Notes under the pieces: generated by a model
Told to the model about the DNA's origin: nothing
The model's input: only the letters and a program-made list of their open reading frames with translations
Database searches by the model: none
Assembly (NCBI GenBank): GCA_022925895.1
Contig: JAKSYS010000424.1
Span: 1-53,835 of the forward strand
DNA length: 53,835 nt
Direction of reading: 5' to 3'
From: Fragilaria crotonensis
Taxonomy: Eukaryota; Bacillariophyta; Fragilariophyceae; Fragilariales; Fragilariaceae
Translations under genes and position numbers: made by a program
Shown here: positions 1 to 53,835 of the stretch, piece after piece
Layout: each line of letters starts with the position of its first letter
How positions within the stretch are numbered: the stretch's first letter is position 1

Positions 1-414
1 TCTGTCACTGCATTACATATCACATTGCATGTCCGAAACGTCCGAGCATACTATGCTGTGTTGTACTAGCGACACGACAGTAATAAAGTGCCGGCAGTTG
101 TTTAGCTAGTCTAATCGGAGTACCTTATGTACTCCGCACAACTTCTATTATAGCCTTTATTTGCCTCATCTGCATCTTTGCCGGTCGCCGACGATCGTAA
201 GGGTACTGAGGCTCCAGGCTTCTATATAGATACAAAGAGCGACGATACTAGCGACATACTCCAAGACAAGAGAGATCCGACCGAACGGTATTGCAGTTCC
301 ATCCGATTACACCATCGTGGTTTCACCCGTTTTGTCTTGTGAATCCTTGTGATTCGCACGAACTCACGTTGCTACTTCTGTGTGCGAATCGCGCTCGCTA
401 GCCCTGTCGCGGCA
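1..414 (+). repeat. 5' LTR of copia element
   Basis: It matches 6768-7183 along its whole length, with about nine substitutions and two single-base indels by eye. It ends in CA at 413-414. The first bases read TCTGTCAC where the right copy has TGTGTCAC, so the canonical TG start is mutated on this side. A CTATATAGATA stretch near 222 is a candidate core promoter. Confidence 0.95.
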
Positions 415-426
415 GGTTATGAGCCC
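415..426 (+). promoter_or_regulatory. Primer-binding site (candidate)
   Basis: GGTTATGAGCCC directly follows the terminal CA of the 5' LTR. It resembles the initiator-methionine tRNA complement used by copia elements (TGG-T-A-CAGAGC type) but is not an exact match to it. The position is convincing; the tRNA identity is inference. Confidence 0.5.
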
Positions 427-487
427 AAGTACAACGAGTACTAATCCTAGTGGCTGATCAGATTATCCTTAACGGAGATAAATCAGC

Positions 488-1060
488 ATGTCGGTCTTTG
501 AGGAGTCTAATCACGACGACGACTTCGTGATTCTCACGGTGGACATTGACGATTGCCCTATTGCCGAATTACCACTCACAGAGATCTACGATGTCACATC
601 ATCCCTCCTAAAGGACGACTATCTCGATACTCTGCGTGCGTATATTACGCAACAACTCGAGGATACCACATGGCTCGAGGACCAATCGGTATCGCCCCTT
701 TTTGACGCTGGATTCGCGACATTCCACCGTCGAGCAAACGGAGATATCCTATCTCTCCGGAAACCCGCGCTCCTACGCTTGATCAGGCAGACCTTACGTA
801 GTCGCCCAAACACGTTAGAGCCCGTATCGATCCCCATTCTCATCCGATTCATGGTACCAGAATCCGGTCTACCAAATCGAGAGAACCGATCAACCACGGT
901 ACCTTCCATGGTTGGGGGACGAATCGAAAGTACGAGTGGAGCCGAGTCCGCGGTCGGACTCTCAGAGACCCGCTCCCAGGGGGCGACAGAGACCGTTGTC
1001 CCCAGGTCCACGCCATCGGCGCGACGACTCTACAATTCGGAGGATCCCTTGCACCCCTTC
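488..1060 (+). CDS. Gag N-terminal segment of the copia polyprotein
   Basis: An ATG at 488 opens a frame whose acidic N-terminus (MSVFEESNHDDDF) reads as natural protein. This frame stays open to 1753, but gag-like coding moves to the frame one base back somewhere between about 840 and 1080; from about 1000 the other frame gives the better protein (for example PTPTAPVDGTYF near 1095). The segment is therefore the start of gag, joined to the pol frame by a single-base deletion or a -1 ribosomal frameshift. The exact crossover cannot be fixed by eye. GGGGG runs near 912 and 979 are candidate slippage places. Confidence 0.6.
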
Positions 1061-1134
1061 TCGATGATCCCGGTGATGTCAATGTTGAGACCCCAACACC
1101 GACAGCACCCGTCGACGGGACATACTTCAGAGGA

Positions 1135-4100
1135 TTGCCAGTTCAACTGGCACCCGACGGCTCCCAAGATAGCAACAACCGTCGTGAACCTCAACGTCGA
1201 CATGTCCGTGTGCACGATGATTCCCCGGAACAACGCATGTTGTTCCAAGACCGCAACAATGGTGGCACACCTCGTACCCAAACAACCAATGTCTCCGGCC
1301 GCACCGCAGCATCTGCCACAACTATCCTTCGTTACGGATCCGAGTCTTTTGAGGAATACATGCAGCAATTTATGTCATCGGAAGTACGTTACAAAGACTT
1401 CCGGAAAGCATCATTCCAGCGTTTTGATTCCAGTCGACAAGACTCGTTCATCCACTGGTACAAATTGTTTTGTGCCACTTGTTTGCAATGGGGAATCTGG
1501 TGCCCCCCTTACGAGTCGGTACAAGAGGATCATGTGCACGGTTCTTGGTGGACTCTCCCGGTGTCCGTGCGAAACCAAGAGGCCTTCATGTCCTCGCTCC
1601 TCTATGGTGTCTTGTCGGACGAAATGGTATTCCCGAACGGCAGTCGTGAGCACAGTGCGGTGCAAGGATGTTCCGCGAATGCCGGATATGATGCCATATA
1701 TTCCCTCCTCCGACTCCACCACCCCCGCCTACAATCGGTCATCTACACCGTAAACGAGATTCCTCGCCAACGACGTTCAGAGACTTTCAGTGTCTACCTT
1801 CGCCGCCTGCATGATTTCTTGGCACGGGAACGTATAGCTGGTCGAAACTATACTGAGACCGAAGCTTTGGATTTGAGTGTGCGGAATCTGAGTACCGAGT
1901 GGCGTTCCGAATTCCGCCGACTCGTCGAGCGTGATCGCCGCACCGGCCGACATGAAGGTGTTTTGCCGTTCCATCTGTCCATGTCACAACTTGCTACATC
2001 TTTCATGCAATATGCGACTGAGATCGGACGCGATGTGACGACACCGTCCAACACAGCACGCGATCGATTCCCCAATTCTACTCCAACCATCCGTCGTATC
2101 GAAACCGTTCCCCCCACGGACGAGTTCCTCCACGGTACCGAAATCACGTTGGGTGAGAATGAGATTAATCTCCTCGTGCACGCCATGTCTACGAATCAAG
2201 CAAACTCGGCGGTCTGTCTCGGTTGCCAACAGCCCGGACATACCCTGACGGATTGTAATCGATTCGTCGACTACATCGTGGCTGAAAGTTTGGCTCAACG
2301 CCACCCTCAATTGCGTGCCCAGGTCGCATCGGCGCACTCACAGTTTCGTAGTCGCATTAATAATGGTCGCGACGCCCGCCCACGTCCCAGCACAGTTCGC
2401 AGCCTGACGTCCTCATCGGATCATCGCGATACCCCTGACGACTCTGCCGAAAATGCGCTTGTGGCCTCAGAGCATGGTCACGATGATCCCGCGGCTCCAC
2501 ATGGTTATCAAGTTAATGCGGTCCGCGGTTCGCACATCGAAACCGATGATGATGACTTTGAGACCTGTTTCTTCGACGACGACATGCGTACGTGTTCCAT
2601 TCCCTTCCTAGAGTCGCCAATGTTTGATTCTGTCGACGCACCAGACCTTCAGGTTGCCGAGGACTCTCCATTTGCTGAACATACGTTCGCTAATCATGAC
2701 GACTTCCTCCTGCGTCGTTTGGTTGGCACGTATGATTCCGAGGCCCGCGCCGTCTATGCTCATGCAGACAGTGGGTCCATGGCGTGCACCACAAGTGATG
2801 CTACCCTACTCTACGCATATCGGCCCCTTTCGCCTCATCAAACACGCATCCGCCTGTTCGATGCTGGTAGTCATCCCCATCATCCTCGTGGTGTTGGGTA
2901 CCTCCGCGTTCCCGCCTACCGTCTGCCATCTCTCCCGTCCACGTCGTCCTCGGATGTTGTGCCGACTCCCTGCTGCCTCTTCGTTCGCACTTATCATACC
3001 GAAACTATCCCTGGTGTGATCATCAGTCATTGCGCCATCGCGAAGCAGTTGGCCGCCGTGAGCTATAGCATGACCAGCTCCGATACCGACAACGGTTTCA
3101 TTCGCTTCCCGCACCGAAACCCAACCGGTCTCACGTTCGATACGTTCATCTATCTTCAGCCCACACATCTCCGTGGTGGCTTGACCTTCACACCGGCGTT
3201 ATACATCCCAACCATCGCCGAACAATCGGAAGCTCTCCCACGTTCTGCCGATCGATACGTCGCGAGTGTCATCTCCACAACGTCCCTCACTCCGTTGTCC
3301 ATCACGTTTCCGACACCTGTTGCTTCCTTGTCTCTGCTTCATTCTCTTGATCGATACCCAGAGTTCTCTTCGGTTTCCCATGACCTCCTTGTCGGTAGCC
3401 TCAGCCGCCCTGCTCTTACGCTGCTCTGGCACCAACGCCTTGGTCACCTCAACTTCCGTCGTCTATCCGAACTCCATCGCCATACTCGAGGACTGCCAGC
3501 GCTCCCCATGCCCGGTATCACCGAAACTTGTGCCGTTTGTATTGCTGTCAAACTCCGCAAAGCCCCTCGTGGCTCTACATCCATCATGGTTGCCACCACG
3601 TGCCTCCAGGGTCTCTCTATCGATTTCGCGTTCATGGTCCAGAAGAGTTCTGATTCGGTACGGTTCGCCAACCTCGTGGGCCTCAACGGTGAGACCTGCT
3701 ACGTTCTAGTCACTGATCATTTCAGTGGGCGTATCTATGGTCGTGCTTTCGCCACCAAAGCCCCCCCGGTTGATTGGTTAAATCGCTGGCTTGCAAACAA
3801 CACTCCGGATTGTCTCGACAAATACGTTCGCATGGATGGTGGCGGTGAACTCGGCAAGTGTCATGAAATCCGCGACACGTTTGCTAATTTCGGCTACCAA
3901 GTTCAGCTCACTGGTCCGGATTCCTCCCATCAAAATGGGCCGGGTGAACGTCCCCATCAAACCATTGGCAATGCACTCCGTGCTATGTTATCTGGCGCTG
4001 CTCTTCGTCCCGCTTTCTGGCCGTACGCATTTTACCACTATATCCGCCTGTATAATTTCGTTCCACGCGGATCACGACCTTTGAGTCCCCACGAGATGTG

Positions 4101-6870
4101 CGGTGGTGAACTCCCAGATTTATCCAAACTTCGTACGTTTGGATGCCGTGTCCACGTTCGCCCTACAACAGCTCGCTACGGTCGTGTCGTTCCGAATTCG
4201 CGTCTCGGGATTTTTCTGGGGTATTCTCGCACTCTGAAAGTTTTATATTACTACGATTTGCAGAGTGCTGTTGTCAAGACTGCCACCCATGCACGTTTTG
4301 ATGAAGGGATGAATGACCTTCACACGGACGCTCCGCCGGACGTACTCGCACTTCGCAACCTCTCACTTGATGGTTCCGTCCCTGCCGAACGCCCTGTGTT
4401 GTCCCCCTTGAATCTCGACATCACCGATGATCCCTTCAATCGACTGGATACTGTCACCCAGCTCATTAAATGTGATCATCCCTCCCTTGGTTTTGACATC
4501 GCGGAATGTCACATCCGAAAACGCGGCTACGTTTCCGGCATCGTCGCCAGCACCACGGCTGCTCGCATTCGCAACATCCGTCGCAAGTATATTGGTGCTT
4601 TCGTCGTCTCCGTCAATGGTACTTCCGTTTTCACTTGTGCCTCGATTATTGCTGCGTTGGCGTCCGCGGCCGCCTCTGATGATCCGTCGTTCACCATTGT
4701 GTTTGCTCCCGATCGTTACATCCCTGTCCACGATCGCCCACGCGACAACCCGATCCACCTATCGGTCGATCAGCTATCTGTCATCAACTCTTTGCGATCG
4801 CTCACTTTCGCCGGTCTTCCTCTTGATGTCCCACGCACAGCAGCACCGGAGCCCGGGTACGCCACCATCCATGAGCCTCTGACACATGACCAGATACTCA
4901 TCATGATGCGTTCTCTTAATACTACTGTCTTTGGAACCACGGAAGAGCAGGCCCTTGGCGGATTCACCCGGCGCAAACTCAAGCGACTCTCCAACTGGAA
5001 AGACTGGCTCCAAGCGGAATCCAAACAACTCAATTCCATGGCGAAGCAAGAAATGTACGGTTCTCCGGTACCTCCCCCTCCTGGAGCCATCATCCTCCGA
5101 CAACATTGGAATTACTCCATCAAGTCCGATGGAACAAGGAAGGCTCGCAACTGTTGTGACGGATCCCCTCGCGCAGCACCCGAATTGAAATTAGCCAACA
5201 CATATTCGTCCTGCATTGAACAACCGATTATGCGTCTCTTTTTCGCCCTATGCGCCAACGAAGGCTACCTCATCATCAAGGTCGATGCTACGAACGCCTA
5301 CGCCAACTCGCCGCCGCCGGAACAACCTACTTTTGTTTACATCGATGAACAATACGCCGACTGGTACGCGATTACGTATGGAATTGACATTTCTCGCGAC
5401 CACGTGCTCCCGGTTCAACACGCCTTACAAGGTCACCCTGAGTCCGGCTCGTTATGGGAACGTTTTGTCAACAAGGTTCTATCGCGACACGGATTCGTTT
5501 CAACGACACACGAACGCAGCATCTACACCGGTAGTTTCGATGGTTTCAAGATGCTCATTTCTCGGCAAGTGGATGATCTTGCCATAGGTTGTGTCAACGC
5601 CGACTCCATACGAAAACTGGTGGCGATCATCTGTTCTGAAGACAAGATTGATCTCCGCGATGAAGGGATACTCGATTCGTTCAATGGCATCGACGTTAAA
5701 CAAACTCGTCAATACGTTCAGATCACGTGTGAATCATACATCGATAAATTCCTCGCGCACTATGGATGGTCATCTGCAGCATCCAACGAATCCAGTGAGA
5801 AGCCCATTGAACCCCTCTCACTCTCGACGATTCCACAACTCTTCTCAGACTACGAGGCTAACGCGAATGCTGACGCGAATGCTTTACAGGAATTTGAGAA
5901 TGCCGCCGGATTCGCCTATCGTAGTGTCCTCGGAGCTGTCATATACATTTACGTCGTGGCCCGGATTGATATTGGATTTGCTGTCACTCTGCTCGCACGT
6001 TTCTCGGACCACCCTGGTAAGATTCATTTTGATTCCCTTCGACGCCTCGCTCGGTATCTTCGAATGACAAAAGATTGGGGTCTCTTGTATTGGCGACCGG
6101 CGCCTATCCTTTCTCTACCTATGGGTACCTTCGTCGCTCTGCTCCCAGACCCTGACCTGCCGAGTTTCCCGCAACCGCTTTTGCCCACCACTCTCGCCGG
6201 ATATGTCGACGCCGCCCATGCCACCGACTTGACGACTCGCCGATCCATAACTGGTTTGGTGTTCATGCTGTGTGGCGGACCCATTGCGTATAAGTCGAAG
6301 GTCCAGTCGACTGTGTCCACCAGTTCTACCGAAGCTGAGTTCATTGCTGCCGTTCATGCTGCCAAGATTGCAAAGTATCTCCGCTCTATCCTACAGGAAC
6401 TCGGTTACACGCAACCTGCGCCCACGGTTTTATACGAAGATAACGAAGCTGCCATCCTCATGATTAACGCCAGCCGTCCGACGCCTCGAGCTCGTCACAT
6501 CGACATCCAACACTTTGCTATTCAAGAATGGAAGTCGAACGGTGACATCATCCTCTGCCATATTCCCGGTATTATCAATCCTGCGGATGCCCTCACTAAA
6601 TCTTTTGGGGTCAACGCTCCACTATCGCCACGTCCGCCGCATGATGGGACACTACAAAGTTCCCTGGTACCCACACGACAACGATGCCTAAAGTCGTCGT
6701 CCTGTAATATGCGAATGCACTCCTGTGTACTCATTGTTTGCCTTTGTGGATGCTTACAATGGGGGAGTGTGTCACTGCATTACATATCACATTGCATGTC
6801 CGAAACGTCCGAGCATACTATGCTGTGTTGTACTAGCGACAACGACAGTAATAAAAGTGCCGGCAGTTGA
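1135..6870 (+). CDS. Copia Gag-Pol polyprotein (zinc knuckle, protease, integrase, RT, RNase H)
   Basis: This 1,911-codon frame is open from at least 841; there is no ATG at 1135, so the true start is the upstream gag. Numbering from 1135: a CCHC knuckle CLGCQQPGHTLTDC begins at C361. The protease motif DSG is at D545. The integrase has H766/H771 and C799/C802 (WHQRLGH...CAVC) and a catalytic triad D830, D901, E938. The RT has KVDATNAY (D1384) and QVDDL (D1480, D1481), where copia usually has YVDDM. The RNase H carries D1692, E1733 and D1769, and ADALTK closes the domain. The stop lies inside the 3' LTR, so the last 30 or so residues are LTR-encoded and probably irrelevant. All catalytic residues I looked for are present, so pol may be functional. 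Confidence 0.93.
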   Translation: MPVQLAPDGSQDSNNRREPQRRHVRVHDDSPEQRMLFQDRNNGGTPRTQTTNVSGRTAASATTILRYGSESFEEYMQQFMSSEVRYKDFRKASFQRFDSSRQDSFIHWYKLFCATCLQWGIWCPPYESVQEDHVHGSWWTLPVSVRNQEAFMSSLLYGVLSDEMVFPNGSREHSAVQGCSANAGYDAIYSLLRLHHPRLQSVIYTVNEIPRQRRSETFSVYLRRLHDFLARERIAGRNYTETEALDLSVRNLSTEWRSEFRRLVERDRRTGRHEGVLPFHLSMSQLATSFMQYATEIGRDVTTPSNTARDRFPNSTPTIRRIETVPPTDEFLHGTEITLGENEINLLVHAMSTNQANSAVCLGCQQPGHTLTDCNRFVDYIVAESLAQRHPQLRAQVASAHSQFRSRINNGRDARPRPSTVRSLTSSSDHRDTPDDSAENALVASEHGHDDPAAPHGYQVNAVRGSHIETDDDDFETCFFDDDMRTCSIPFLESPMFDSVDAPDLQVAEDSPFAEHTFANHDDFLLRRLVGTYDSEARAVYAHADSGSMACTTSDATLLYAYRPLSPHQTRIRLFDAGSHPHHPRGVGYLRVPAYRLPSLPSTSSSDVVPTPCCLFVRTYHTETIPGVIISHCAIAKQLAAVSYSMTSSDTDNGFIRFPHRNPTGLTFDTFIYLQPTHLRGGLTFTPALYIPTIAEQSEALPRSADRYVASVISTTSLTPLSITFPTPVASLSLLHSLDRYPEFSSVSHDLLVGSLSRPALTLLWHQRLGHLNFRRLSELHRHTRGLPALPMPGITETCAVCIAVKLRKAPRGSTSIMVATTCLQGLSIDFAFMVQKSSDSVRFANLVGLNGETCYVLVTDHFSGRIYGRAFATKAPPVDWLNRWLANNTPDCLDKYVRMDGGGELGKCHEIRDTFANFGYQVQLTGPDSSHQNGPGERPHQTIGNALRAMLSGAALRPAFWPYAFYHYIRLYNFVPRGSRPLSPHEMCGGELPDLSKLRTFGCRVHVRPTTARYGRVVPNSRLGIFLGYSRTLKVLYYYDLQSAVVKTATHARFDEGMNDLHTDAPPDVLALRNLSLDGSVPAERPVLSPLNLDITDDPFNRLDTVTQLIKCDHPSLGFDIAECHIRKRGYVSGIVASTTAARIRNIRRKYIGAFVVSVNGTSVFTCASIIAALASAAASDDPSFTIVFAPDRYIPVHDRPRDNPIHLSVDQLSVINSLRSLTFAGLPLDVPRTAAPEPGYATIHEPLTHDQILIMMRSLNTTVFGTTEEQALGGFTRRKLKRLSNWKDWLQAESKQLNSMAKQEMYGSPVPPPPGAIILRQHWNYSIKSDGTRKARNCCDGSPRAAPELKLANTYSSCIEQPIMRLFFALCANEGYLIIKVDATNAYANSPPPEQPTFVYIDEQYADWYAITYGIDISRDHVLPVQHALQGHPESGSLWERFVNKVLSRHGFVSTTHERSIYTGSFDGFKMLISRQVDDLAIGCVNADSIRKLVAIICSEDKIDLRDEGILDSFNGIDVKQTRQYVQITCESYIDKFLAHYGWSSAASNESSEKPIEPLSLSTIPQLFSDYEANANADANALQEFENAAGFAYRSVLGAVIYIYVVARIDIGFAVTLLARFSDHPGKIHFDSLRRLARYLRMTKDWGLLYWRPAPILSLPMGTFVALLPDPDLPSFPQPLLPTTLAGYVDAAHATDLTTRRSITGLVFMLCGGPIAYKSKVQSTVSTSSTEAEFIAAVHAAKIAKYLRSILQELGYTQPAPTVLYEDNEAAILMINASRPTPRARHIDIQHFAIQEWKSNGDIILCHIPGIINPADALTKSFGVNAPLSPRPPHDGTLQSSLVPTRQRCLKSSSCNMRMHSCVLIVCLCGCLQWGSVSLHYISHCMSETSEHTMLCCTSDNDSNKSAGS
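6761..6767 (+). promoter_or_regulatory. Polypurine tract
   Basis: GGGGGAG sits immediately before the TGTGTCAC start of the 3' LTR, the expected position for plus-strand priming during reverse transcription. It overlaps the 3' end of the pol reading frame. Confidence 0.75.
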
Positions 6871-7183
6871 TTAGCTAGTCTAATCGGAGTACTTCATGTA
6901 CTCCACACAACTTCTATTATAGCCTTTATTTGCCTCATCTGCATCTTTGCCGGTCGCCGACGATCGTAAGGGTACTGAGGCTCCAGGCTTCTATATAGAT
7001 AACAAGAGCGACGATACTAGCGACATACTCCAAGACAAGAGAGATCCGACCGAACGGTATTGCAGTTCCATCCGATTACACCATCGTGGTTTCACCCGTT
7101 TTGTCTTGTGAATCCTTGTGATTCGCACGAACTCACGTTGCTACTCCCGTGTGCGAATCGCGCTCGCTAGCCCTGTCGCGGCA
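6768..7183 (+). repeat. 3' LTR of copia element
   Basis: It begins TGTGTCAC and ends GCGGCA, and matches 1-414. It abuts GAATC and then the ATG at 7189 of LINE-A1. Confidence 0.95.
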
Positions 7184-7188
7184 GAATC

Positions 7189-8416
7189 ATGCGAGCGGAG
7201 GCTTTAAAGAAATTGGCTGAAAAAATTCGGAAACTTCCGATCTCCAAACACACGACAAGGTATTACACGAATCGAAATCCCGACCCACCCTCATGAGGAT
7301 CCAAAATCCTGCACTGACTGGCAAATTATAGATGTTCCTAGCGAGATTGTCACTCACTTGCAGAACAGAAATCGATCCCATTTCGGCCAAGCTCACGGAA
7401 CACCCTTCACTGTGCCACCATTAAGCGACATGTTGAGTTTCTCAGGTGAAGGCGAGCACGCAGACAATATTCTCAGGAACGGAAGCAACGATTACCCAAA
7501 TCTAGAGGAAAATGTCAAATTATTGTTAGATCATTTACGGATATCAGAGGAAATGGCGGACCAGCAATCATTCCCAACAATCTCGGAGGAAGAGTTTATC
7601 GGAAAGCTGAAAGTTTGGAAAGAAACAACAACCACATCGCCGTCGGGAGTCCATCTAGGACACTACAAAGCACTTATTGCATCTCACGAGTACTCGCATA
7701 TTAGCGACGACGATGATTGCACGGAGAACGGTATCAAACGCACCGAGTTACGAGATGAGTTAAACAGCATGCAAACAGCGATGAGAGTATTGCATCTACA
7801 AGTAATAAATTACGCTTTGGAGAGAGGCTTCACATACCATCGGTGGCAAACAGTTGCAAATACAATGCTATTCAAAGAAAAGAACAATATCAGGATACAT
7901 CGGACACGAGTAATCCACATATACGAGGCTGATTATAACCTGATGTTAGGATTAAAATGGCGAATGGCGTTGTATCAATCGGAAGCTTTGCACCAACTCA
8001 ACGCTGGACAATACGGCTCAAGACCTCGACGGAACGCAATCGACCCGGTAATGCTGGAAGAATTACAATTTGAAATCTCTCGGATGTCCAGAAAGTCTTT
8101 TATCCAAACAAATTACGACGCAACGGCATGTTACGATCGGATTATACCAAATCTTGCAACTCTCGCAAGTCGTCGGTTCGGAGTCGATAAAAATGTCGCG
8201 CTAACGAATGCGAGGACACTCGAACAAGCACGGTATTTCATCCGCACGGAAATGGGACTATCCAACACAAATTATACTCATTCTGATTCATTTCCAATTT
8301 ACGGAACCGGACAAGGCAGCGGAAACTCACCTATGATTTGGTGCTTCGTGTCAAGTCTACTCTTTCAATGCTATGAAACGCGAGCAAAACCGGCAGCATA
8401 TTGTAATCCCGATCGA
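7189..8416 (+). pseudogene. LINE-A1 reverse transcriptase, N-terminal half
   Basis: An ATG at 7189 starts MRAEALKKLAEKIRKL, which aligns with the LINE-A2 RT start MFAKGEAIRNLFEKLKRL. One extra base near 7257 shifts the frame, and coding continues in the frame open from 7358 (RNRSHFGQAHGTPFTVPP). Conserved RT stretches include TTTTSPSGVHLGHYKAL, NYDATACYDRIIPN (motif A aspartate) and YGTGQGSGNSPMIW. The frame runs to YCNPDR, where LINE-B1 is inserted inside its 19-bp target duplication. The RT resumes at 10353 with the reading frame intact across the duplication. Confidence 0.88.
8398..8416 (+). repeat. Target site duplication of LINE-B1, left copy
   Basis: ATATTGTAATCCCGATCGA is identical to 10334-10352. 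It lies inside the LINE-A1 RT frame and encodes part of YCNPDR. Confidence 0.95.
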
Positions 8417-10219
8417 TCCCGACACGCCCATCAGTCCCCTATGGCCTCGTCAATCTGAACCAAGCAACACCCAACGACGACTCTGGAAGAGATTCATTTC
8501 ATCCTCTTATCTTCGGTACGTCCCATATTGGAAACAAAAGCCAACAACCAACCCAACTCCACAACACAAACCACCAACAGACGAACAAACTCCCACCACA
8601 ACACTATCGCTACCAGCCTGTATACGGCAACTTCCACGATCTCAACGCAGACTACTGGACTCCCTCACACAGGTGGCCACCGACAAATCCATCTGGGAGG
8701 CTTTTCGCTCAAGAAAAAGGATAAACATTGCTTCCGACGGAGGCCTCAGCAGCAACAAAGTTGGTACGTTCGGATGGACCATTGCCACCAACAAAGAGAC
8801 TCTCTACACATGCTCAGGGCCAGTCGACGGACCACGTGACACATCATCTTCCACCAGAAGCGAACTCTGCGGCTACGCATCGGCCCTATTGCTGCTCACA
8901 AACCTCGCAAAGACATGGAAAACACGCCATCGTTGCAAATTTCGAAGGATCGTTGACAGCAAGGCCGCCATCCAACGAGTCCTACGCCATACACGAGGCA
9001 ACAAACGAAACAGAAAACAACCGGACGACCTCGACTTCATGACCATCATCATCGCGTGCACAAGTGAACTCAAACGGAACATAAAAAATCTCATGGACGA
9101 AAGGCCACCAAGACGACCAATGCTCATATGAAAAACTCCCACTTAGAGCACGGCTCAACGTCGACGCTGATCGGCTCGCCACCCTCCACCGGCTACGAGG
9201 AAAACTGAAATCAACCGAACACACTGACCACACGAACGAACAAAACATCTCAATATCAATCAACGGCGTCAGAATTCAAAGCCAGGTGGATTCATGCATC
9301 CGCTTCCATGTCAATGGATACCACCTGCGACACTTTATGCAATCCAAAAATAAATGGTCAAACGCAGTCTGGAAGGAGATCGATTTCGAAATGTTCGGAT
9401 CCCACTTTCGCTCTCTACCTCCACATCAGCAAATCTCCCACATGAAACACGTACACGATCAACAACCACTCGGGAAAAGACGCAACCGACAGGCGCCCAT
9501 CCCTGACCCCATTCTCGAAAAGTGCCCATGCTGCAACCACCCAACAGAGGACAAGCAACATCTTCTCACATGTACCAAAAATCCCGAGGCCGAAGCCGCC
9601 ATGGACACACTAAGGAAAACAATTCTCGCACAACACGACATACACCCCATCCGGTTTTTGCTGATCGAAGGGATCAAACACTGGATTGAACACCCTGACC
9701 GACCTTTCCGTCCGAACGTTGAGCATTTCCCCCCGCACCTCCACGACTCTATCCACCAAGCAATCTCCTCCCAGGAACGGATTGGTTGGAAGCACCTACT
9801 CAATGGTTTCCTCAGCACGGCCTGGCGCTCTCTCGCTCATCTGGATATGCTATCCGCCACAAAATCAGATCAACCCAAAGGACTCCAGAGACTCCGCACG
9901 AGCATTTCCGCCATCCACATCTTCACACGCACTCTCTGGCTTGCTCGCAACTCAGTCCTACACGAAGAGACACAGACCAAAAATCTCAACACCGCTCGCA
10001 CCGCAGAACAAGTCGAAGTATCCTACTACCACCAACGCCCCCCAGCTACTACGCTTCGACGATCGACATCTATGCAATAGAAGCTTGAACAAACTCTTAT
10101 CAGGGTCATCCTCAACACGACGCAGATGGCTACGACTCATCAAATCCTCCGTGCAACTCCATGCAATCGACGGCAAACGTCAGACAACCATACAAAGTTT
10201 TTTCCCCACAGTACGGTAA
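8417..10219 (+). pseudogene. LINE-B1 RNase H and C-terminal zinc domain
   Basis: The frame open from 8417 encodes QRRLWKRFISSSYLRYVPYW and an RNase H domain: IASDGGL (D), STRSELCGYASALL (E), RIVDSKAAI (D). Near 9090, after an A-rich run, the frame shifts; the next frame gives TKGHQDD and LNVDADRLAT with the last catalytic aspartate. The frame from 9286 carries a CPCCNHPTEDKQHLLTC zinc motif. A further shift near 10030 moves to the frame ending at 10219 with LLRFDDRHLCNRSLN, the counterpart of HFDDRYLCDKNLD in LINE-B2. At least two frameshifts make it non-functional, and it has no RT or endonuclease. Confidence 0.9.
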
Positions 10220-10333
10220 CCAACCACAGCAGTAGTAATTAAGTTCTCGCGTGCTAACGCACGCCGGAACGGGGTACACTCTGGGAACCTCACGGTTCCT
10301 AGACGGTGCTAACCCTCTATAATTAGGTTTTAT
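10220..10333 (+). other. LINE-B1 3'UTR with predicted stem-loops
   Basis: Stem 1 pairs GCGTGC (10249-10254) with GCACGC (10259-10264). Then comes a conserved CGG-A-GGGGTACAC. Stem 2 pairs TCTGGGAACC (10280-10289) with GGTTCCTAGA (10294-10303). The conserved tail is ACGGTGCTAACCC followed by TAATTAGGTTT. LINE-B2 has the same arrangement with a compensatory change in stem 1. Such 3' structures are where LINE RTs typically recognise their RNA; that role here is inference. Confidence 0.6.
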
Positions 10334-10352
10334 ATATTGTAATCCCGATCGA
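10334..10352 (+). repeat. Target site duplication of LINE-B1, right copy
   Basis: Identical to 8398-8416. After it the LINE-A1 RT resumes in frame as TNQSCWYMIGFVDDMNGQ. Confidence 0.95.
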
Positions 10353-11840
10353 ACGAACCAGAGTTGTTGGTATATGATTGGCTTCGTCGACGACATGAAT
10401 GGGCAGGCCAATGATTTCTTCACCACCGAGCACCGAGATTCGCTACAGACGATCCATCAACGCACACAGGAAAACGCCACAATTTGGGCTCAACTTTTAG
10501 GAGTGTCCGGAGGCCTACTGGAATTGCAAAAGTGTTCGTATCATGTGATGTCATGGAAGTTCACTGTTCATGGAGCACCTATCCTTGCATCGTGTTCACA
10601 AGAATATCGACACATCGAGGTTACTAATCCAGTTGACGGGCAAAAACCAAGTTCTCACGTATCTTCCTCCTCACACAGCGCATAAAACATTGGGACACTA
10701 TAAAGAACCAGCTGGGACACAGACTGAGCAATATCGGCAACTTTACAGAAAGAGCGATTCCATCACAAATTTTCTATGGTCAGCCTCCTTATCTCGCGTA
10801 GAAACGTTGATGTTCTACAATGCATGTTATTTGCCATCTATTTGTTACCCGCTAACTTGTTCCCACTTTACTCGCCAGCAACTGGAAAAATTCAAAGAAG
10901 AGCTATGTCCATCATCACGGCCAGGAGCGGTTACAATCGGAATACTAAGAAGGAAATCTTATATGGACCCATCGAATTTGGAGGCGCCAGGTTTCATCAT
11001 CTGTATGACAGACAAGGTATACAACAAGTAGCATACTTCCTACGACACTGGAGGGCGCAGACAGAAGTCGGAAAAATGTTAAAATGCGCCATTGCATGGG
11101 CGCAGCTGAACGTCGGAGTGTCGTACCCGATCTTGGCTCACACATCGACTACACTTCCCCACTTCGAATCTAAATGGATTAAGTCCCTACGACTGTATTT
11201 GGCCTGCATTCAAGCAAGTATAGAGCTAGACGAACCAAGTATACCTCAGACTCAGCGTCGGAGAGACTCATATATCATGGATCATGTCTTGGAATCCAGG
11301 AAATTTAGCCCGACGGAAATACGACACATCAATTATTGCCGCTTGTACTTACAAGCCATTACTGTTTCGGATATGGCAACGACAGAGGGAACCCATCTGG
11401 ATAACAGCAAACTTCACGGGGGTGTGTCATTATTAAGCTGTCGAACGACATGGCTTGAAGTGCACCAGGAGAAACCATCAGACAAAGCATGGAGAACATG
11501 GCGAAGAGCGAATCTCTTATGGAGTTATTCAGACGGACGCCTCAAAGTCCCACTACAAGAGTGGCTTCATCCGACACCGCTTCTTAGAAATCGGTACGCA
11601 GCATACTCTTACCGGTCCCGAGTATGGATTCGAGTCGCAGCGACGGATCAGTACTTGGAATATCGAGTGAGCACATTGATAAAGAGCGACTCCCAACCAC
11701 TGAGGGAAATGTCCTTCGCACAATTACCACGCAAAGCGACCCCCGGCGGAGCTGAAGTACACCACCTCCGGAGTTTGGAAGGTATCGGAAAAAGTCGCGC
11801 TATATAAAGCTCCAACGCCAACGCCTCCGTCAACCGTAGC
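10353..11840 (+). pseudogene. LINE-A1 RT C-terminal half and connector
   Basis: The frame from 10353 contains the RT catalytic box GFVDDMNGQ and LLELQKCSYHVMSWKF. Coding then changes frame near 10645 (A5 run) to TYLPPHTAHKTLGHYKEPAG, and near 10893 (A5 run) to RRAMSIITARSGYNRNTKKE, GPIEFGGARFHHLYDRQG and the long connector up to about 11740. A last shift near 11743 leads into AELKYTTSGVWKVSEKVALY and on to the RNase H domain. LINE-A2 encodes the same segments in one frame from 19763, so these are decay mutations, clustered at short homopolymers. Confidence 0.85.
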
Positions 11841-11850
11841 GACGTTCGAC

Positions 11851-13515
11851 ATGTATGTTGATACACTAGAGCCATGGGAAAAAGACTTGCTACAACATCA
11901 TACTTTATTTGCGGACGCCTTCACTATATGCTGGACAGCGCAAGTCAATCTACGAGTGGTAAGCGATGGATCGGCACATCCACCGTCAAAGGCATCGTTT
12001 GGCTGGATGATGAGTAATCGAGAAGGTGAGCGAACAGCACAGGGGATGGGACCGGTTCGGGGACGATCCTTGCATTCCTATCGAGCAGAAGCAACAGGAA
12101 TGCTATCCGCACTTCGTTTTCTCATCAGGCTACGAGAGTTCTGTCAAATGCATGAACGATGGTCAGGTATCATCGCAACCGATAGCCAAAGCTTGCTCGA
12201 TACGTTGGCGGGCGATACTGCACTTGACGACAACAGAAATATACCAGTTGATTTAGACTTCAATCGCGTGGTCTTAGATGTCTTATCACCGGAATGGGAT
12301 ATCCTGATCGAGATCCAACGATCCCTGCAAAAACTTCCAGGCATGAGATTGGAGTATGTTGAAGGACATCAAGATCGTGACATGTCTTACGAGAGTTTAT
12401 CCTTATTGGCACAGCTAAACGTCGATGCCGATAGACTCGCAAGCGAGTACAATGACACCTTTTCCATGCGCTTCCCATTCGCAATTATGTCTCCAAATGT
12501 CAAAGCGCAACTAGCCTTTCGGGATGGTACGGTTACATCGAAATACGACGAGGCCATCGAGATGGAGGCGACGGGACCCCCGTTGAAAGAGTACCTTCAA
12601 TCACGAAATAAGTGGTCCATTTCAACATTCGATACCATTGATTGGAAAGTCCACGGAGCCATCTTAAAGCGCATGAAAAAGCGGCGCAGCCATTTCATCA
12701 AGTTTGTTCACGATATACTTCCAACAACCGGTCGGCTGAATCGTTTCGATGGAGGTCGACGAACGTGTCCCCTGTGTGATTGTACAGAGGAAGATAGAGA
12801 TCATATCATGCGTTGCAGACACCCCTCGCGAAGAACATGGCGTCAAGGATGCATCAAAAAAGCGAAGGAGTATTGTCACAAGACGAAGACATATCCGCAC
12901 CTAACACGGCTGTTCATCGAAGGTCTAGAACGTTGGTTTGATGGGGACGACAATCCGGAGATTTCCCTCGACAGCTATCCATCTGATCTGCATGCCCTCA
13001 TACGACAACAAAACAATGTTGGATGGAAGCATATAATGCTCGGCCGCTTCGTGAATGAGTGGAGACGAATTCAGGGCCGTTATTCAGACACGAATATACA
13101 ACCCACGAGATTCGATGACAGTGCCGTCCAGTATAAACGGACACCGGAGCTCTGGTTGAAAGGTCTTATATCGGTAATGTGGGACCAGTGGTACGTACTC
13201 TGGGAGGATAGGAATCAGGATCTTCATGGTCGAGATGCACAGACAAGAAAATCTAAGCTACGACAGGATGTCCAACGACAGCTAGGTGAAATTTACTCGC
13301 AGCAACAGTTCATGGATCCGAAAGTTAGATCTCTGCTGTTACGGGACCCGGACGCCCATACTAAGCAGTCGCTACATGTCACCGTGAATTGGTTGAGAAC
13401 TAACGCACCAATTTTTAAGGAAAACATCAAGAAAGTTCGGCGTATGGCATTGCAAGGGGTTCGTTCAATTCGCACATATTTTCGCCCCGTGAGCAACTCG
13501 GACACGACACCGTAA
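11851..13515 (+). pseudogene. LINE-A1 RNase H, zinc motif and C-terminus
   Basis: Open for 554 codons. RNase H residues: VVSDGSAHPP (D), SYRAEATGML (E), IATDSQSLLDTL (D), QLNVDADRLASE (last D), with EGHQDRD just before it. A CPLCDCTEEDRDHIMRC zinc motif follows near 12770, and the protein ends RSIRTYFRPVSNSD, matching RSIRTYFAPQR in LINE-A2. The segment is intact but cut off from its RT by upstream frameshifts. In these elements the RNase H would degrade RNA in the RNA-DNA hybrid during integration. Confidence 0.85.
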
Positions 13516-13640
13516 GCGGGATCCTAGTGTTGGTAATTTACGGTGGCTGCCACCCAATCCCGGGTGCTGGTCATCCGTGCGAGTCGAGTCACCACATCTA
13601 TTGGTTACAGCGGCAGCACGTTAAACTAGGTTTTCGGTTT
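13516..13640 (+). other. LINE-A1 3'UTR and T-rich 3' end
   Basis: It contains a GGTGG/CCACC hairpin near 13543-13555, CGTGC (13576-13580) that can pair with GCACG (13616-13620), and the tail GCGGCAGCACGTTAAACTAG followed by GTTTTCGG and T-runs. LINE-A2 and LINE-A3 end in the same CGTGC...GCACG frame with AAAATAGA. The exact last base is unclear because the flank is also T-rich. Confidence 0.65.
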
Positions 13641-13648
13641 TTTTTTGT

Positions 13649-14065
13649 TTGTTTTTTGTTGTCGATGCCTTGCGTTGTTCTCTTCGGAAAGGCGAGCCTC
13701 GCAAGCCTCCCAAGAGGAGGAAGAAGCGGAGGAAAAGCCGAAAAAAGGGGCGGCAGGAGGTGGCCGGTGATGCCGTGGTATCGGTTGATGGAGGTCGCAA
13801 CTTGGTGCCACAAGAACCTGTGGACGAGTCGTCGTTTGTACGGGAGGAACGTCAACAGTGTGACGACCGTACATCTGGTGCCAACATGCGGAAGGAAGCC
13901 AATGGTGGTAACGAGCGAAAACAAGTCACTTCGGTGAATGCCAAACGCTTGACCTCAATTGTGGGTGCCTGGCGTGTGGAGCGAGGGGACTTGGACGTTG
14001 GAGGGAGGTACAAGATACCAAGGAAACGGAAGTGGGATATGGGTTTGGATATACGCTCATTATAA
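13649..14065 (+). CDS. Small basic ORF of unknown function, convergent to the transposase gene
   Basis: A 138-codon frame with a Lys/Arg-rich patch (PPKRRKKRRKSRKKGRQ) resembling a nuclear-localisation or nucleic-acid-binding tract, then a low-complexity charged tail with KIPRKRKWDMGLD near the end. It stops at 14065, only 37 bp from the end of the opposite-strand transposase gene at 14103. It may be a second gene of that DNA transposon, or the 3' remnant of a gene into which LINE-A1 inserted, because the LINE 3' end lies just upstream. I recognise no domain. It could also be a chance frame. Confidence 0.3.
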   Translation: MFFVVDALRCSLRKGEPRKPPKRRKKRRKSRKKGRQEVAGDAVVSVDGGRNLVPQEPVDESSFVREERQQCDDRTSGANMRKEANGGNERKQVTSVNAKRLTSIVGAWRVERGDLDVGGRYKIPRKRKWDMGLDIRSL

Positions 14066-14102
14066 TACTATTTGTTGACAACGACACCGAACTGCCTACC
14101 TT

Positions 14103-16907
14103 TTACTTCTCTTCCTGGGGGGGACGCTTCAATTGCCCCACTGACTGACCTGACTTCGCATGAGCTACCACCGAAGCATCCTGGACGGTTTCATCGGTGT
14201 CAATGGCGGCGGCGGTCTTCTTCTTCTTGCTCGCGTCCTTTGTCTTCTTCTCCGTCTCCTTCCTCTCCTTTGCTGCGAGCGCTGCGGCGACCTCTCTGGC
14301 AAAATCATCGGCACTCTTAACAGTGATCCCTTCGCTACCATCGGCCATGACGACGACTTTCTCGTAATCACCCTCGAAGGCAGTGTCGTCCGTTTCATTG
14401 GGAGAACGACAACTGTCGATCATGGAATCCCAAGCCTGTGGCCAAGATTGTTTGCGACGTATCAGGAACAAGTGGTGCCGCTCACGCCTTGGAAGTTTGA
14501 CTCCACCAAACGGGACGTCTGCAATTCCAACCACTGGCAATTGGATTGCGTTGATGTCCACCAGAAACAGGGTGGGCCTTACGTCATCGGAATGGAAGTG
14601 CGGTGTGAAATGCCCTACCAGTGTGTTCGGTGATTTGAGGTCATCCTCGTCCACCGGATCAAATGAATGGATAAGGGCGTACAATCCGGCTTCAATTCTG
14701 CCTTGCCCATTTGCCACTATCCTGATTGCTTTCCCTTTCGGAAGTTCGCGAAGATCAACAAAGGTGTGGATGAAGGCTGGAAAGGGAGTGGAGAAGCCTT
14801 TCCACTTGACCATTGCGTAATCATTCCACACTTTACCGTCATAACTGGGATGGGCACGATACCGCTCGCCATTCGCGTCGATGAACGATGTGAAGCACGA
14901 GACCTTGCCGTTGGGCATCCAGGGCATGCAGTTATCGGCCAGAAACTTTTTGGCTCGACATGGAAGGCGGGCAATCTCCGGATCATCGGATGATCGCGGG
15001 CGCTGCCACTTGAATGTTGCCGATTCGTCACCAGTAGCCCATGTTAGGTGGAAGTCACGGCCGGACTTACCGTCAGAAAATGGGATCTCCGGTGCTGGTG
15101 CTGTTGTGGTACTTAGCCCAGCAACGACATTGTTGTCGTTGTTCACGTCTGCCGAAGCGAGTGACACCACTAGATTCTCAACATAACGGTGGGCAGCTTG
15201 CTTCGTGAATGAAACCGCCCGTTTCTGTGTGTTGCGAGACGTTATTTTTGCAAGTGTAATGTGAGCGGACTCGGCGTAAGCACTGTTCACATTGTCTGGA
15301 ACACCATGATCGAGGATGTCCTCGCAAAGATGGAGGACCAAGTGTCTTTTGATGGTATTGTTTGTCATTCCACCAATGCGAGGTGCAACTGTGGCAATGA
15401 ATCGCATCAGCCACTGCACTGCAGCGTGCGAACCCTTGACCTGCCTCTTGGAAATGGTTGGTTGTTTCATCCACTGGTACCAGGTTAAGAGTGATGAAAC
15501 GACAAGAATCCAGTCGGTGACATGCTTTTCGTTGCGGAGCCTTTGCTCATCTTCAGCTTTCCGTTTCTTTCCAATGGCAAAGATGCCACGAAAATAAGTT
15601 GTGTGCATGGCAAATAACTTGACCAACAAACAACCGGCCATCTCGTGTCCCATCAGATTGGAAGCGGAAGAGAACCCCTTCGTGAAGTTTATTCGAGGGA
15701 TGTCGCGGTCACTCTGTCTGGACAATCTGATGCCAAGATTGGCACACAGCATGTCGTATTGCTTCAATGCCAACGATTTGGGACCAGCTTGGGCAGAGAA
15801 GGCTTCCAGACAGTACTTGAACCAGCCGAGGGAAATTAAGTGAAGCATTTCACCTGGACATGCACCGAAAATGCCACGCCGATTGTGCAAACCGAATTGA
15901 ATCTCATCGAAACCATTCTTAAGATAGTTCTGTGACAACATCTTGAGCTGGTCAGTCTTGCCCATCCTGACAAGTTCATTGATACCATGCGGAGAACGAT
16001 GGGGAAACTTGGATTTCGAATGACCAGTCAAGTTTGTGGGGCATTCACAGATGCGACAAAGTTGTTGGATCTTCGAAAAGCGTGCGGTATAGTGACCACA
16101 AAGACGGTCGTGACCCTCGGTGTCACCAATGATGAATGGTACGAAGGGGTGGAACACAACTGGATGGATCTTCTCATTGTAGTGTAGATTCCATCGAAAG
16201 CCATGTTTCTGCAATCGCAAAAAACCCGACTCTTCAAGGATGAATCGGATCTGCATATGAGCCTCGTTCAAAAGATAGGTTGGCCACGTTACATTTGGAT
16301 CACGCTGCAGTGGGTCTTTGACAAGCACTGTCCCTTTTGGCAAGCCTACGGGTGCATTCAATTCGGCATCTTGCTCTGATGGTGAGGGGGCGTGGGGAGG
16401 TGTGCTGTGATTGATATAGCCAAGAATGCGCATCGCAATCGGGAGGCGTCGCACTGCGTGCTTCAGAAGACCATGTGACAGTGTTATTGGCTCCATCTGG
16501 AGCCGACCTGCCATGTCAATGTGGGTCTTGTCCATAGCCATAACACATGGTAGAAGTACGTCAACACCGATATCCTTTACCAATGCCTTGTATGTCTTTC
16601 TGTAACAGCGACCACTGTTGATATCAGAAATATGTGATGATGTCCCCGAAGGTGCAACAAATGGGTCCTTGGAGTCATCAAATAAGTAATTCTCATCTTG
16701 ATTGAGTGTAGGACATGAGAGAAGCGATGCAAACACTTCGCTGGCATCAAAGAATACTACGGAAACTGTCCTCTGCGAATAAGGCAGGTACAATTGCTTC
16801 TCTTTTGGAATCAATCCATTCATGTTGTACCTTTCGTTCAAATTCTTCATCACCTTTTCACGAGTTGGTTGGCAACCCATCTGGAATACATGACCACTTG
16901 CGTTTGA
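14103..16907 (-). pseudogene. DDE-type transposase (Plavaka/CACTA-like), C-terminal part, split by LINE-A2
   Basis: This is the 3' portion of a gene whose 5' portion is at 25146-25730; one frame joins them across the 18-bp duplication to give 1,129 codons plus stop. In the joined numbering I see AMDKTHIDMAGRLQMEP (D321), IIGDTEGHDRLCGHY (D457, D462) with a nearby LCRICECP cysteine cluster, and FGACPGEMLHLISLG (E548). This spacing and context resemble the D-D-E arrangement of Plavaka/CACTA (Tnp2-like) transposases. The C-terminus is Lys/Glu-rich (KERKETEKKTKDASKKKK). Apart from the LINE insertion there is no stop or frameshift. The frame also extends upstream to 17048 into LINE-A2's 3' end, which is an artefact of the insertion. 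The superfamily assignment is tentative. Confidence 0.7.
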
Positions 16908-16924
16908 TTTTGCTGCCCAGTTCA
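16907..16924 (+). repeat. Target site duplication of LINE-A2, copy at the LINE 3' side
   Basis: ATTTTGCTGCCCAGTTCA is identical to 25145-25162. Both copies encode LNWAAK on the minus strand in the same frame of the transposase. Confidence 0.95.
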
Positions 16925-17054
16925 AAAAAAAAAACCAAACCTCTATTTTACGTGCTGCCGCTTCTTTCTTGCATAAAAGTTCGACCCACACGACTGAACA
17001 TACCTCGCTCGAGAAGCACGTCCAGTAGCCTTTCTCATTACTCCACAATGATCC
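16925..17054 (-). other. LINE-A2 3'UTR and 3' end
   Basis: Read on the minus strand it has CGTGC (17020-17016), TCTCGAGCGAGG, then GCGGCAGCACGTAAAATAG with GCACG (16955-16951) able to pair with the upstream CGTGC, then AGGTTTGG and eleven T residues to the insertion point. The coding strand therefore ends in poly(T), not poly(A). Confidence 0.75.
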
Positions 17055-19965
17055 CTACCGTTGAGGCGCGAAGTATGTCCTTATCGATCGTACGCCAGCG
17101 ATGGCCGTATTTTTAACACGCTTCATACTTTCTTTAAAAACCGGTGCGTTCACCGTCAGCCAATTCTGTGTGACCCAAGTCGGCCGCTGCAGCTGATCCT
17201 GTATATCTCGGCATAATAATTCCTGCACCCTTGGCTCGTAGTGATTTCGGTTATCATATGCCGCGCGAAGTTCCCGTTCAACCTCTTTTCTTTTTGCCAA
17301 ATTTTGAGCGGCTTGATCGCATCCATGTAGCTCTTCGTTTCGTACTTTCCACAATTGCATCCATTTTTTCCATATGTGTGATATCATCTTCGTTTGCCAC
17401 TTTTCGCCACTACGTTTATCGTTCTTCCCGTGCTGACTCCTCTCTCTTGCATAGTAATCATCTTGCACTCTACTCCATTCAGTCCCGAACCTCCCGTTGA
17501 ATAGCTGCCTCCAACCTATAGCATTCTGTTGTTGGATCACCGTACGTACGTCGGGATGAAATTCGTTTGCATTGAGGACCAAATCATCGTCTTCGGTCAG
17601 CATCCATTCTCCGATTGCCTCTCTCAATAAATGTCTTAGCGGTCGATACGTATCAACTTTTGTGTGAAAACCCTCGATCGAGGACATAAATTTCGCTCTC
17701 CAGAGCTCTCGACTTTCTGCTGTGCATCGAATTATGTGATCTCGGTCTTCTCGTGTGGACCTTTGACACCCAGGACATAGTCGTCTCCCGTTGTCCTGGC
17801 GATTGAGATTCTTAAGAGTTGGCAGGCACTCGTGGACCATTTTTGTGAGTTGAAGTCGATGTTTAATATGTTTGCGCATTGATTTACCGTGAGCACTCCA
17901 GTTGATCATCTGCATGGTGCTTTCGTCGAAATTGTTCTTCGTTTGGATGTATTGTTTCAATGGTTCACTTGTTGCTCGTCGACGGATATCGGGTCCATAT
18001 TTCGCCGTTCTCGTTCCTTCTGGATAAACTAGATAAGCTCCGGTGTGCTTAGTCATCAAAGCATATGGTCGAGCCTGACCGTATTTCTCCTGATACTCTC
18101 GTGCCATATCATCCGCGTCCACGTTGAGTTGAGCATACAAATCGAGTCGGCTATAATGGCGTTCGCGATCTTGATGGCCTTTCACGTACATTAACTTGAC
18201 CATTGGTAATTGGAGAAGTGATTCTCTAATCTCTTTCAAGAGGTCCCATTCTGGAATCATCGGATTTAGCGGTGTGATATCGGTGGGGAGAGTGGTCGGA
18301 GTAGCAGCTGCTGGACCGCTGTTTTTATCTCGACCAAAGAGCGTGTCGAGCATACTCTGACTATCTGTCGCAATCGTCCCTGTCCATGGACCGTCCATCG
18401 CTGTAAACTCTGCAAGCCTGATAAGGAACCTCAGTATCGACAACATTCCACTGCACTCAGCCCGGTACGAATCCATTACACTTCCTCGCGATGGACCCAT
18501 TCCTTTTGCCGCTCTTTCCCCGTTAGTGTTGCTCAATGTCCATCCGAATGCTCCGTCTGTGCCGAACTTTTCTGACCCATCGCTCCCTGCAGCAAAGGAT
18601 TCTTGTAGTTCGAGGCATATAGTATACGGGTCCACCAAAAGTTCTGTGTGTTCTAACAGATCGATTTCCCACGCTTCCAGAGTGTGAATATAATCCTTGA
18701 ATGTTGCAATTGGTTGCTGCTGGCGTTGTATAATGGCCGTCCGATGAACTAAACGCCAGTGCGCGTTGCCGCTCGCCTCGATTTCTACCGGAACCGCGTT
18801 GGCAGGAATGTCCTGTAACTTGATCGTTCTCCTCCCTAACTCAAAAATCTGCGATCGACCTTTACGGTATCTGTGGTATTCTCCAGCTTGCGTTCGCACG
18901 TATAACTTGTCAGAAGTTGCGTATGAGAAATGTTCCAGGCGACTTCTCGAATGGGGAAGTTTCCAGCGCCCTAAAGGCTGGAGGAGGATGCCATTTTCAT
19001 GACTCCATAATTTATTTGCTCTTAACCATAACCGCCACTCAGCTTTTTCCGGTCTTTCTTGATGTGCCGTCAACCACTTAGTCTTAATACTCATGAGAGA
19101 AGTTGTTCCTTGCAATTTGGCATTATCGAGACGGTCGCCTGCCGATGTTGCCAAATCCGCAATTGTCAGCGCGCCGAGATACAACCGGCAATAGTTCAGC
19201 TTGCGAATCTCTGCCTCCGTGAATTGCTTCGAAGCGATAACGTGATCCATTATGTATGAGTCGTGCTCTCGTTCCATTGGTGCTAGCCCTGTACTGTCGA
19301 CCTGGATTCTTGCGTCGATGTGTGACAAATATTTCCGAAGGGATAACAACCACCGAGATTCAAGATGCGTCAACTTTGTATGGACGTCTTCTAAGATAGG
19401 AGTCGATATTCCTGCGCAGTATTGGGCCCACGCCACAGCGCATCGCAGAAGTTGTCCTGCTTGTGTCCGAAGTCTCCAATGGTAGAGGAAAAGGTGTATT
19501 TGTCCTATTCCTTGTTGGTCATACAGACGACGAAAATTTGCTCCGCCTAACTCGATCGGCCCGAATAAGATTTCTCTCTTTGTATTCCGATTGTAACCGC
19601 ATTTTGCAAAGATAATTGCCATGGCTTTCCTCTGGATGTTCGTGAGTTGGGCTTCGGTAAAATGTGAGTTCGCTAACGGATATCCGATGCTTGGCAGATA
19701 GCATGCGTAGTAGTAAGTCCACGCTTCTTCTCTTGTGAGCGTGCATGTACGCATGAATTCCACTGATTCGTCGCTCTTTCTCTTCAGCTGTCTGTATTGC
19801 TCCTTTTGTGTCCCAGCTGGCTCTTTGTAATGTCCGAGTGTTTTATGAGATGCGTACGGCGATAAGTACTTGAGTCGTTGTTCTTCGCCGTGGATAGAAT
19901 CTGTGACCGTGACTCCTGCATATTTTATCGGTTCTGTAATGAGAACTGGAGAACCTTGTCCTGAA
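17055..19965 (-). CDS. LINE-A2 RT C-terminus, connector, RNase H and zinc motif
   Basis: This frame is open from about 19965 (GQGSPVLITEPIKYAGVTV) to the stop at 17055, with no in-frame ATG at its head, so it belongs to the RT ORF at 19843-21387. That ORF leaves this frame after YHVMAWQF because two bases are missing relative to WKFTVHGAPIL in LINE-A1. Content: LSPYASHKTLGHYKEPAG, a connector with GPIELGGANFRRLYDQQG, and RNase H with AAGSDGSEKFG (D), SYRAECSGML (E), IATDSQSMLDTL (D), KGHQDRERH and NVDADDMARE (last D). A zinc motif CPGCQRSTREDRDHIIRC follows, and the protein ends RSIRTYFAPQR. All RNase H catalytic residues are present. Confidence 0.85.
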
Positions 19966-21387
19966 TTGCCATGCCATTACATGATAAGAACATTTGCTCA
20001 ATTCCAATGCACCCCCCGTGGAGCTCAGTAGATCGGACCAAAGTTGTGCATTTGCTTGCATCTGATGTAACATAGCTTGTCGTGACTGTTCGGTTTCTTC
20101 AGCTAAAAACTGATTCGTTTGTCCATTGGAATCGTCGACGAATCCCACCATTCCTAAATTTGCGTGTTCGGATGTATCCGGTGAATAATATTCTGCTTTG
20201 AAAGCTTTGGCATCATAACAATCGTACAGGATGCTCGATAAGAAACACCAGATAACTGGTGAATTTCCGCTTCCTTGCCCTGTTCCGTAAATGGGATTAG
20301 AATGACAATGACTGTAGCTCTCTTCTGCAAGTCCCAAATCTGTTCGTATCCGGTATTGGGCTTGTTGCAACGTATTTGCGTTTACCGATGTGACCGTTGC
20401 TGGAACTCCGAATGTTCTGCTTGTCACCATTGCGAGATTTGGTACTATCCTATCGTAGCACGCAGTCGCGTCGTAATTGGTCTGAATCAGTGTTTTCCTT
20501 GTTAGCCGCGAAATTTCCATTTGTAGCTCTTCTATAAATACCGGATCGAACGCGTTTCGATTGGGGCGTGATCCATACTGACCGTCGTTCAGCATTCTTT
20601 TCTTCTCTGCTCCGTAGAGTGCTGATCGCCATTTCAGACCCATGGCGAGGTTGTAATCAGCCTCGTATAAATGGATTACTCGTGTGCGATGGATTCGGAT
20701 ATTTCCCGGTTCTTTGAAAATAATTGTATTTGCAACTTGATGCCATCGAGTGAAAGAATATCCGCGTAATAACGCGTAATTGATAAGTTTCAGATGAACG
20801 TCTACCAATTCTGCTTGCATTTGATCCAATTCTTCGCGTTGTCGTTTGTGGTTATCATCCTCCTCCTCTGGTATAAACGAGTAAGCGTGTTTCGCTATCA
20901 GTGTTTTATAGTGTCCGAGGTGAAGGCCTGATGGGGATGTCGTCGTCGTTTCCCTCCAGATGCGTAATTTTGCTTTGAATTCTTCCTCATCGATCTTCGG
21001 GCACGTATGTGCTGATGCTACTGCTTCCGTTTGTTTGAGATGTTGCAAAAGAATCCCCACGTTATCGTCCAACTCGTCGCGCGAGTATTCGCCTCGAAGA
21101 ATTGCTTCAGTTGAGCTGCTTTGTCCCGTGAATCCTAGGTCGTCACTGAGCGGTGGGACAGTGAATGGTGTGCCATGCGCTTGTCCGAAGTGACGTCTGT
21201 TACGTTCTCGTAGATGATGCACAATCTCTGTTGGCACATCGATTTGTCGCCAATCTGTGCACTGATTTGGATCATCTTCTGTGCTAGCTGGTATCTCGAG
21301 GCGTGTGACACCTGTCTTTTCCTTGGTGAGTCGGAGGCGTTTAAGCTTTTCGAATAGGTTTCTGATAGCTTCTCCTTTTGCAAACAT
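19843..21387 (-). CDS. LINE-A2 reverse transcriptase ORF (broken near its 3' end)
   Basis: The start is the ATG at 21387 (MFAKGEAIRNLFEKLKRL), directly preceded by an in-frame TAG (TAGATG). LINE-A1 has an ATG at the equivalent site, which supports a real ORF start. RT landmarks: TTTTSPSGLHLGHYKTL, MGLKWRSALYGAEKK, NYDATACYDRIVPNLAM (motif A), YGTGQGSGNSPVIWCF and GFVDDSNGQ (catalytic DD at about 20131-20136). After GALELSKCSYHVMAWQF a 2-base deletion moves the frame, and the last 35 or so residues before 19843 are out-of-frame sequence. The RT lies 26 nt after the endonuclease stop and in a different frame, unlike typical LINE ORF2 proteins, where EN and RT are fused. Confidence 0.87.
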   Translation of the reverse strand: MFAKGEAIRNLFEKLKRLRLTKEKTGVTRLEIPASTEDDPNQCTDWRQIDVPTEIVHHLRERNRRHFGQAHGTPFTVPPLSDDLGFTGQSSSTEAILRGEYSRDELDDNVGILLQHLKQTEAVASAHTCPKIDEEEFKAKLRIWRETTTTSPSGLHLGHYKTLIAKHAYSFIPEEEDDNHKRQREELDQMQAELVDVHLKLINYALLRGYSFTRWHQVANTIIFKEPGNIRIHRTRVIHLYEADYNLAMGLKWRSALYGAEKKRMLNDGQYGSRPNRNAFDPVFIEELQMEISRLTRKTLIQTNYDATACYDRIVPNLAMVTSRTFGVPATVTSVNANTLQQAQYRIRTDLGLAEESYSHCHSNPIYGTGQGSGNSPVIWCFLSSILYDCYDAKAFKAEYYSPDTSEHANLGMVGFVDDSNGQTNQFLAEETEQSRQAMLHQMQANAQLWSDLLSSTGGALELSKCSYHVMAWQFRTRFSSSHYRTDKICRSHGHRFYPRRRTTTQVLIAVRIS

Positions 21388-21413
21388 CTAAGGCGCTTCC
21401 GTTGCATCGGCTT

Positions 21414-22994
21414 TCAGTGTTGAAGCTCTAACATTTCGATTCGTTTTCGTCTCTCACGGTCGCGTCTCTGATAACTCTCTTGAACAATCGCTTTGACTTC
21501 TCTTTTTGCCTCTCTTAACATAACTGAACACTCATGTATTGTCTGCGGTAGCTCGTCGACCGAAGTGATGTTTCCCCATTCTTGGTTGATTGTTTCTGTA
21601 TTCAGTATTCCAGTACGTTTCGAAGATATCCACTTTTGCAATACTTGTACTTTTTTTCTCGCCTTGGCCAATTCTGCTGACCAGTGTGGTGCATCGAACC
21701 GTGGAATAACTTTTTCTGCTGCGAGGCTTGCGGCAGTTACATCTTTGTCAATCCGTTCTGCAAAAACGTGGCGATTTCCGGGTCGGTCAAGTTGTTGTAT
21801 ACGCTCGAAGACGTTGTGATCTTCCAGAAATTTGTGTTTAGCTTTGATGTAAGCGGTTACTTGTTGCAGGTTATTGGATTTTAGAACTCGTGGTTCAAAC
21901 TTTGCCAACGGTTGAATTTGAACTCCAAACAATTGGTCAATTGCGAAGTCGACGTAATAAGCCCGATGATCTGTTGGAAATTTTGCGTTGAACGCTTCGT
22001 AACCTGCATTGACCACCGACTGTATTATGCCCGGAGTTGCGAATGCGTAATCGAGACATTTGTGTCCTCTTGAGTATGTCGCAGGTAGCGGACCTGAGTG
22101 TTTATTGCTCATTACATTCGTGAGTTCATTGTCATCCAGTATTTTTTGCATTGCGTCGGGATCTGAACCTATGCACTCGTTAAAATCTCCGAGTAGAAAG
22201 ATTTCCTCGTTTCCTTCGCGGCATTGCTTTAGATAATTTCCCAAATCTCTGCGGAAAGCCACCCTCGGGGCGGTGATGTTGTCTTGTGCTTGAATGAGAA
22301 GACTTTGTTGTTGCGATGCGGCTGTTATCAATCCTTTGCCTGGGAAATCTGTTACTACTTGGTATGCCGAGATAATTGAAATTATTCGTCCTGTCCGTCC
22401 TTGGAGTTTGTGGCAAACCCATCGTCCCCATCCGTCTTGGTATACTGTTCTTACGCGTCCTGTTATATCTCCTACTGTCATCATAAACGTTCCGCCCGGT
22501 TTGTAGTGATTTTTGAATGCTACCGGTGTATTGGAAAAATTTATTCTTGATCTCTTCCAATGCTGTTTTGTTGTGTCGTATAAGATACTTCGAACAGTCG
22601 ACTGAACAGTGTCCAAATTGTGTTCTTGTCCGCATATAATGTCCGCTTGAACTTCTCTCATTGCTGCGCAATAATGATCGAATTGTCCTCCGCGTCGATC
22701 GAGTGTGAAACCGTTAACGTTCCCTGAGTAAACTCGCAACGTGCCTGCCTCCTTTGATTGTAACTCGTCTCCCCAGTATGTGTTCGTTCTTTGATTTGCT
22801 CTTGATATGTGTATTTCCCGGTGTGTTCTCTGAGACTCCGTACTGTTTTCTGTTCGCTGCGTAAAAATTCTCCTCCACTCCGTTTGTGCGATTGTTAATT
22901 GTTCTGTGTTCGTGTGTCGCCTTGTTGTTTCCGTTGGTGTGCTCTGTCTTCCGAGAAGTTGTGTTTCTCTTACGTCTTCCTGATTTTCAATCAT
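21414..22994 (-). CDS. LINE-A2 APE-like endonuclease ORF
   Basis: A 526-residue protein with exonuclease-endonuclease-phosphatase motifs: VYSGNVNGFTL (N92, N94), ADIICGQEHNLD (E124, metal site), SIISAYQV, IFLLGDFNECIGSDP, LDYAFATPG and a terminal TDHRAYYVDF (D-H). It would nick target DNA to prime reverse transcription. The Thr/Gln/Arg-rich N-terminal 80 residues are unassigned. The C-terminus after about residue 370 is helical and charged (RRDRERRKRIEMLELQ). Its ATG overlaps the TGA of the upstream coiled-coil ORF as ATGA (22994-22991), which suggests termination-reinitiation. The stop at 21414 separates it from the RT. Confidence 0.9.
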   Translation of the reverse strand: MIENQEDVRETQLLGRQSTPTETTRRHTNTEQLTIAQTEWRRIFTQRTENSTESQRTHREIHISRANQRTNTYWGDELQSKEAGTLRVYSGNVNGFTLDRRGGQFDHYCAAMREVQADIICGQEHNLDTVQSTVRSILYDTTKQHWKRSRINFSNTPVAFKNHYKPGGTFMMTVGDITGRVRTVYQDGWGRWVCHKLQGRTGRIISIISAYQVVTDFPGKGLITAASQQQSLLIQAQDNITAPRVAFRRDLGNYLKQCREGNEEIFLLGDFNECIGSDPDAMQKILDDNELTNVMSNKHSGPLPATYSRGHKCLDYAFATPGIIQSVVNAGYEAFNAKFPTDHRAYYVDFAIDQLFGVQIQPLAKFEPRVLKSNNLQQVTAYIKAKHKFLEDHNVFERIQQLDRPGNRHVFAERIDKDVTAASLAAEKVIPRFDAPHWSAELAKARKKVQVLQKWISSKRTGILNTETINQEWGNITSVDELPQTIHECSVMLREAKREVKAIVQESYQRRDRERRKRIEMLELQH

Positions 22995-23851
22995 TTTGTC
23001 CTAGTATGTGCCTCGAGTTCCATAATATGGGCCAAGGACTTGTTGGTGCTCTCAATTCTAGAGCCTTGCTTGTTAATGTCGTCGTCTTCTGACTCCGACA
23101 TCTGATTTTTGTCTCCCTGTTCCTTTAGGGCCGACTCGTTCGTAAACTTTTCTTCTGTAGGTGGTGGACTTCTAGTCGACCACTCAGATTGCGAAGCAAT
23201 CTCCTCGAGGTAGTCAGGTGTATTCCACATTCCGCTACTTTCGGTCAGTTCTTTTGTTGGGGTTTTTGTTGGTGTTTTTTTGTTGTCTCGTCGTTTGATG
23301 GAGTCGTCACCTCGAAATGTCTCATGAGCGTCTTCTCCCTCGGTTGTTGCATCTTGAATCTGGGTAGCCGATCTCTTTCCTAGGCTTTGGTCGTGGTGTT
23401 GTGTGGACATCATTTGAGCAAACATAGTGGTCATTTGTTGTGTGAAAGTCGAGAATTGCTCTTGTAGAGCTAGTGCCACTTGTTGTTTAACCTTCTCGTC
23501 AATTGCTTCACGTTCTCTTTCCACTTGTTCCTTAACCTTCTCCTCGATGCGTGCTTGTTCTTGAGTTCTGATTTCTTCAATTTTGCCAATCTCTTTGAGT
23601 TGCGCCACCTCTTCGCGGCTGATTTCTAAATCCTTCTTCAACGTCCTCTGAATGTCCGATTCTTCCGATGACTTGAAATCAGTTGATGAATGTGCTCGAG
23701 AGCCGCGTGCAGTTTCTGCCCAAGATCTTCCGTTGAGTGATGACATGGCTTGGCTTCCTCCGAATGTCGAGTTATCCGTCGAGCTTTGTTGTTGTTTTGG
23801 ATAAACGAAGATTGGTGGGCTGTCGGTTGACAAATTGGATCCGATGGACAT
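22991..23851 (-). CDS. LINE-A2 coiled-coil protein (ORF1b)
   Basis: A 286-residue hydrophilic protein beginning MSIGSNLSTDSPPIF. A long heptad-like Glu/Lys/Gln-rich helix occupies roughly residues 70-150 (for example EKVKEQVEREREAIDEK), followed by a Gln/Met segment (FTQQMTTMFAQMM) and an acidic Ser-rich tail. This is the size and character of a trimerising LINE ORF1-type RNA chaperone, although no RRM or zinc knuckle is visible. Its TGA overlaps the endonuclease ATG, and it begins 13 nt after the ORF1 stop. The assignment is from composition and position only. Confidence 0.7.
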   Translation of the reverse strand: MSIGSNLSTDSPPIFVYPKQQQSSTDNSTFGGSQAMSSLNGRSWAETARGSRAHSSTDFKSSEESDIQRTLKKDLEISREEVAQLKEIGKIEEIRTQEQARIEEKVKEQVEREREAIDEKVKQQVALALQEQFSTFTQQMTTMFAQMMSTQHHDQSLGKRSATQIQDATTEGEDAHETFRGDDSIKRRDNKKTPTKTPTKELTESSGMWNTPDYLEEIASQSEWSTRSPPPTEEKFTNESALKEQGDKNQMSESEDDDINKQGSRIESTNKSLAHIMELEAHTRTK

Positions 23852-23864
23852 TGCTGTGTTGATG

Positions 23865-25058
23865 CTAATGGTTAAGTATGATTGATCGCCTTGCGAGTCG
23901 CCGTCTGATTCGATGGGTGAAACTTCTGGAGGTCCGGGTATCTATGCTCTGGGGCTTTGGCGTCTGGTTCAACAAACTCGTCGTACCATTTGGGAATGAC
24001 ATCCTTGAGATGGTCTCGGACTTTGTGATAGTTCTTTTGATGAACGAGGACTTTGTATCTGCCATCTTCGTTGACTGATGCGCATGGCAATAGAGACAAG
24101 ATTCCTGGAATGGCGAAATTCGATCAGACAAGTAATGCATTGCGTCTGGACCGATATGATTCAAGATGATTACATAATTTGTAGCAATCATCTGAGTTTG
24201 TGCTTTGATAAATCTTTCGAAAGCTTCGGGGTGACGTGTGCGCATCTTATATTGCACAAAAGTGCCATCCTCCTTGTAAGCTGTTTTCAGATGCTTGGTT
24301 AATTCCTCGCGGTCTGCTCGCATCGTCTTGATAGCATATGCTTTTGTTCGCACAATACGGCCGTTTCCTTTTCTCATTTTTGGGGAGCAATAGACCAACT
24401 TGAATTTGGGTACTTTTGTTCGCGGAAAACTCTGCTGAATGGTTTTTGTCACTTTAATTGTGGCTTGATCAATATCATGAAACTGTGGATCGATTCCGTA
24501 TAGAAAGCCCAATTGTGTTGTTTCCCAGTCTGCTTCGCTCCAGCGGTGTTCGTTTACGTAGAAATCATGATCTTTCATAAGCTTAATCACGTTTGCTGCT
24601 TCTTTGAGTTCTCCTAACGATACTGATGTCTGAATCCGGTGAACTATGTAACTGGTGACATGGGGATGATTCGAATTCTCTTTGCGGTCTCTAGAGCGGT
24701 GTTGCGTTGTGTGGCGGTCGAAATGAAGCTGGAATTGCAAGGTGTGCTCCTCCGGGTTGGTCCTGAGGGGATCTACTTTGCCAACAATGCGGTTTCGATT
24801 GTCGAAGAATTTCACATCTTCTCCGAAAGCTTTGGTTACTTCGTGCATCCAATGTGCGTGTAGAATGGCGGGATGAACTCCGTCTTTGTCTCTGGGAGGT
24901 ACAAAACGGAATTTGATAGTCTTTTCAATCTTCAGTCCATTGTTCGACCTCGTTTTTTCTCCTCGCGTTGGAGTGATGACTGTGTCATCGTCTGCGGTTG
25001 GATTCATTCGTCCAGATGGATTCCCATCCTCAGCGAGATGAACGGAAGGGTTCATCAT
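23865..25058 (-). CDS. LINE-A2 ORF1 (diatom-type ORF1 protein)
   Basis: I chose the ATG at 25058 (MMNPSVHLAEDGNPSGRM); the frame upstream to 25079 has no ATG. The protein has an acidic N-terminus and then a globular region with TIKFRFVPPRDKDG, EHRWSEADWETTQLGFLYG, KVPKFKLVYCSPKMRKG and VRTKAYAIKTMRADREEL. I associate this sequence style with diatom retroelement ORF1 proteins from general familiarity, not from a comparison. Near 24110 the better coding moves to another frame (LLPCASVNEDGRYKVLVHQ...KWYDEFVEPDAKAPEHRY), which stops at 23872, so the annotated C-terminal 80 residues are probably out of frame and the last part carries a one-base lesion. Confidence 0.72.
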   Translation of the reverse strand: MMNPSVHLAEDGNPSGRMNPTADDDTVITPTRGEKTRSNNGLKIEKTIKFRFVPPRDKDGVHPAILHAHWMHEVTKAFGEDVKFFDNRNRIVGKVDPLRTNPEEHTLQFQLHFDRHTTQHRSRDRKENSNHPHVTSYIVHRIQTSVSLGELKEAANVIKLMKDHDFYVNEHRWSEADWETTQLGFLYGIDPQFHDIDQATIKVTKTIQQSFPRTKVPKFKLVYCSPKMRKGNGRIVRTKAYAIKTMRADREELTKHLKTAYKEDGTFVQYKMRTRHPEAFERFIKAQTQMIATNYVIILNHIGPDAMHYLSDRISPFQESCLYCHAHQSTKMADTKSSFIKRTITKSETISRMSFPNGTTSLLNQTPKPQSIDTRTSRSFTHRIRRRLARRSIILNH

Positions 25059-25144
25059 TGTCAAACGACGTAGGTACAAAACCTACGGTAGATTCACGTA
25101 GAAAAACCTAGTAAGCTTACTATTTTCTCTTAAGTGAAAATTCT
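25059..25144 (-). other. LINE-A2 5'UTR
   Basis: The 86 bp between the target duplication and the ORF1 ATG contain short palindromes: AGTAAGCTTACT near 25111-25122 and a near-repeat of CCTACG/CGTAGG. The sharp boundary with the 18-bp duplication indicates little or no 5' truncation. Any internal promoter would have to lie here; none is identifiable by eye. Confidence 0.6.
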
Positions 25145-25162
25145 ATTTTGCTGCCCAGTTCA
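25145..25162 (+). repeat. Target site duplication of LINE-A2, copy at the LINE 5' side
   Basis: Identical to 16907-16924. Confidence 0.95.
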
Positions 25163-25730
25163 GTACCAGGGTAAATGCTTTGACAGGACAGTTCAGATCG
25201 CGTAAGAGTTGCAACAACTCAATTTGGACCTTCTCCTCCCGAGAAAAACGTTCGAGACCAAGTGGGTTGGACCGTAGCTTAAAGAGTTTCTCATACAAAT
25301 CAAAGACACTGTGGTCTGCTTGACATTTCTCCTCTTCACTTTCCAAAACATCCTGATCATCAACGCGACCGTAGTTGGAAGCGTCGTCGTTGTCAACGAC
25401 AAAGTCATCCTCCTCGGATTCATGTCCATCTTTGACACCTAGCTTTTTGTGCACCTCTCTGCCACTCTCTTTGACACCACGAGATGAAAATGAGCTCAAA
25501 TTAAGGCGCCTGTGAGGAGTGCCTTCTTGCAACACCTCATGACTGGTATTCACGTGACTATTGTTTGAGATGTTGTTGGATGTTGTTGTTGCTGAGTTGT
25601 CGTGCGTAGAGTAATGCGATGCACACCATGCATTTTGAGCAAGGTGGGTGCCAAGCCTCTTGAAAGGCTTCTCGCAACCAACACAAACATCTGATGTCGA
25701 CATGAAAGGTGAAAGACAATGAATGCACAA
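25146..25730 (-). pseudogene. DDE-type transposase, N-terminal part, split by LINE-A2
   Basis: The frame is open from 25730; a second methionine at about 25702 (MSTSDVCVGCEKPF) is an equally good start. The first 45 residues hold a zinc-finger-like pattern, CVGCEKPFKRLGTHLAQNAWCASHY (split here as C-x2-C, then H, C and H), typical of a DNA-binding head. A Ser/Asn-rich linker and an acidic stretch (GHESEEDDFVVDNDDASN) follow. The frame ends VLNWAAK at the insertion and continues at 16907 as SNASGHVFQMG. The TAG at 25145-25143 is created by the LINE junction. Confidence 0.7.
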
Positions 25731-26231
25731 TGACTAGAAGACAACACAATTATTTAGTGAAGAGAAAACATTTTTACGAAGAGAAACACAGCTTGCTGTA
25801 ACAGCATAAAGTTGTCGCTGTGTACAAAACAAAATCAGAGTGGCACCAAATCAAACACAAAAAAAGTTTATCATAACATAAAATGGTTAATTGATCGACA
25901 GAAAATGATGTTGTTGGGTTGTTACTATCATTACATATGGGAGGAATCAAACAAAACTTATTCTTTTCATCCAATTAAAGATATTGTTTGTCATAAACAA
26001 AACAGTTGCAAATGAGACATTGCTAAGAACACTCCATTATAGTTGCCGATCAAATGTCTATAGACAGATATGTTTAGAGTGTTCTAGCATATATGTTGAA
26101 CAATGACATATCAAGTTGTACATAAGACACTTTGTCCTCGTACATGCAAATTTAAAGTAAGAATTGACCATAAAATAATACAAAGTCAACATATATGGTA
26201 TAATCACCACAAAATACTTAACATATTATGA
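25731..26231 (+). other. AT-rich non-coding stretch upstream of the split transposase
   Basis: No frame longer than about 70 codons is convincing. It probably holds the promoter side of the minus-strand transposase. A 9-bp inverted pair AGAACACTC (26027-26035) / GAGTGTTCT (about 26076-26084) is present. I found no terminal inverted repeat here that matches the 13640-14100 side. Confidence 0.5.
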
Positions 26232-26273
26232 CATACTTACCAAAACCCACCTTCTGATGGAGTAATCGCATCC

Positions 26274-28619
26274 ATGCTACAAAAAATGCACGTGAGCAGC
26301 AAAATACCAACTGCAATACGACACGGTCCAAAGGCTCTTGGTGGACTAGACATTTATGACCTTCGAACTGAAATCGGAATCGAACAATTAAAGTTCCTCA
26401 GGGATGCCTTGTTTTCAAACTCATCCGCCGGAAAACTGATCATGATTAATTTACACATGATGCAACAAGAGGCAGGAGTAGATTTCCCTCTTCTCGAGCA
26501 TCCATCGGAACCTGTTCCATACATCACAACCACATGGCTCTCATCTGTCCGGGACTTTATGGCAGATCACAATATCAAAATCACCATCACCGATCAGCCC
26601 GGTCTCACACCTCAAAGCACAAATGATGAATTTATCATGCAACGTCAACATCTTAGCCGATACACCACCGAACAACAACGAGATATCAATTTGGTCCGTC
26701 TGTATCTCCAAGCGACGACTTTGGCAGATCTTACCGACTTATCACGACCAGAGGCAATATCACGATACTCACTCGATGGACTGCGAAAGCCTGATGCCAC
26801 ATATGGAAATAAATGGCCTCGTCAAGAAGAACCATCTCGGCCACAAAAACGCCTGTGGCAACGATACATAAAGTCATGTTTCCTTCGGTATGTACCGATG
26901 TGGAAAAAACCACCACTCACTGCTCGAGAAGTTCAAGAAAATCCAACAACACACGGAGTGCCTCAAATCCCCACCGTGCAAACAGATGACCCAACAAGTT
27001 TTCCGACTCTCATGACATACATTAAGAGTCTCCCTCGAACTCAACGCAGGATGATATCAGACGTCAAACAGGTTGCTACCGACCTTCAGATCTGGAGGGC
27101 TTTCCGATCTCGCGAGGAGCGTCTCACAATTGCGTCCGACGGTGGTTTAGACGGACAACACGGGACCTTTGGATGGGTACTCGCCACAAAAAAATTGACT
27201 CTTTTCGAATGCGGGGGCCCAGTAGATGGACCCTTCGATACGATATCCTCAACACGCAGCGAATTGTGTGGCTACGCATCGGCCTTGCTATTGATCACGG
27301 CAGTGGCACGGAACTGGGGTTTACGTCACCGTTGTACCTTCCGCTGGATCACCGACAGCAAATCTGCCCTATCCAGAGCTATTCGCATGGTCCGTATAAG
27401 GTCACGCTTAACCCGACTGCCACCAGACTCAGACTTATTGACAATGATCAGCAGCCTTATGTGGGAACTTCGACGCTCGATTATAATGAAATGGGTGAAG
27501 GGTCATCAGGACAAACTCACAGCGTATGACACTCTTTCAACCGACGCAAAATTGAACATGACAGCTGACTTCCTTGCCACGCGGTATAGACTCCGAGGCA
27601 GGATTAAACCGACATCACATTTGGATCATCCATCAACGCAGCGCATATCCATCGTTCTGAACGGCACCCGGTTAACTAGCCAAATTGATGAATGTATCCG
27701 GTATCATATAAACGGATATCAAATGCGTCTTCATATGCAAAGCAAGCGACACTGGAGCAACAGCACCTGGGATCAAGTCGATTTCGATCTTTTTGGAAAA
27801 CATCACCAACGCATGTCATCTCCTATGCAAGTCTTCAAAACTAAACTATCCCATGATCAGCTTCCACTCGGCAAAACAAGATTACACCGATCGGCGGTAC
27901 ATGACCAAAACATTTCTATATGCCCTTGTTGTGGCACGCACTCCGAAGACGTCAATCACTTCTTTCGATGCCCATCAAACAACGCCATCACCAGCGGATT
28001 GCAAGCCATATTGAAAGACAGCAAATTTCCTGACAGCCATCCTATCAGACGCGTACTCCACGATGGTATAAGACATTGGATAACGGATCAAAAAGTGGCT
28101 TTTCAACCTTCAATTGATGGGTATCCACCAGAAACGCAAGCTTCGATTCGCCTCGCGATACAATCGCAATCTTCTATAGGATGGGACAATGCAATTCGTG
28201 GATTCCTAAGTAAGGAATGGACAGATTTGGCTTCGAGAACTCTCCTTGCACCGAGAAAGCTGGATCTACAAAATGGACGTCGCAGAATGCAATCCATCAT
28301 CAATAGCCTTTTCGAGTACGCTCGCCGTACGTGGGTATTCCGAAACGAATGTCTTCATGGTAGAGACGAGCAGAAAAAACGAGAAACCCTCACGGCCGAA
28401 GAAGCAGAAATCAGACAGTATTATACCAACCAAAAAATGCTACATTTTGACGATCGATACCTCTGTGATAAGAACCTGGACACTCTACTGAACTCATCGT
28501 CTTCCAACAAACGAAGATGGTTACGACGAGCCAGAATTTCTAAAACAAGACAAGATACAGACGGCCAGCGGCAATGTGTGATAACAAGCTTCTTCCAGCG
28601 TACCACAACAGAAAAATAA
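26274..28619 (+). CDS. LINE-B2 connector, RNase H and zinc domain (5'-truncated ORF)
   Basis: Open for 781 codons with no disruption, beginning inside the connector (HGPKALGGLDIYDLRTEIG, the counterpart of GPIEFGGARFHHLYDRQG in LINE-A). RNase H: TIASDGGLDGQ (D), SSTRSELCGYASALL (E), WITDSKSAL (D), VKGHQDK and LNMTADFLATR (last D). A CPCCGTHSEDVNHFFRC zinc motif lies near 27925. The C-terminus is HFDDRYLCDKNLD...SSSNKRRWLRR and ends FFQRTTTEK. The RT and endonuclease are absent, so the first ATG is fortuitous and the copy cannot move alone. The unbroken frame suggests a recent insertion compared with LINE-B1. Confidence 0.85.
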   Translation: MLQKMHVSSKIPTAIRHGPKALGGLDIYDLRTEIGIEQLKFLRDALFSNSSAGKLIMINLHMMQQEAGVDFPLLEHPSEPVPYITTTWLSSVRDFMADHNIKITITDQPGLTPQSTNDEFIMQRQHLSRYTTEQQRDINLVRLYLQATTLADLTDLSRPEAISRYSLDGLRKPDATYGNKWPRQEEPSRPQKRLWQRYIKSCFLRYVPMWKKPPLTAREVQENPTTHGVPQIPTVQTDDPTSFPTLMTYIKSLPRTQRRMISDVKQVATDLQIWRAFRSREERLTIASDGGLDGQHGTFGWVLATKKLTLFECGGPVDGPFDTISSTRSELCGYASALLLITAVARNWGLRHRCTFRWITDSKSALSRAIRMVRIRSRLTRLPPDSDLLTMISSLMWELRRSIIMKWVKGHQDKLTAYDTLSTDAKLNMTADFLATRYRLRGRIKPTSHLDHPSTQRISIVLNGTRLTSQIDECIRYHINGYQMRLHMQSKRHWSNSTWDQVDFDLFGKHHQRMSSPMQVFKTKLSHDQLPLGKTRLHRSAVHDQNISICPCCGTHSEDVNHFFRCPSNNAITSGLQAILKDSKFPDSHPIRRVLHDGIRHWITDQKVAFQPSIDGYPPETQASIRLAIQSQSSIGWDNAIRGFLSKEWTDLASRTLLAPRKLDLQNGRRRMQSIINSLFEYARRTWVFRNECLHGRDEQKKRETLTAEEAEIRQYYTNQKMLHFDDRYLCDKNLDTLLNSSSSNKRRWLRRARISKTRQDTDGQRQCVITSFFQRTTTEK

Positions 28620-28770
28620 GGTATCGCCACGCAACGCAGTAAACGGTACTACTGCACATTCATATGTACAGTCACATCATAACTCTCGCGAGCATAGCTC
28701 GCCGGAGTGGGGTACACAGTGCAGCCCGTACGGTCCGCACACGGTGCTAACCCGATAATTAGGTTTATTT
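28620..28770 (+). other. LINE-B2 3'UTR with stem-loops
   Basis: Stem 1 is GCGAGC (28688-28693) with GCTCGC (28697-28702), followed by CGGAGTGGGGTACAC. A second imperfect hairpin closes on GTGC (28719-28722) and GCAC (28737-28740). The conserved ACGGTGCTAACCC (28741-28753) and TAATTAGGTTT follow. Confidence 0.6.
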
Positions 28771-28787
28771 TATTTAACATGTTTTGA

Positions 28788-29248
28788 ATCGACATGAGTT
28801 TTGATTCCAGCCGTGTAGTGTCGCACTGGTTACTGGAGCATCGATGTATTGTTTTACTGTGCACTCGGGCGTCAGTAATTAGGGATAGGGATAATATAAA
28901 AATATGTAGGGCGATACGGAATGTTTAACAATCACCGGCCTTTATAGATCAAAAATCAAAACCGCGGACAGTTTTACGAAAGCCCAAAATAATAACCTAT
29001 TGAAATCAAAACTGATCCTCGGTTTTACTTTTTTGGAAAAAAAGTAAAAATGTCGTCTTGAAAGAGAGATTCCCTCTTGACTACGTCGATCACTTGTGAT
29101 TATTCCTGTTGGAGCCGTGCATGTACTATGGACGCCTATGGATGCAGTATTGACCGTAGGTCAAATCTTCGTAGGAGCGTAGTGGTACACTGTCATCGGA
29201 AGTCGGACGCGAAAAAAATTGACGATGGGGTTGAAATGCTATTGTACG
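28788..29248 (+). other. Spacer without recognisable gene
   Basis: AT-rich with a few short frames, the longest about 85 codons and low-complexity. It ends where the A-run that marks the LINE-A3 3' end begins. I see nothing functional. Confidence 0.4.
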
Positions 29249-29383
29249 ACAAAAAAACCTTAAAATCTATTTTACGTGCTGTTGCGTTGTCCGAAGAAAA
29301 AATAATCAACCCGCACGGCTCGACGGAGTCTTGAACAGACGACGTCAAACGAACAGCTTTCCTCCCGCAGGTATCTCTCGCCC
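29249..29383 (-). other. LINE-A3 3'UTR
   Basis: On the minus strand CGTGC (29317-29313) can pair with GCACG (29279-29275), which is followed by TAAAATAGATTTTAAGG and seven T residues. This repeats the LINE-A1 and LINE-A2 layout with a different sequence between the paired elements. Confidence 0.6.
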
Positions 29384-31148
29384 TTACGTTATGGGAGCAA
29401 AAAAACTTCGGATGGATCTAGTACCTCTGATAGCCAAATCCTTCGCTCTTTTAATACTCTCGCGCATTGTTGGACCGTGGATTCGGAGCCAATTCCTGTT
29501 GATGCTATTTGATTGCGATAACTGTTCTCCAACATCTCGGGGTAATAGTTCCTGGACTCTCGGTTCCATTTGATCTCGGGCGTCATGGAGTTCGCGAATT
29601 TCTCTTGCGATAGTTGCAGTTTCGATTTGTCTCCGGGACTGGGCGTCGGCGCCATGAACGTCTTGGTTCCGAGTTGACCAAAGGAGAAACCATTGATTCC
29701 AAATCACATTTATGAGATTTGTCTGCCATCGTTTGCCTGTCATCGCTTTCAACCTACTGGTCGTATCAGTCCTCGAATAATAACGTTCTTGGTACATACT
29801 CCAAGCTGTGCCAAAGCGCCCGTTGAAAATTTGTCGCCATCCTATGTGGGATTGTTGCTCAATGACCGGTCGTATGTCATCTGGAAATTGTACTATGTCG
29901 ATCGTCGTCGTTGTGGGTTGATCCTCCTGAAACCAATGAGTAATTGTATACAATAGCGCTTGTTGTAAATTTGGGCACGTGTTGCTTTTCTCGCAAAATT
30001 GTTTCACTTCGTTTAGAAATTGGATGATTGCAGCGGATGATATGGTCCCTATCCTCAGCCTGTTCGCATAAGGGACATTTTTGTTTGACTGGTGCTTGAC
30101 GATAAATTTGAACGTTTGTGGGCAGAATGTCGTGTACCAATTTAACATAATGGACGTGCCGATGCCGATTTGCACGCAAGGCTGAACCGTGCGCATCCCA
30201 GTTAATGGACTCGAAGATCGCTCTTGTCCAACTGTTTTTTCTTCGGATATATGCTATCAATGGTGGGCCGCTGGCAGCTGAGTGGAGTGCTGCGATGTGA
30301 TGGGCAGTGACGGTGCCTTGTGGTAGACTGAGTGTTGCACCAACAATTGTGCGCATTAAAGTTTCTGTGCTCGGTCGACCAAATGTACGCTGAAATGACG
30401 AGGCCTTGTGATCTGCGTCCACGTTCAATTGAGCCAAAAGGGTGAGCTCATCGTATGGTTTGTGTTTATCTTGATGTCCTTGGATGTGTTGTATATCAAT
30501 GAGTGGGAGCCTTCTCATACGTTCTTGAATCATGATGAGCACGTCCCATTCTGGGATCATCACGTCTAGTTCCACTAGTTGTGTGCATTTTAACGATGAA
30601 CGGCTTTGTGCGTTGGATACGTTCTTGAATCATGATGAGCACGTCCCATTCTGGGATCATCACGTCTAGTTCCACTAGTTGTGTGCATTTTAACGATGAA
30701 CGGCTTTGTGCGTTGGCTTTGAGGCCGATGAGGGTGTCGAGTAAACTTTGACTATCCGTTGCTAAATGACCTTCCCAAGCATCCGTTTGGTGAGTGTATT
30801 CTGCGAGTCGTATGAGGAAGCATAGTAGAGACAATAATCCATGGGCCTCCGATCTATAAGACGTATGCCTTGCGCCTCTCACCAATCCCATGCCCGTGGC
30901 GACTCGTTCTCCAAATGTAGTACTCATCGCCCAGCCGAAGGCGCCTTGCGTTTGTGACCATTCCGACCCATCAAGTCTGTGTGCTCCAGAAGTTCGGCCT
31001 CCCATGGTTCCAATTTTTCGAAGAACGATTTCAATGACGAGGGGCGTCCGAGGGTCCTAGTTTTGCTTGGAGGTACGGACACAAAGGGTGGAGGAACATG
31101 CCATCTTCCAGGTGTTGCCGCTCGGCCTGAAAATCGAATAACGTCGAG
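29384..31148 (-). pseudogene. LINE-A3 RNase H and C-terminal domain, broken
   Basis: Reading downwards: RPSSLKSFFEKLEPWEAELLEHTDL (in pieces, near 31050-30970), a deletion of the segment preceding the first catalytic residue, then DGSEWSQTQGAFGWAM, SYRSEAHGLLSLL (E) and LATDSQSLLDTLIG (D). A 100-bp tandem duplication (30517-30716) breaks the frame. It resumes as IQGHQDKHKPYDEL and LNVDADHKASS, then CPLCEQAEDRDHIIRC. Another shift near 30010 leads into the frame 30000-29384, ending RGTRSIRSFFAPIT. At least three lesions are present. Confidence 0.85.
30517..30716 (+). repeat. Perfect 100-bp tandem duplication
   Basis: 30517-30616 and 30617-30716 appear identical. The unit starts ATACGTTCTTGAATCATG and ends GCTTTGTGCGTTGG. 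It interrupts LINE-A3 RNase H coding, and 100 is not a multiple of 3. The identity implies a recent event or an assembly duplication. Confidence 0.9.
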
Positions 31149-31249
31149 TTACCTAACTAACTCCGTGCGAAACCAAAGCGGACGTTTATTCAAGATCACG
31201 AGTCGCGACGTTTGGCAAGTGTTCCTTGACCACGCGAAGGAGGCGCCCG
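31149..31249 (+). repeat. Direct repeat, first copy, at the 5' end of the DIRS-like element
   Basis: Almost identical to 31283-31383 (offset 134 bp). It begins TTACCTAACTAACTCCGTG and encodes GRLFKITSRDVWQVFLDHAK. It is a tandem duplication of the N-terminal coding sequence. Confidence 0.85.
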
Positions 31250-31282
31250 AGGGGGTGGCACTCCTGGCAAATCCGGGGGTGC

Positions 31283-31383
31283 TTACCTAACTAACTCCGT
31301 GCGAAACCCAAGCGGACGTTTATTCAAGATCACGAGTCGAGACGTTTGGCAAGTGTTCCTTGACCAGGCGAAGGAGGCGCCCG
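31283..31383 (+). repeat. Direct repeat, second copy
   Basis: Matches 31149-31249 with a few changes (for example DHAKEAP becomes DQAKEAP). This copy runs on into the gag/RT frame. Confidence 0.85.
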
Positions 31384-32845
31384 TGCCCAACCTCTGCTGC
31401 CGATATCACTTGAACGGCGTTTGCAACGAATCTTGCTTCTTCCGGGCGTCGCATGTAGCCTTGACCGGAGAGCAGACGACGGCGCTCGGCAAATGGATCG
31501 AGTCCTGCAGGACGCGCATGCCCAGTCGGCAGCCGGCGGACGCAGCAAAGAAACCCAAACTAGTAGGCCAATCTGATAACGCGTACAGTTTTCTTCCCGC
31601 CGCTGTACCGGGGAATTCCCCGGACCCGATCATAGACGTGGCCAACAGCCTCCTTGCACGCTCTGCAGCCGCACGGCTGTACGCTTCGACGCGGGATCCG
31701 AGCGCACCCACGCTCGTCTATCCTCGTCACGTCGCGCGGGCCGCTCGCTTTCCGACGGACCCTTCGCTCGCTTCGCTCGCCCCGCCCGCTATCACGAGTG
31801 CTCGCCCCCCGCCACCACGTTTCCTCGATCGATCGCACTCGCTGTTGTCCGTTTCGCGGACGCCCCCTCGGTCGGCGACGATTCCGACGCGCACTCTCTC
31901 GGTGTCGACGCAGGAGCCTTCGGCTGCAACCCCCCAACGTAAGTCATTCGTCCCCCTCCCTCGTTTGCCCCGCGGCGCAGTTTTTCCGTCGTTGCCTCGA
32001 TCGCTTCTCCCGGACGTTTTTCATGCAATCCTCGACGCCACACAACCACGCACGCACCCCACCGCCTTCGTTTTCGGGTGGACGCCTGCCGCCGCAGCAA
32101 ATAACCTCGCCGTTCTCCGACGCTATGCGGGGGATCTCCGCGTCACTCTCGTTGCACAACCTTTCTCGACGCTGTCGCCCGGTTCGGAATTCCGGTCGGC
32201 CCACATACTGGCGCCGCTGCTTTCGCGCCATCCTCTGTGGCCGGCCTTCGCCGAGCGCATTACCGATGGGGCAGAGTTCCCCCTTCTCGACATTCCTGAC
32301 GATGACCGTCGTGCGGACGTCGCCGCCAGCTTGGCCCGCGGCAATCATAAATCGGCCCGGGGCCACGAGGTCAAGCTGCTGGAAATGCTTAAAGACGAGG
32401 TTAAACGGGGATGGCAACTTCCGCTGCCAAAGGAGGCGGCGCTCGAACTGCCTCACTGCGAGGTGGCGCCACTGGGAGTGGTGTCGCAGACGACCTTAGG
32501 AGCTGATGGGACAAAGGAGACGAAGCTCAGACTCACGCATGATCAGTCGTTCAATGCGACTCGGGGAATGAGAAGGAGCGTCAATGATAGGGTGGACGTG
32601 GACAGGCTGACGCCAGCACGATTCGGACAAGCGTTGCTACGATTCCTTCACTACACATGTAAGCTGAGGAGGAAGTTCCCAAGCGATCGGCTGCTGATCA
32701 CGAAGGTGGACTTCAAGTCAGCTTATTGGCGGGTTCATCTCAAAGCCAAGACGGCTCTGAAGTCAAGCACTTGCATTGCGGGAATGTTGTTAGTCGCCTT
32801 GCGTATGACATTTGGGGGGGCTCCAAACCCGTCGCAGTGGAGCGA
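31299..32845 (+). pseudogene. DIRS-like gag/RT, N-terminal part
   Basis: There is no ATG at the head, and an in-frame TAA lies just upstream between the duplicated segments. A cysteine motif CRYHLNGVCNESCFFRASH (C-x7-C-x3-C-x5-H) near 31400 resembles the zinc motif of DIRS gag-like regions. A Pro/Arg-rich linker follows, then RT: KLRLTHDQSFNA, LLITKVDFKSAYWRVHL (catalytic D471) and LRMTFGGAPNPSQWS. One extra base near 32842-32846 then moves coding to the next frame (ISEVIADLANDLV). The frame stays open to 32987, but that tail is out-of-frame sequence. Confidence 0.8.
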
Positions 32846-33600
32846 TCTCGGAGGTGATTGCCGACCTCGCGAACGATCTCGTGAGGAGAGACGATTGGGA
32901 CCCCTTGGCGTGGAGCGCTCCCCAACAAGGAGTCCTGCGGACGAGCAGAGCGGTGGACAACGACGAAGGGCATGTTCATCCAAGTGACGAATTCGGGAAG
33001 GCTTTCGCTATGTCGGTCAATGATCCAGTGGACGACGGTCTGGCAAAATTTGAGTGCTACCTGGACGACCTGCTGTTCGGCGTCTTTCGAGACCAAGACA
33101 TAGACAAAGCGGAGGCGGCGCTACCTCTCGCTCTGCACCTGGTTGGACGTCCCGTTGACGAGCGAGCGCCTGAATCGTTTCCAAGAGACGACCTTCTGGC
33201 GGCGTCGAAGTTCCTCGCGGAAGCGAAGGCGTCGGAGCGAAAAACGATCCTCGGCTGGGATGTCAACACGCGGTCGTTTAAGGTCTCACTCCCGGGGGAC
33301 AAACGACTAGCCTGGGTGAACGAGCTCCGACGGTTGAGGTCACTGCCGGGACGAAGGGCCCACGCAAAAGAGTTGGAGACGACGATTGGTCGGTTAAACC
33401 ACGCAGCCTACGTGGTCCCGAACTCGCGACCGTTCCTTGGGCGCCTTTATCGAGCCAGCGAACGAGCCCAAGCTTGCGGATCAGTTAGGCTCTCTGCATC
33501 CCAGGTCGACGATCTTGAGTTGTGGGAGGTTTTCTTGGACGCCGCGGCTAAAGGGATTTCAATCAATTGCCTTGTTTTCCGCTGGCCGACTCGGATAGTA
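32846..33600 (+). pseudogene. DIRS-like RT C-terminal part and start of RNase H
   Basis: It continues the RT in the shifted frame: EVIADLANDLV, then the catalytic FECYLDDLLFGVF box (YLDD at 33058-33069) and RKTILGWDVNTRSFKVSLP, thumb and connection. It stops at 33601 after INCLVFRWPTRIV. The expected next residues (VDACPQGMGGYG) lie directly downstream in a frame disturbed by a 19-bp duplication. Confidence 0.8.
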
Positions 33601-33603
33601 TGA

Positions 33604-34110
33604 GTAGACGCTTGCCCCCAGGGAATGGGAGGCTATGGCCTCCAGAGCGGAATATGGCCTCCAGAGCGGAATCGCTTGGCGCCTGCTTCTGCCGCCCGAC
33701 TGGATCGGTCGCGGATCCTTGAACTTCCTAGAGTTCCTAGCGGCGCTGGTGGGCGTTTGGGTGGAGCATCAGGTCGGAGGGCCGTGGGCCGAGGACGACG
33801 TCCTTCTTTGTCAAGGGGACAGTTCCTCAGCTACCGGGTGGATCGCCCGCTCCAGCTTCGGGGACGATTGCCCCCTCCATTTAGCCATAGCTCGGACGAT
33901 GGCGCGGTACATGATTGACCATGAGATGACGCATTATTTGCAATGGTTCCCCGGCAAGGAGAACTCGGTCGCCGACGTGCTGTCTCGGGATTTCGACTTA
34001 GAGGACGCCGAGGTTGTCGAATTGATTAAAAGGAAGTTATCTCACCACATGCCACAGGATTTTTGTCTTGTTCCTCTCCCGCAGGCAATCGTTACGGACG
34101 TTGGCTCGTT
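33604..34110 (+). pseudogene. DIRS-like RNase H
   Basis: VDACPQGMGGYGLQSG (first D) is followed by a 19-bp tandem duplication (33634-33652, 33653-33671) that changes frame. The frame from 33635 then gives AWRLLLPPDW, SLNFLEFLAALVGVW (E), LLCQGDSSSATGW (D) and HYLQWFPGKENSVADVLSRDF (last D region). The reading frame stays open to 34501, but coding potential passes to the recombinase frame after about 34100, as in DIRS elements with overlapping ORFs. Confidence 0.8.
33634..33671 (+). repeat. 19-bp tandem duplication in RNase H
   Basis: TATGGCCTCCAGAGCGGAA occurs twice back to back. It adds 19 bp and shifts the frame. Confidence 0.95.
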
Positions 34111-35319
34111 GCTGCAGCTGCTGCCCAGGACTCAGCTTTTACCATCGAAACCCGCGCCCAGCGTGATCGCAGCTGGGGAAGGTTCCAGAGTTTCCTCCAT
34201 GCGATTGGGAACAGGAACGACCCTTTCCTCATCCGCCTCCAGCCCGAGGAGCGAGTCGAAGTCCTCACATGCTTCGCAGCAGCGATCCGGGAAGTATGGA
34301 CAGGAGGTACTGACGACGGGCGGGATGCCAGAAGGACTGCGACGAGTGCCGGAGAACCTCTTGGAGCTTGCATTGAACGGAAGGTGGGCACAGTTCGTGC
34401 CGCCATCGACGGCGTGGTACAGACCTATCGGGCTAACAAACTTAGCAGCCCAGCACATGACTCACGAGGACGACTCGAACCCCTTTTGGCCGCGCAATTG
34501 AGGGGCTATGCACTTGACGACCCAGAGCCCAGCCAACGGCAAGCGCTGCCGGCGGCTGTGGTGGAGGTGGTGGCCCGTGTGAAGACGACCGAGACGCATC
34601 GAGCTATTGGCCAGCTTGTGACGGGAGCGTTCTTTTTCGCTATGCGTTCTTGCGAGTACTCCGAGGCGAGCGGATCTCGGAGGACTAAGACAGTGCAGAT
34701 AGGCAACATCACCTTCCGACGCGGGGGCGATACAATCGAGAGCTCCAATGAATCGGTTCTAGCGACGGCAGACACGGTCTCAATCACATATCGGACGCAA
34801 AAGAACGGAGACCGCGGGGTAACCGTGACGCAGCATCGAACGAGGGCGGAACCTGGGACCGGGCTGTGCCCAGTCCGAGCCTTAGCTGGACTTGTTTCGA
34901 GGATATCAGCTTACAAGCTTGACGCCACTAAGTGGAAAGAAGTCGCGACGCGCCCGATGAACCTGGTGGTAACTTCCGGATCGGGCGCGCAAGTTACGAC
35001 GATTACAGCAGGGGAGGTGTTACAGCACCTGCGAGCGGCCGCCATTCAGTATGGAGAAACGCGCCTAGGTTTCCCCGCTAGCAGAATCGGGACGCATTCA
35101 CTCAGGTCGGGCGCAGCGATGGCGATGTTCCTTGCAGGTGTACCGGTGGAGACGATTCAACTGATCGGGCGCTGGCGGAGTCAGACGTTCATGCGATATA
35201 TTCGAATGCAGGTGCAACAGATGACGAGAGGGGTCGCCGACGAGATGACGACGAACCCCAGCTTCTTCACGATCGTCATGGGAAAAGACCGAGGACCCGA
35301 CACTCGAGAGACGCCCTAG
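34063..35319 (+). CDS. DIRS-like tyrosine recombinase
   Basis: An uninterrupted 418-codon frame without a clear ATG at its head; it overlaps the end of the RNase H frame. Numbering from 34063: R195 in FFFAMRSCEYSE, H345 and R348 in THSLRSGAAMAMFLAG, W371 in IGRWRSQTF and Y379 in FMRYIRMQ. These form the R-H-x-x-R-(H/W)-Y set of tyrosine recombinases. The N-terminal part (ETRAQRDRSWGRFQSFL) looks like a SAM-like core-binding domain. It would insert circular cDNA without making a target duplication. The catalytic set is complete, although the RT of this copy is broken. Confidence 0.87.
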   Translation: MSCSSPAGNRYGRWLVAAAAAQDSAFTIETRAQRDRSWGRFQSFLHAIGNRNDPFLIRLQPEERVEVLTCFAAAIREVWTGGTDDGRDARRTATSAGEPLGACIERKVGTVRAAIDGVVQTYRANKLSSPAHDSRGRLEPLLAAQLRGYALDDPEPSQRQALPAAVVEVVARVKTTETHRAIGQLVTGAFFFAMRSCEYSEASGSRRTKTVQIGNITFRRGGDTIESSNESVLATADTVSITYRTQKNGDRGVTVTQHRTRAEPGTGLCPVRALAGLVSRISAYKLDATKWKEVATRPMNLVVTSGSGAQVTTITAGEVLQHLRAAAIQYGETRLGFPASRIGTHSLRSGAAMAMFLAGVPVETIQLIGRWRSQTFMRYIRMQVQQMTRGVADEMTTNPSFFTIVMGKDRGPDTRETP

Positions 35320-35326
35320 GTTCATC

Positions 35327-35381
35327 GGTGGCCGCCCGGAGCCCTGGTTACCTCCTGGACAGCCCGGAGCTGTGGGCCACC
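35327..35381 (+). other. Inverted repeat after the recombinase stop
   Basis: GGTGGCC (35327-35333) and GGCCACC (35375-35381) can pair around a GC-rich interval that also holds two GCCCGGAGC copies. It lies 8 bp after the YR stop. A role in transcript ending or recombination is speculative. Confidence 0.45.
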
Positions 35382-35419
35382 AAAACCAGGTCGACGAGGA
35401 AAGAGTGGTGAAAGTGGCG

Positions 35420-35572
35420 CCCCAGTACTGAGGGAGAGGGAGGCGTCAGCGGGGAGAGGAGTGTTTCCTAGGACTTGATTCCGACGCCATAGCTAACGTT
35501 ACAACCTACAATAGGAAGCTATCGCGGAAGGAGCACGACACGAACGAACAGAACTCGAAGGCAGAGCCTTCG
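35420..35572 (+). repeat. DIRS-like 3' direct repeat, first copy (B1)
   Basis: It begins GCCCCAGTACTGAGGGAGAG and ends GGCAGAGCCTTCG. It matches 35712-35865 with very few differences. Confidence 0.9.
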
Positions 35573-35711
35573 TGGGATGTACGCGAGGAAGGACGACTGA
35601 CAGACGGAGGCTCAACGTCAGGAGTTGAGGCAGCGATCACAATCGCAACGAAAAGGAACGACGAAGACGAAGACTAGCTCTAGTAATTAAATTCCCACCC
35701 ACCCGCCCTTA

Positions 35712-35865
35712 GCCCCAGTACTGAGGGAGAGGGAGGCGTCAGCGGGGAGAGGAGTGTTTCCTAGGACTTGATTCCGACGCCATAGCTAACGTTACAACCT
35801 ACAATAGGAAGCTATCACGGAAGGAGGACGACACGAACGAACAGAACTCGAAGGCAGAGCCTTCG
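35712..35865 (+). repeat. DIRS-like 3' direct repeat, second copy (B2)
   Basis: Matches 35420-35572. The homology to the element ends at CCTTCG (35865), which I take as the right boundary. Confidence 0.9.
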
Positions 35866-38085
35866 ATGCCTAAAAAATCAGCATTGTGTTGTGGTGGCCT
35901 ACGCTGGCAATTTTGGTTCAGTTTGTCTGAACGTTTGGTAGCGTGGGGGTTGATTTCCCATTCGTCACAGGATCGCATATGTAGAATTTGTACCAACCTT
36001 AAAGTAGGTTGATTAGAACCTGCAGTACATAACGGAGTGTGAAGTGTGAAGTACTGTGCCGGTATCTTGATTTTGTGCTCATATTTTTGCCACCGAGTAG
36101 GCGTAGTATTAAATGTACATGTCGCAGAATTAAGTACGAAGTGTACGTTACTAGTCACTTCCTCGTCTGACAGTAGTTTTTAATTTTTGGGGTGCAAACG
36201 AACAACAGTGCGACAGCAAATACACGTACATGTAGCCACACATTGACCTGGTACAAGTAATGTAGATATGACGCTACTACGGTTGGTACCTAGTACTCGG
36301 ACTACTTGTACCAGTTACCTGGGCTACGAAGTACTTGTACTCGGACACAGTGATCGTACCCCAGGTACGCTGTATCATACAAGGTATTGGAGTAAACTCC
36401 AGACTAAGTCCAGACTAAAGTCCAATTTTGTTGATTTCTTTGAAAAATCAATTTCAACAGGCATCTGACTTCATGACAACTACTCCAGTTCTCAGTACTG
36501 TATAACTTGTCCTCAAGATCATGTGAATGAAAGTTATGATAGCTTTCAGCTTCTGTAGTACTTGAAATCTTGCATTTCTTAGTGCCACTCCTCAGAAGCT
36601 TGGCCCACGTACCACTTATCATCCTTAGTAGTACAGGATAGGCCTGTGCTTAATACTAGGGTGCAAATATTTTCTGAGTGTCAGCACTCACACACTTTGT
36701 GCACTATTAGTAGTAAACTGGAACCCACAGGAATTCTTGTCAGTGGTATGGGTTTCGTGACATGTGGAAGGCTTTTCAACAACCCCTCATGCTCTGCTGC
36801 TATGAAAGAAGAAATAGCAATAAGCATATCCAAGGAACTGGAAGTTATTGTATCAGAGTTGGAGTCCCGCCTGGACATTGGACACCATGTGACAAGAAGG
36901 CAAACAACAAAAATCATCATCAAGTGATCAAAGTGATTGATCCAGTTCTTGAGGACTGTTGACATGCTGATCTTGTAATCACATGCCATTGTCATGCTAC
37001 TAAGATATGAGGCCTTTAAAAGAACCAACCTTCCTTTGCTTCCTCTACTGAAGTCTGTGCAGTTATGCTTCTTTGCAGCTCCAATATGGAGACAGCAAAC
37101 GAAACCAGCAGCAGGCACGGCAAGCAACTAGTATGTTGCTCACTCAATGGTCTAGAAAATTTTCAAGGCATCCTCAACTTAGTCCAGTTTATATCTCATT
37201 CTCTTAATTGAATTTACTAAAGTGACCTTTCAATTATTACTTCTTGTTTATGTCACATAACAAGTCATGCTGATACCCATGCATATCCATCAGCCAGCAC
37301 CTTGCTTATCATTGATTCATGGGCATGCTCTGCTGAAGGAAGAACATGCTCAAGTTGCTAGCTGATGATGTGGTTTTATGCTTGAAATCTTTGATATGTG
37401 CATGCATTGCATGCTGGGACAGGATTGCTTGGACATCAGCATGCATTCTTGGACAGAACAACTACACCAGTCAACATGCATGATGGTATCTATCACTGTT
37501 GCCTGTTGCAAACTTAGTAGTCACAAAGACTGGGATGCCTGCCATCTTGCCACATTGTTTTGAGAACAGTAGAAAGCCCAATAGAAGCACAACACATGTC
37601 ATATATATTGATGGCAACTTGTGCTTTATCTTCAGAACCTGGATTGGGCACTCTATATGCTGTCACACACAACCATGATTGCATCAAGTCATCATGGAGT
37701 GATTCATAGAAGTTGCTTTGTTTTGCAAAGTCAACTTTGTCTGAATCCTTGACATTTTCTATGTTGTCCTTGAGGTCATGAAGCAAACAAGATACTGGCA
37801 GTAGATCTTTTTCTTAGTGCAGCAAAGACAGAGAGGAGGTTGCATGTAAGATGTAACAGATATTTGTAAAAATCCAATTTACTTGCACTGTTATGTTTTC
37901 AACATAACACTCAGCATGTAGAGATTTGTTAGTACTGCTGGCAACAGTATGTTACTGTCATCATCTGTAGTACTTCTAGCACGCTGACGACTCCACTGGC
38001 CGCCGTAATTATTCCGCACGCTACTTGTTATACTGTACTACCTCACTCTACTACTCTACTACTCTACTAGCAGCAGAGAGGGCAA
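35866..38085 (+). other. Gene-poor spacer, GTAC-rich near 36240-36380
   Basis: No convincing gene. Minus-strand frames at 36681-37127 and 37514-37786 are short and match nothing I know. 36083-36125 resembles, in reverse for its first part, the motif-rich repeat at 38266-38555 (TTTTTGCCACC, then GTAGGCGTAGTATTAA). Confidence 0.4.
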
Positions 38086-38555
38086 AAATCGAGTGCAATG
38101 ACTCGGTGGCAAAACGACAATACTGAGAGTCGCAGCCGCACCGGTGGGTGGCAAAACGAATATACTGTGTAATGTAGGGGCATGACCAGCAATGTCTTCT
38201 GGGACTGCGCAATGCATTGCGTACTGCACACCCCATTTTTTTTGCATCGGAGTCCCGTATTCGCGATCGACTAATTCGAGTGGCAAAAACACGGATCGAG
38301 TGGCAAATCAACGCACTGTTCACGTAAACAATTTGCCACCCTACGTGCCACCAGGGTGGCAAAAATAACTGGAAAATTTTTGAACGATACTGTAACCAGA
38401 GGCACCGTATCTACAAGTGTCTACAGACCCATCACGTACACACATACTGACCAGAATGGAAAATACCACTTCGGTGGCAAAAAGCAATAAATGTGCCCGT
38501 ACCCATTTTTTTTGCAACCGGTTGTGCAACCCCGTAGGCCTAGTATTAATCGTAC
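38086..38555 (+). repeat. Motif-rich repeat copy A (GTGGCA type)
   Basis: The core, 38266-38505, is homologous to 41247-41475. It contains GTGGCA at 38280, 38300, 38356 and 38474 and the inverse TGCCAC at 38334 and 38346. Two more GTGGCAAAAC sites lie upstream near 38106 and 38149, and a TTTTTTTTGCA pair lies near 38236 and 38506. Clustered short motifs in both orientations are typical of subterminal regions of DNA transposons; no ORF or clear terminal repeat was found. Confidence 0.6.
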
Positions 38556-41000
38556 AAAACGTAGCCAGATGTACCAAGTCCACGCTACTGGATCAATTCC
38601 TAGAGTATGCATCACCCCGAGCGCACATTTACCGTACTGAAGGAGAATATCAAAAAATTAGACCTCTTGCTTCCTGAATAACACCTGCTGTCTTGGTACT
38701 TGGTACTCGGTACTCCGTGTACGTAGTACATCACTACACATCTCATGCTCTACACGTCTGCTGTAGTTGTGTACCATACATCACGTTATATGAAAACTAC
38801 TCCAGTACAGACCTACCGGCATGTTGACTTTATTGTCGTGGTACAGTAGTATGTACCAGGATAACTATACTGAACGCAAATGCAATAAAACAGTACCAGG
38901 TACTCGAGTACCTGGTAATACAGTATTATTTATACTCTGCTTTTTCTTTGTTTGTTTCTCTGTAGGATTGTGAGCTTATTTGTTGTTTGTCAACACTCCA
39001 TTATAAGTCATAAATCAATCAAAGATAAGAACCAGTAAGTCTTTCAAAAATGATAATCTAAGTAAATTACACTGCAAACATAATCATAACAGCCTGACCC
39101 CAGATTACTTTCCTTGGTGTAGATCTTACACAATGTAGTCTTCATTTCTCAAAAGACATGTATGCCTTTTTGGATCTCTCAGTAGAGTTGTGCATGCCAG
39201 GAAGTTTATCCTGGTCTTCCATTCTTGGTTTTTCAAAGCAACACCAGCAGCATATATTCTAGAGCTACGGTCATGGCTTATCTACTATCTTTAAATTCCC
39301 ACCACAGTAAGACTGGCTGCATCAACAGAAGTACTTGAGGTCTTGGCAAGTACCAAGCTCCAAGGCACAAATGCACAAAAGAATTGGCTCATTGTACCAT
39401 GGCATCAATAACAGATGCATTACAAGCAGCATCACACCCCTTCAAGTCTTTGTGTTTGAGTCTTCCTCCCACTTGCACCACTCTCAAGAACCAGTGTTCA
39501 CACATCTGATACCAGAATCAATCACACCCACCAGCCACAAGTACATAACATTTCTGGTGAGGGTTTCCTACATGGTCATATGGCCCACCCTCCACTAATC
39601 TCTTGATTAGCTTCTGTGTGAGAGAAGCTGATCCATAGTACTGTCCACAAGATAGCAGAGACCCTTGAAACAACCCTTCTTGTGAGCTGGCTCTAGTGAT
39701 GCTGGTTCATGGTTCCACTACATAGAAAAAGAGGGTGTTGTGTACCTTGTTGTTCTCTCTGTTAAGAAGCAGGGGGACAGACAAAAGTCTGTATAAATAC
39801 AGCATTGAAGCTTGAAAATCATGATTTCCACAAGACTAATGTATGTGACAGCCAGGTTCAGTCATTGTTGACAATTTTATGCAAAAGGTCATACAGGAGG
39901 GTTGAACTGGAAATTGGAAGTAGTTAGCTAGTATTCCTGAGGTGGTGTTGTGACAGTCAGAGCTGAATGTAGGATAAGAAAATTATTTGGAGTACAGTAC
40001 TTTATTACTCCAAGAACTCCAGCAGTACAAGCATTGACAGAGTATCTGGACAAATCAAACTACCACAGTACCTGGACAGATTGAGAAATTGGTGATTTGA
40101 TTGTATTCATTCAGGAAGATTTATGTAGTGACTACCCAGCATATTGTAGTACACCCTAAAACACATGGTGTTACTGTACTAGTAGCTTGTTTTTGGTGAG
40201 GAGTGACCGTTCACAAGTTAGAACACATTAAATTTGGGATTTTTCCTGCTCTTGAGAATTTTATCTTTGTAGTTTAATTGCTGACTACTGTAACAACAAG
40301 TACATGAAATCACAGTGTTAAAGTAGTCAGACTGATGTTCCAGCAAGCTAGTGAAGGTGTGAGGATCCACTACATACGTTTTGCCAAGTCTAACGTCACC
40401 AGCAAGAAACAACTCAACAGGCATGGTCACAGTCACAGTCACTTTTGAAAATAAATTTTGTTGACAACTCATTTTATCCTATGGCACATTCCAAAGAACT
40501 ACCAGCACTGGCTACTAATTTAATTGAACCAGTGTCAGTTGCAAAAGCATGAGTTTCACCACAAACTCCAAGATATTCCTGTTGTTCAGATCACCAGCAA
40601 TTCGAATGTGTTCCTTTCTGAGGACTCAAGAACCACTTCCACAACAGCAGACTCATAACAACACATACATTTGACATGAATGTGTAACATGCAAAAAGTC
40701 ATACCCACTTGATTTTGTAAATTGGACTCAATTTGAGTGACTCACCTGTCCTGATGCCATGTTAAGGAAAACTCAAAGAATGAAGACTTGACAAATCATA
40801 TCATCTTCATGATTTTCCATCACAATAGCTGCATAGCATACCCATCATCTATCTATTTGTTCAACCTTAAAGAAAACTGTCAACAAGTGTGCCTTTAAGG
40901 CAAAAGAATTCTAATCCAGACACCATGTTTATATGCTTGTTCTTCCTTTGCTGGTTGACGCTGTACAGGAGTAGTAGTGAGGAACGGACCGGAGCACTGG
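38556..41000 (+). other. Gene-poor spacer, partly GTAC-rich
   Basis: 38680-38930 has a dense run of GTAC tetramers and a 24-bp palindrome. 38930-40990 is AT-rich without recognisable coding or repeats. Confidence 0.4.
38894..38917 (+). repeat. 24-bp perfect palindrome
   Basis: Each half is TACCAGGTACTC and its reverse complement, centred on CTCGAG at 38903-38908. It would form a hairpin or bind a dimeric protein; no neighbouring feature explains it. Confidence 0.9.
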
Positions 41001-41148
41001 AGTAGTGGAGTAGTGGAGTAGTGGAGTAGTGGAGTAGTGGAGTAGTGGAGAAGTGGAGTAGTGGAGTAGTGGAGTAGTGGAGTAGTGGAGTAGTGGAGTA
41101 GTGGAGTAGTGGAGTAGTGGAGTAGTGGAGTAGTGGAGTAGTGGAGTA
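41001..41148 (+). repeat. 8-bp minisatellite (GTAGTGGA)n
   Basis: About 18 nearly perfect copies with one GAAGTGGA variant near 41050. The 8-bp unit gives an eight-residue repeat in antisense translation, which is not a protein. Confidence 0.95.
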
Positions 41149-41246
41149 CGGTAGTACTTGGCTAGAGTACCCGGTATCTGAGAACTCGTGAAAAACAGGG
41201 TTACCCCAATGCACCCTTACTTTGGTACTGTACCTGGTACTGCTGT

Positions 41247-41475
41247 GATTGACTAATTCGAGTTGCAAAAAACACGGATTGGGTTGCAAACCTACGCCGT
41301 TCTCTCGTAGAAATTTTGCAACCCTACGTGCAACTGGGTTGCAAAAGATCCTGATGTTCCGCACTGCGTTTTTGTCACAGTACCTGCAAGTTCTACAGGT
41401 CCCTGTCGTATACACATACCGGAGGGAGTTGAAAATACTACTTCGGTTGCAAAACACCGGAAATGTACCAGGTAG
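41247..41475 (+). repeat. Motif-rich repeat copy B (GTTGCA type)
   Basis: It aligns with 38266-38505, starting at GACTAATTCGAG. GTTGCA occurs at 41272, 41283, 41338 and 41446 and TGCAAC at 41317 and 41329. These are the six positions that carry GTGGCA/TGCCAC in copy A. Confidence 0.8.
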
Positions 41476-41649
41476 AACTAAAAAACTCTACGTTTGACAG
41501 CGTTGATCACGCCGTGTACTTCCACTCGTCCAGAGGTACTACTGGGTTTAAGATGGTAATTGTACTACGGTAGTACAAGTACTCGTACAAAGGCACAGCT
41601 CAGTTTCTGTCGTGAACTGTAGTCGCGTAAAAAGGTGTTCGAGGTCCAT

Positions 41650-41658
41650 GATACAAAT
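41650..41658 (+). repeat. 9-bp target duplication, left
   Basis: GATACAAAT, identical to 42749-42757. Confidence 0.9.
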
Positions 41659-41717
41659 GAGAATGCCTAATGCACTAACAATTAAGGCGCTAACTAATCG
41701 CTAACCCAATCAAAATC
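41659..41717 (+). repeat. MULE left terminal inverted repeat
   Basis: It begins GAGAATGCCTAATGCACTAA and ends CCCAATCAAAATC. Confidence 0.92.
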
Positions 41718-42688
41718 CGCGGAGACGTCATCATTTCGAGTCTCGTCGTCACAGATTTTTTGCACCCCCGTCTTTAAGTGAATCAAGAAGTCATTGTTGT
41801 GTGAAGAAGAATCATACCGATGTGAATACAAATAAAACTTTACGCACATGTAAGATCATGTCATATCACATGGAAAAAAATCGGCAGTTGATGCCTTATG
41901 CATATGACATGTGAAGGATACATATACTCGTATACATATCCTCGCGATACCTGTAGAATTTATGCTATGTATCGGTACATACGGAGTACACATTCCTCTA
42001 CAAGACGAAACGACGACCACGCCGTTGATGACAAACCTACATCATTTTTATACTGCAAGTCTACGAGCCCAAAGCAACGAATAACGGCGTGGTCCAAGAA
42101 CTTGTACGAACCCAAGAAACGTTCTCATGCACAGTTGCGACATACTGTAATCCATACTGGAGTAGGATGGCTTTACGCGTACCTGCTACTGGACTCGATT
42201 TAAAAACAGTACGCCGATACCGGTATGATACTAGGTAGAGCACTACGGTGTTGTTGTTGTCATCATCCTGCATCAGAAATGCTTGGAATGTTGATCAAAA
42301 CCAGAAAGCTTCACCCCATTGTCACAAATACTGACTACAATTGCTACATGCACTACAGACACAGATTGCAAGCAAAGATGAAAGGATGAACTACAGAGAT
42401 ATTTCATGCAGATTGTCTGCAGTTGAGGGTCCATGGTCCATGGTCCCAGAAGTAACTTTTTGTGAGCAGTGAGCAATATCAAAAGTGTGCGAACGTGTCA
42501 ACCGTAGTACTCCAGTACTTATATGATTCAAATTCTACGCACCGTTAATTTTGTTCCCAAAAAATGCGGGTCAGATTTATACTATTATCCATATCCTTTG
42601 ATTGTTCATCGGATTTGAATCTAATTGATATTTTTTGAAGAGGTCGATGACCCTTTTGGGGTTTGGCAACCCCACCCCAAATCTGGAA

Positions 42689-42748
42689 GATTTTGATTGG
42701 GTTAGTACTTTAGTTAGCGCCTTAATTGTTAGTGCATTAGGCATTCTC
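42689..42748 (-). repeat. MULE right terminal inverted repeat
   Basis: Reverse complement of the left repeat. The outer 39 and inner 17 positions are identical. Confidence 0.92.
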
Positions 42749-42757
42749 GATACAAAT
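42749..42757 (+). repeat. 9-bp target duplication, right
   Basis: GATACAAAT, directly after the terminal CTC. Confidence 0.9.
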
Positions 42758-42910
42758 ACACCTTTGCAAGTCCGTCGAACATGCGGCTATCCTGAGTATA
42801 CCTCTCTTTCTTGATGCTGATTACCCGTTGCGTTCGTCCCTTTGTAGCCAGTTCGCTCGTTGGAAGTACACCTTAAGGCATCAAGTTCGTAATAACGATA
42901 CAAACAGGCA

Positions 42911-44128
42911 ATGAGACCAAAGAATCATCTTCTCGTTCCATTCATTTTCAATGTGATTCTTTCGCTGGTGTATTCATTATACGTCAGTGAAAATATATGG
43001 AGCGCCTCTCGTCAAACGGACTCCGGTTTTGCCGCGTCCGAAAATGTGCCTCCTGCAGGACAAACCATTATGCTCAAGACTGCAAATGTAAGAGAAATGG
43101 AGACGAGAAAGGCCAATCAGCCACAAGCGTCAATCACGCAGCAGACACTTACTTCAGATGTACCTTTCGATAAAATCCTTGTTGTTTATTCGGGACCGAC
43201 CGACCTCATGGACCTGAACATCAGGCCTGAAGAAATCTCAGATGCTCACAAGAAGATGGAATTGTATCGGCTTAACTTCGAATTCTTCTTACGAAGCGGC
43301 ATTCATTGCCAAACCCATGATACATTGATTGTTGTGACGTATGTTGTCAAGTCCAAATATCAAACGCAAATTGACGAATTGCATGACAAATGCCGTGCCA
43401 ACTACGGAAACTACGTTAGGTTGATAACACGCAACAATACCTGTTTGGATCTGGACTCAGTACGCGTCGCAATTGAATACACAGGTCAAGGTAACCGTCC
43501 CGCAGTAGTGACTAATCGCAGTACGACGTCCACCAAGATCGATGCTACTTCTGCGTACTACGACTATTTCGTATACATCAATTGCGGTGTCACGGGGCCA
43601 TCGTCGCAATGGGCCAACCGGCCCTGGACTAGCGTCTTTCTGGAAAAACTCCGCGATGGAGTCAAAATGGTCGGCTTAACCATCAACTGTTATTTTCAAG
43701 AAAATCCTCATGCTCAGTCAATGATGTATGCCTTGGACCGAGAAGGACTCCAGGTCGTTGTGGACGGTGGTGCTATATACGATTGTACGAAACGACCAGG
43801 ATATTTTGGCATCGATGTTGAGGCGTTACAGGACAAGATTGTATCCGGATACGAGCTGGAGTTGAGTAAACTGATTTTGCAAGCCGGATACGGGATCTCT
43901 TCTGTCGTGCGACCCATAACCCTGTTTCGGCACAATCAAACGCAATGTTTGAATAAGTATGGCAATGATACTCTCAATGATGTATGGTTGGGCGAAACAC
44001 TTGTCGAGTATTTTGGAAGAGTCCCATCCTTGGACGAGGTGATTTTTTTCAAGACATCCAGGATCTTGACTCCCGAGACCGCCGATATCATTAACTTTAC
44101 GCTGGAAGTGGATTGGAATTGGATTTAA
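42911..44128 (+). CDS. Type II membrane protein, probable Golgi glycosyltransferase-like
   Basis: An intact, intronless 405-codon gene. The N-terminus has a short basic cytoplasmic head (MRPKNHL) and a hydrophobic anchor at about residues 8-26 (VPFIFNVILSLVYSLYV), a type II signal-anchor layout. The lumenal part holds FDKILVVYSGPTDLMD, DYFVYINCGVTGPSSQW, WTSVFLEKLRDGVKMVGLTI, QSMMYALDREGLQVV and a PGYFGIDVE stretch. The 'YINCGVTGP ... VKMVGLTINC ... QS ... DREGL' pattern resembles algal and protist type II proteins of glycosyltransferase character, from memory. There are several cysteines and N-x-S/T sites (NRST, NNT, NQT). I cannot name a substrate. This is the only apparently undamaged host gene in the window. 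Confidence 0.75.
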   Translation: MRPKNHLLVPFIFNVILSLVYSLYVSENIWSASRQTDSGFAASENVPPAGQTIMLKTANVREMETRKANQPQASITQQTLTSDVPFDKILVVYSGPTDLMDLNIRPEEISDAHKKMELYRLNFEFFLRSGIHCQTHDTLIVVTYVVKSKYQTQIDELHDKCRANYGNYVRLITRNNTCLDLDSVRVAIEYTGQGNRPAVVTNRSTTSTKIDATSAYYDYFVYINCGVTGPSSQWANRPWTSVFLEKLRDGVKMVGLTINCYFQENPHAQSMMYALDREGLQVVVDGGAIYDCTKRPGYFGIDVEALQDKIVSGYELELSKLILQAGYGISSVVRPITLFRHNQTQCLNKYGNDTLNDVWLGETLVEYFGRVPSLDEVIFFKTSRILTPETADIINFTLEVDWNWI

Positions 44129-44480
44129 CGTTTTGATGGCAGATAACTATGCGTATCATGGATTGTTGGCCTTGTTTGTGAGCTTTAGCTTTTCCTATGC
44201 ACTTACGAGGGGGAAGCATCAAGCCAAAATGTTGATCTAGAGGAAACGCTTCACTATCGTTGTTGTTAGCCCGAGTCACCTTCTTCGAGTACGTGATTGA
44301 CGAAACTCGGGCAGGGCAATAATTTTAGACCCTTCACGTCAAACAAAAAAAATCAAGCCTTGTCATTTTATATAATAACTCAAACCTTTTTGAACAAGAG
44401 TATGGCACCTCTTCACTATTGATGAAACAAATCGCTTATAGCATCAAGCACTCCCCATTGGTTTTGATCAAACAATCCTC
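44129..44480 (+). other. Intergenic region downstream of the membrane-protein gene
   Basis: AT-rich; nothing recognisable beyond the likely 3'UTR of the upstream gene. Confidence 0.4.
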
Positions 44481-44484
44481 CACC

Positions 44485-45740
44485 ATGGAAGGTTATCGTA
44501 GCCGGAGTGATTGTAAAAGCGACAGCAGCAATGCAATGGAGTGGAGTGACAATGATTTTGACACGATGGCTGTTGCCGTTGTATTACTCATCAACAACAA
44601 CATTGCCATGGCGAATTCAATTGCCGAAAAAATCACACCCAGATGATCAATGACATGGTGGCTCCAAATCAAGACTACAGGCATGAAGGAAGAAGGCCGA
44701 AGGCTTTATTTTGTCACCATGAAGCTCTTCGTTGCATTCGGAGGGATAACTATGGCATTCTCGGTAACCTGACAACGCCAATTTTTAAGGACAGAAATTT
44801 TGAGATGATGTTTTGATTGTCACGGACTCGTGTCCAGAAGATTTTTGAAGATGTCATGCACAGCAACAATGCCTTTTATCTCTCAGAATGTGATGCTACT
44901 GGAGCTAAAGGAGCATCACTGGAAGCAAAGATATTGCTACCCTTGAAGACAATGGCGTTTGGAACTGCATCAACTTTCAGATGTTTAAGCCTCTAGCGGT
45001 ACAATGTTGCGATGAATATGCTCTGATGATCAAGGATTTGTATTCTTCAGAATACCTTTGCGTTCCAGATAAATACGACCTGAAAGGCATATGCAGACTT
45101 CATTGTGCTCTTCTTGGAGTCAATGGTATGATCGCCTTGTTGTATTGCATGCATACACATTGGAAAAACTGTCCAGAAGCCTGGCAGGCTTTGTTTAAGT
45201 CAGGCAATGAGGCAGAGTGGCGGTCTGACCGTTGTCTTTGAAGCAATGTCTGACTACCACATATGCTTCTGGCATGCTTCCATTGGGTATGCAGGTTCCT
45301 TGAATGACTTGAATATTTGCAGCTTCAAGGCATTTGAAGGGGCTGCAGGTGCTGTCCCAGCATTCGAGGTTGGTGGGGAGAATTTTCATGCATTGTTTGT
45401 TCTTGTTGACGGGATCTTCCCAGATACTCTCGATTTGTGAAGGGGATTCCAATGCCGCTGACCGTGCAGAAGATTGCATTTTCTGATTAATGGCAGGAAT
45501 CATCTCGAAAGGATATTGAGAGAGCCTTCGGTGTTGCAGTGTTGTTTTCAAACCATGGCACAACCTTTTCTCATCAAAATGAGCAATACAGTGTCGGCCT
45601 GCCTCATCACGCATAACATGAGCGTTTTGGACAGAGTCATGGATGGAAATGTTCATGCAGTGTATGATCCCGGTGAAGTTGTCTTTAATGATGGACTATT
45701 AGAAGACGTACTGGTGATGACATTTTTGTTGTAGTTATGT
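44485..45740 (+). pseudogene. PIF/Harbinger transposase, decayed
   Basis: A possible start at 44485 (MEGYRSRSDC) leads through broken frames: NYGILGNL, NFEMMF (then a stop), RVQKIFEDVMHSNNAFYL, LLPLKTMAFG, LYSSEYLCVPDKYDLKGI, GMIALLYCMHTHWKNCPEAW, FEAMSDYHICFWHASIGYA, GSLNDLNI, FVLVDGIFP, YSRFVKGIPMPLT, FSD-stop-WQESSRKDIERAFGVAV and HNMSVLDRVMDGNVHA. These are the DDE_Tnp_4/Plant_tran hallmarks (DCMHxHWKNCP, SDYHxWFWHASxGYAGSLNDLNI, RKDIERAFGVLQ). The first catalytic Asp of DCMH is Tyr (YCMH). At least three stops or shifts make it dead. It lies between the host gene and the unclassified element at 46936. Confidence 0.87.
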
Positions 45741-45744
45741 TTTT

Positions 45745-46590
45745 CCACAAAGACGGGGTCTTTCCATAAAACAAGGCGAAGCGAATTGGAATGATAACCA
45801 TTGATTGTGTTGGAATAAGAGTAATGGATGGTGAAATAAAGGATCTGACTTCTTCAGGTGTCATTTGTGAGATGGAGTTGAAATGATCAGAATCGTCATG
45901 GCCCCACTTATACAGCAAACCGTCGTTGTCACTTGCTTTGATGAGTTTTGGAGACTAAAATTGACTTTCCAGCGATTGGTTATTCGGTGAGTGCCATCAT
46001 TGAGAGGAACATCAAGATGTTGGATGAGGGCTGACACCTTGTCGATGGACGCCGTTTGAGACGAGGTGTCATTGACGAAATCTTTAGCAGTCAGTTTTTG
46101 CACGACCAACTTTGGTCCATGGGGTGGAGATTGACTGGGCTAGTGTGAGTGCTTTCTATGTTGTGCCATGAGTGTTCACAGAGAGAACTGGTGCTGCATG
46201 AATGGCAAGATACGCTTGAGATCCCTTAGTGGCCCACGAATCGAGCTTTTCTGGAATGTCCATGTTTCGATCAACGTGAAACTGTTGTACCAGCCAGATC
46301 AAACAGTGTGCTCTGAGGGGATCAACCTCAAATTCCGTCCAGATTGTATCGAATGTGTCACCGTCAACTGCGTATCTTCCCAGTGTGCAGTAGCGGTACC
46401 AAGATGTAGGGGTAGAGGTTTGTCAGTATGTATTATCCATTGAAGTCCGAGTGCTACGATCTTTCTCGGTTTCTTCGTTGGTCGAGACGATGTTTCCAGG
46501 GTTGATCCATTTCTTGGTGAGAAAACCGAAGACGGGGTCCCCATCTGGTGGGAGCTAGGCCATGGTGGGAGGAGGGAGAGCAGCCGCTCC
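45745..46590 (-). pseudogene. Unidentified antisense coding remnant
   Basis: On the minus strand from about 46575 one frame reads DGDPVFGFLTKKWINPGN, a TGA, then YCTLGRYAVDGDTFDTIW, TEFEVDPLRAHCLIWLVQQF and HVDRNMDIPEKLDSWATKGS, to a stop near 46169. Other frames continue with QKLTAKDFVNDTSSQTASID and PEEVRSFISPSITLIP down to about 45745. Its protein-like composition and length with scattered stops suggest a pseudogene. It may be the second (Myb-like) gene of the neighbouring Harbinger element, but I see no diagnostic motif. Confidence 0.35.
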
Positions 46591-46691
46591 TTCAGACATG
46601 GTGATTTTTCACGAGGGGTTTCGTTTCAGATATACTGAGAAACGGTTGACGAACAGAAAGGTCGTGTTACGGAACTTGGGACAGAAAAGTT

Positions 46692-46943
46692 GTGTGGGGG
46701 TGGAATTCAGCACTTTCACATGATCCGAACAGCACCAAGTCTTCATGGCAACAAGCGCAGCAGCAAAACCCAAGGCAAAATGAGCAACCAAGACACCTTC
46801 CAGTGGATCCAATGGTGCGTTGTGCAGACAAGATTGCATTTCAAAACAATGGACAGTTTTATGACCAACACCACCAGCCACCTGTAGCAGGGGTCCAAAG
46901 AGGCCAGAAGAATACGAATGCTGGAAATGTGGGCTTCATCTAA
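46692..46943 (+). pseudogene. Gln-rich ORF fragment ending at the terminal repeat
   Basis: The frame encodes SSWQQAQQQNPRQNEQPRHL, VDPMVRCADKIAFQNNGQFY and GQKNTNAGNVGFI and ends at the TAA of CATCTAAGGG, the first bases of the terminal repeat. A protein-like frame that stops exactly at a transposon edge suggests the element inserted into coding sequence. The length is too short for certainty. Confidence 0.3.
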
Positions 46944-46954
46944 GGGTGCCAAAA
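46936..46954 (+). repeat. Left terminal inverted repeat
   Basis: CATCTAAGGGTGCCAAAAC, followed by TAAGTA where the right end has CAAGTC. Confidence 0.8.
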
Positions 46955-47230
46955 CTAAGTACCATAGTTGATACAAGAATTTTTTATCATATTTATTGGA
47001 AAAATTTCAGGATTCCCATATTTAGTTCAGGATTCCTGAAGTTTTTTTCTGGTTTATTTATTTAGTTCAGGATTCCGACATTTGCTGTTTCCTCATTTTT
47101 ATGAAGAATTTTTTTTGCTCCTGAACTACTGCAGTATTATTCCTGAGCTTTTTTCTTCATTATTTCGATGCACATAAAACACCGAGTACTGTACGTGTTT
47201 TGTACGAAATACTGGAGTAGCATGGTGTAT
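46955..47230 (+). repeat. Left subterminal TTCAGGATTCC array
   Basis: Three TTCAGGATTCC copies (47006, 47026, 47066), the second part of the near-palindrome TTCAGGATTCCTGAA, plus CTCCTGAAC near 47118 and TTCCTGAGC near 47139. Confidence 0.75.
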
Positions 47231-47990
47231 CGTGGGTGGACTATTGGTTGTGCCGTACAGTGTACAGTATACAGCGGTTTTTACAGTGCTGTCAGCTGGG
47301 GGATACTACCGTCGTACTAGCGCAATGGTTCGTTGTTGGTTATACGCTGTACATTGTACGTTGTACAAGTAGCTATGGGCGTGTCTGGTGCATGGTGCAT
47401 GGTGTTCGGTGCCTGCTACAGTACGTTTAGTATGGTGCGGTGGTGTACAGTATGGTAGCTACGGCGTGGTCTGTGTGTATGGTAGTGTGGTACTGTGTAC
47501 GGTACTTTCATTACTATAGCGCTGTGTTTTGTGTACTACGGTATGGTGGTAGCGTATAATTTTTAGTACAGTATTGTATCATGCGAGTACTCCTATGACA
47601 CTATGCTACGTACTACGTGATCTTGTGTTTTCAACAACAAACCGTAGAATTGTAGGCGATAGTATGTACTGATTAATTCTTTGGCACCAATACCAGTGCA
47701 TGCTGTATATTTCTACAAGGAATTAATTCTTTTTCAGCCACAGTATTGTCTTTAGTAGAATCGTACGTGATTTTTTTGCGGAAGTGTCACATCTCACACT
47801 TCGTTCGTTGAGCACTCCACCACTTGGTGTCATGCCCGACACCACATTGATGCTCCATTATTTGGCATCTTCGCCCTTCTTCGTCCTTTCCCACCATTAG
47901 ACATTGCAGTCTTAAGTGGTAAGACTGCAAATGTGCTTTTTTCGTGTTGATTGTTGTGTTGATTGAATGTTTCCATCATGGTGATGGTCG
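47231..47990 (+). other. Non-coding GTAC-rich region
   Basis: Many GTAC and TACAGT-type short palindromic words (47180-47620); no ORF of interest. 47800-47990 is a diverged copy of the sequence preceding the second repeat block at 48420-48620. Confidence 0.5.
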
Positions 47991-48770
47991 AATGAGTTTT
48001 GAGGTACTCCTGTTGTGCCAGTACCGTTGTCTACGTACGGTGCTCAGGGTGCAGTCAAGTACTGGGACGAGTTCGCACGACAGTACCTTGAGGTTACGGT
48101 GATACACTACGTCGCGCCTGTACAGTCGTCTACCTACCGTACTTAGGGTGCTGCCAAGTACTGGGAGTACGACAGTACCTTGAGGCTACGGTAATACACT
48201 ACGTCGCGCCTGTACCGTGGTCTACACCGTACTTATGGTACTGCCAAGTACTGGGAATACGACAGTACCTTGAGGCTACGGTACAACACTACCTTGTGCA
48301 TGTACTGTTGTCTACGCACTGTACTCATGTTGCTATCAAGTACTGGGAGTATGACAGTACCTTGGTGGACGCCACGGTTTATTACAATACTACCTTGTGC
48401 CTGCTGTACGGTTGTCGATGTCACAACTTGGTGTCATGCCCAACACCGCATTGAATGTTTCATTCTGTGCTTGTCCCCTTGCCCTTTGCTTCTTCTTCCT
48501 TTCCACTAACAAGGGCACTTAACTGTCGTTCTTGTTCGTGAGTTTTTGATTGTTTTGTCCTATCAACACAAGAATGTTGTGTTGAATCGTGCTTTCCATC
48601 ATTGTGAGCAACTGATTGATTTGTTGAGGTACTCCTGTTGTGCCTGTACCATTGTCTACGTACTGTACTCATGGTACTGTCAAGTACTGGGACGAGTTCG
48701 CACCACGACAGTACCTTGGAGGCTTCCGTACAACATTGTGCTGGTACTGTACTCCAGTCTTTCTTGTTGA
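47991..48770 (+). repeat. Nested tandem repeats (about 92-bp units inside an about 625-bp duplication)
   Basis: CAAGTACTGGGA recurs at 48056, 48155, 48245, 48337 and 48681. Units read CAAGTACTGGGAGTACGACA then GTACCTTGAGG and a CTACGTCGCGCCTGTAC segment. The 48681 unit and its upstream flank (CTTGGTGTCATGCCC, GGTACTCCTGTTGTGCC) match 47820-48060 at about 625 bp offset. Divergence between copies is substantial. Confidence 0.85.
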
Positions 48771-49118
48771 CGTTGTGTCATTGCACATGATTGTATTTTC
48801 CAGCTTTCAATCTCACATCCTCCTCTTCTTCTCCTTTCATAATTAGGATCCTTGTCGACAAGTGTTGTGCTTCTCATTTTGTTGTTAATTGAGGGAATAA
48901 GTACTTCGTCTTGTGTGCGTGCTTCGATTGAGTTTGTAAGGCAATCTGTCATCTAGAATCCAATATTCGGTCATCTGCGAGAGATTCTCATTGATTTGAG
49001 TGAATCAAACCAGATTGATCTACCGGTATTGGTTCTTTTTGTCAGTTGTCTGTTCGCATGCTCAAGAGTTGTATACACGCACACCAGTTGGAGGATTATT
49101 CATATTTCAACCAACAAA

Positions 49119-50083
49119 ATGGCAGAGGTTCCATCACTGTCCCCTGTCTCTCAGCAAGGAGGAGTCCCTATGGATAAGGCGTACCTGTTCCGTGATGGTA
49201 TGGATGAATTCACACCACCTCCAGGAACAAAGGTCAATAAACAATTCAGATCGCAAGTTCGAGTCTTTTTATCATCACCCGCTCGTGCTGTTTCAGAGTT
49301 TCCACTACACATGTTCAGCTCTTGGTTTCAAGACCTCCCGTTGTCCAAGATTATGACTCAGAACGAAAGAGAGGACTCCAATGAAATTTGGCAATTCAAG
49401 GTAGTTACGTTGTACCACACGTGTCCAAACAAACAAAGCTGAGGCGACAAGGTTTAAGTGGGCGACAGAAGCTGCAAGGCAATTCTACAGCACATCATTC
49501 AATTCTACAGAAGCTGATTTGAGCTCTATCGATCGTGCTGTGAATTCTGATCCATCAATAATGATTGTGGGACGTCCTCTTGAAAAGAAGATGACCCCTT
49601 CAAGAAATCTGTCATAGGGTGCCAAGACTCTGTTGTTATTGCATGCATTACATTTCAAGTGGAATTGGAGATGAAGTTGGTGCGTCGTTGGTGCTTTGGC
49701 TGTTGATTGCAGAATCTGAATCACGGAAGCCATCCGGTCTTACATCCTGGAGACGGCAAGGGTTTGGACGTCTGATGTTAGTAATGCTCATCAAGCATTC
49801 AACTTTTTTATTATTGTCTCACCGTGAGCTGTCACAATGTCAGGAGAGCCTACATGGTGTGGACATCTACTTGCAGTGTCCCCATGACGAGCCAAAGGAA
49901 TTCTACCAAGCCTGTGGGTTCCGTCAAATCAATCTCCAAGACACAACTGGCATTGAGTTTCTTCCCAAGACAATTGCCGACACCTTAATGGACGAGACCA
50001 CAGGTGGATTTGCATGGATTGTACCAGAGTCTGAGGAGCACTGCATTATCCCTCTGATGAAACTTTCTTCCGGTTCCCTTTGA
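49119..50083 (+). pseudogene. GNAT-like acetyltransferase remnant in the unclassified element
   Basis: An ATG at 49119 opens MAEVPSLSPVSQQGG...GMDEFTPPPGTKVNKQFRSQ...EIWQFK. After about 49400, either an intron (GTAGTTACG donor) or a frameshift leads to EATRFKWATEAARQFYSTSF and VNSDPSIMIVGRPLEKKM. The frame from 49619 then gives LVLWLLIAESE, WRRQGFGRLMLVMLIKHS, VDIYLQCPHDEPKEFYQACG and FRQINLQDTTGIEFLP. R-x-G-F-G-x-L-M and FYQACGF match the acetyl-CoA loop and C-terminal signature of GNAT enzymes. Frame breaks suggest decay, although unrecognised introns could account for some. Substrate unknown. Confidence 0.5.
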
Positions 50084-50239
50084 ACAGTGCTGCTAACAGT
50101 GCTGCTGTCGAGGTTGTTGAAAGCAACAGTGATGTGATCAGTGCAACAAGAAATGATGGTTCCCGCGTGCTGTTGTTGAGTCAGAGGAAGAAAGCAAGAT
50201 CAATATAGTCGCAAAATCGAGTGGTGGTTCCCTTCCTCG

Positions 50240-51270
50240 TGAGCAGTGATGTTTTGGAGATTGTGCAGAGCAACAATGAGACAGTCAGTGCACGGAATGA
50301 TGGTAGCAACACCAGAAAACATTTGTATGGTGCCAATACCTTCATCAACAATCGATCTCCAAGATGATGTTGCAAGTGGAGCATTGCTGACAAATGCAGA
50401 TCTGGAAGAGGCATTTACCGGTCTGGACTATTTGAACAACCTTCTTCCACCACCATTTGGTGACCTGGTTCTGCCTGACCAGTTGCGTGGTTTTGGAGAA
50501 ATGGGATCACAGGAAAGGCTTGATCATAGCAAAAGTGGTGGAAAACTTGATGGCCACCCGTGAGCTGCAAATGATGACTTCACTCCTCATGAGGGATGGC
50601 AGGTATCACACATCAGTTGCAATCCTGTCTTTTGACGACATGCAGGTAATTAAGGTTGCTTTGGACGCCTTCAACGTCATCTATCTGCAAAGAAGTACGA
50701 AACGACTTGATGGTAGCCAATGGAGCCGATCATGCAGAATGTCTTGCCCTTTGAAAAGGTATGGAAGTTCTAAGGAAGAACTTACCAGAAGTATGATGAC
50801 CAAATGAATCGTGTTGTGAAGGAAGTCCTGTTGTTCTATCCAGGGCTTCTGCAGAAAAGGTTGATTGTGTTTCCTACTAATCTCAGCAACGATCATTGGG
50901 GGCAACATTTGTTTTCAATGCTGGAGACGTGGCTGCCACGGATGATGTATCATGCCTCCGGACATGTTTTTTTCGCTATTGCAGTCTTCATCCCTCCGGC
51001 ACGAGAAAAATTCCAAACAATGTCGGTGTTGTCTGGTTCCTGAACCTTGCCTTCAGTTACCAGGAGCAAAGGAAAAACAGTGCAAATGATAGCAGCACTC
51101 CAAACAAGATGAAGTGGCTCAGTCCGTTCGGACGAACCTTTTTTGGGCAAATGAAGGGCACCAATACATTCCTCTTGTTACTTGTGCATGTGATATTCCC
51201 ATCCTCATGAAGACGGCGACGGTGTGAAGCAGAAGCCCCATGTGTTGCTGCATGGTGTGATTTCTTCACA
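50240..51270 (+). pseudogene. Ulp1-like (C48) cysteine protease remnant
   Basis: Pieces in alternating frames: ADLEEAFTGLDYLNNLLPPP and GDLVLPDQLRGFGEMG; then LIIAKVVENLMATRELQMM, DGRYHTSVAILSFDDMQV; then MNRVVKEVLLFYPGLLQKRL, IVFPTNLSNDHWGATFVFNA, DVSCLRTCFFRYCSLHPSG and VVWFLNLAFSYQEQRK. The FP-x-N-x5-HW pattern is typical of the Ulp1 histidine region; Ulp1 proteases are carried by several eukaryotic DNA-transposon groups. A clear catalytic Cys motif (QDGxNCG) is not visible. At least three frame changes indicate a pseudogene, or an intron-rich gene that I cannot resolve. Confidence 0.5.
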
Positions 51271-51768
51271 ATGAAATTATAACACCCGATGTTTCTATCA
51301 ATATGCTGTGTATATGCTGCTTGATTGGAAAAGGGTTTCTTGTTGAAATTCAGGCAGAAGGGGTTTTGACAGAAGAGCAGGGGTGCCTTTGAGGAAGCAG
51401 ACGACAACATTTTGAAGAGAAGGTTTTGAAGAAAGGGTTTTGAAGAGGACGAGTGAAGTGAAAATGAGGTGTTGAAATTGACAGGACACAGATTCACTAA
51501 ACAGAAGTTCGGGAAAGCGTGCATTCAAATTGTACATTTACTTTCGGTACATTTTTGGTGTATGTAAAGAATGAAGGGGGGTGTGGTATGAATTCAAAAT
51601 TTGAAAACCCTGCATGAATGTGTAGAACCTACATACCAACTCGGTACTTGGTATGAAATTCAAATGGTGGCAAAAAAGACTATCCCACAAACAGGATTTT
51701 CAGTGTTCAAAATTTGGCGCACAATCGGAAAGTTTTTCACACAACAAGGAAGCACCACAAATACAACC

Positions 51769-52182
51769 ATGGCATCAATGGCACACCAAACAGCAGCAGG
51801 CATGACTGCCTTAAAGCCCAGCTCTAGGAAACAAAGGAGAGACTTCATAAGAGGCGTGAAACGAGTGACCACAGATCCCAATGATCTGATTCAAAGTGAC
51901 AACGAGGAGGAGGAGGAGGAAGAAGTGCCACGGAAAATGGATGCAAAACTAGGACAGAAGCATGCATACGGAAATCCACCATCCCTACCTTCAACTATTA
52001 AAGTCGGGAAATCAAGTGACAGCCAACTAACATCATCGGTTCCAGGGCTAAGCAGCATAGTGGACATGAGCATGACGGAAAATACAGAAGAGAATCAAAT
52101 CAGTGTGATCAAGACTTGCATCAAAAACACGTGTTCTCTATTTGGAAGTTCTATCAAAAGACTATCATTCTCATTTCAGTGA
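51769..52182 (+). CDS. Unknown protein, 5' exon(s) of the 3' gene
   Basis: The frame is open from 51601; the ATG at 51769 (MASMAHQTAAGMTALKPSS) looks the most natural start. It encodes a basic patch (SSRKQRRDFIRGVKRV), an acidic run (SDNEEEEEEEV) and a Ser-rich linker, then stops at 52182. A second frame from about 52142 (DYHSHFSEDEKTLCGFIMKH, WWLGMRRIVVKHTLIFEQC) probably continues the protein through an intron or a frameshift that I cannot place. No domain recognised. Confidence 0.45.
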   Translation: MASMAHQTAAGMTALKPSSRKQRRDFIRGVKRVTTDPNDLIQSDNEEEEEEEVPRKMDAKLGQKHAYGNPPSLPSTIKVGKSSDSQLTSSVPGLSSIVDMSMTENTEENQISVIKTCIKNTCSLFGSSIKRLSFSFQ

Positions 52183-52416
52183 AGATGAGAAAACACTTTG
52201 TGGCTTTATCATGAAGCACACAAACATTCGAGGAACCGAAAACTGGTGGCTTGGGATGCGGAGAATAGTTGTAAAACACACACTGATCTTCGAACAATGC
52301 AATAAAAAACATGCAAACGAAATTCAAAGGTGAGGAATTGAAGTGAGTGTACTTTGCCAAAGCCCGAGCATACTCACACTCACTTGCATTCAACATCAAA
52401 CACCTTGCATCCAGAG

Positions 52417-53275
52417 GGATTCACTTCCAATTTAGGAACGTATGAACACAGCCTATACAGTGGAAGCGAGGAAGAAACCAGTTACCTCCTCAAGATGAGG
52501 GATAATATCTGCTACTATGCCCAAATCATAGACACCTATGCCCCATGCATTGTCGGCAGCAGCAAGTGGAATAACACTATCAACATGGAGAACCACTGTG
52601 CAACAACTGACAGAAAAGTATGGAGCAAGAAAATCCTGTCCATAAGTGATGAAGCATTCATTTTGCTGTGCCTGATCAACTATGGGAAGAGGTGGTTCAT
52701 GGAATTAGTTAAGACAGAGAAAATGGTAAGTTTATCCGAATGGTTTGTCACAGAACAAACAACAAGAAACTGACTTGTTTTGTTATCACTTGTTGGAAAC
52801 AGCGAATTGGTACATGGACTGATGAGGACAACAACAACCTACCCGTAAGTTACACTATGATACTAAATGAAATGAAAAAACCACATCCTAACTTCTGACC
52901 AATCTTTGCAATACCATGTTCGGCAGCCACCACTTTACACATTCTCCAGGAACAAGGGTGCTCATGATAATGGGGGAGGCTGTGGTTGGTCACAGGTGGG
53001 AATGAGGAAATACGATGAATTATACATGGCCATCAAGAATGATAGAAAGAAATCAACCACCCCAACATTCAACCAGGAACTACTTAAAATGTTTCTGTCC
53101 AGAAGGAAAAAGGAGTCTGGCCGGGGGGTCAGGAAACAATTTGATGACAAGGGTAAGAAAACCACACAAGTGCATTGATGTATTTGACGAGGACTCTGAT
53201 GAGGAGGATGATAACTACTCCAGTCATCTTGCTCCTGAACTTGTCTACAGTGAATTGAAAGTGGAGGCAGTTTAG
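52417..53275 (+). CDS. Unknown protein, 3' exons with GT-AG introns
   Basis: Exon frame 52417-52725 (TSNLGTYEHSLYSGSEEE...CLINYGKRWFMELVKTEKM), then a phase-0 intron 52726-52802 (GTAAGT...GGAAACAG), exon 52803-52844 (RIGTWTDEDNNNLP), a phase-0 intron 52845-52926 (GTAAGT...TTCGGCAG), and exon 52927 onward (PPLYTFSRNKGAHDNGGG, WSQVGMRKYDELYMAI, LLKMFLSRRKKESGRG). The end is uncertain: a GTAAGA donor at 53153 exists, while the acidic C-terminus CIDVFDEDSDEEDDNYSS...LKVEAV (stop 53275) is in another frame. Short introns of 77 and 82 bp with conserved splice sites and preserved phase argue for a gene that was recently functional. No domain recognised. Confidence 0.55.
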
Positions 53276-53815
53276 AATAGATCAGACACTTAGTAATGAA
53301 TAGTAGAATGGTTCATCAAAGCCACACGAATAGGCACAATTAAAACTAATCTCCAACAAAAGTTAAAATGAGCGACAATAACATCTATTATATGAACAAT
53401 GTCAGCTCAGAACTACTGAGGTGATTACTTCATACACACTACACAGCAAACTTCTTCTTTTCGAATATCTAATTCAGGAATTGAAATTCATGATCACAAA
53501 TGAAGAAGTGGTATAGTTCATATATTTAGAGTCCAAGAGTTCAGGAATCCCACCCGAGTGTTAGTAAAATGAGTCAGTGAAATTCAGGAATTGAAATTTT
53601 GGAGCTCAGGAATGCAAAGTATGAGCTCCTATGCAAGAGATGAAAAGTTCAGGAAACATAAATTTCAGAGTTCAGGAATACGAGGAAACCCGCTTCATAC
53701 ACATGATGTACAAGCTCTTTAGTCCTAAGTTTTTACCTATATTTTAGGTAAAAATTATGAACAAAAAATTCTCATATCAAAGATAATTGGTTTTTCATAT
53801 CCAAGAGCCGACTTG
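53276..53815 (+). repeat. Right subterminal TTCAGGAAT array
   Basis: Six TCAGGA-core copies between 53473 and 53681 in AT-rich sequence, matching the left array in core sequence. Confidence 0.7.
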
Positions 53816-53834
53816 GTTTTGGCACCCTTAGATG
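53816..53834 (-). repeat. Right terminal inverted repeat
   Basis: GTTTTGGCACCCTTAGATG, the exact reverse complement of 46936-46954. The window ends one base later. Confidence 0.8.
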
Positions 53835-53835
53835 T

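Follow-up and report, generated by a model that had tools for sequence, protein, structure and literature searches.

Head-to-tail, putatively Crypton-like transposons of the diatom Fragilaria crotonensis carry two versions of one set of end sites

The window considered here is the whole 53,835-nucleotide stretch of contig JAKSYS010000424.1. It contains two related repeat cores, A and B. Each forms the right end of a non-autonomous transposon, and the two transposons lie head to tail. The features are as follows.

36055 to 38494, + strand: A element, non-autonomous Crypton-like copy (left end TGTGCCGGTA..., right end ...AAATGT)
36088 to 36093, - strand: A left-end site, GTGGCA type
37604 to 37684, - strand: decayed N-terminal fragment of a recombinase within the A element (tblastn, C840 protein residues 14-40, E 1.5e-4)
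38106 to 38111, + strand: additional A-type site upstream of the core
38148 to 38153, + strand: additional A-type site upstream of the core
38265 to 38494, + strand: A right-end core with six sites, observed in the sequence, end sharp
38280 to 38285, + strand: A site 1, GTGGCA
38300 to 38305, + strand: A site 2, GTGGCA
38334 to 38339, - strand: A site 3, GTGGCA, inverted
38346 to 38351, - strand: A site 4, GTGGCA, inverted
38356 to 38361, + strand: A site 5, GTGGCA
38474 to 38479, + strand: A site 6, GTGGCA
38492 to 38494, + strand: TGT common to the A right end and the B left end, putative crossover site from end comparison
38492 to 41466, + strand: B element, non-autonomous (left end TGTGCCCGTACCC..., right end ...GAAATGT)
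38513 to 38518, - strand: B left-end site, GTTGCA type
38525 to 38530, - strand: second B left-end site, GTTGCA (motif scan)
40998 to 41148, + strand: 8-bp minisatellite (TGGAGTAG) within B, adjoining the B core (repeat scan)
41247 to 41466, + strand: B right-end core with six sites, observed in the sequence, end sharp
41262 to 41267, + strand: B site 1, GTTGCA
41283 to 41288, + strand: B site 2, GTTGCA
41317 to 41322, - strand: B site 3, GTTGCA, inverted
41329 to 41334, - strand: B site 4, GTTGCA, inverted
41338 to 41343, + strand: B site 5, GTTGCA
41446 to 41451, + strand: B site 6, GTTGCA

The numbered sites were placed by motif scan and A/B alignment. All twelve hexamers are as an earlier note on this DNA had given them, six GTGGCA in A and six GTTGCA in B, and the two sets match in position. 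The ends of the repeat described in that note are corrected to 38494 (not 38505) and 41466 (not 41475), because past AATGT the flanks of the copies are unrelated unless another element follows. The left end of the A element at 36055 is common to other A-type left ends and its right end is sharp against unrelated flanks in other copies. The two additional sites upstream of the A core have counterparts in C840, C232 and C394. In all, an element carries eight or nine sites.

The A/B core alignment, where a 1-bp gap was set by hand between sites 4 and 5, keeping both in register (the aligner places it inside site 4), comprises 213 columns with 50 mismatches. Mismatches occupy 44 of the 177 columns outside the sites. 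The 36 site columns contain exactly six mismatches, every one of them at motif base 3, which bears out the concerted change that had been proposed. With the 50 mismatches placed at random, the probability of this site pattern would be 5.4e-8, or 3.2e-7 if any of the six motif positions is allowed, values that count columns and not independent events since the A/B difference is one phylogenetic contrast. Independent neutral mutation is, as had been argued, a poor account of the pattern.

Elsewhere in the genome, the two versions are kept apart. The 14 full-length A copies, that of the window included, provide 84 sites, among which 77 read GTGGCA, four GTAGCA and one GTTGCA; the remaining two, both in L006, are cut merely by indel placement and are whole in another reading. 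For B, 25 full-length copies were counted besides the window's own (26 copies, 156 sites and 142 GTTGCA with it). Their 150 sites include 136 GTTGCA, 10 more that are off by indel placement in an A-run, and four that are otherwise changed (GTCTCA, GCTGCA, GTTGCC and GTCTTGCA); GTGGCA is found at none of the 150. Partial copies, for instance L014, L016-L020, L030, L057 and L058, do not enter these counts. The idea of one uniform type per copy stands as far as the separation of 14 A from 25 B copies is concerned, and it fails within family A, where four of the 14 copies carry more than one base-3 letter: C394 and C232 have one GTAGCA each, C840 has two, and C112 has one GTTGCA. Copies of mixed type are what the earlier note had named as refuting its proposal. 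To us they suggest that base 3 may be a tolerant base and could offer a passage for a switch. Over 13 distinct A cores, none of the 30 site columns outside base 3 varies; three of the six base-3 columns do, as do 59 of the 194 non-site columns. The sites are under constraint within family A, and base 3, where the letters G, A and T occur, is the only site base that varies.

The left ends, collected by a pattern search whose reversed-pattern control gave one match, repeat the difference, with TGCCAC in 16 of 16 A-type ends and TGCAAC in 28 of 28 B-type ends. On reading the ends of A and B elements, TGT is found at both, the remaining flanks are unrelated, and neither terminal inverted repeats nor an ordinary target site duplication is seen. 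The termini are TGTGCC... and ...ATGT, unlike the TATGG termini of most CryptonS. Head-to-tail arrays of B elements occur elsewhere in the genome, and head-to-tail neighbours share one TGT. The target consensus, T-A-Y-TGT-A-Y-N-N-R-T-A, was derived from the pooled flanks of A and B, 27 distinct ones on the left side and 24 on the right, and looks alike between the two families. The arrays sharing one TGT and the target consensus would be indirect signs of a circular intermediate and of site-specific integration.

Other kinds of element were considered. A non-coding satellite or an LTR was discarded because left and right ends differ and because the repeats' spacing of about 2.9 kb corresponds to a single B element within head-to-tail arrays. 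A TIR element, a Helitron and a transposase with a 3-bp TSD were set aside as well, the off-centre TGT in TAY-N7-RTA and the recombinase frame fitting a tyrosine recombinase better. Left-end look-alikes with TTTTTTGCTAC in C308 and C818 were not retained as a third family: the two share flanks and are without the site cluster. Seven places match TTTGCAACACTATTTGCCAC with 2 mismatches, with 10 matches in the reversed-pattern control, and the single place inspected overlaps an unrelated-looking open frame.

The earlier note had also proposed a search of the flanks for autonomous relatives. A-type ends elsewhere enclose a recombinase-like gene, in elements that are Crypton-like. Stop-to-stop frames within A-type ends reach 667 aa in C840 and 858 aa in C394, where the frame runs through the core; C232 has frames of 301 and 452 aa. 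In all three, the site cluster immediately precedes the recombinase frame. A GCR1_C domain was matched in seven of seven proteins (E 0.015 to 5e-7), four of them over the Pfam cut-off; the two A-type proteins score 16.0 and 17.5 bits, under the cut-off of 23. Phage_integrase is weak and appears in three of the seven. HxxR is present in all eight aligned rows reaching that stretch (9 rows in all), and the tyrosine column is complete (9/9); HxxR and this tyrosine form the catalytic signature of tyrosine recombinases. With reservation, A-type elements would encode a tyrosine-recombinase-like protein with a GCR1_C-like domain and be Crypton-like. The recombinase tree comprises ten proteins, all of this genome. 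A PDB sequence search with the recombinase gave no meaningful relative, and a search for PF12012 (DUF3504), the recombinase of animal Cryptons, had 0 matches in this genome and likewise 0 in control genomes.

Inspection of A-type elements showed the recombinase-like frame as the only recognised gene. Larger A elements were not taken as autonomous: judged by eye, the Copia-like frames of C51 and the long transposase-like frames at two other positions in C10 and C648 were taken to be nested insertions. For B, tblastn around the copies, mostly over 1.5 kb on each side, found no recombinase gene of B type, the only recombinase matches lying beside L056, downstream of the right end, and belonging to another lineage. 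The window elements themselves encode no recombinase: six fragments of them gave no Pfam match over the cut-off (best E 0.018), and no clear codon periodicity was visible by eye in the comparison of the window's A with ten A copies.

Two related lineages have the same layout with other versions of the motif. In the C262 family, four GTTGCYTT sites are present in 10 of 10 cores and neither GTGGCAA nor GTGGCYTT in any; GGGTTTC stands at site 2 in six of the ten copies, and the first four copies have GTTTC at two further site-like places. C205 and C216 have GTGGAATTT-like sites that are less uniform, those of C205 varying between GTGGAAT, GTGGATT and GTGGGAA. A protein frame of the GTGGA version, long and without the first 92 residues, is available in C205, and one of the GTTGC-YTT version, in pieces and with one stop, in C262. 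L104 and L106-L109, also scanned for the motif, show no GTNGCAAA cluster.

It is probable, at about two chances in three, that A and B are sister non-autonomous Crypton-like families whose sites are bound by their own protein, and that the specificity of this protein shifted and the sites followed. A change of specificity was the reading of the earlier note. It gains from the sites lying in ends that elsewhere flank a recombinase-like gene with a DNA-binding-type domain, and from the other motif versions in related lineages; that the sites are protein-bound, by which domain, and that the protein itself changed is what we infer from sequence. In such a mechanism, the repeated GGTNGCAAA sites of the ends would be binding sites of the element's own recombinase, most likely contacted via the C-terminal GCR1_C-like domain. 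Their role would be that of arm-type sites in phage attachment sites, or of autoregulatory promoter elements, or both, a promoter role being envisaged because the cluster is just upstream of the recombinase frame. With motif base 3 loosely constrained, the preference of the protein at this base would have changed, and all sites of the element would have followed suit. The preference for crossover and target (TAY-TGT-AYNNRTA) would have stayed alike through the switch. The circle junction would then read ...AAATGTGCC....

Yeast Gcr1, Msn1 and Hot1 are transcription activators. As the part of the Crypton survey used here has it, they share GCR1_C (PMC3212892), and in C840, C394 and C232 the cluster stands immediately before the recombinase frame, so that the sites might act in a promoter, read by an activator from the element or the host, with no role in recombination. 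This is unlikely: in both families the motif also occurs at the left end, on the other side of the element and a long way from that promoter, and it is kept in copies without the gene. That one protein reads both versions, base 3 being unrecognised and its letter fixed by ancestry and drift, is less likely still. Variation at base 3 alone within A (three of six columns; G, A and T) would agree with it, but a free base should differ among the sites of one element, yet G is absent from all 150 B sites. Moreover, left ends agree with the cores of their own family in 16 of 16 and 28 of 28 cases, and the four C262-family sites have T at base 3 in 10 of 10 copies.

Two other mechanisms are weaker. 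The closest pattern among the publications consulted is that of the VANC21 motifs of Arabidopsis VANDAL, with C-type and T-type versions in subfamilies, according to the sections of that report drawn on here (PMC5735166). By analogy, the sites could bind an anti-silencing protein and allow escape from silencing; this is improbable, as the recombinase-like gene is the only one recognised within A-type ends and the sites occupy fixed, matching positions instead of expanded tandem repeats. Concerted copying, the alternative offered in the earlier note, would homogenise sites quickly if short gene conversion spread one version. It can hardly be credited, because in both families every site has retained flanks of its own and tracts of about 10 bp would be needed at each of them.

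In the current view, Cryptons leave their site as excised circles and are integrated via site-specific recombination by a tyrosine recombinase. VANDAL is a different transposon class, the VANDAL/VANC system having a VANC-type gene with a motif cluster, and Tn1549-type elements have a relaxed target. In the consulted part of the Crypton survey, CryptonF of fungi and oomycetes combines a tyrosine recombinase and a GCR1_C DNA-binding domain in a single protein, and has short direct repeats of 4-6 bp at the ends, no terminal inverted repeats and a proposed circular intermediate; diatom Cryptons are CryptonS, said to lack GCR1_C and with TATGG termini in the majority; the word 'subterminal' is absent from the paper (PMC3212892). 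The elements described here resemble CryptonF in having recombinase and GCR1_C in the same protein (7/7, two A-type ones under the cut-off), short direct end repeats and no TIRs, and lack the two CryptonS traits. They differ from CryptonF in the diatom host, with which silicon-transporter matches in the genome agree, in a shared end repeat of only TGT as against 4-6 bp, in clustered sites with family-specific versions and in head-to-tail arrays. Extracts of the VANDAL/VANC reports describe an element-encoded sequence-specific protein, clustered short non-coding motifs and single-base motif versions between subfamilies, for which coevolution was proposed (PMC5735166, PMC10398659); VANDAL motifs multiply by tandem repeats (PMC5735166, same extract), whereas here sites differ in place. 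Tn1549-type conjugative transposons, in the excerpt used, compare in having a tyrosine recombinase, a circular intermediate with a short crossover region of 5-7 nt, and an arm-binding domain apart from the core-binding and catalytic domains (PMC5871717); they are bacterial, and GCR1_C here is C-terminal. Starships and their captains similarly have a tyrosine recombinase, direct repeats of 2-12 bp and degenerate targets like TTAC(N7)A, but are giant cargo elements, and the portion of the report used describes no site cluster with switched versions (PMC12153272).

A broader proposal, held only tentatively, is that the arm-site code of this clade was rewritten in place more than once, with G or T at base 3 and CAAA, CYTT or AATT at bases 5-8, in nearly all sites and at both ends of the element, and with the crossover/target code fixed. 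The recombinase would then use two separable codes, of which one is conserved and sets the place of the cut, and the other evolves fast and sets which elements are served. This second code would prevent sister families from mobilising one another.

How a DNA-binding protein and its many sites can change together with function kept is an old open question. Several versions of one site set, in matching positions, are present in this single genome, together with long frames of the GTGGC version (C840, C394), and the mixed A copies suggest a possible path via a tolerant base. If the preferred reading, a shift of protein specificity followed by the sites, is true, the recombinase of C840 or C394, or its C-terminal domain, would favour GGTGGCAAA over GTTGCAAA, and the base-3 versions can be compared as short DNA (GGTGGCAAAA, GGTTGCAAAA and GGTAGCAAAA). 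The reading would also add a further host group to those of Cryptons with a GCR1_C-like domain, and give these Cryptons a defined target consensus.

The right-end cores of the A and B elements (38265-38494 and 41247-41466) contain all twelve hexamers as described in the earlier note, according to which the six sites change from GTGGCA (A-type) to GTTGCA (B-type) between the two copies. In an alignment keeping the sites in register, with one 1-bp gap placed by hand, 50 of 213 aligned columns are mismatched. Non-site columns differ at 44 of 177 positions, and all six mismatches among the 36 site columns fall on motif base 3. The hypergeometric probability of this pattern is 5.4e-8, or 3.2e-7 allowing any single motif position, values that count columns within what is one comparison of two families.

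The genome containing the window, 62.1 Mb in 881 contigs, was searched with each core, and the best 40 of 49 and the best 40 of 46 candidates were scored, so that the copy counts are lower bounds. Taking full-length copies, one row per place, 77 of the 84 sites in 14 A copies read GTGGCA, four GTAGCA and one GTTGCA; two more are broken only through indel placement. The 25 B copies, to which the window's own copy would add six GTTGCA, have this hexamer at 136 of 150 sites, ten others having only an indel in the A-run and four being otherwise changed. GTGGCA is absent from the 150 B sites, and four A copies are of mixed type (L011 in C394, L012 in C232, L013 in C112 and L015 in C840). A pattern with fixed sequence around both inverted sites had 40 exact matches, with C in both (14), A in both (25) or, at C840 only, C and T. 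An exact three-site pattern with base 3 free gave 40 clusters, 16 A-type (including that of C112, with T at one of its three sites) and 24 B-type; it revealed no GTCGC or GTAGC family, and its reversed-pattern control found no cluster. In 13 distinct A cores, all 30 site columns outside base 3 are invariant, versus variation in 59 of the 194 columns beyond the sites (Fisher 7.5e-5, P values on column variation being guides only because copies share ancestry), and three of the six base-3 columns vary. Compared with the window A copy, copies L010 and L013 diverge by 9-10% in the core and by about 18-21% in the interior.

Left ends were located by searching with 36060-36260 and 38495-38695, and 28 short stretches were read. 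The A left end is TGTGCCGGTA or TGTGCCAGTA in 13 of 14 A stretches, that of C597 departing beyond TGTGCCAG; the B left end is TGTGCCCGTA in 14 of 14. The right end of oriented copies is sharp (...ATGT, then unrelated flanks). The window elements, which have one TGT in common, are delimited as follows.

36055-38494: A element, from left- and right-end comparison
38492-41466: B element, directly behind A, from end comparison

The motif is present at both element ends. A left-end pattern occurs at 46 places, 16 A-type and 28 B-type, two look-alikes being discarded; the site is TGCCAC in 16/16 A-type and TGCAAC in 28/28 B-type ends. The C597 end, outside these matches, has TGCCAC as well. Pooled A and B flanks (27 distinct left, 24 distinct right) give the target consensus T-A-Y-[TGT]-A-Y-N-N-R-T-A, whose positions reach 1.5 bits, no position beyond it exceeding about 0.3; judged by eye, each family matches it. 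Head-to-tail B arrays of two to five units are found at C504, C37, C372, C509 and C562, and an A tandem pair at C449. In the C509 and C372 arrays (copies L077, L088, L042 and L032), the left flank is common over the stretch read and the right flanks are different, suggesting a duplication or an exchange once the elements had inserted.

In six fragments searched, window A and B had no recognisable coding content. The earlier note had proposed looking for autonomous relatives. Three A-type elements hold long stop-to-stop frames.

C840: 667 aa, opposite strand, near the core
C394: 858 aa, opposite strand, near the core and also traversing it
C232: 301 and 452 aa, opposite strand, near the core

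GCR1_C matches the C-terminal part of the A-type proteins; it is found in 7/7 proteins tested from this genome, four over the cut-off and both A-type ones under it, and Phage_integrase matches 3/7 weakly. HxxR and a tyrosine form the recombinase signature. In an alignment of nine proteins, HxxR is present in 8/8 rows reaching the motif and the tyrosine in 9/9. No meaningful sequence relative was found in the PDB. The C840 protein, used as a query, had at least 82 matches, the best 70 of 288 candidates being scored. Window A retains a small N-terminal fragment of this protein, and copies L002-L005 and L008-L009 retain N- and C-terminal ones; the presence of such fragments suggests that the short A copies derive from longer ones by internal deletion. 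Within the stretches searched around the B copies, mostly 1.5 kb on each side, no recombinase match lies inside an element, the sole one being downstream of the L056 core, outside the element and of another lineage. According to PMC3212892, CryptonF of fungi and oomycetes combines YR and GCR1_C, and CryptonS, including the diatom case, is reported without GCR1_C. PMC5859163 and PMC7466962 mention Crypton in diatom genomes in passing. The host of the present elements is most likely a diatom, to judge from 19 silicon-transporter matches in its genome, 18 of them over the cut-off; one bacterium of the control set also gave a match, under the cut-off. A few other silicifying eukaryotes have transporters of this type too.

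A scan upstream of other recombinase frames showed that the nearest lineages share the site layout. The C262 protein is 54% identical to that of C840 over the part compared. GGTTGCYTTT stands there at the places matched by layout to sites 1, 2, 3 and 6; the left end, TGTGCACGTA, carries two more sites, and the flanks read TAC before TGT and ACAGGTA after TGT. Each of the ten copies of this family has four GTTGCYTT sites, neither GTGGCAA nor GTGGCYTT occurs in any of the ten cores, and 8/10 right flanks fit ANNNGTA. Irregularities are GGGTTTC at site 2 in 6/10 copies and GTTTC at two further site-like places in the first four. The C205 and C216 proteins are 49% and 41% identical to that of C840; their sites are GTGGAATTT-like, with GTGGATT and GTGGGAA also occurring, and their right end is GGTGGAATTTCCG...TTTTGT. 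Sites excluded, whole right ends are only 44-51% identical between these lineages. For five pairs involving C262 and C205b, global alignment scores exceed those of shuffled sequences by 2.7 to 7.2 s.d., versus 20.9 for A-B. Right-end homology with the C262 and C205 lineages depends mainly on sites 1 and 6 plus their flanks. In a midpoint-rooted tree of ten proteins, A groups with C262 (100/99), then with C205 (100/100); the B right end is closer to A (0.69) than to C262 (0.51).

Other elements were also observed. At L101 (C205:32721-37250), recombinase-bearing Crypton-like copies form a head-to-tail tandem with the common end TTTTGT. At L107, GTCAGYAA and CTGACCGTCAG are densely clustered some 1.5 kb upstream of the C416 recombinase and possibly form another family's site set. 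In the window, an element of 1.09 kb, whose 39-bp inverted ends match perfectly, occupies 41659-42748; relatives of its ends directly adjoin B-like cores in C689 and C387 (L057, L058). By eye, 31299-35865 contains reverse-transcriptase-like frames, then a tyrosine-recombinase-like frame, beyond which a 154-bp direct repeat lies at 35419 and 35712; it looks like a DIRS-type element ending shortly before A. Long polyprotein-like frames at 1135-6870 and 19843-22994 resemble a Copia element and non-LTR retrotransposons. No Pfam family matched the 405-aa open frame at 42911-44128, even with E allowed up to 1. Judged by eye, A elements L089, L096 and L097 carry nested insertions: Copia-like frames in the C51 element, and long frames resembling transposases in C10 (934 aa) and C648 (771 aa).

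VANC/VANDAL, whose motifs come in a C-type and a T-type, is the closest parallel to the site switch (PMC5735166, PMC10398659); Tn1549 (PMC5871717) and Starship (PMC12153272) offer counterparts to the crossover region and the short repeats. Among the open-access titles and abstracts listed on Crypton or transposase-motif coevolution, none mentions site clusters like those of A and B, which does not prove their absence. Most likely, the Crypton recombinase would bind the element ends via the repeated motif, through a domain of its own, and recombine at TGT, presumably with circles involved. Base 3 is G in A and C205 and T in B and C262, which implies at least two changes if B belongs with A. Base 3 would be a tolerant position: the protein's preference may have shifted and the sites then followed, perhaps via mixed states as in C840, C394, C232 and C112. 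As A, B and the C262 family seem to have similar target consensuses, the crossover code seems to have stayed unchanged across them.
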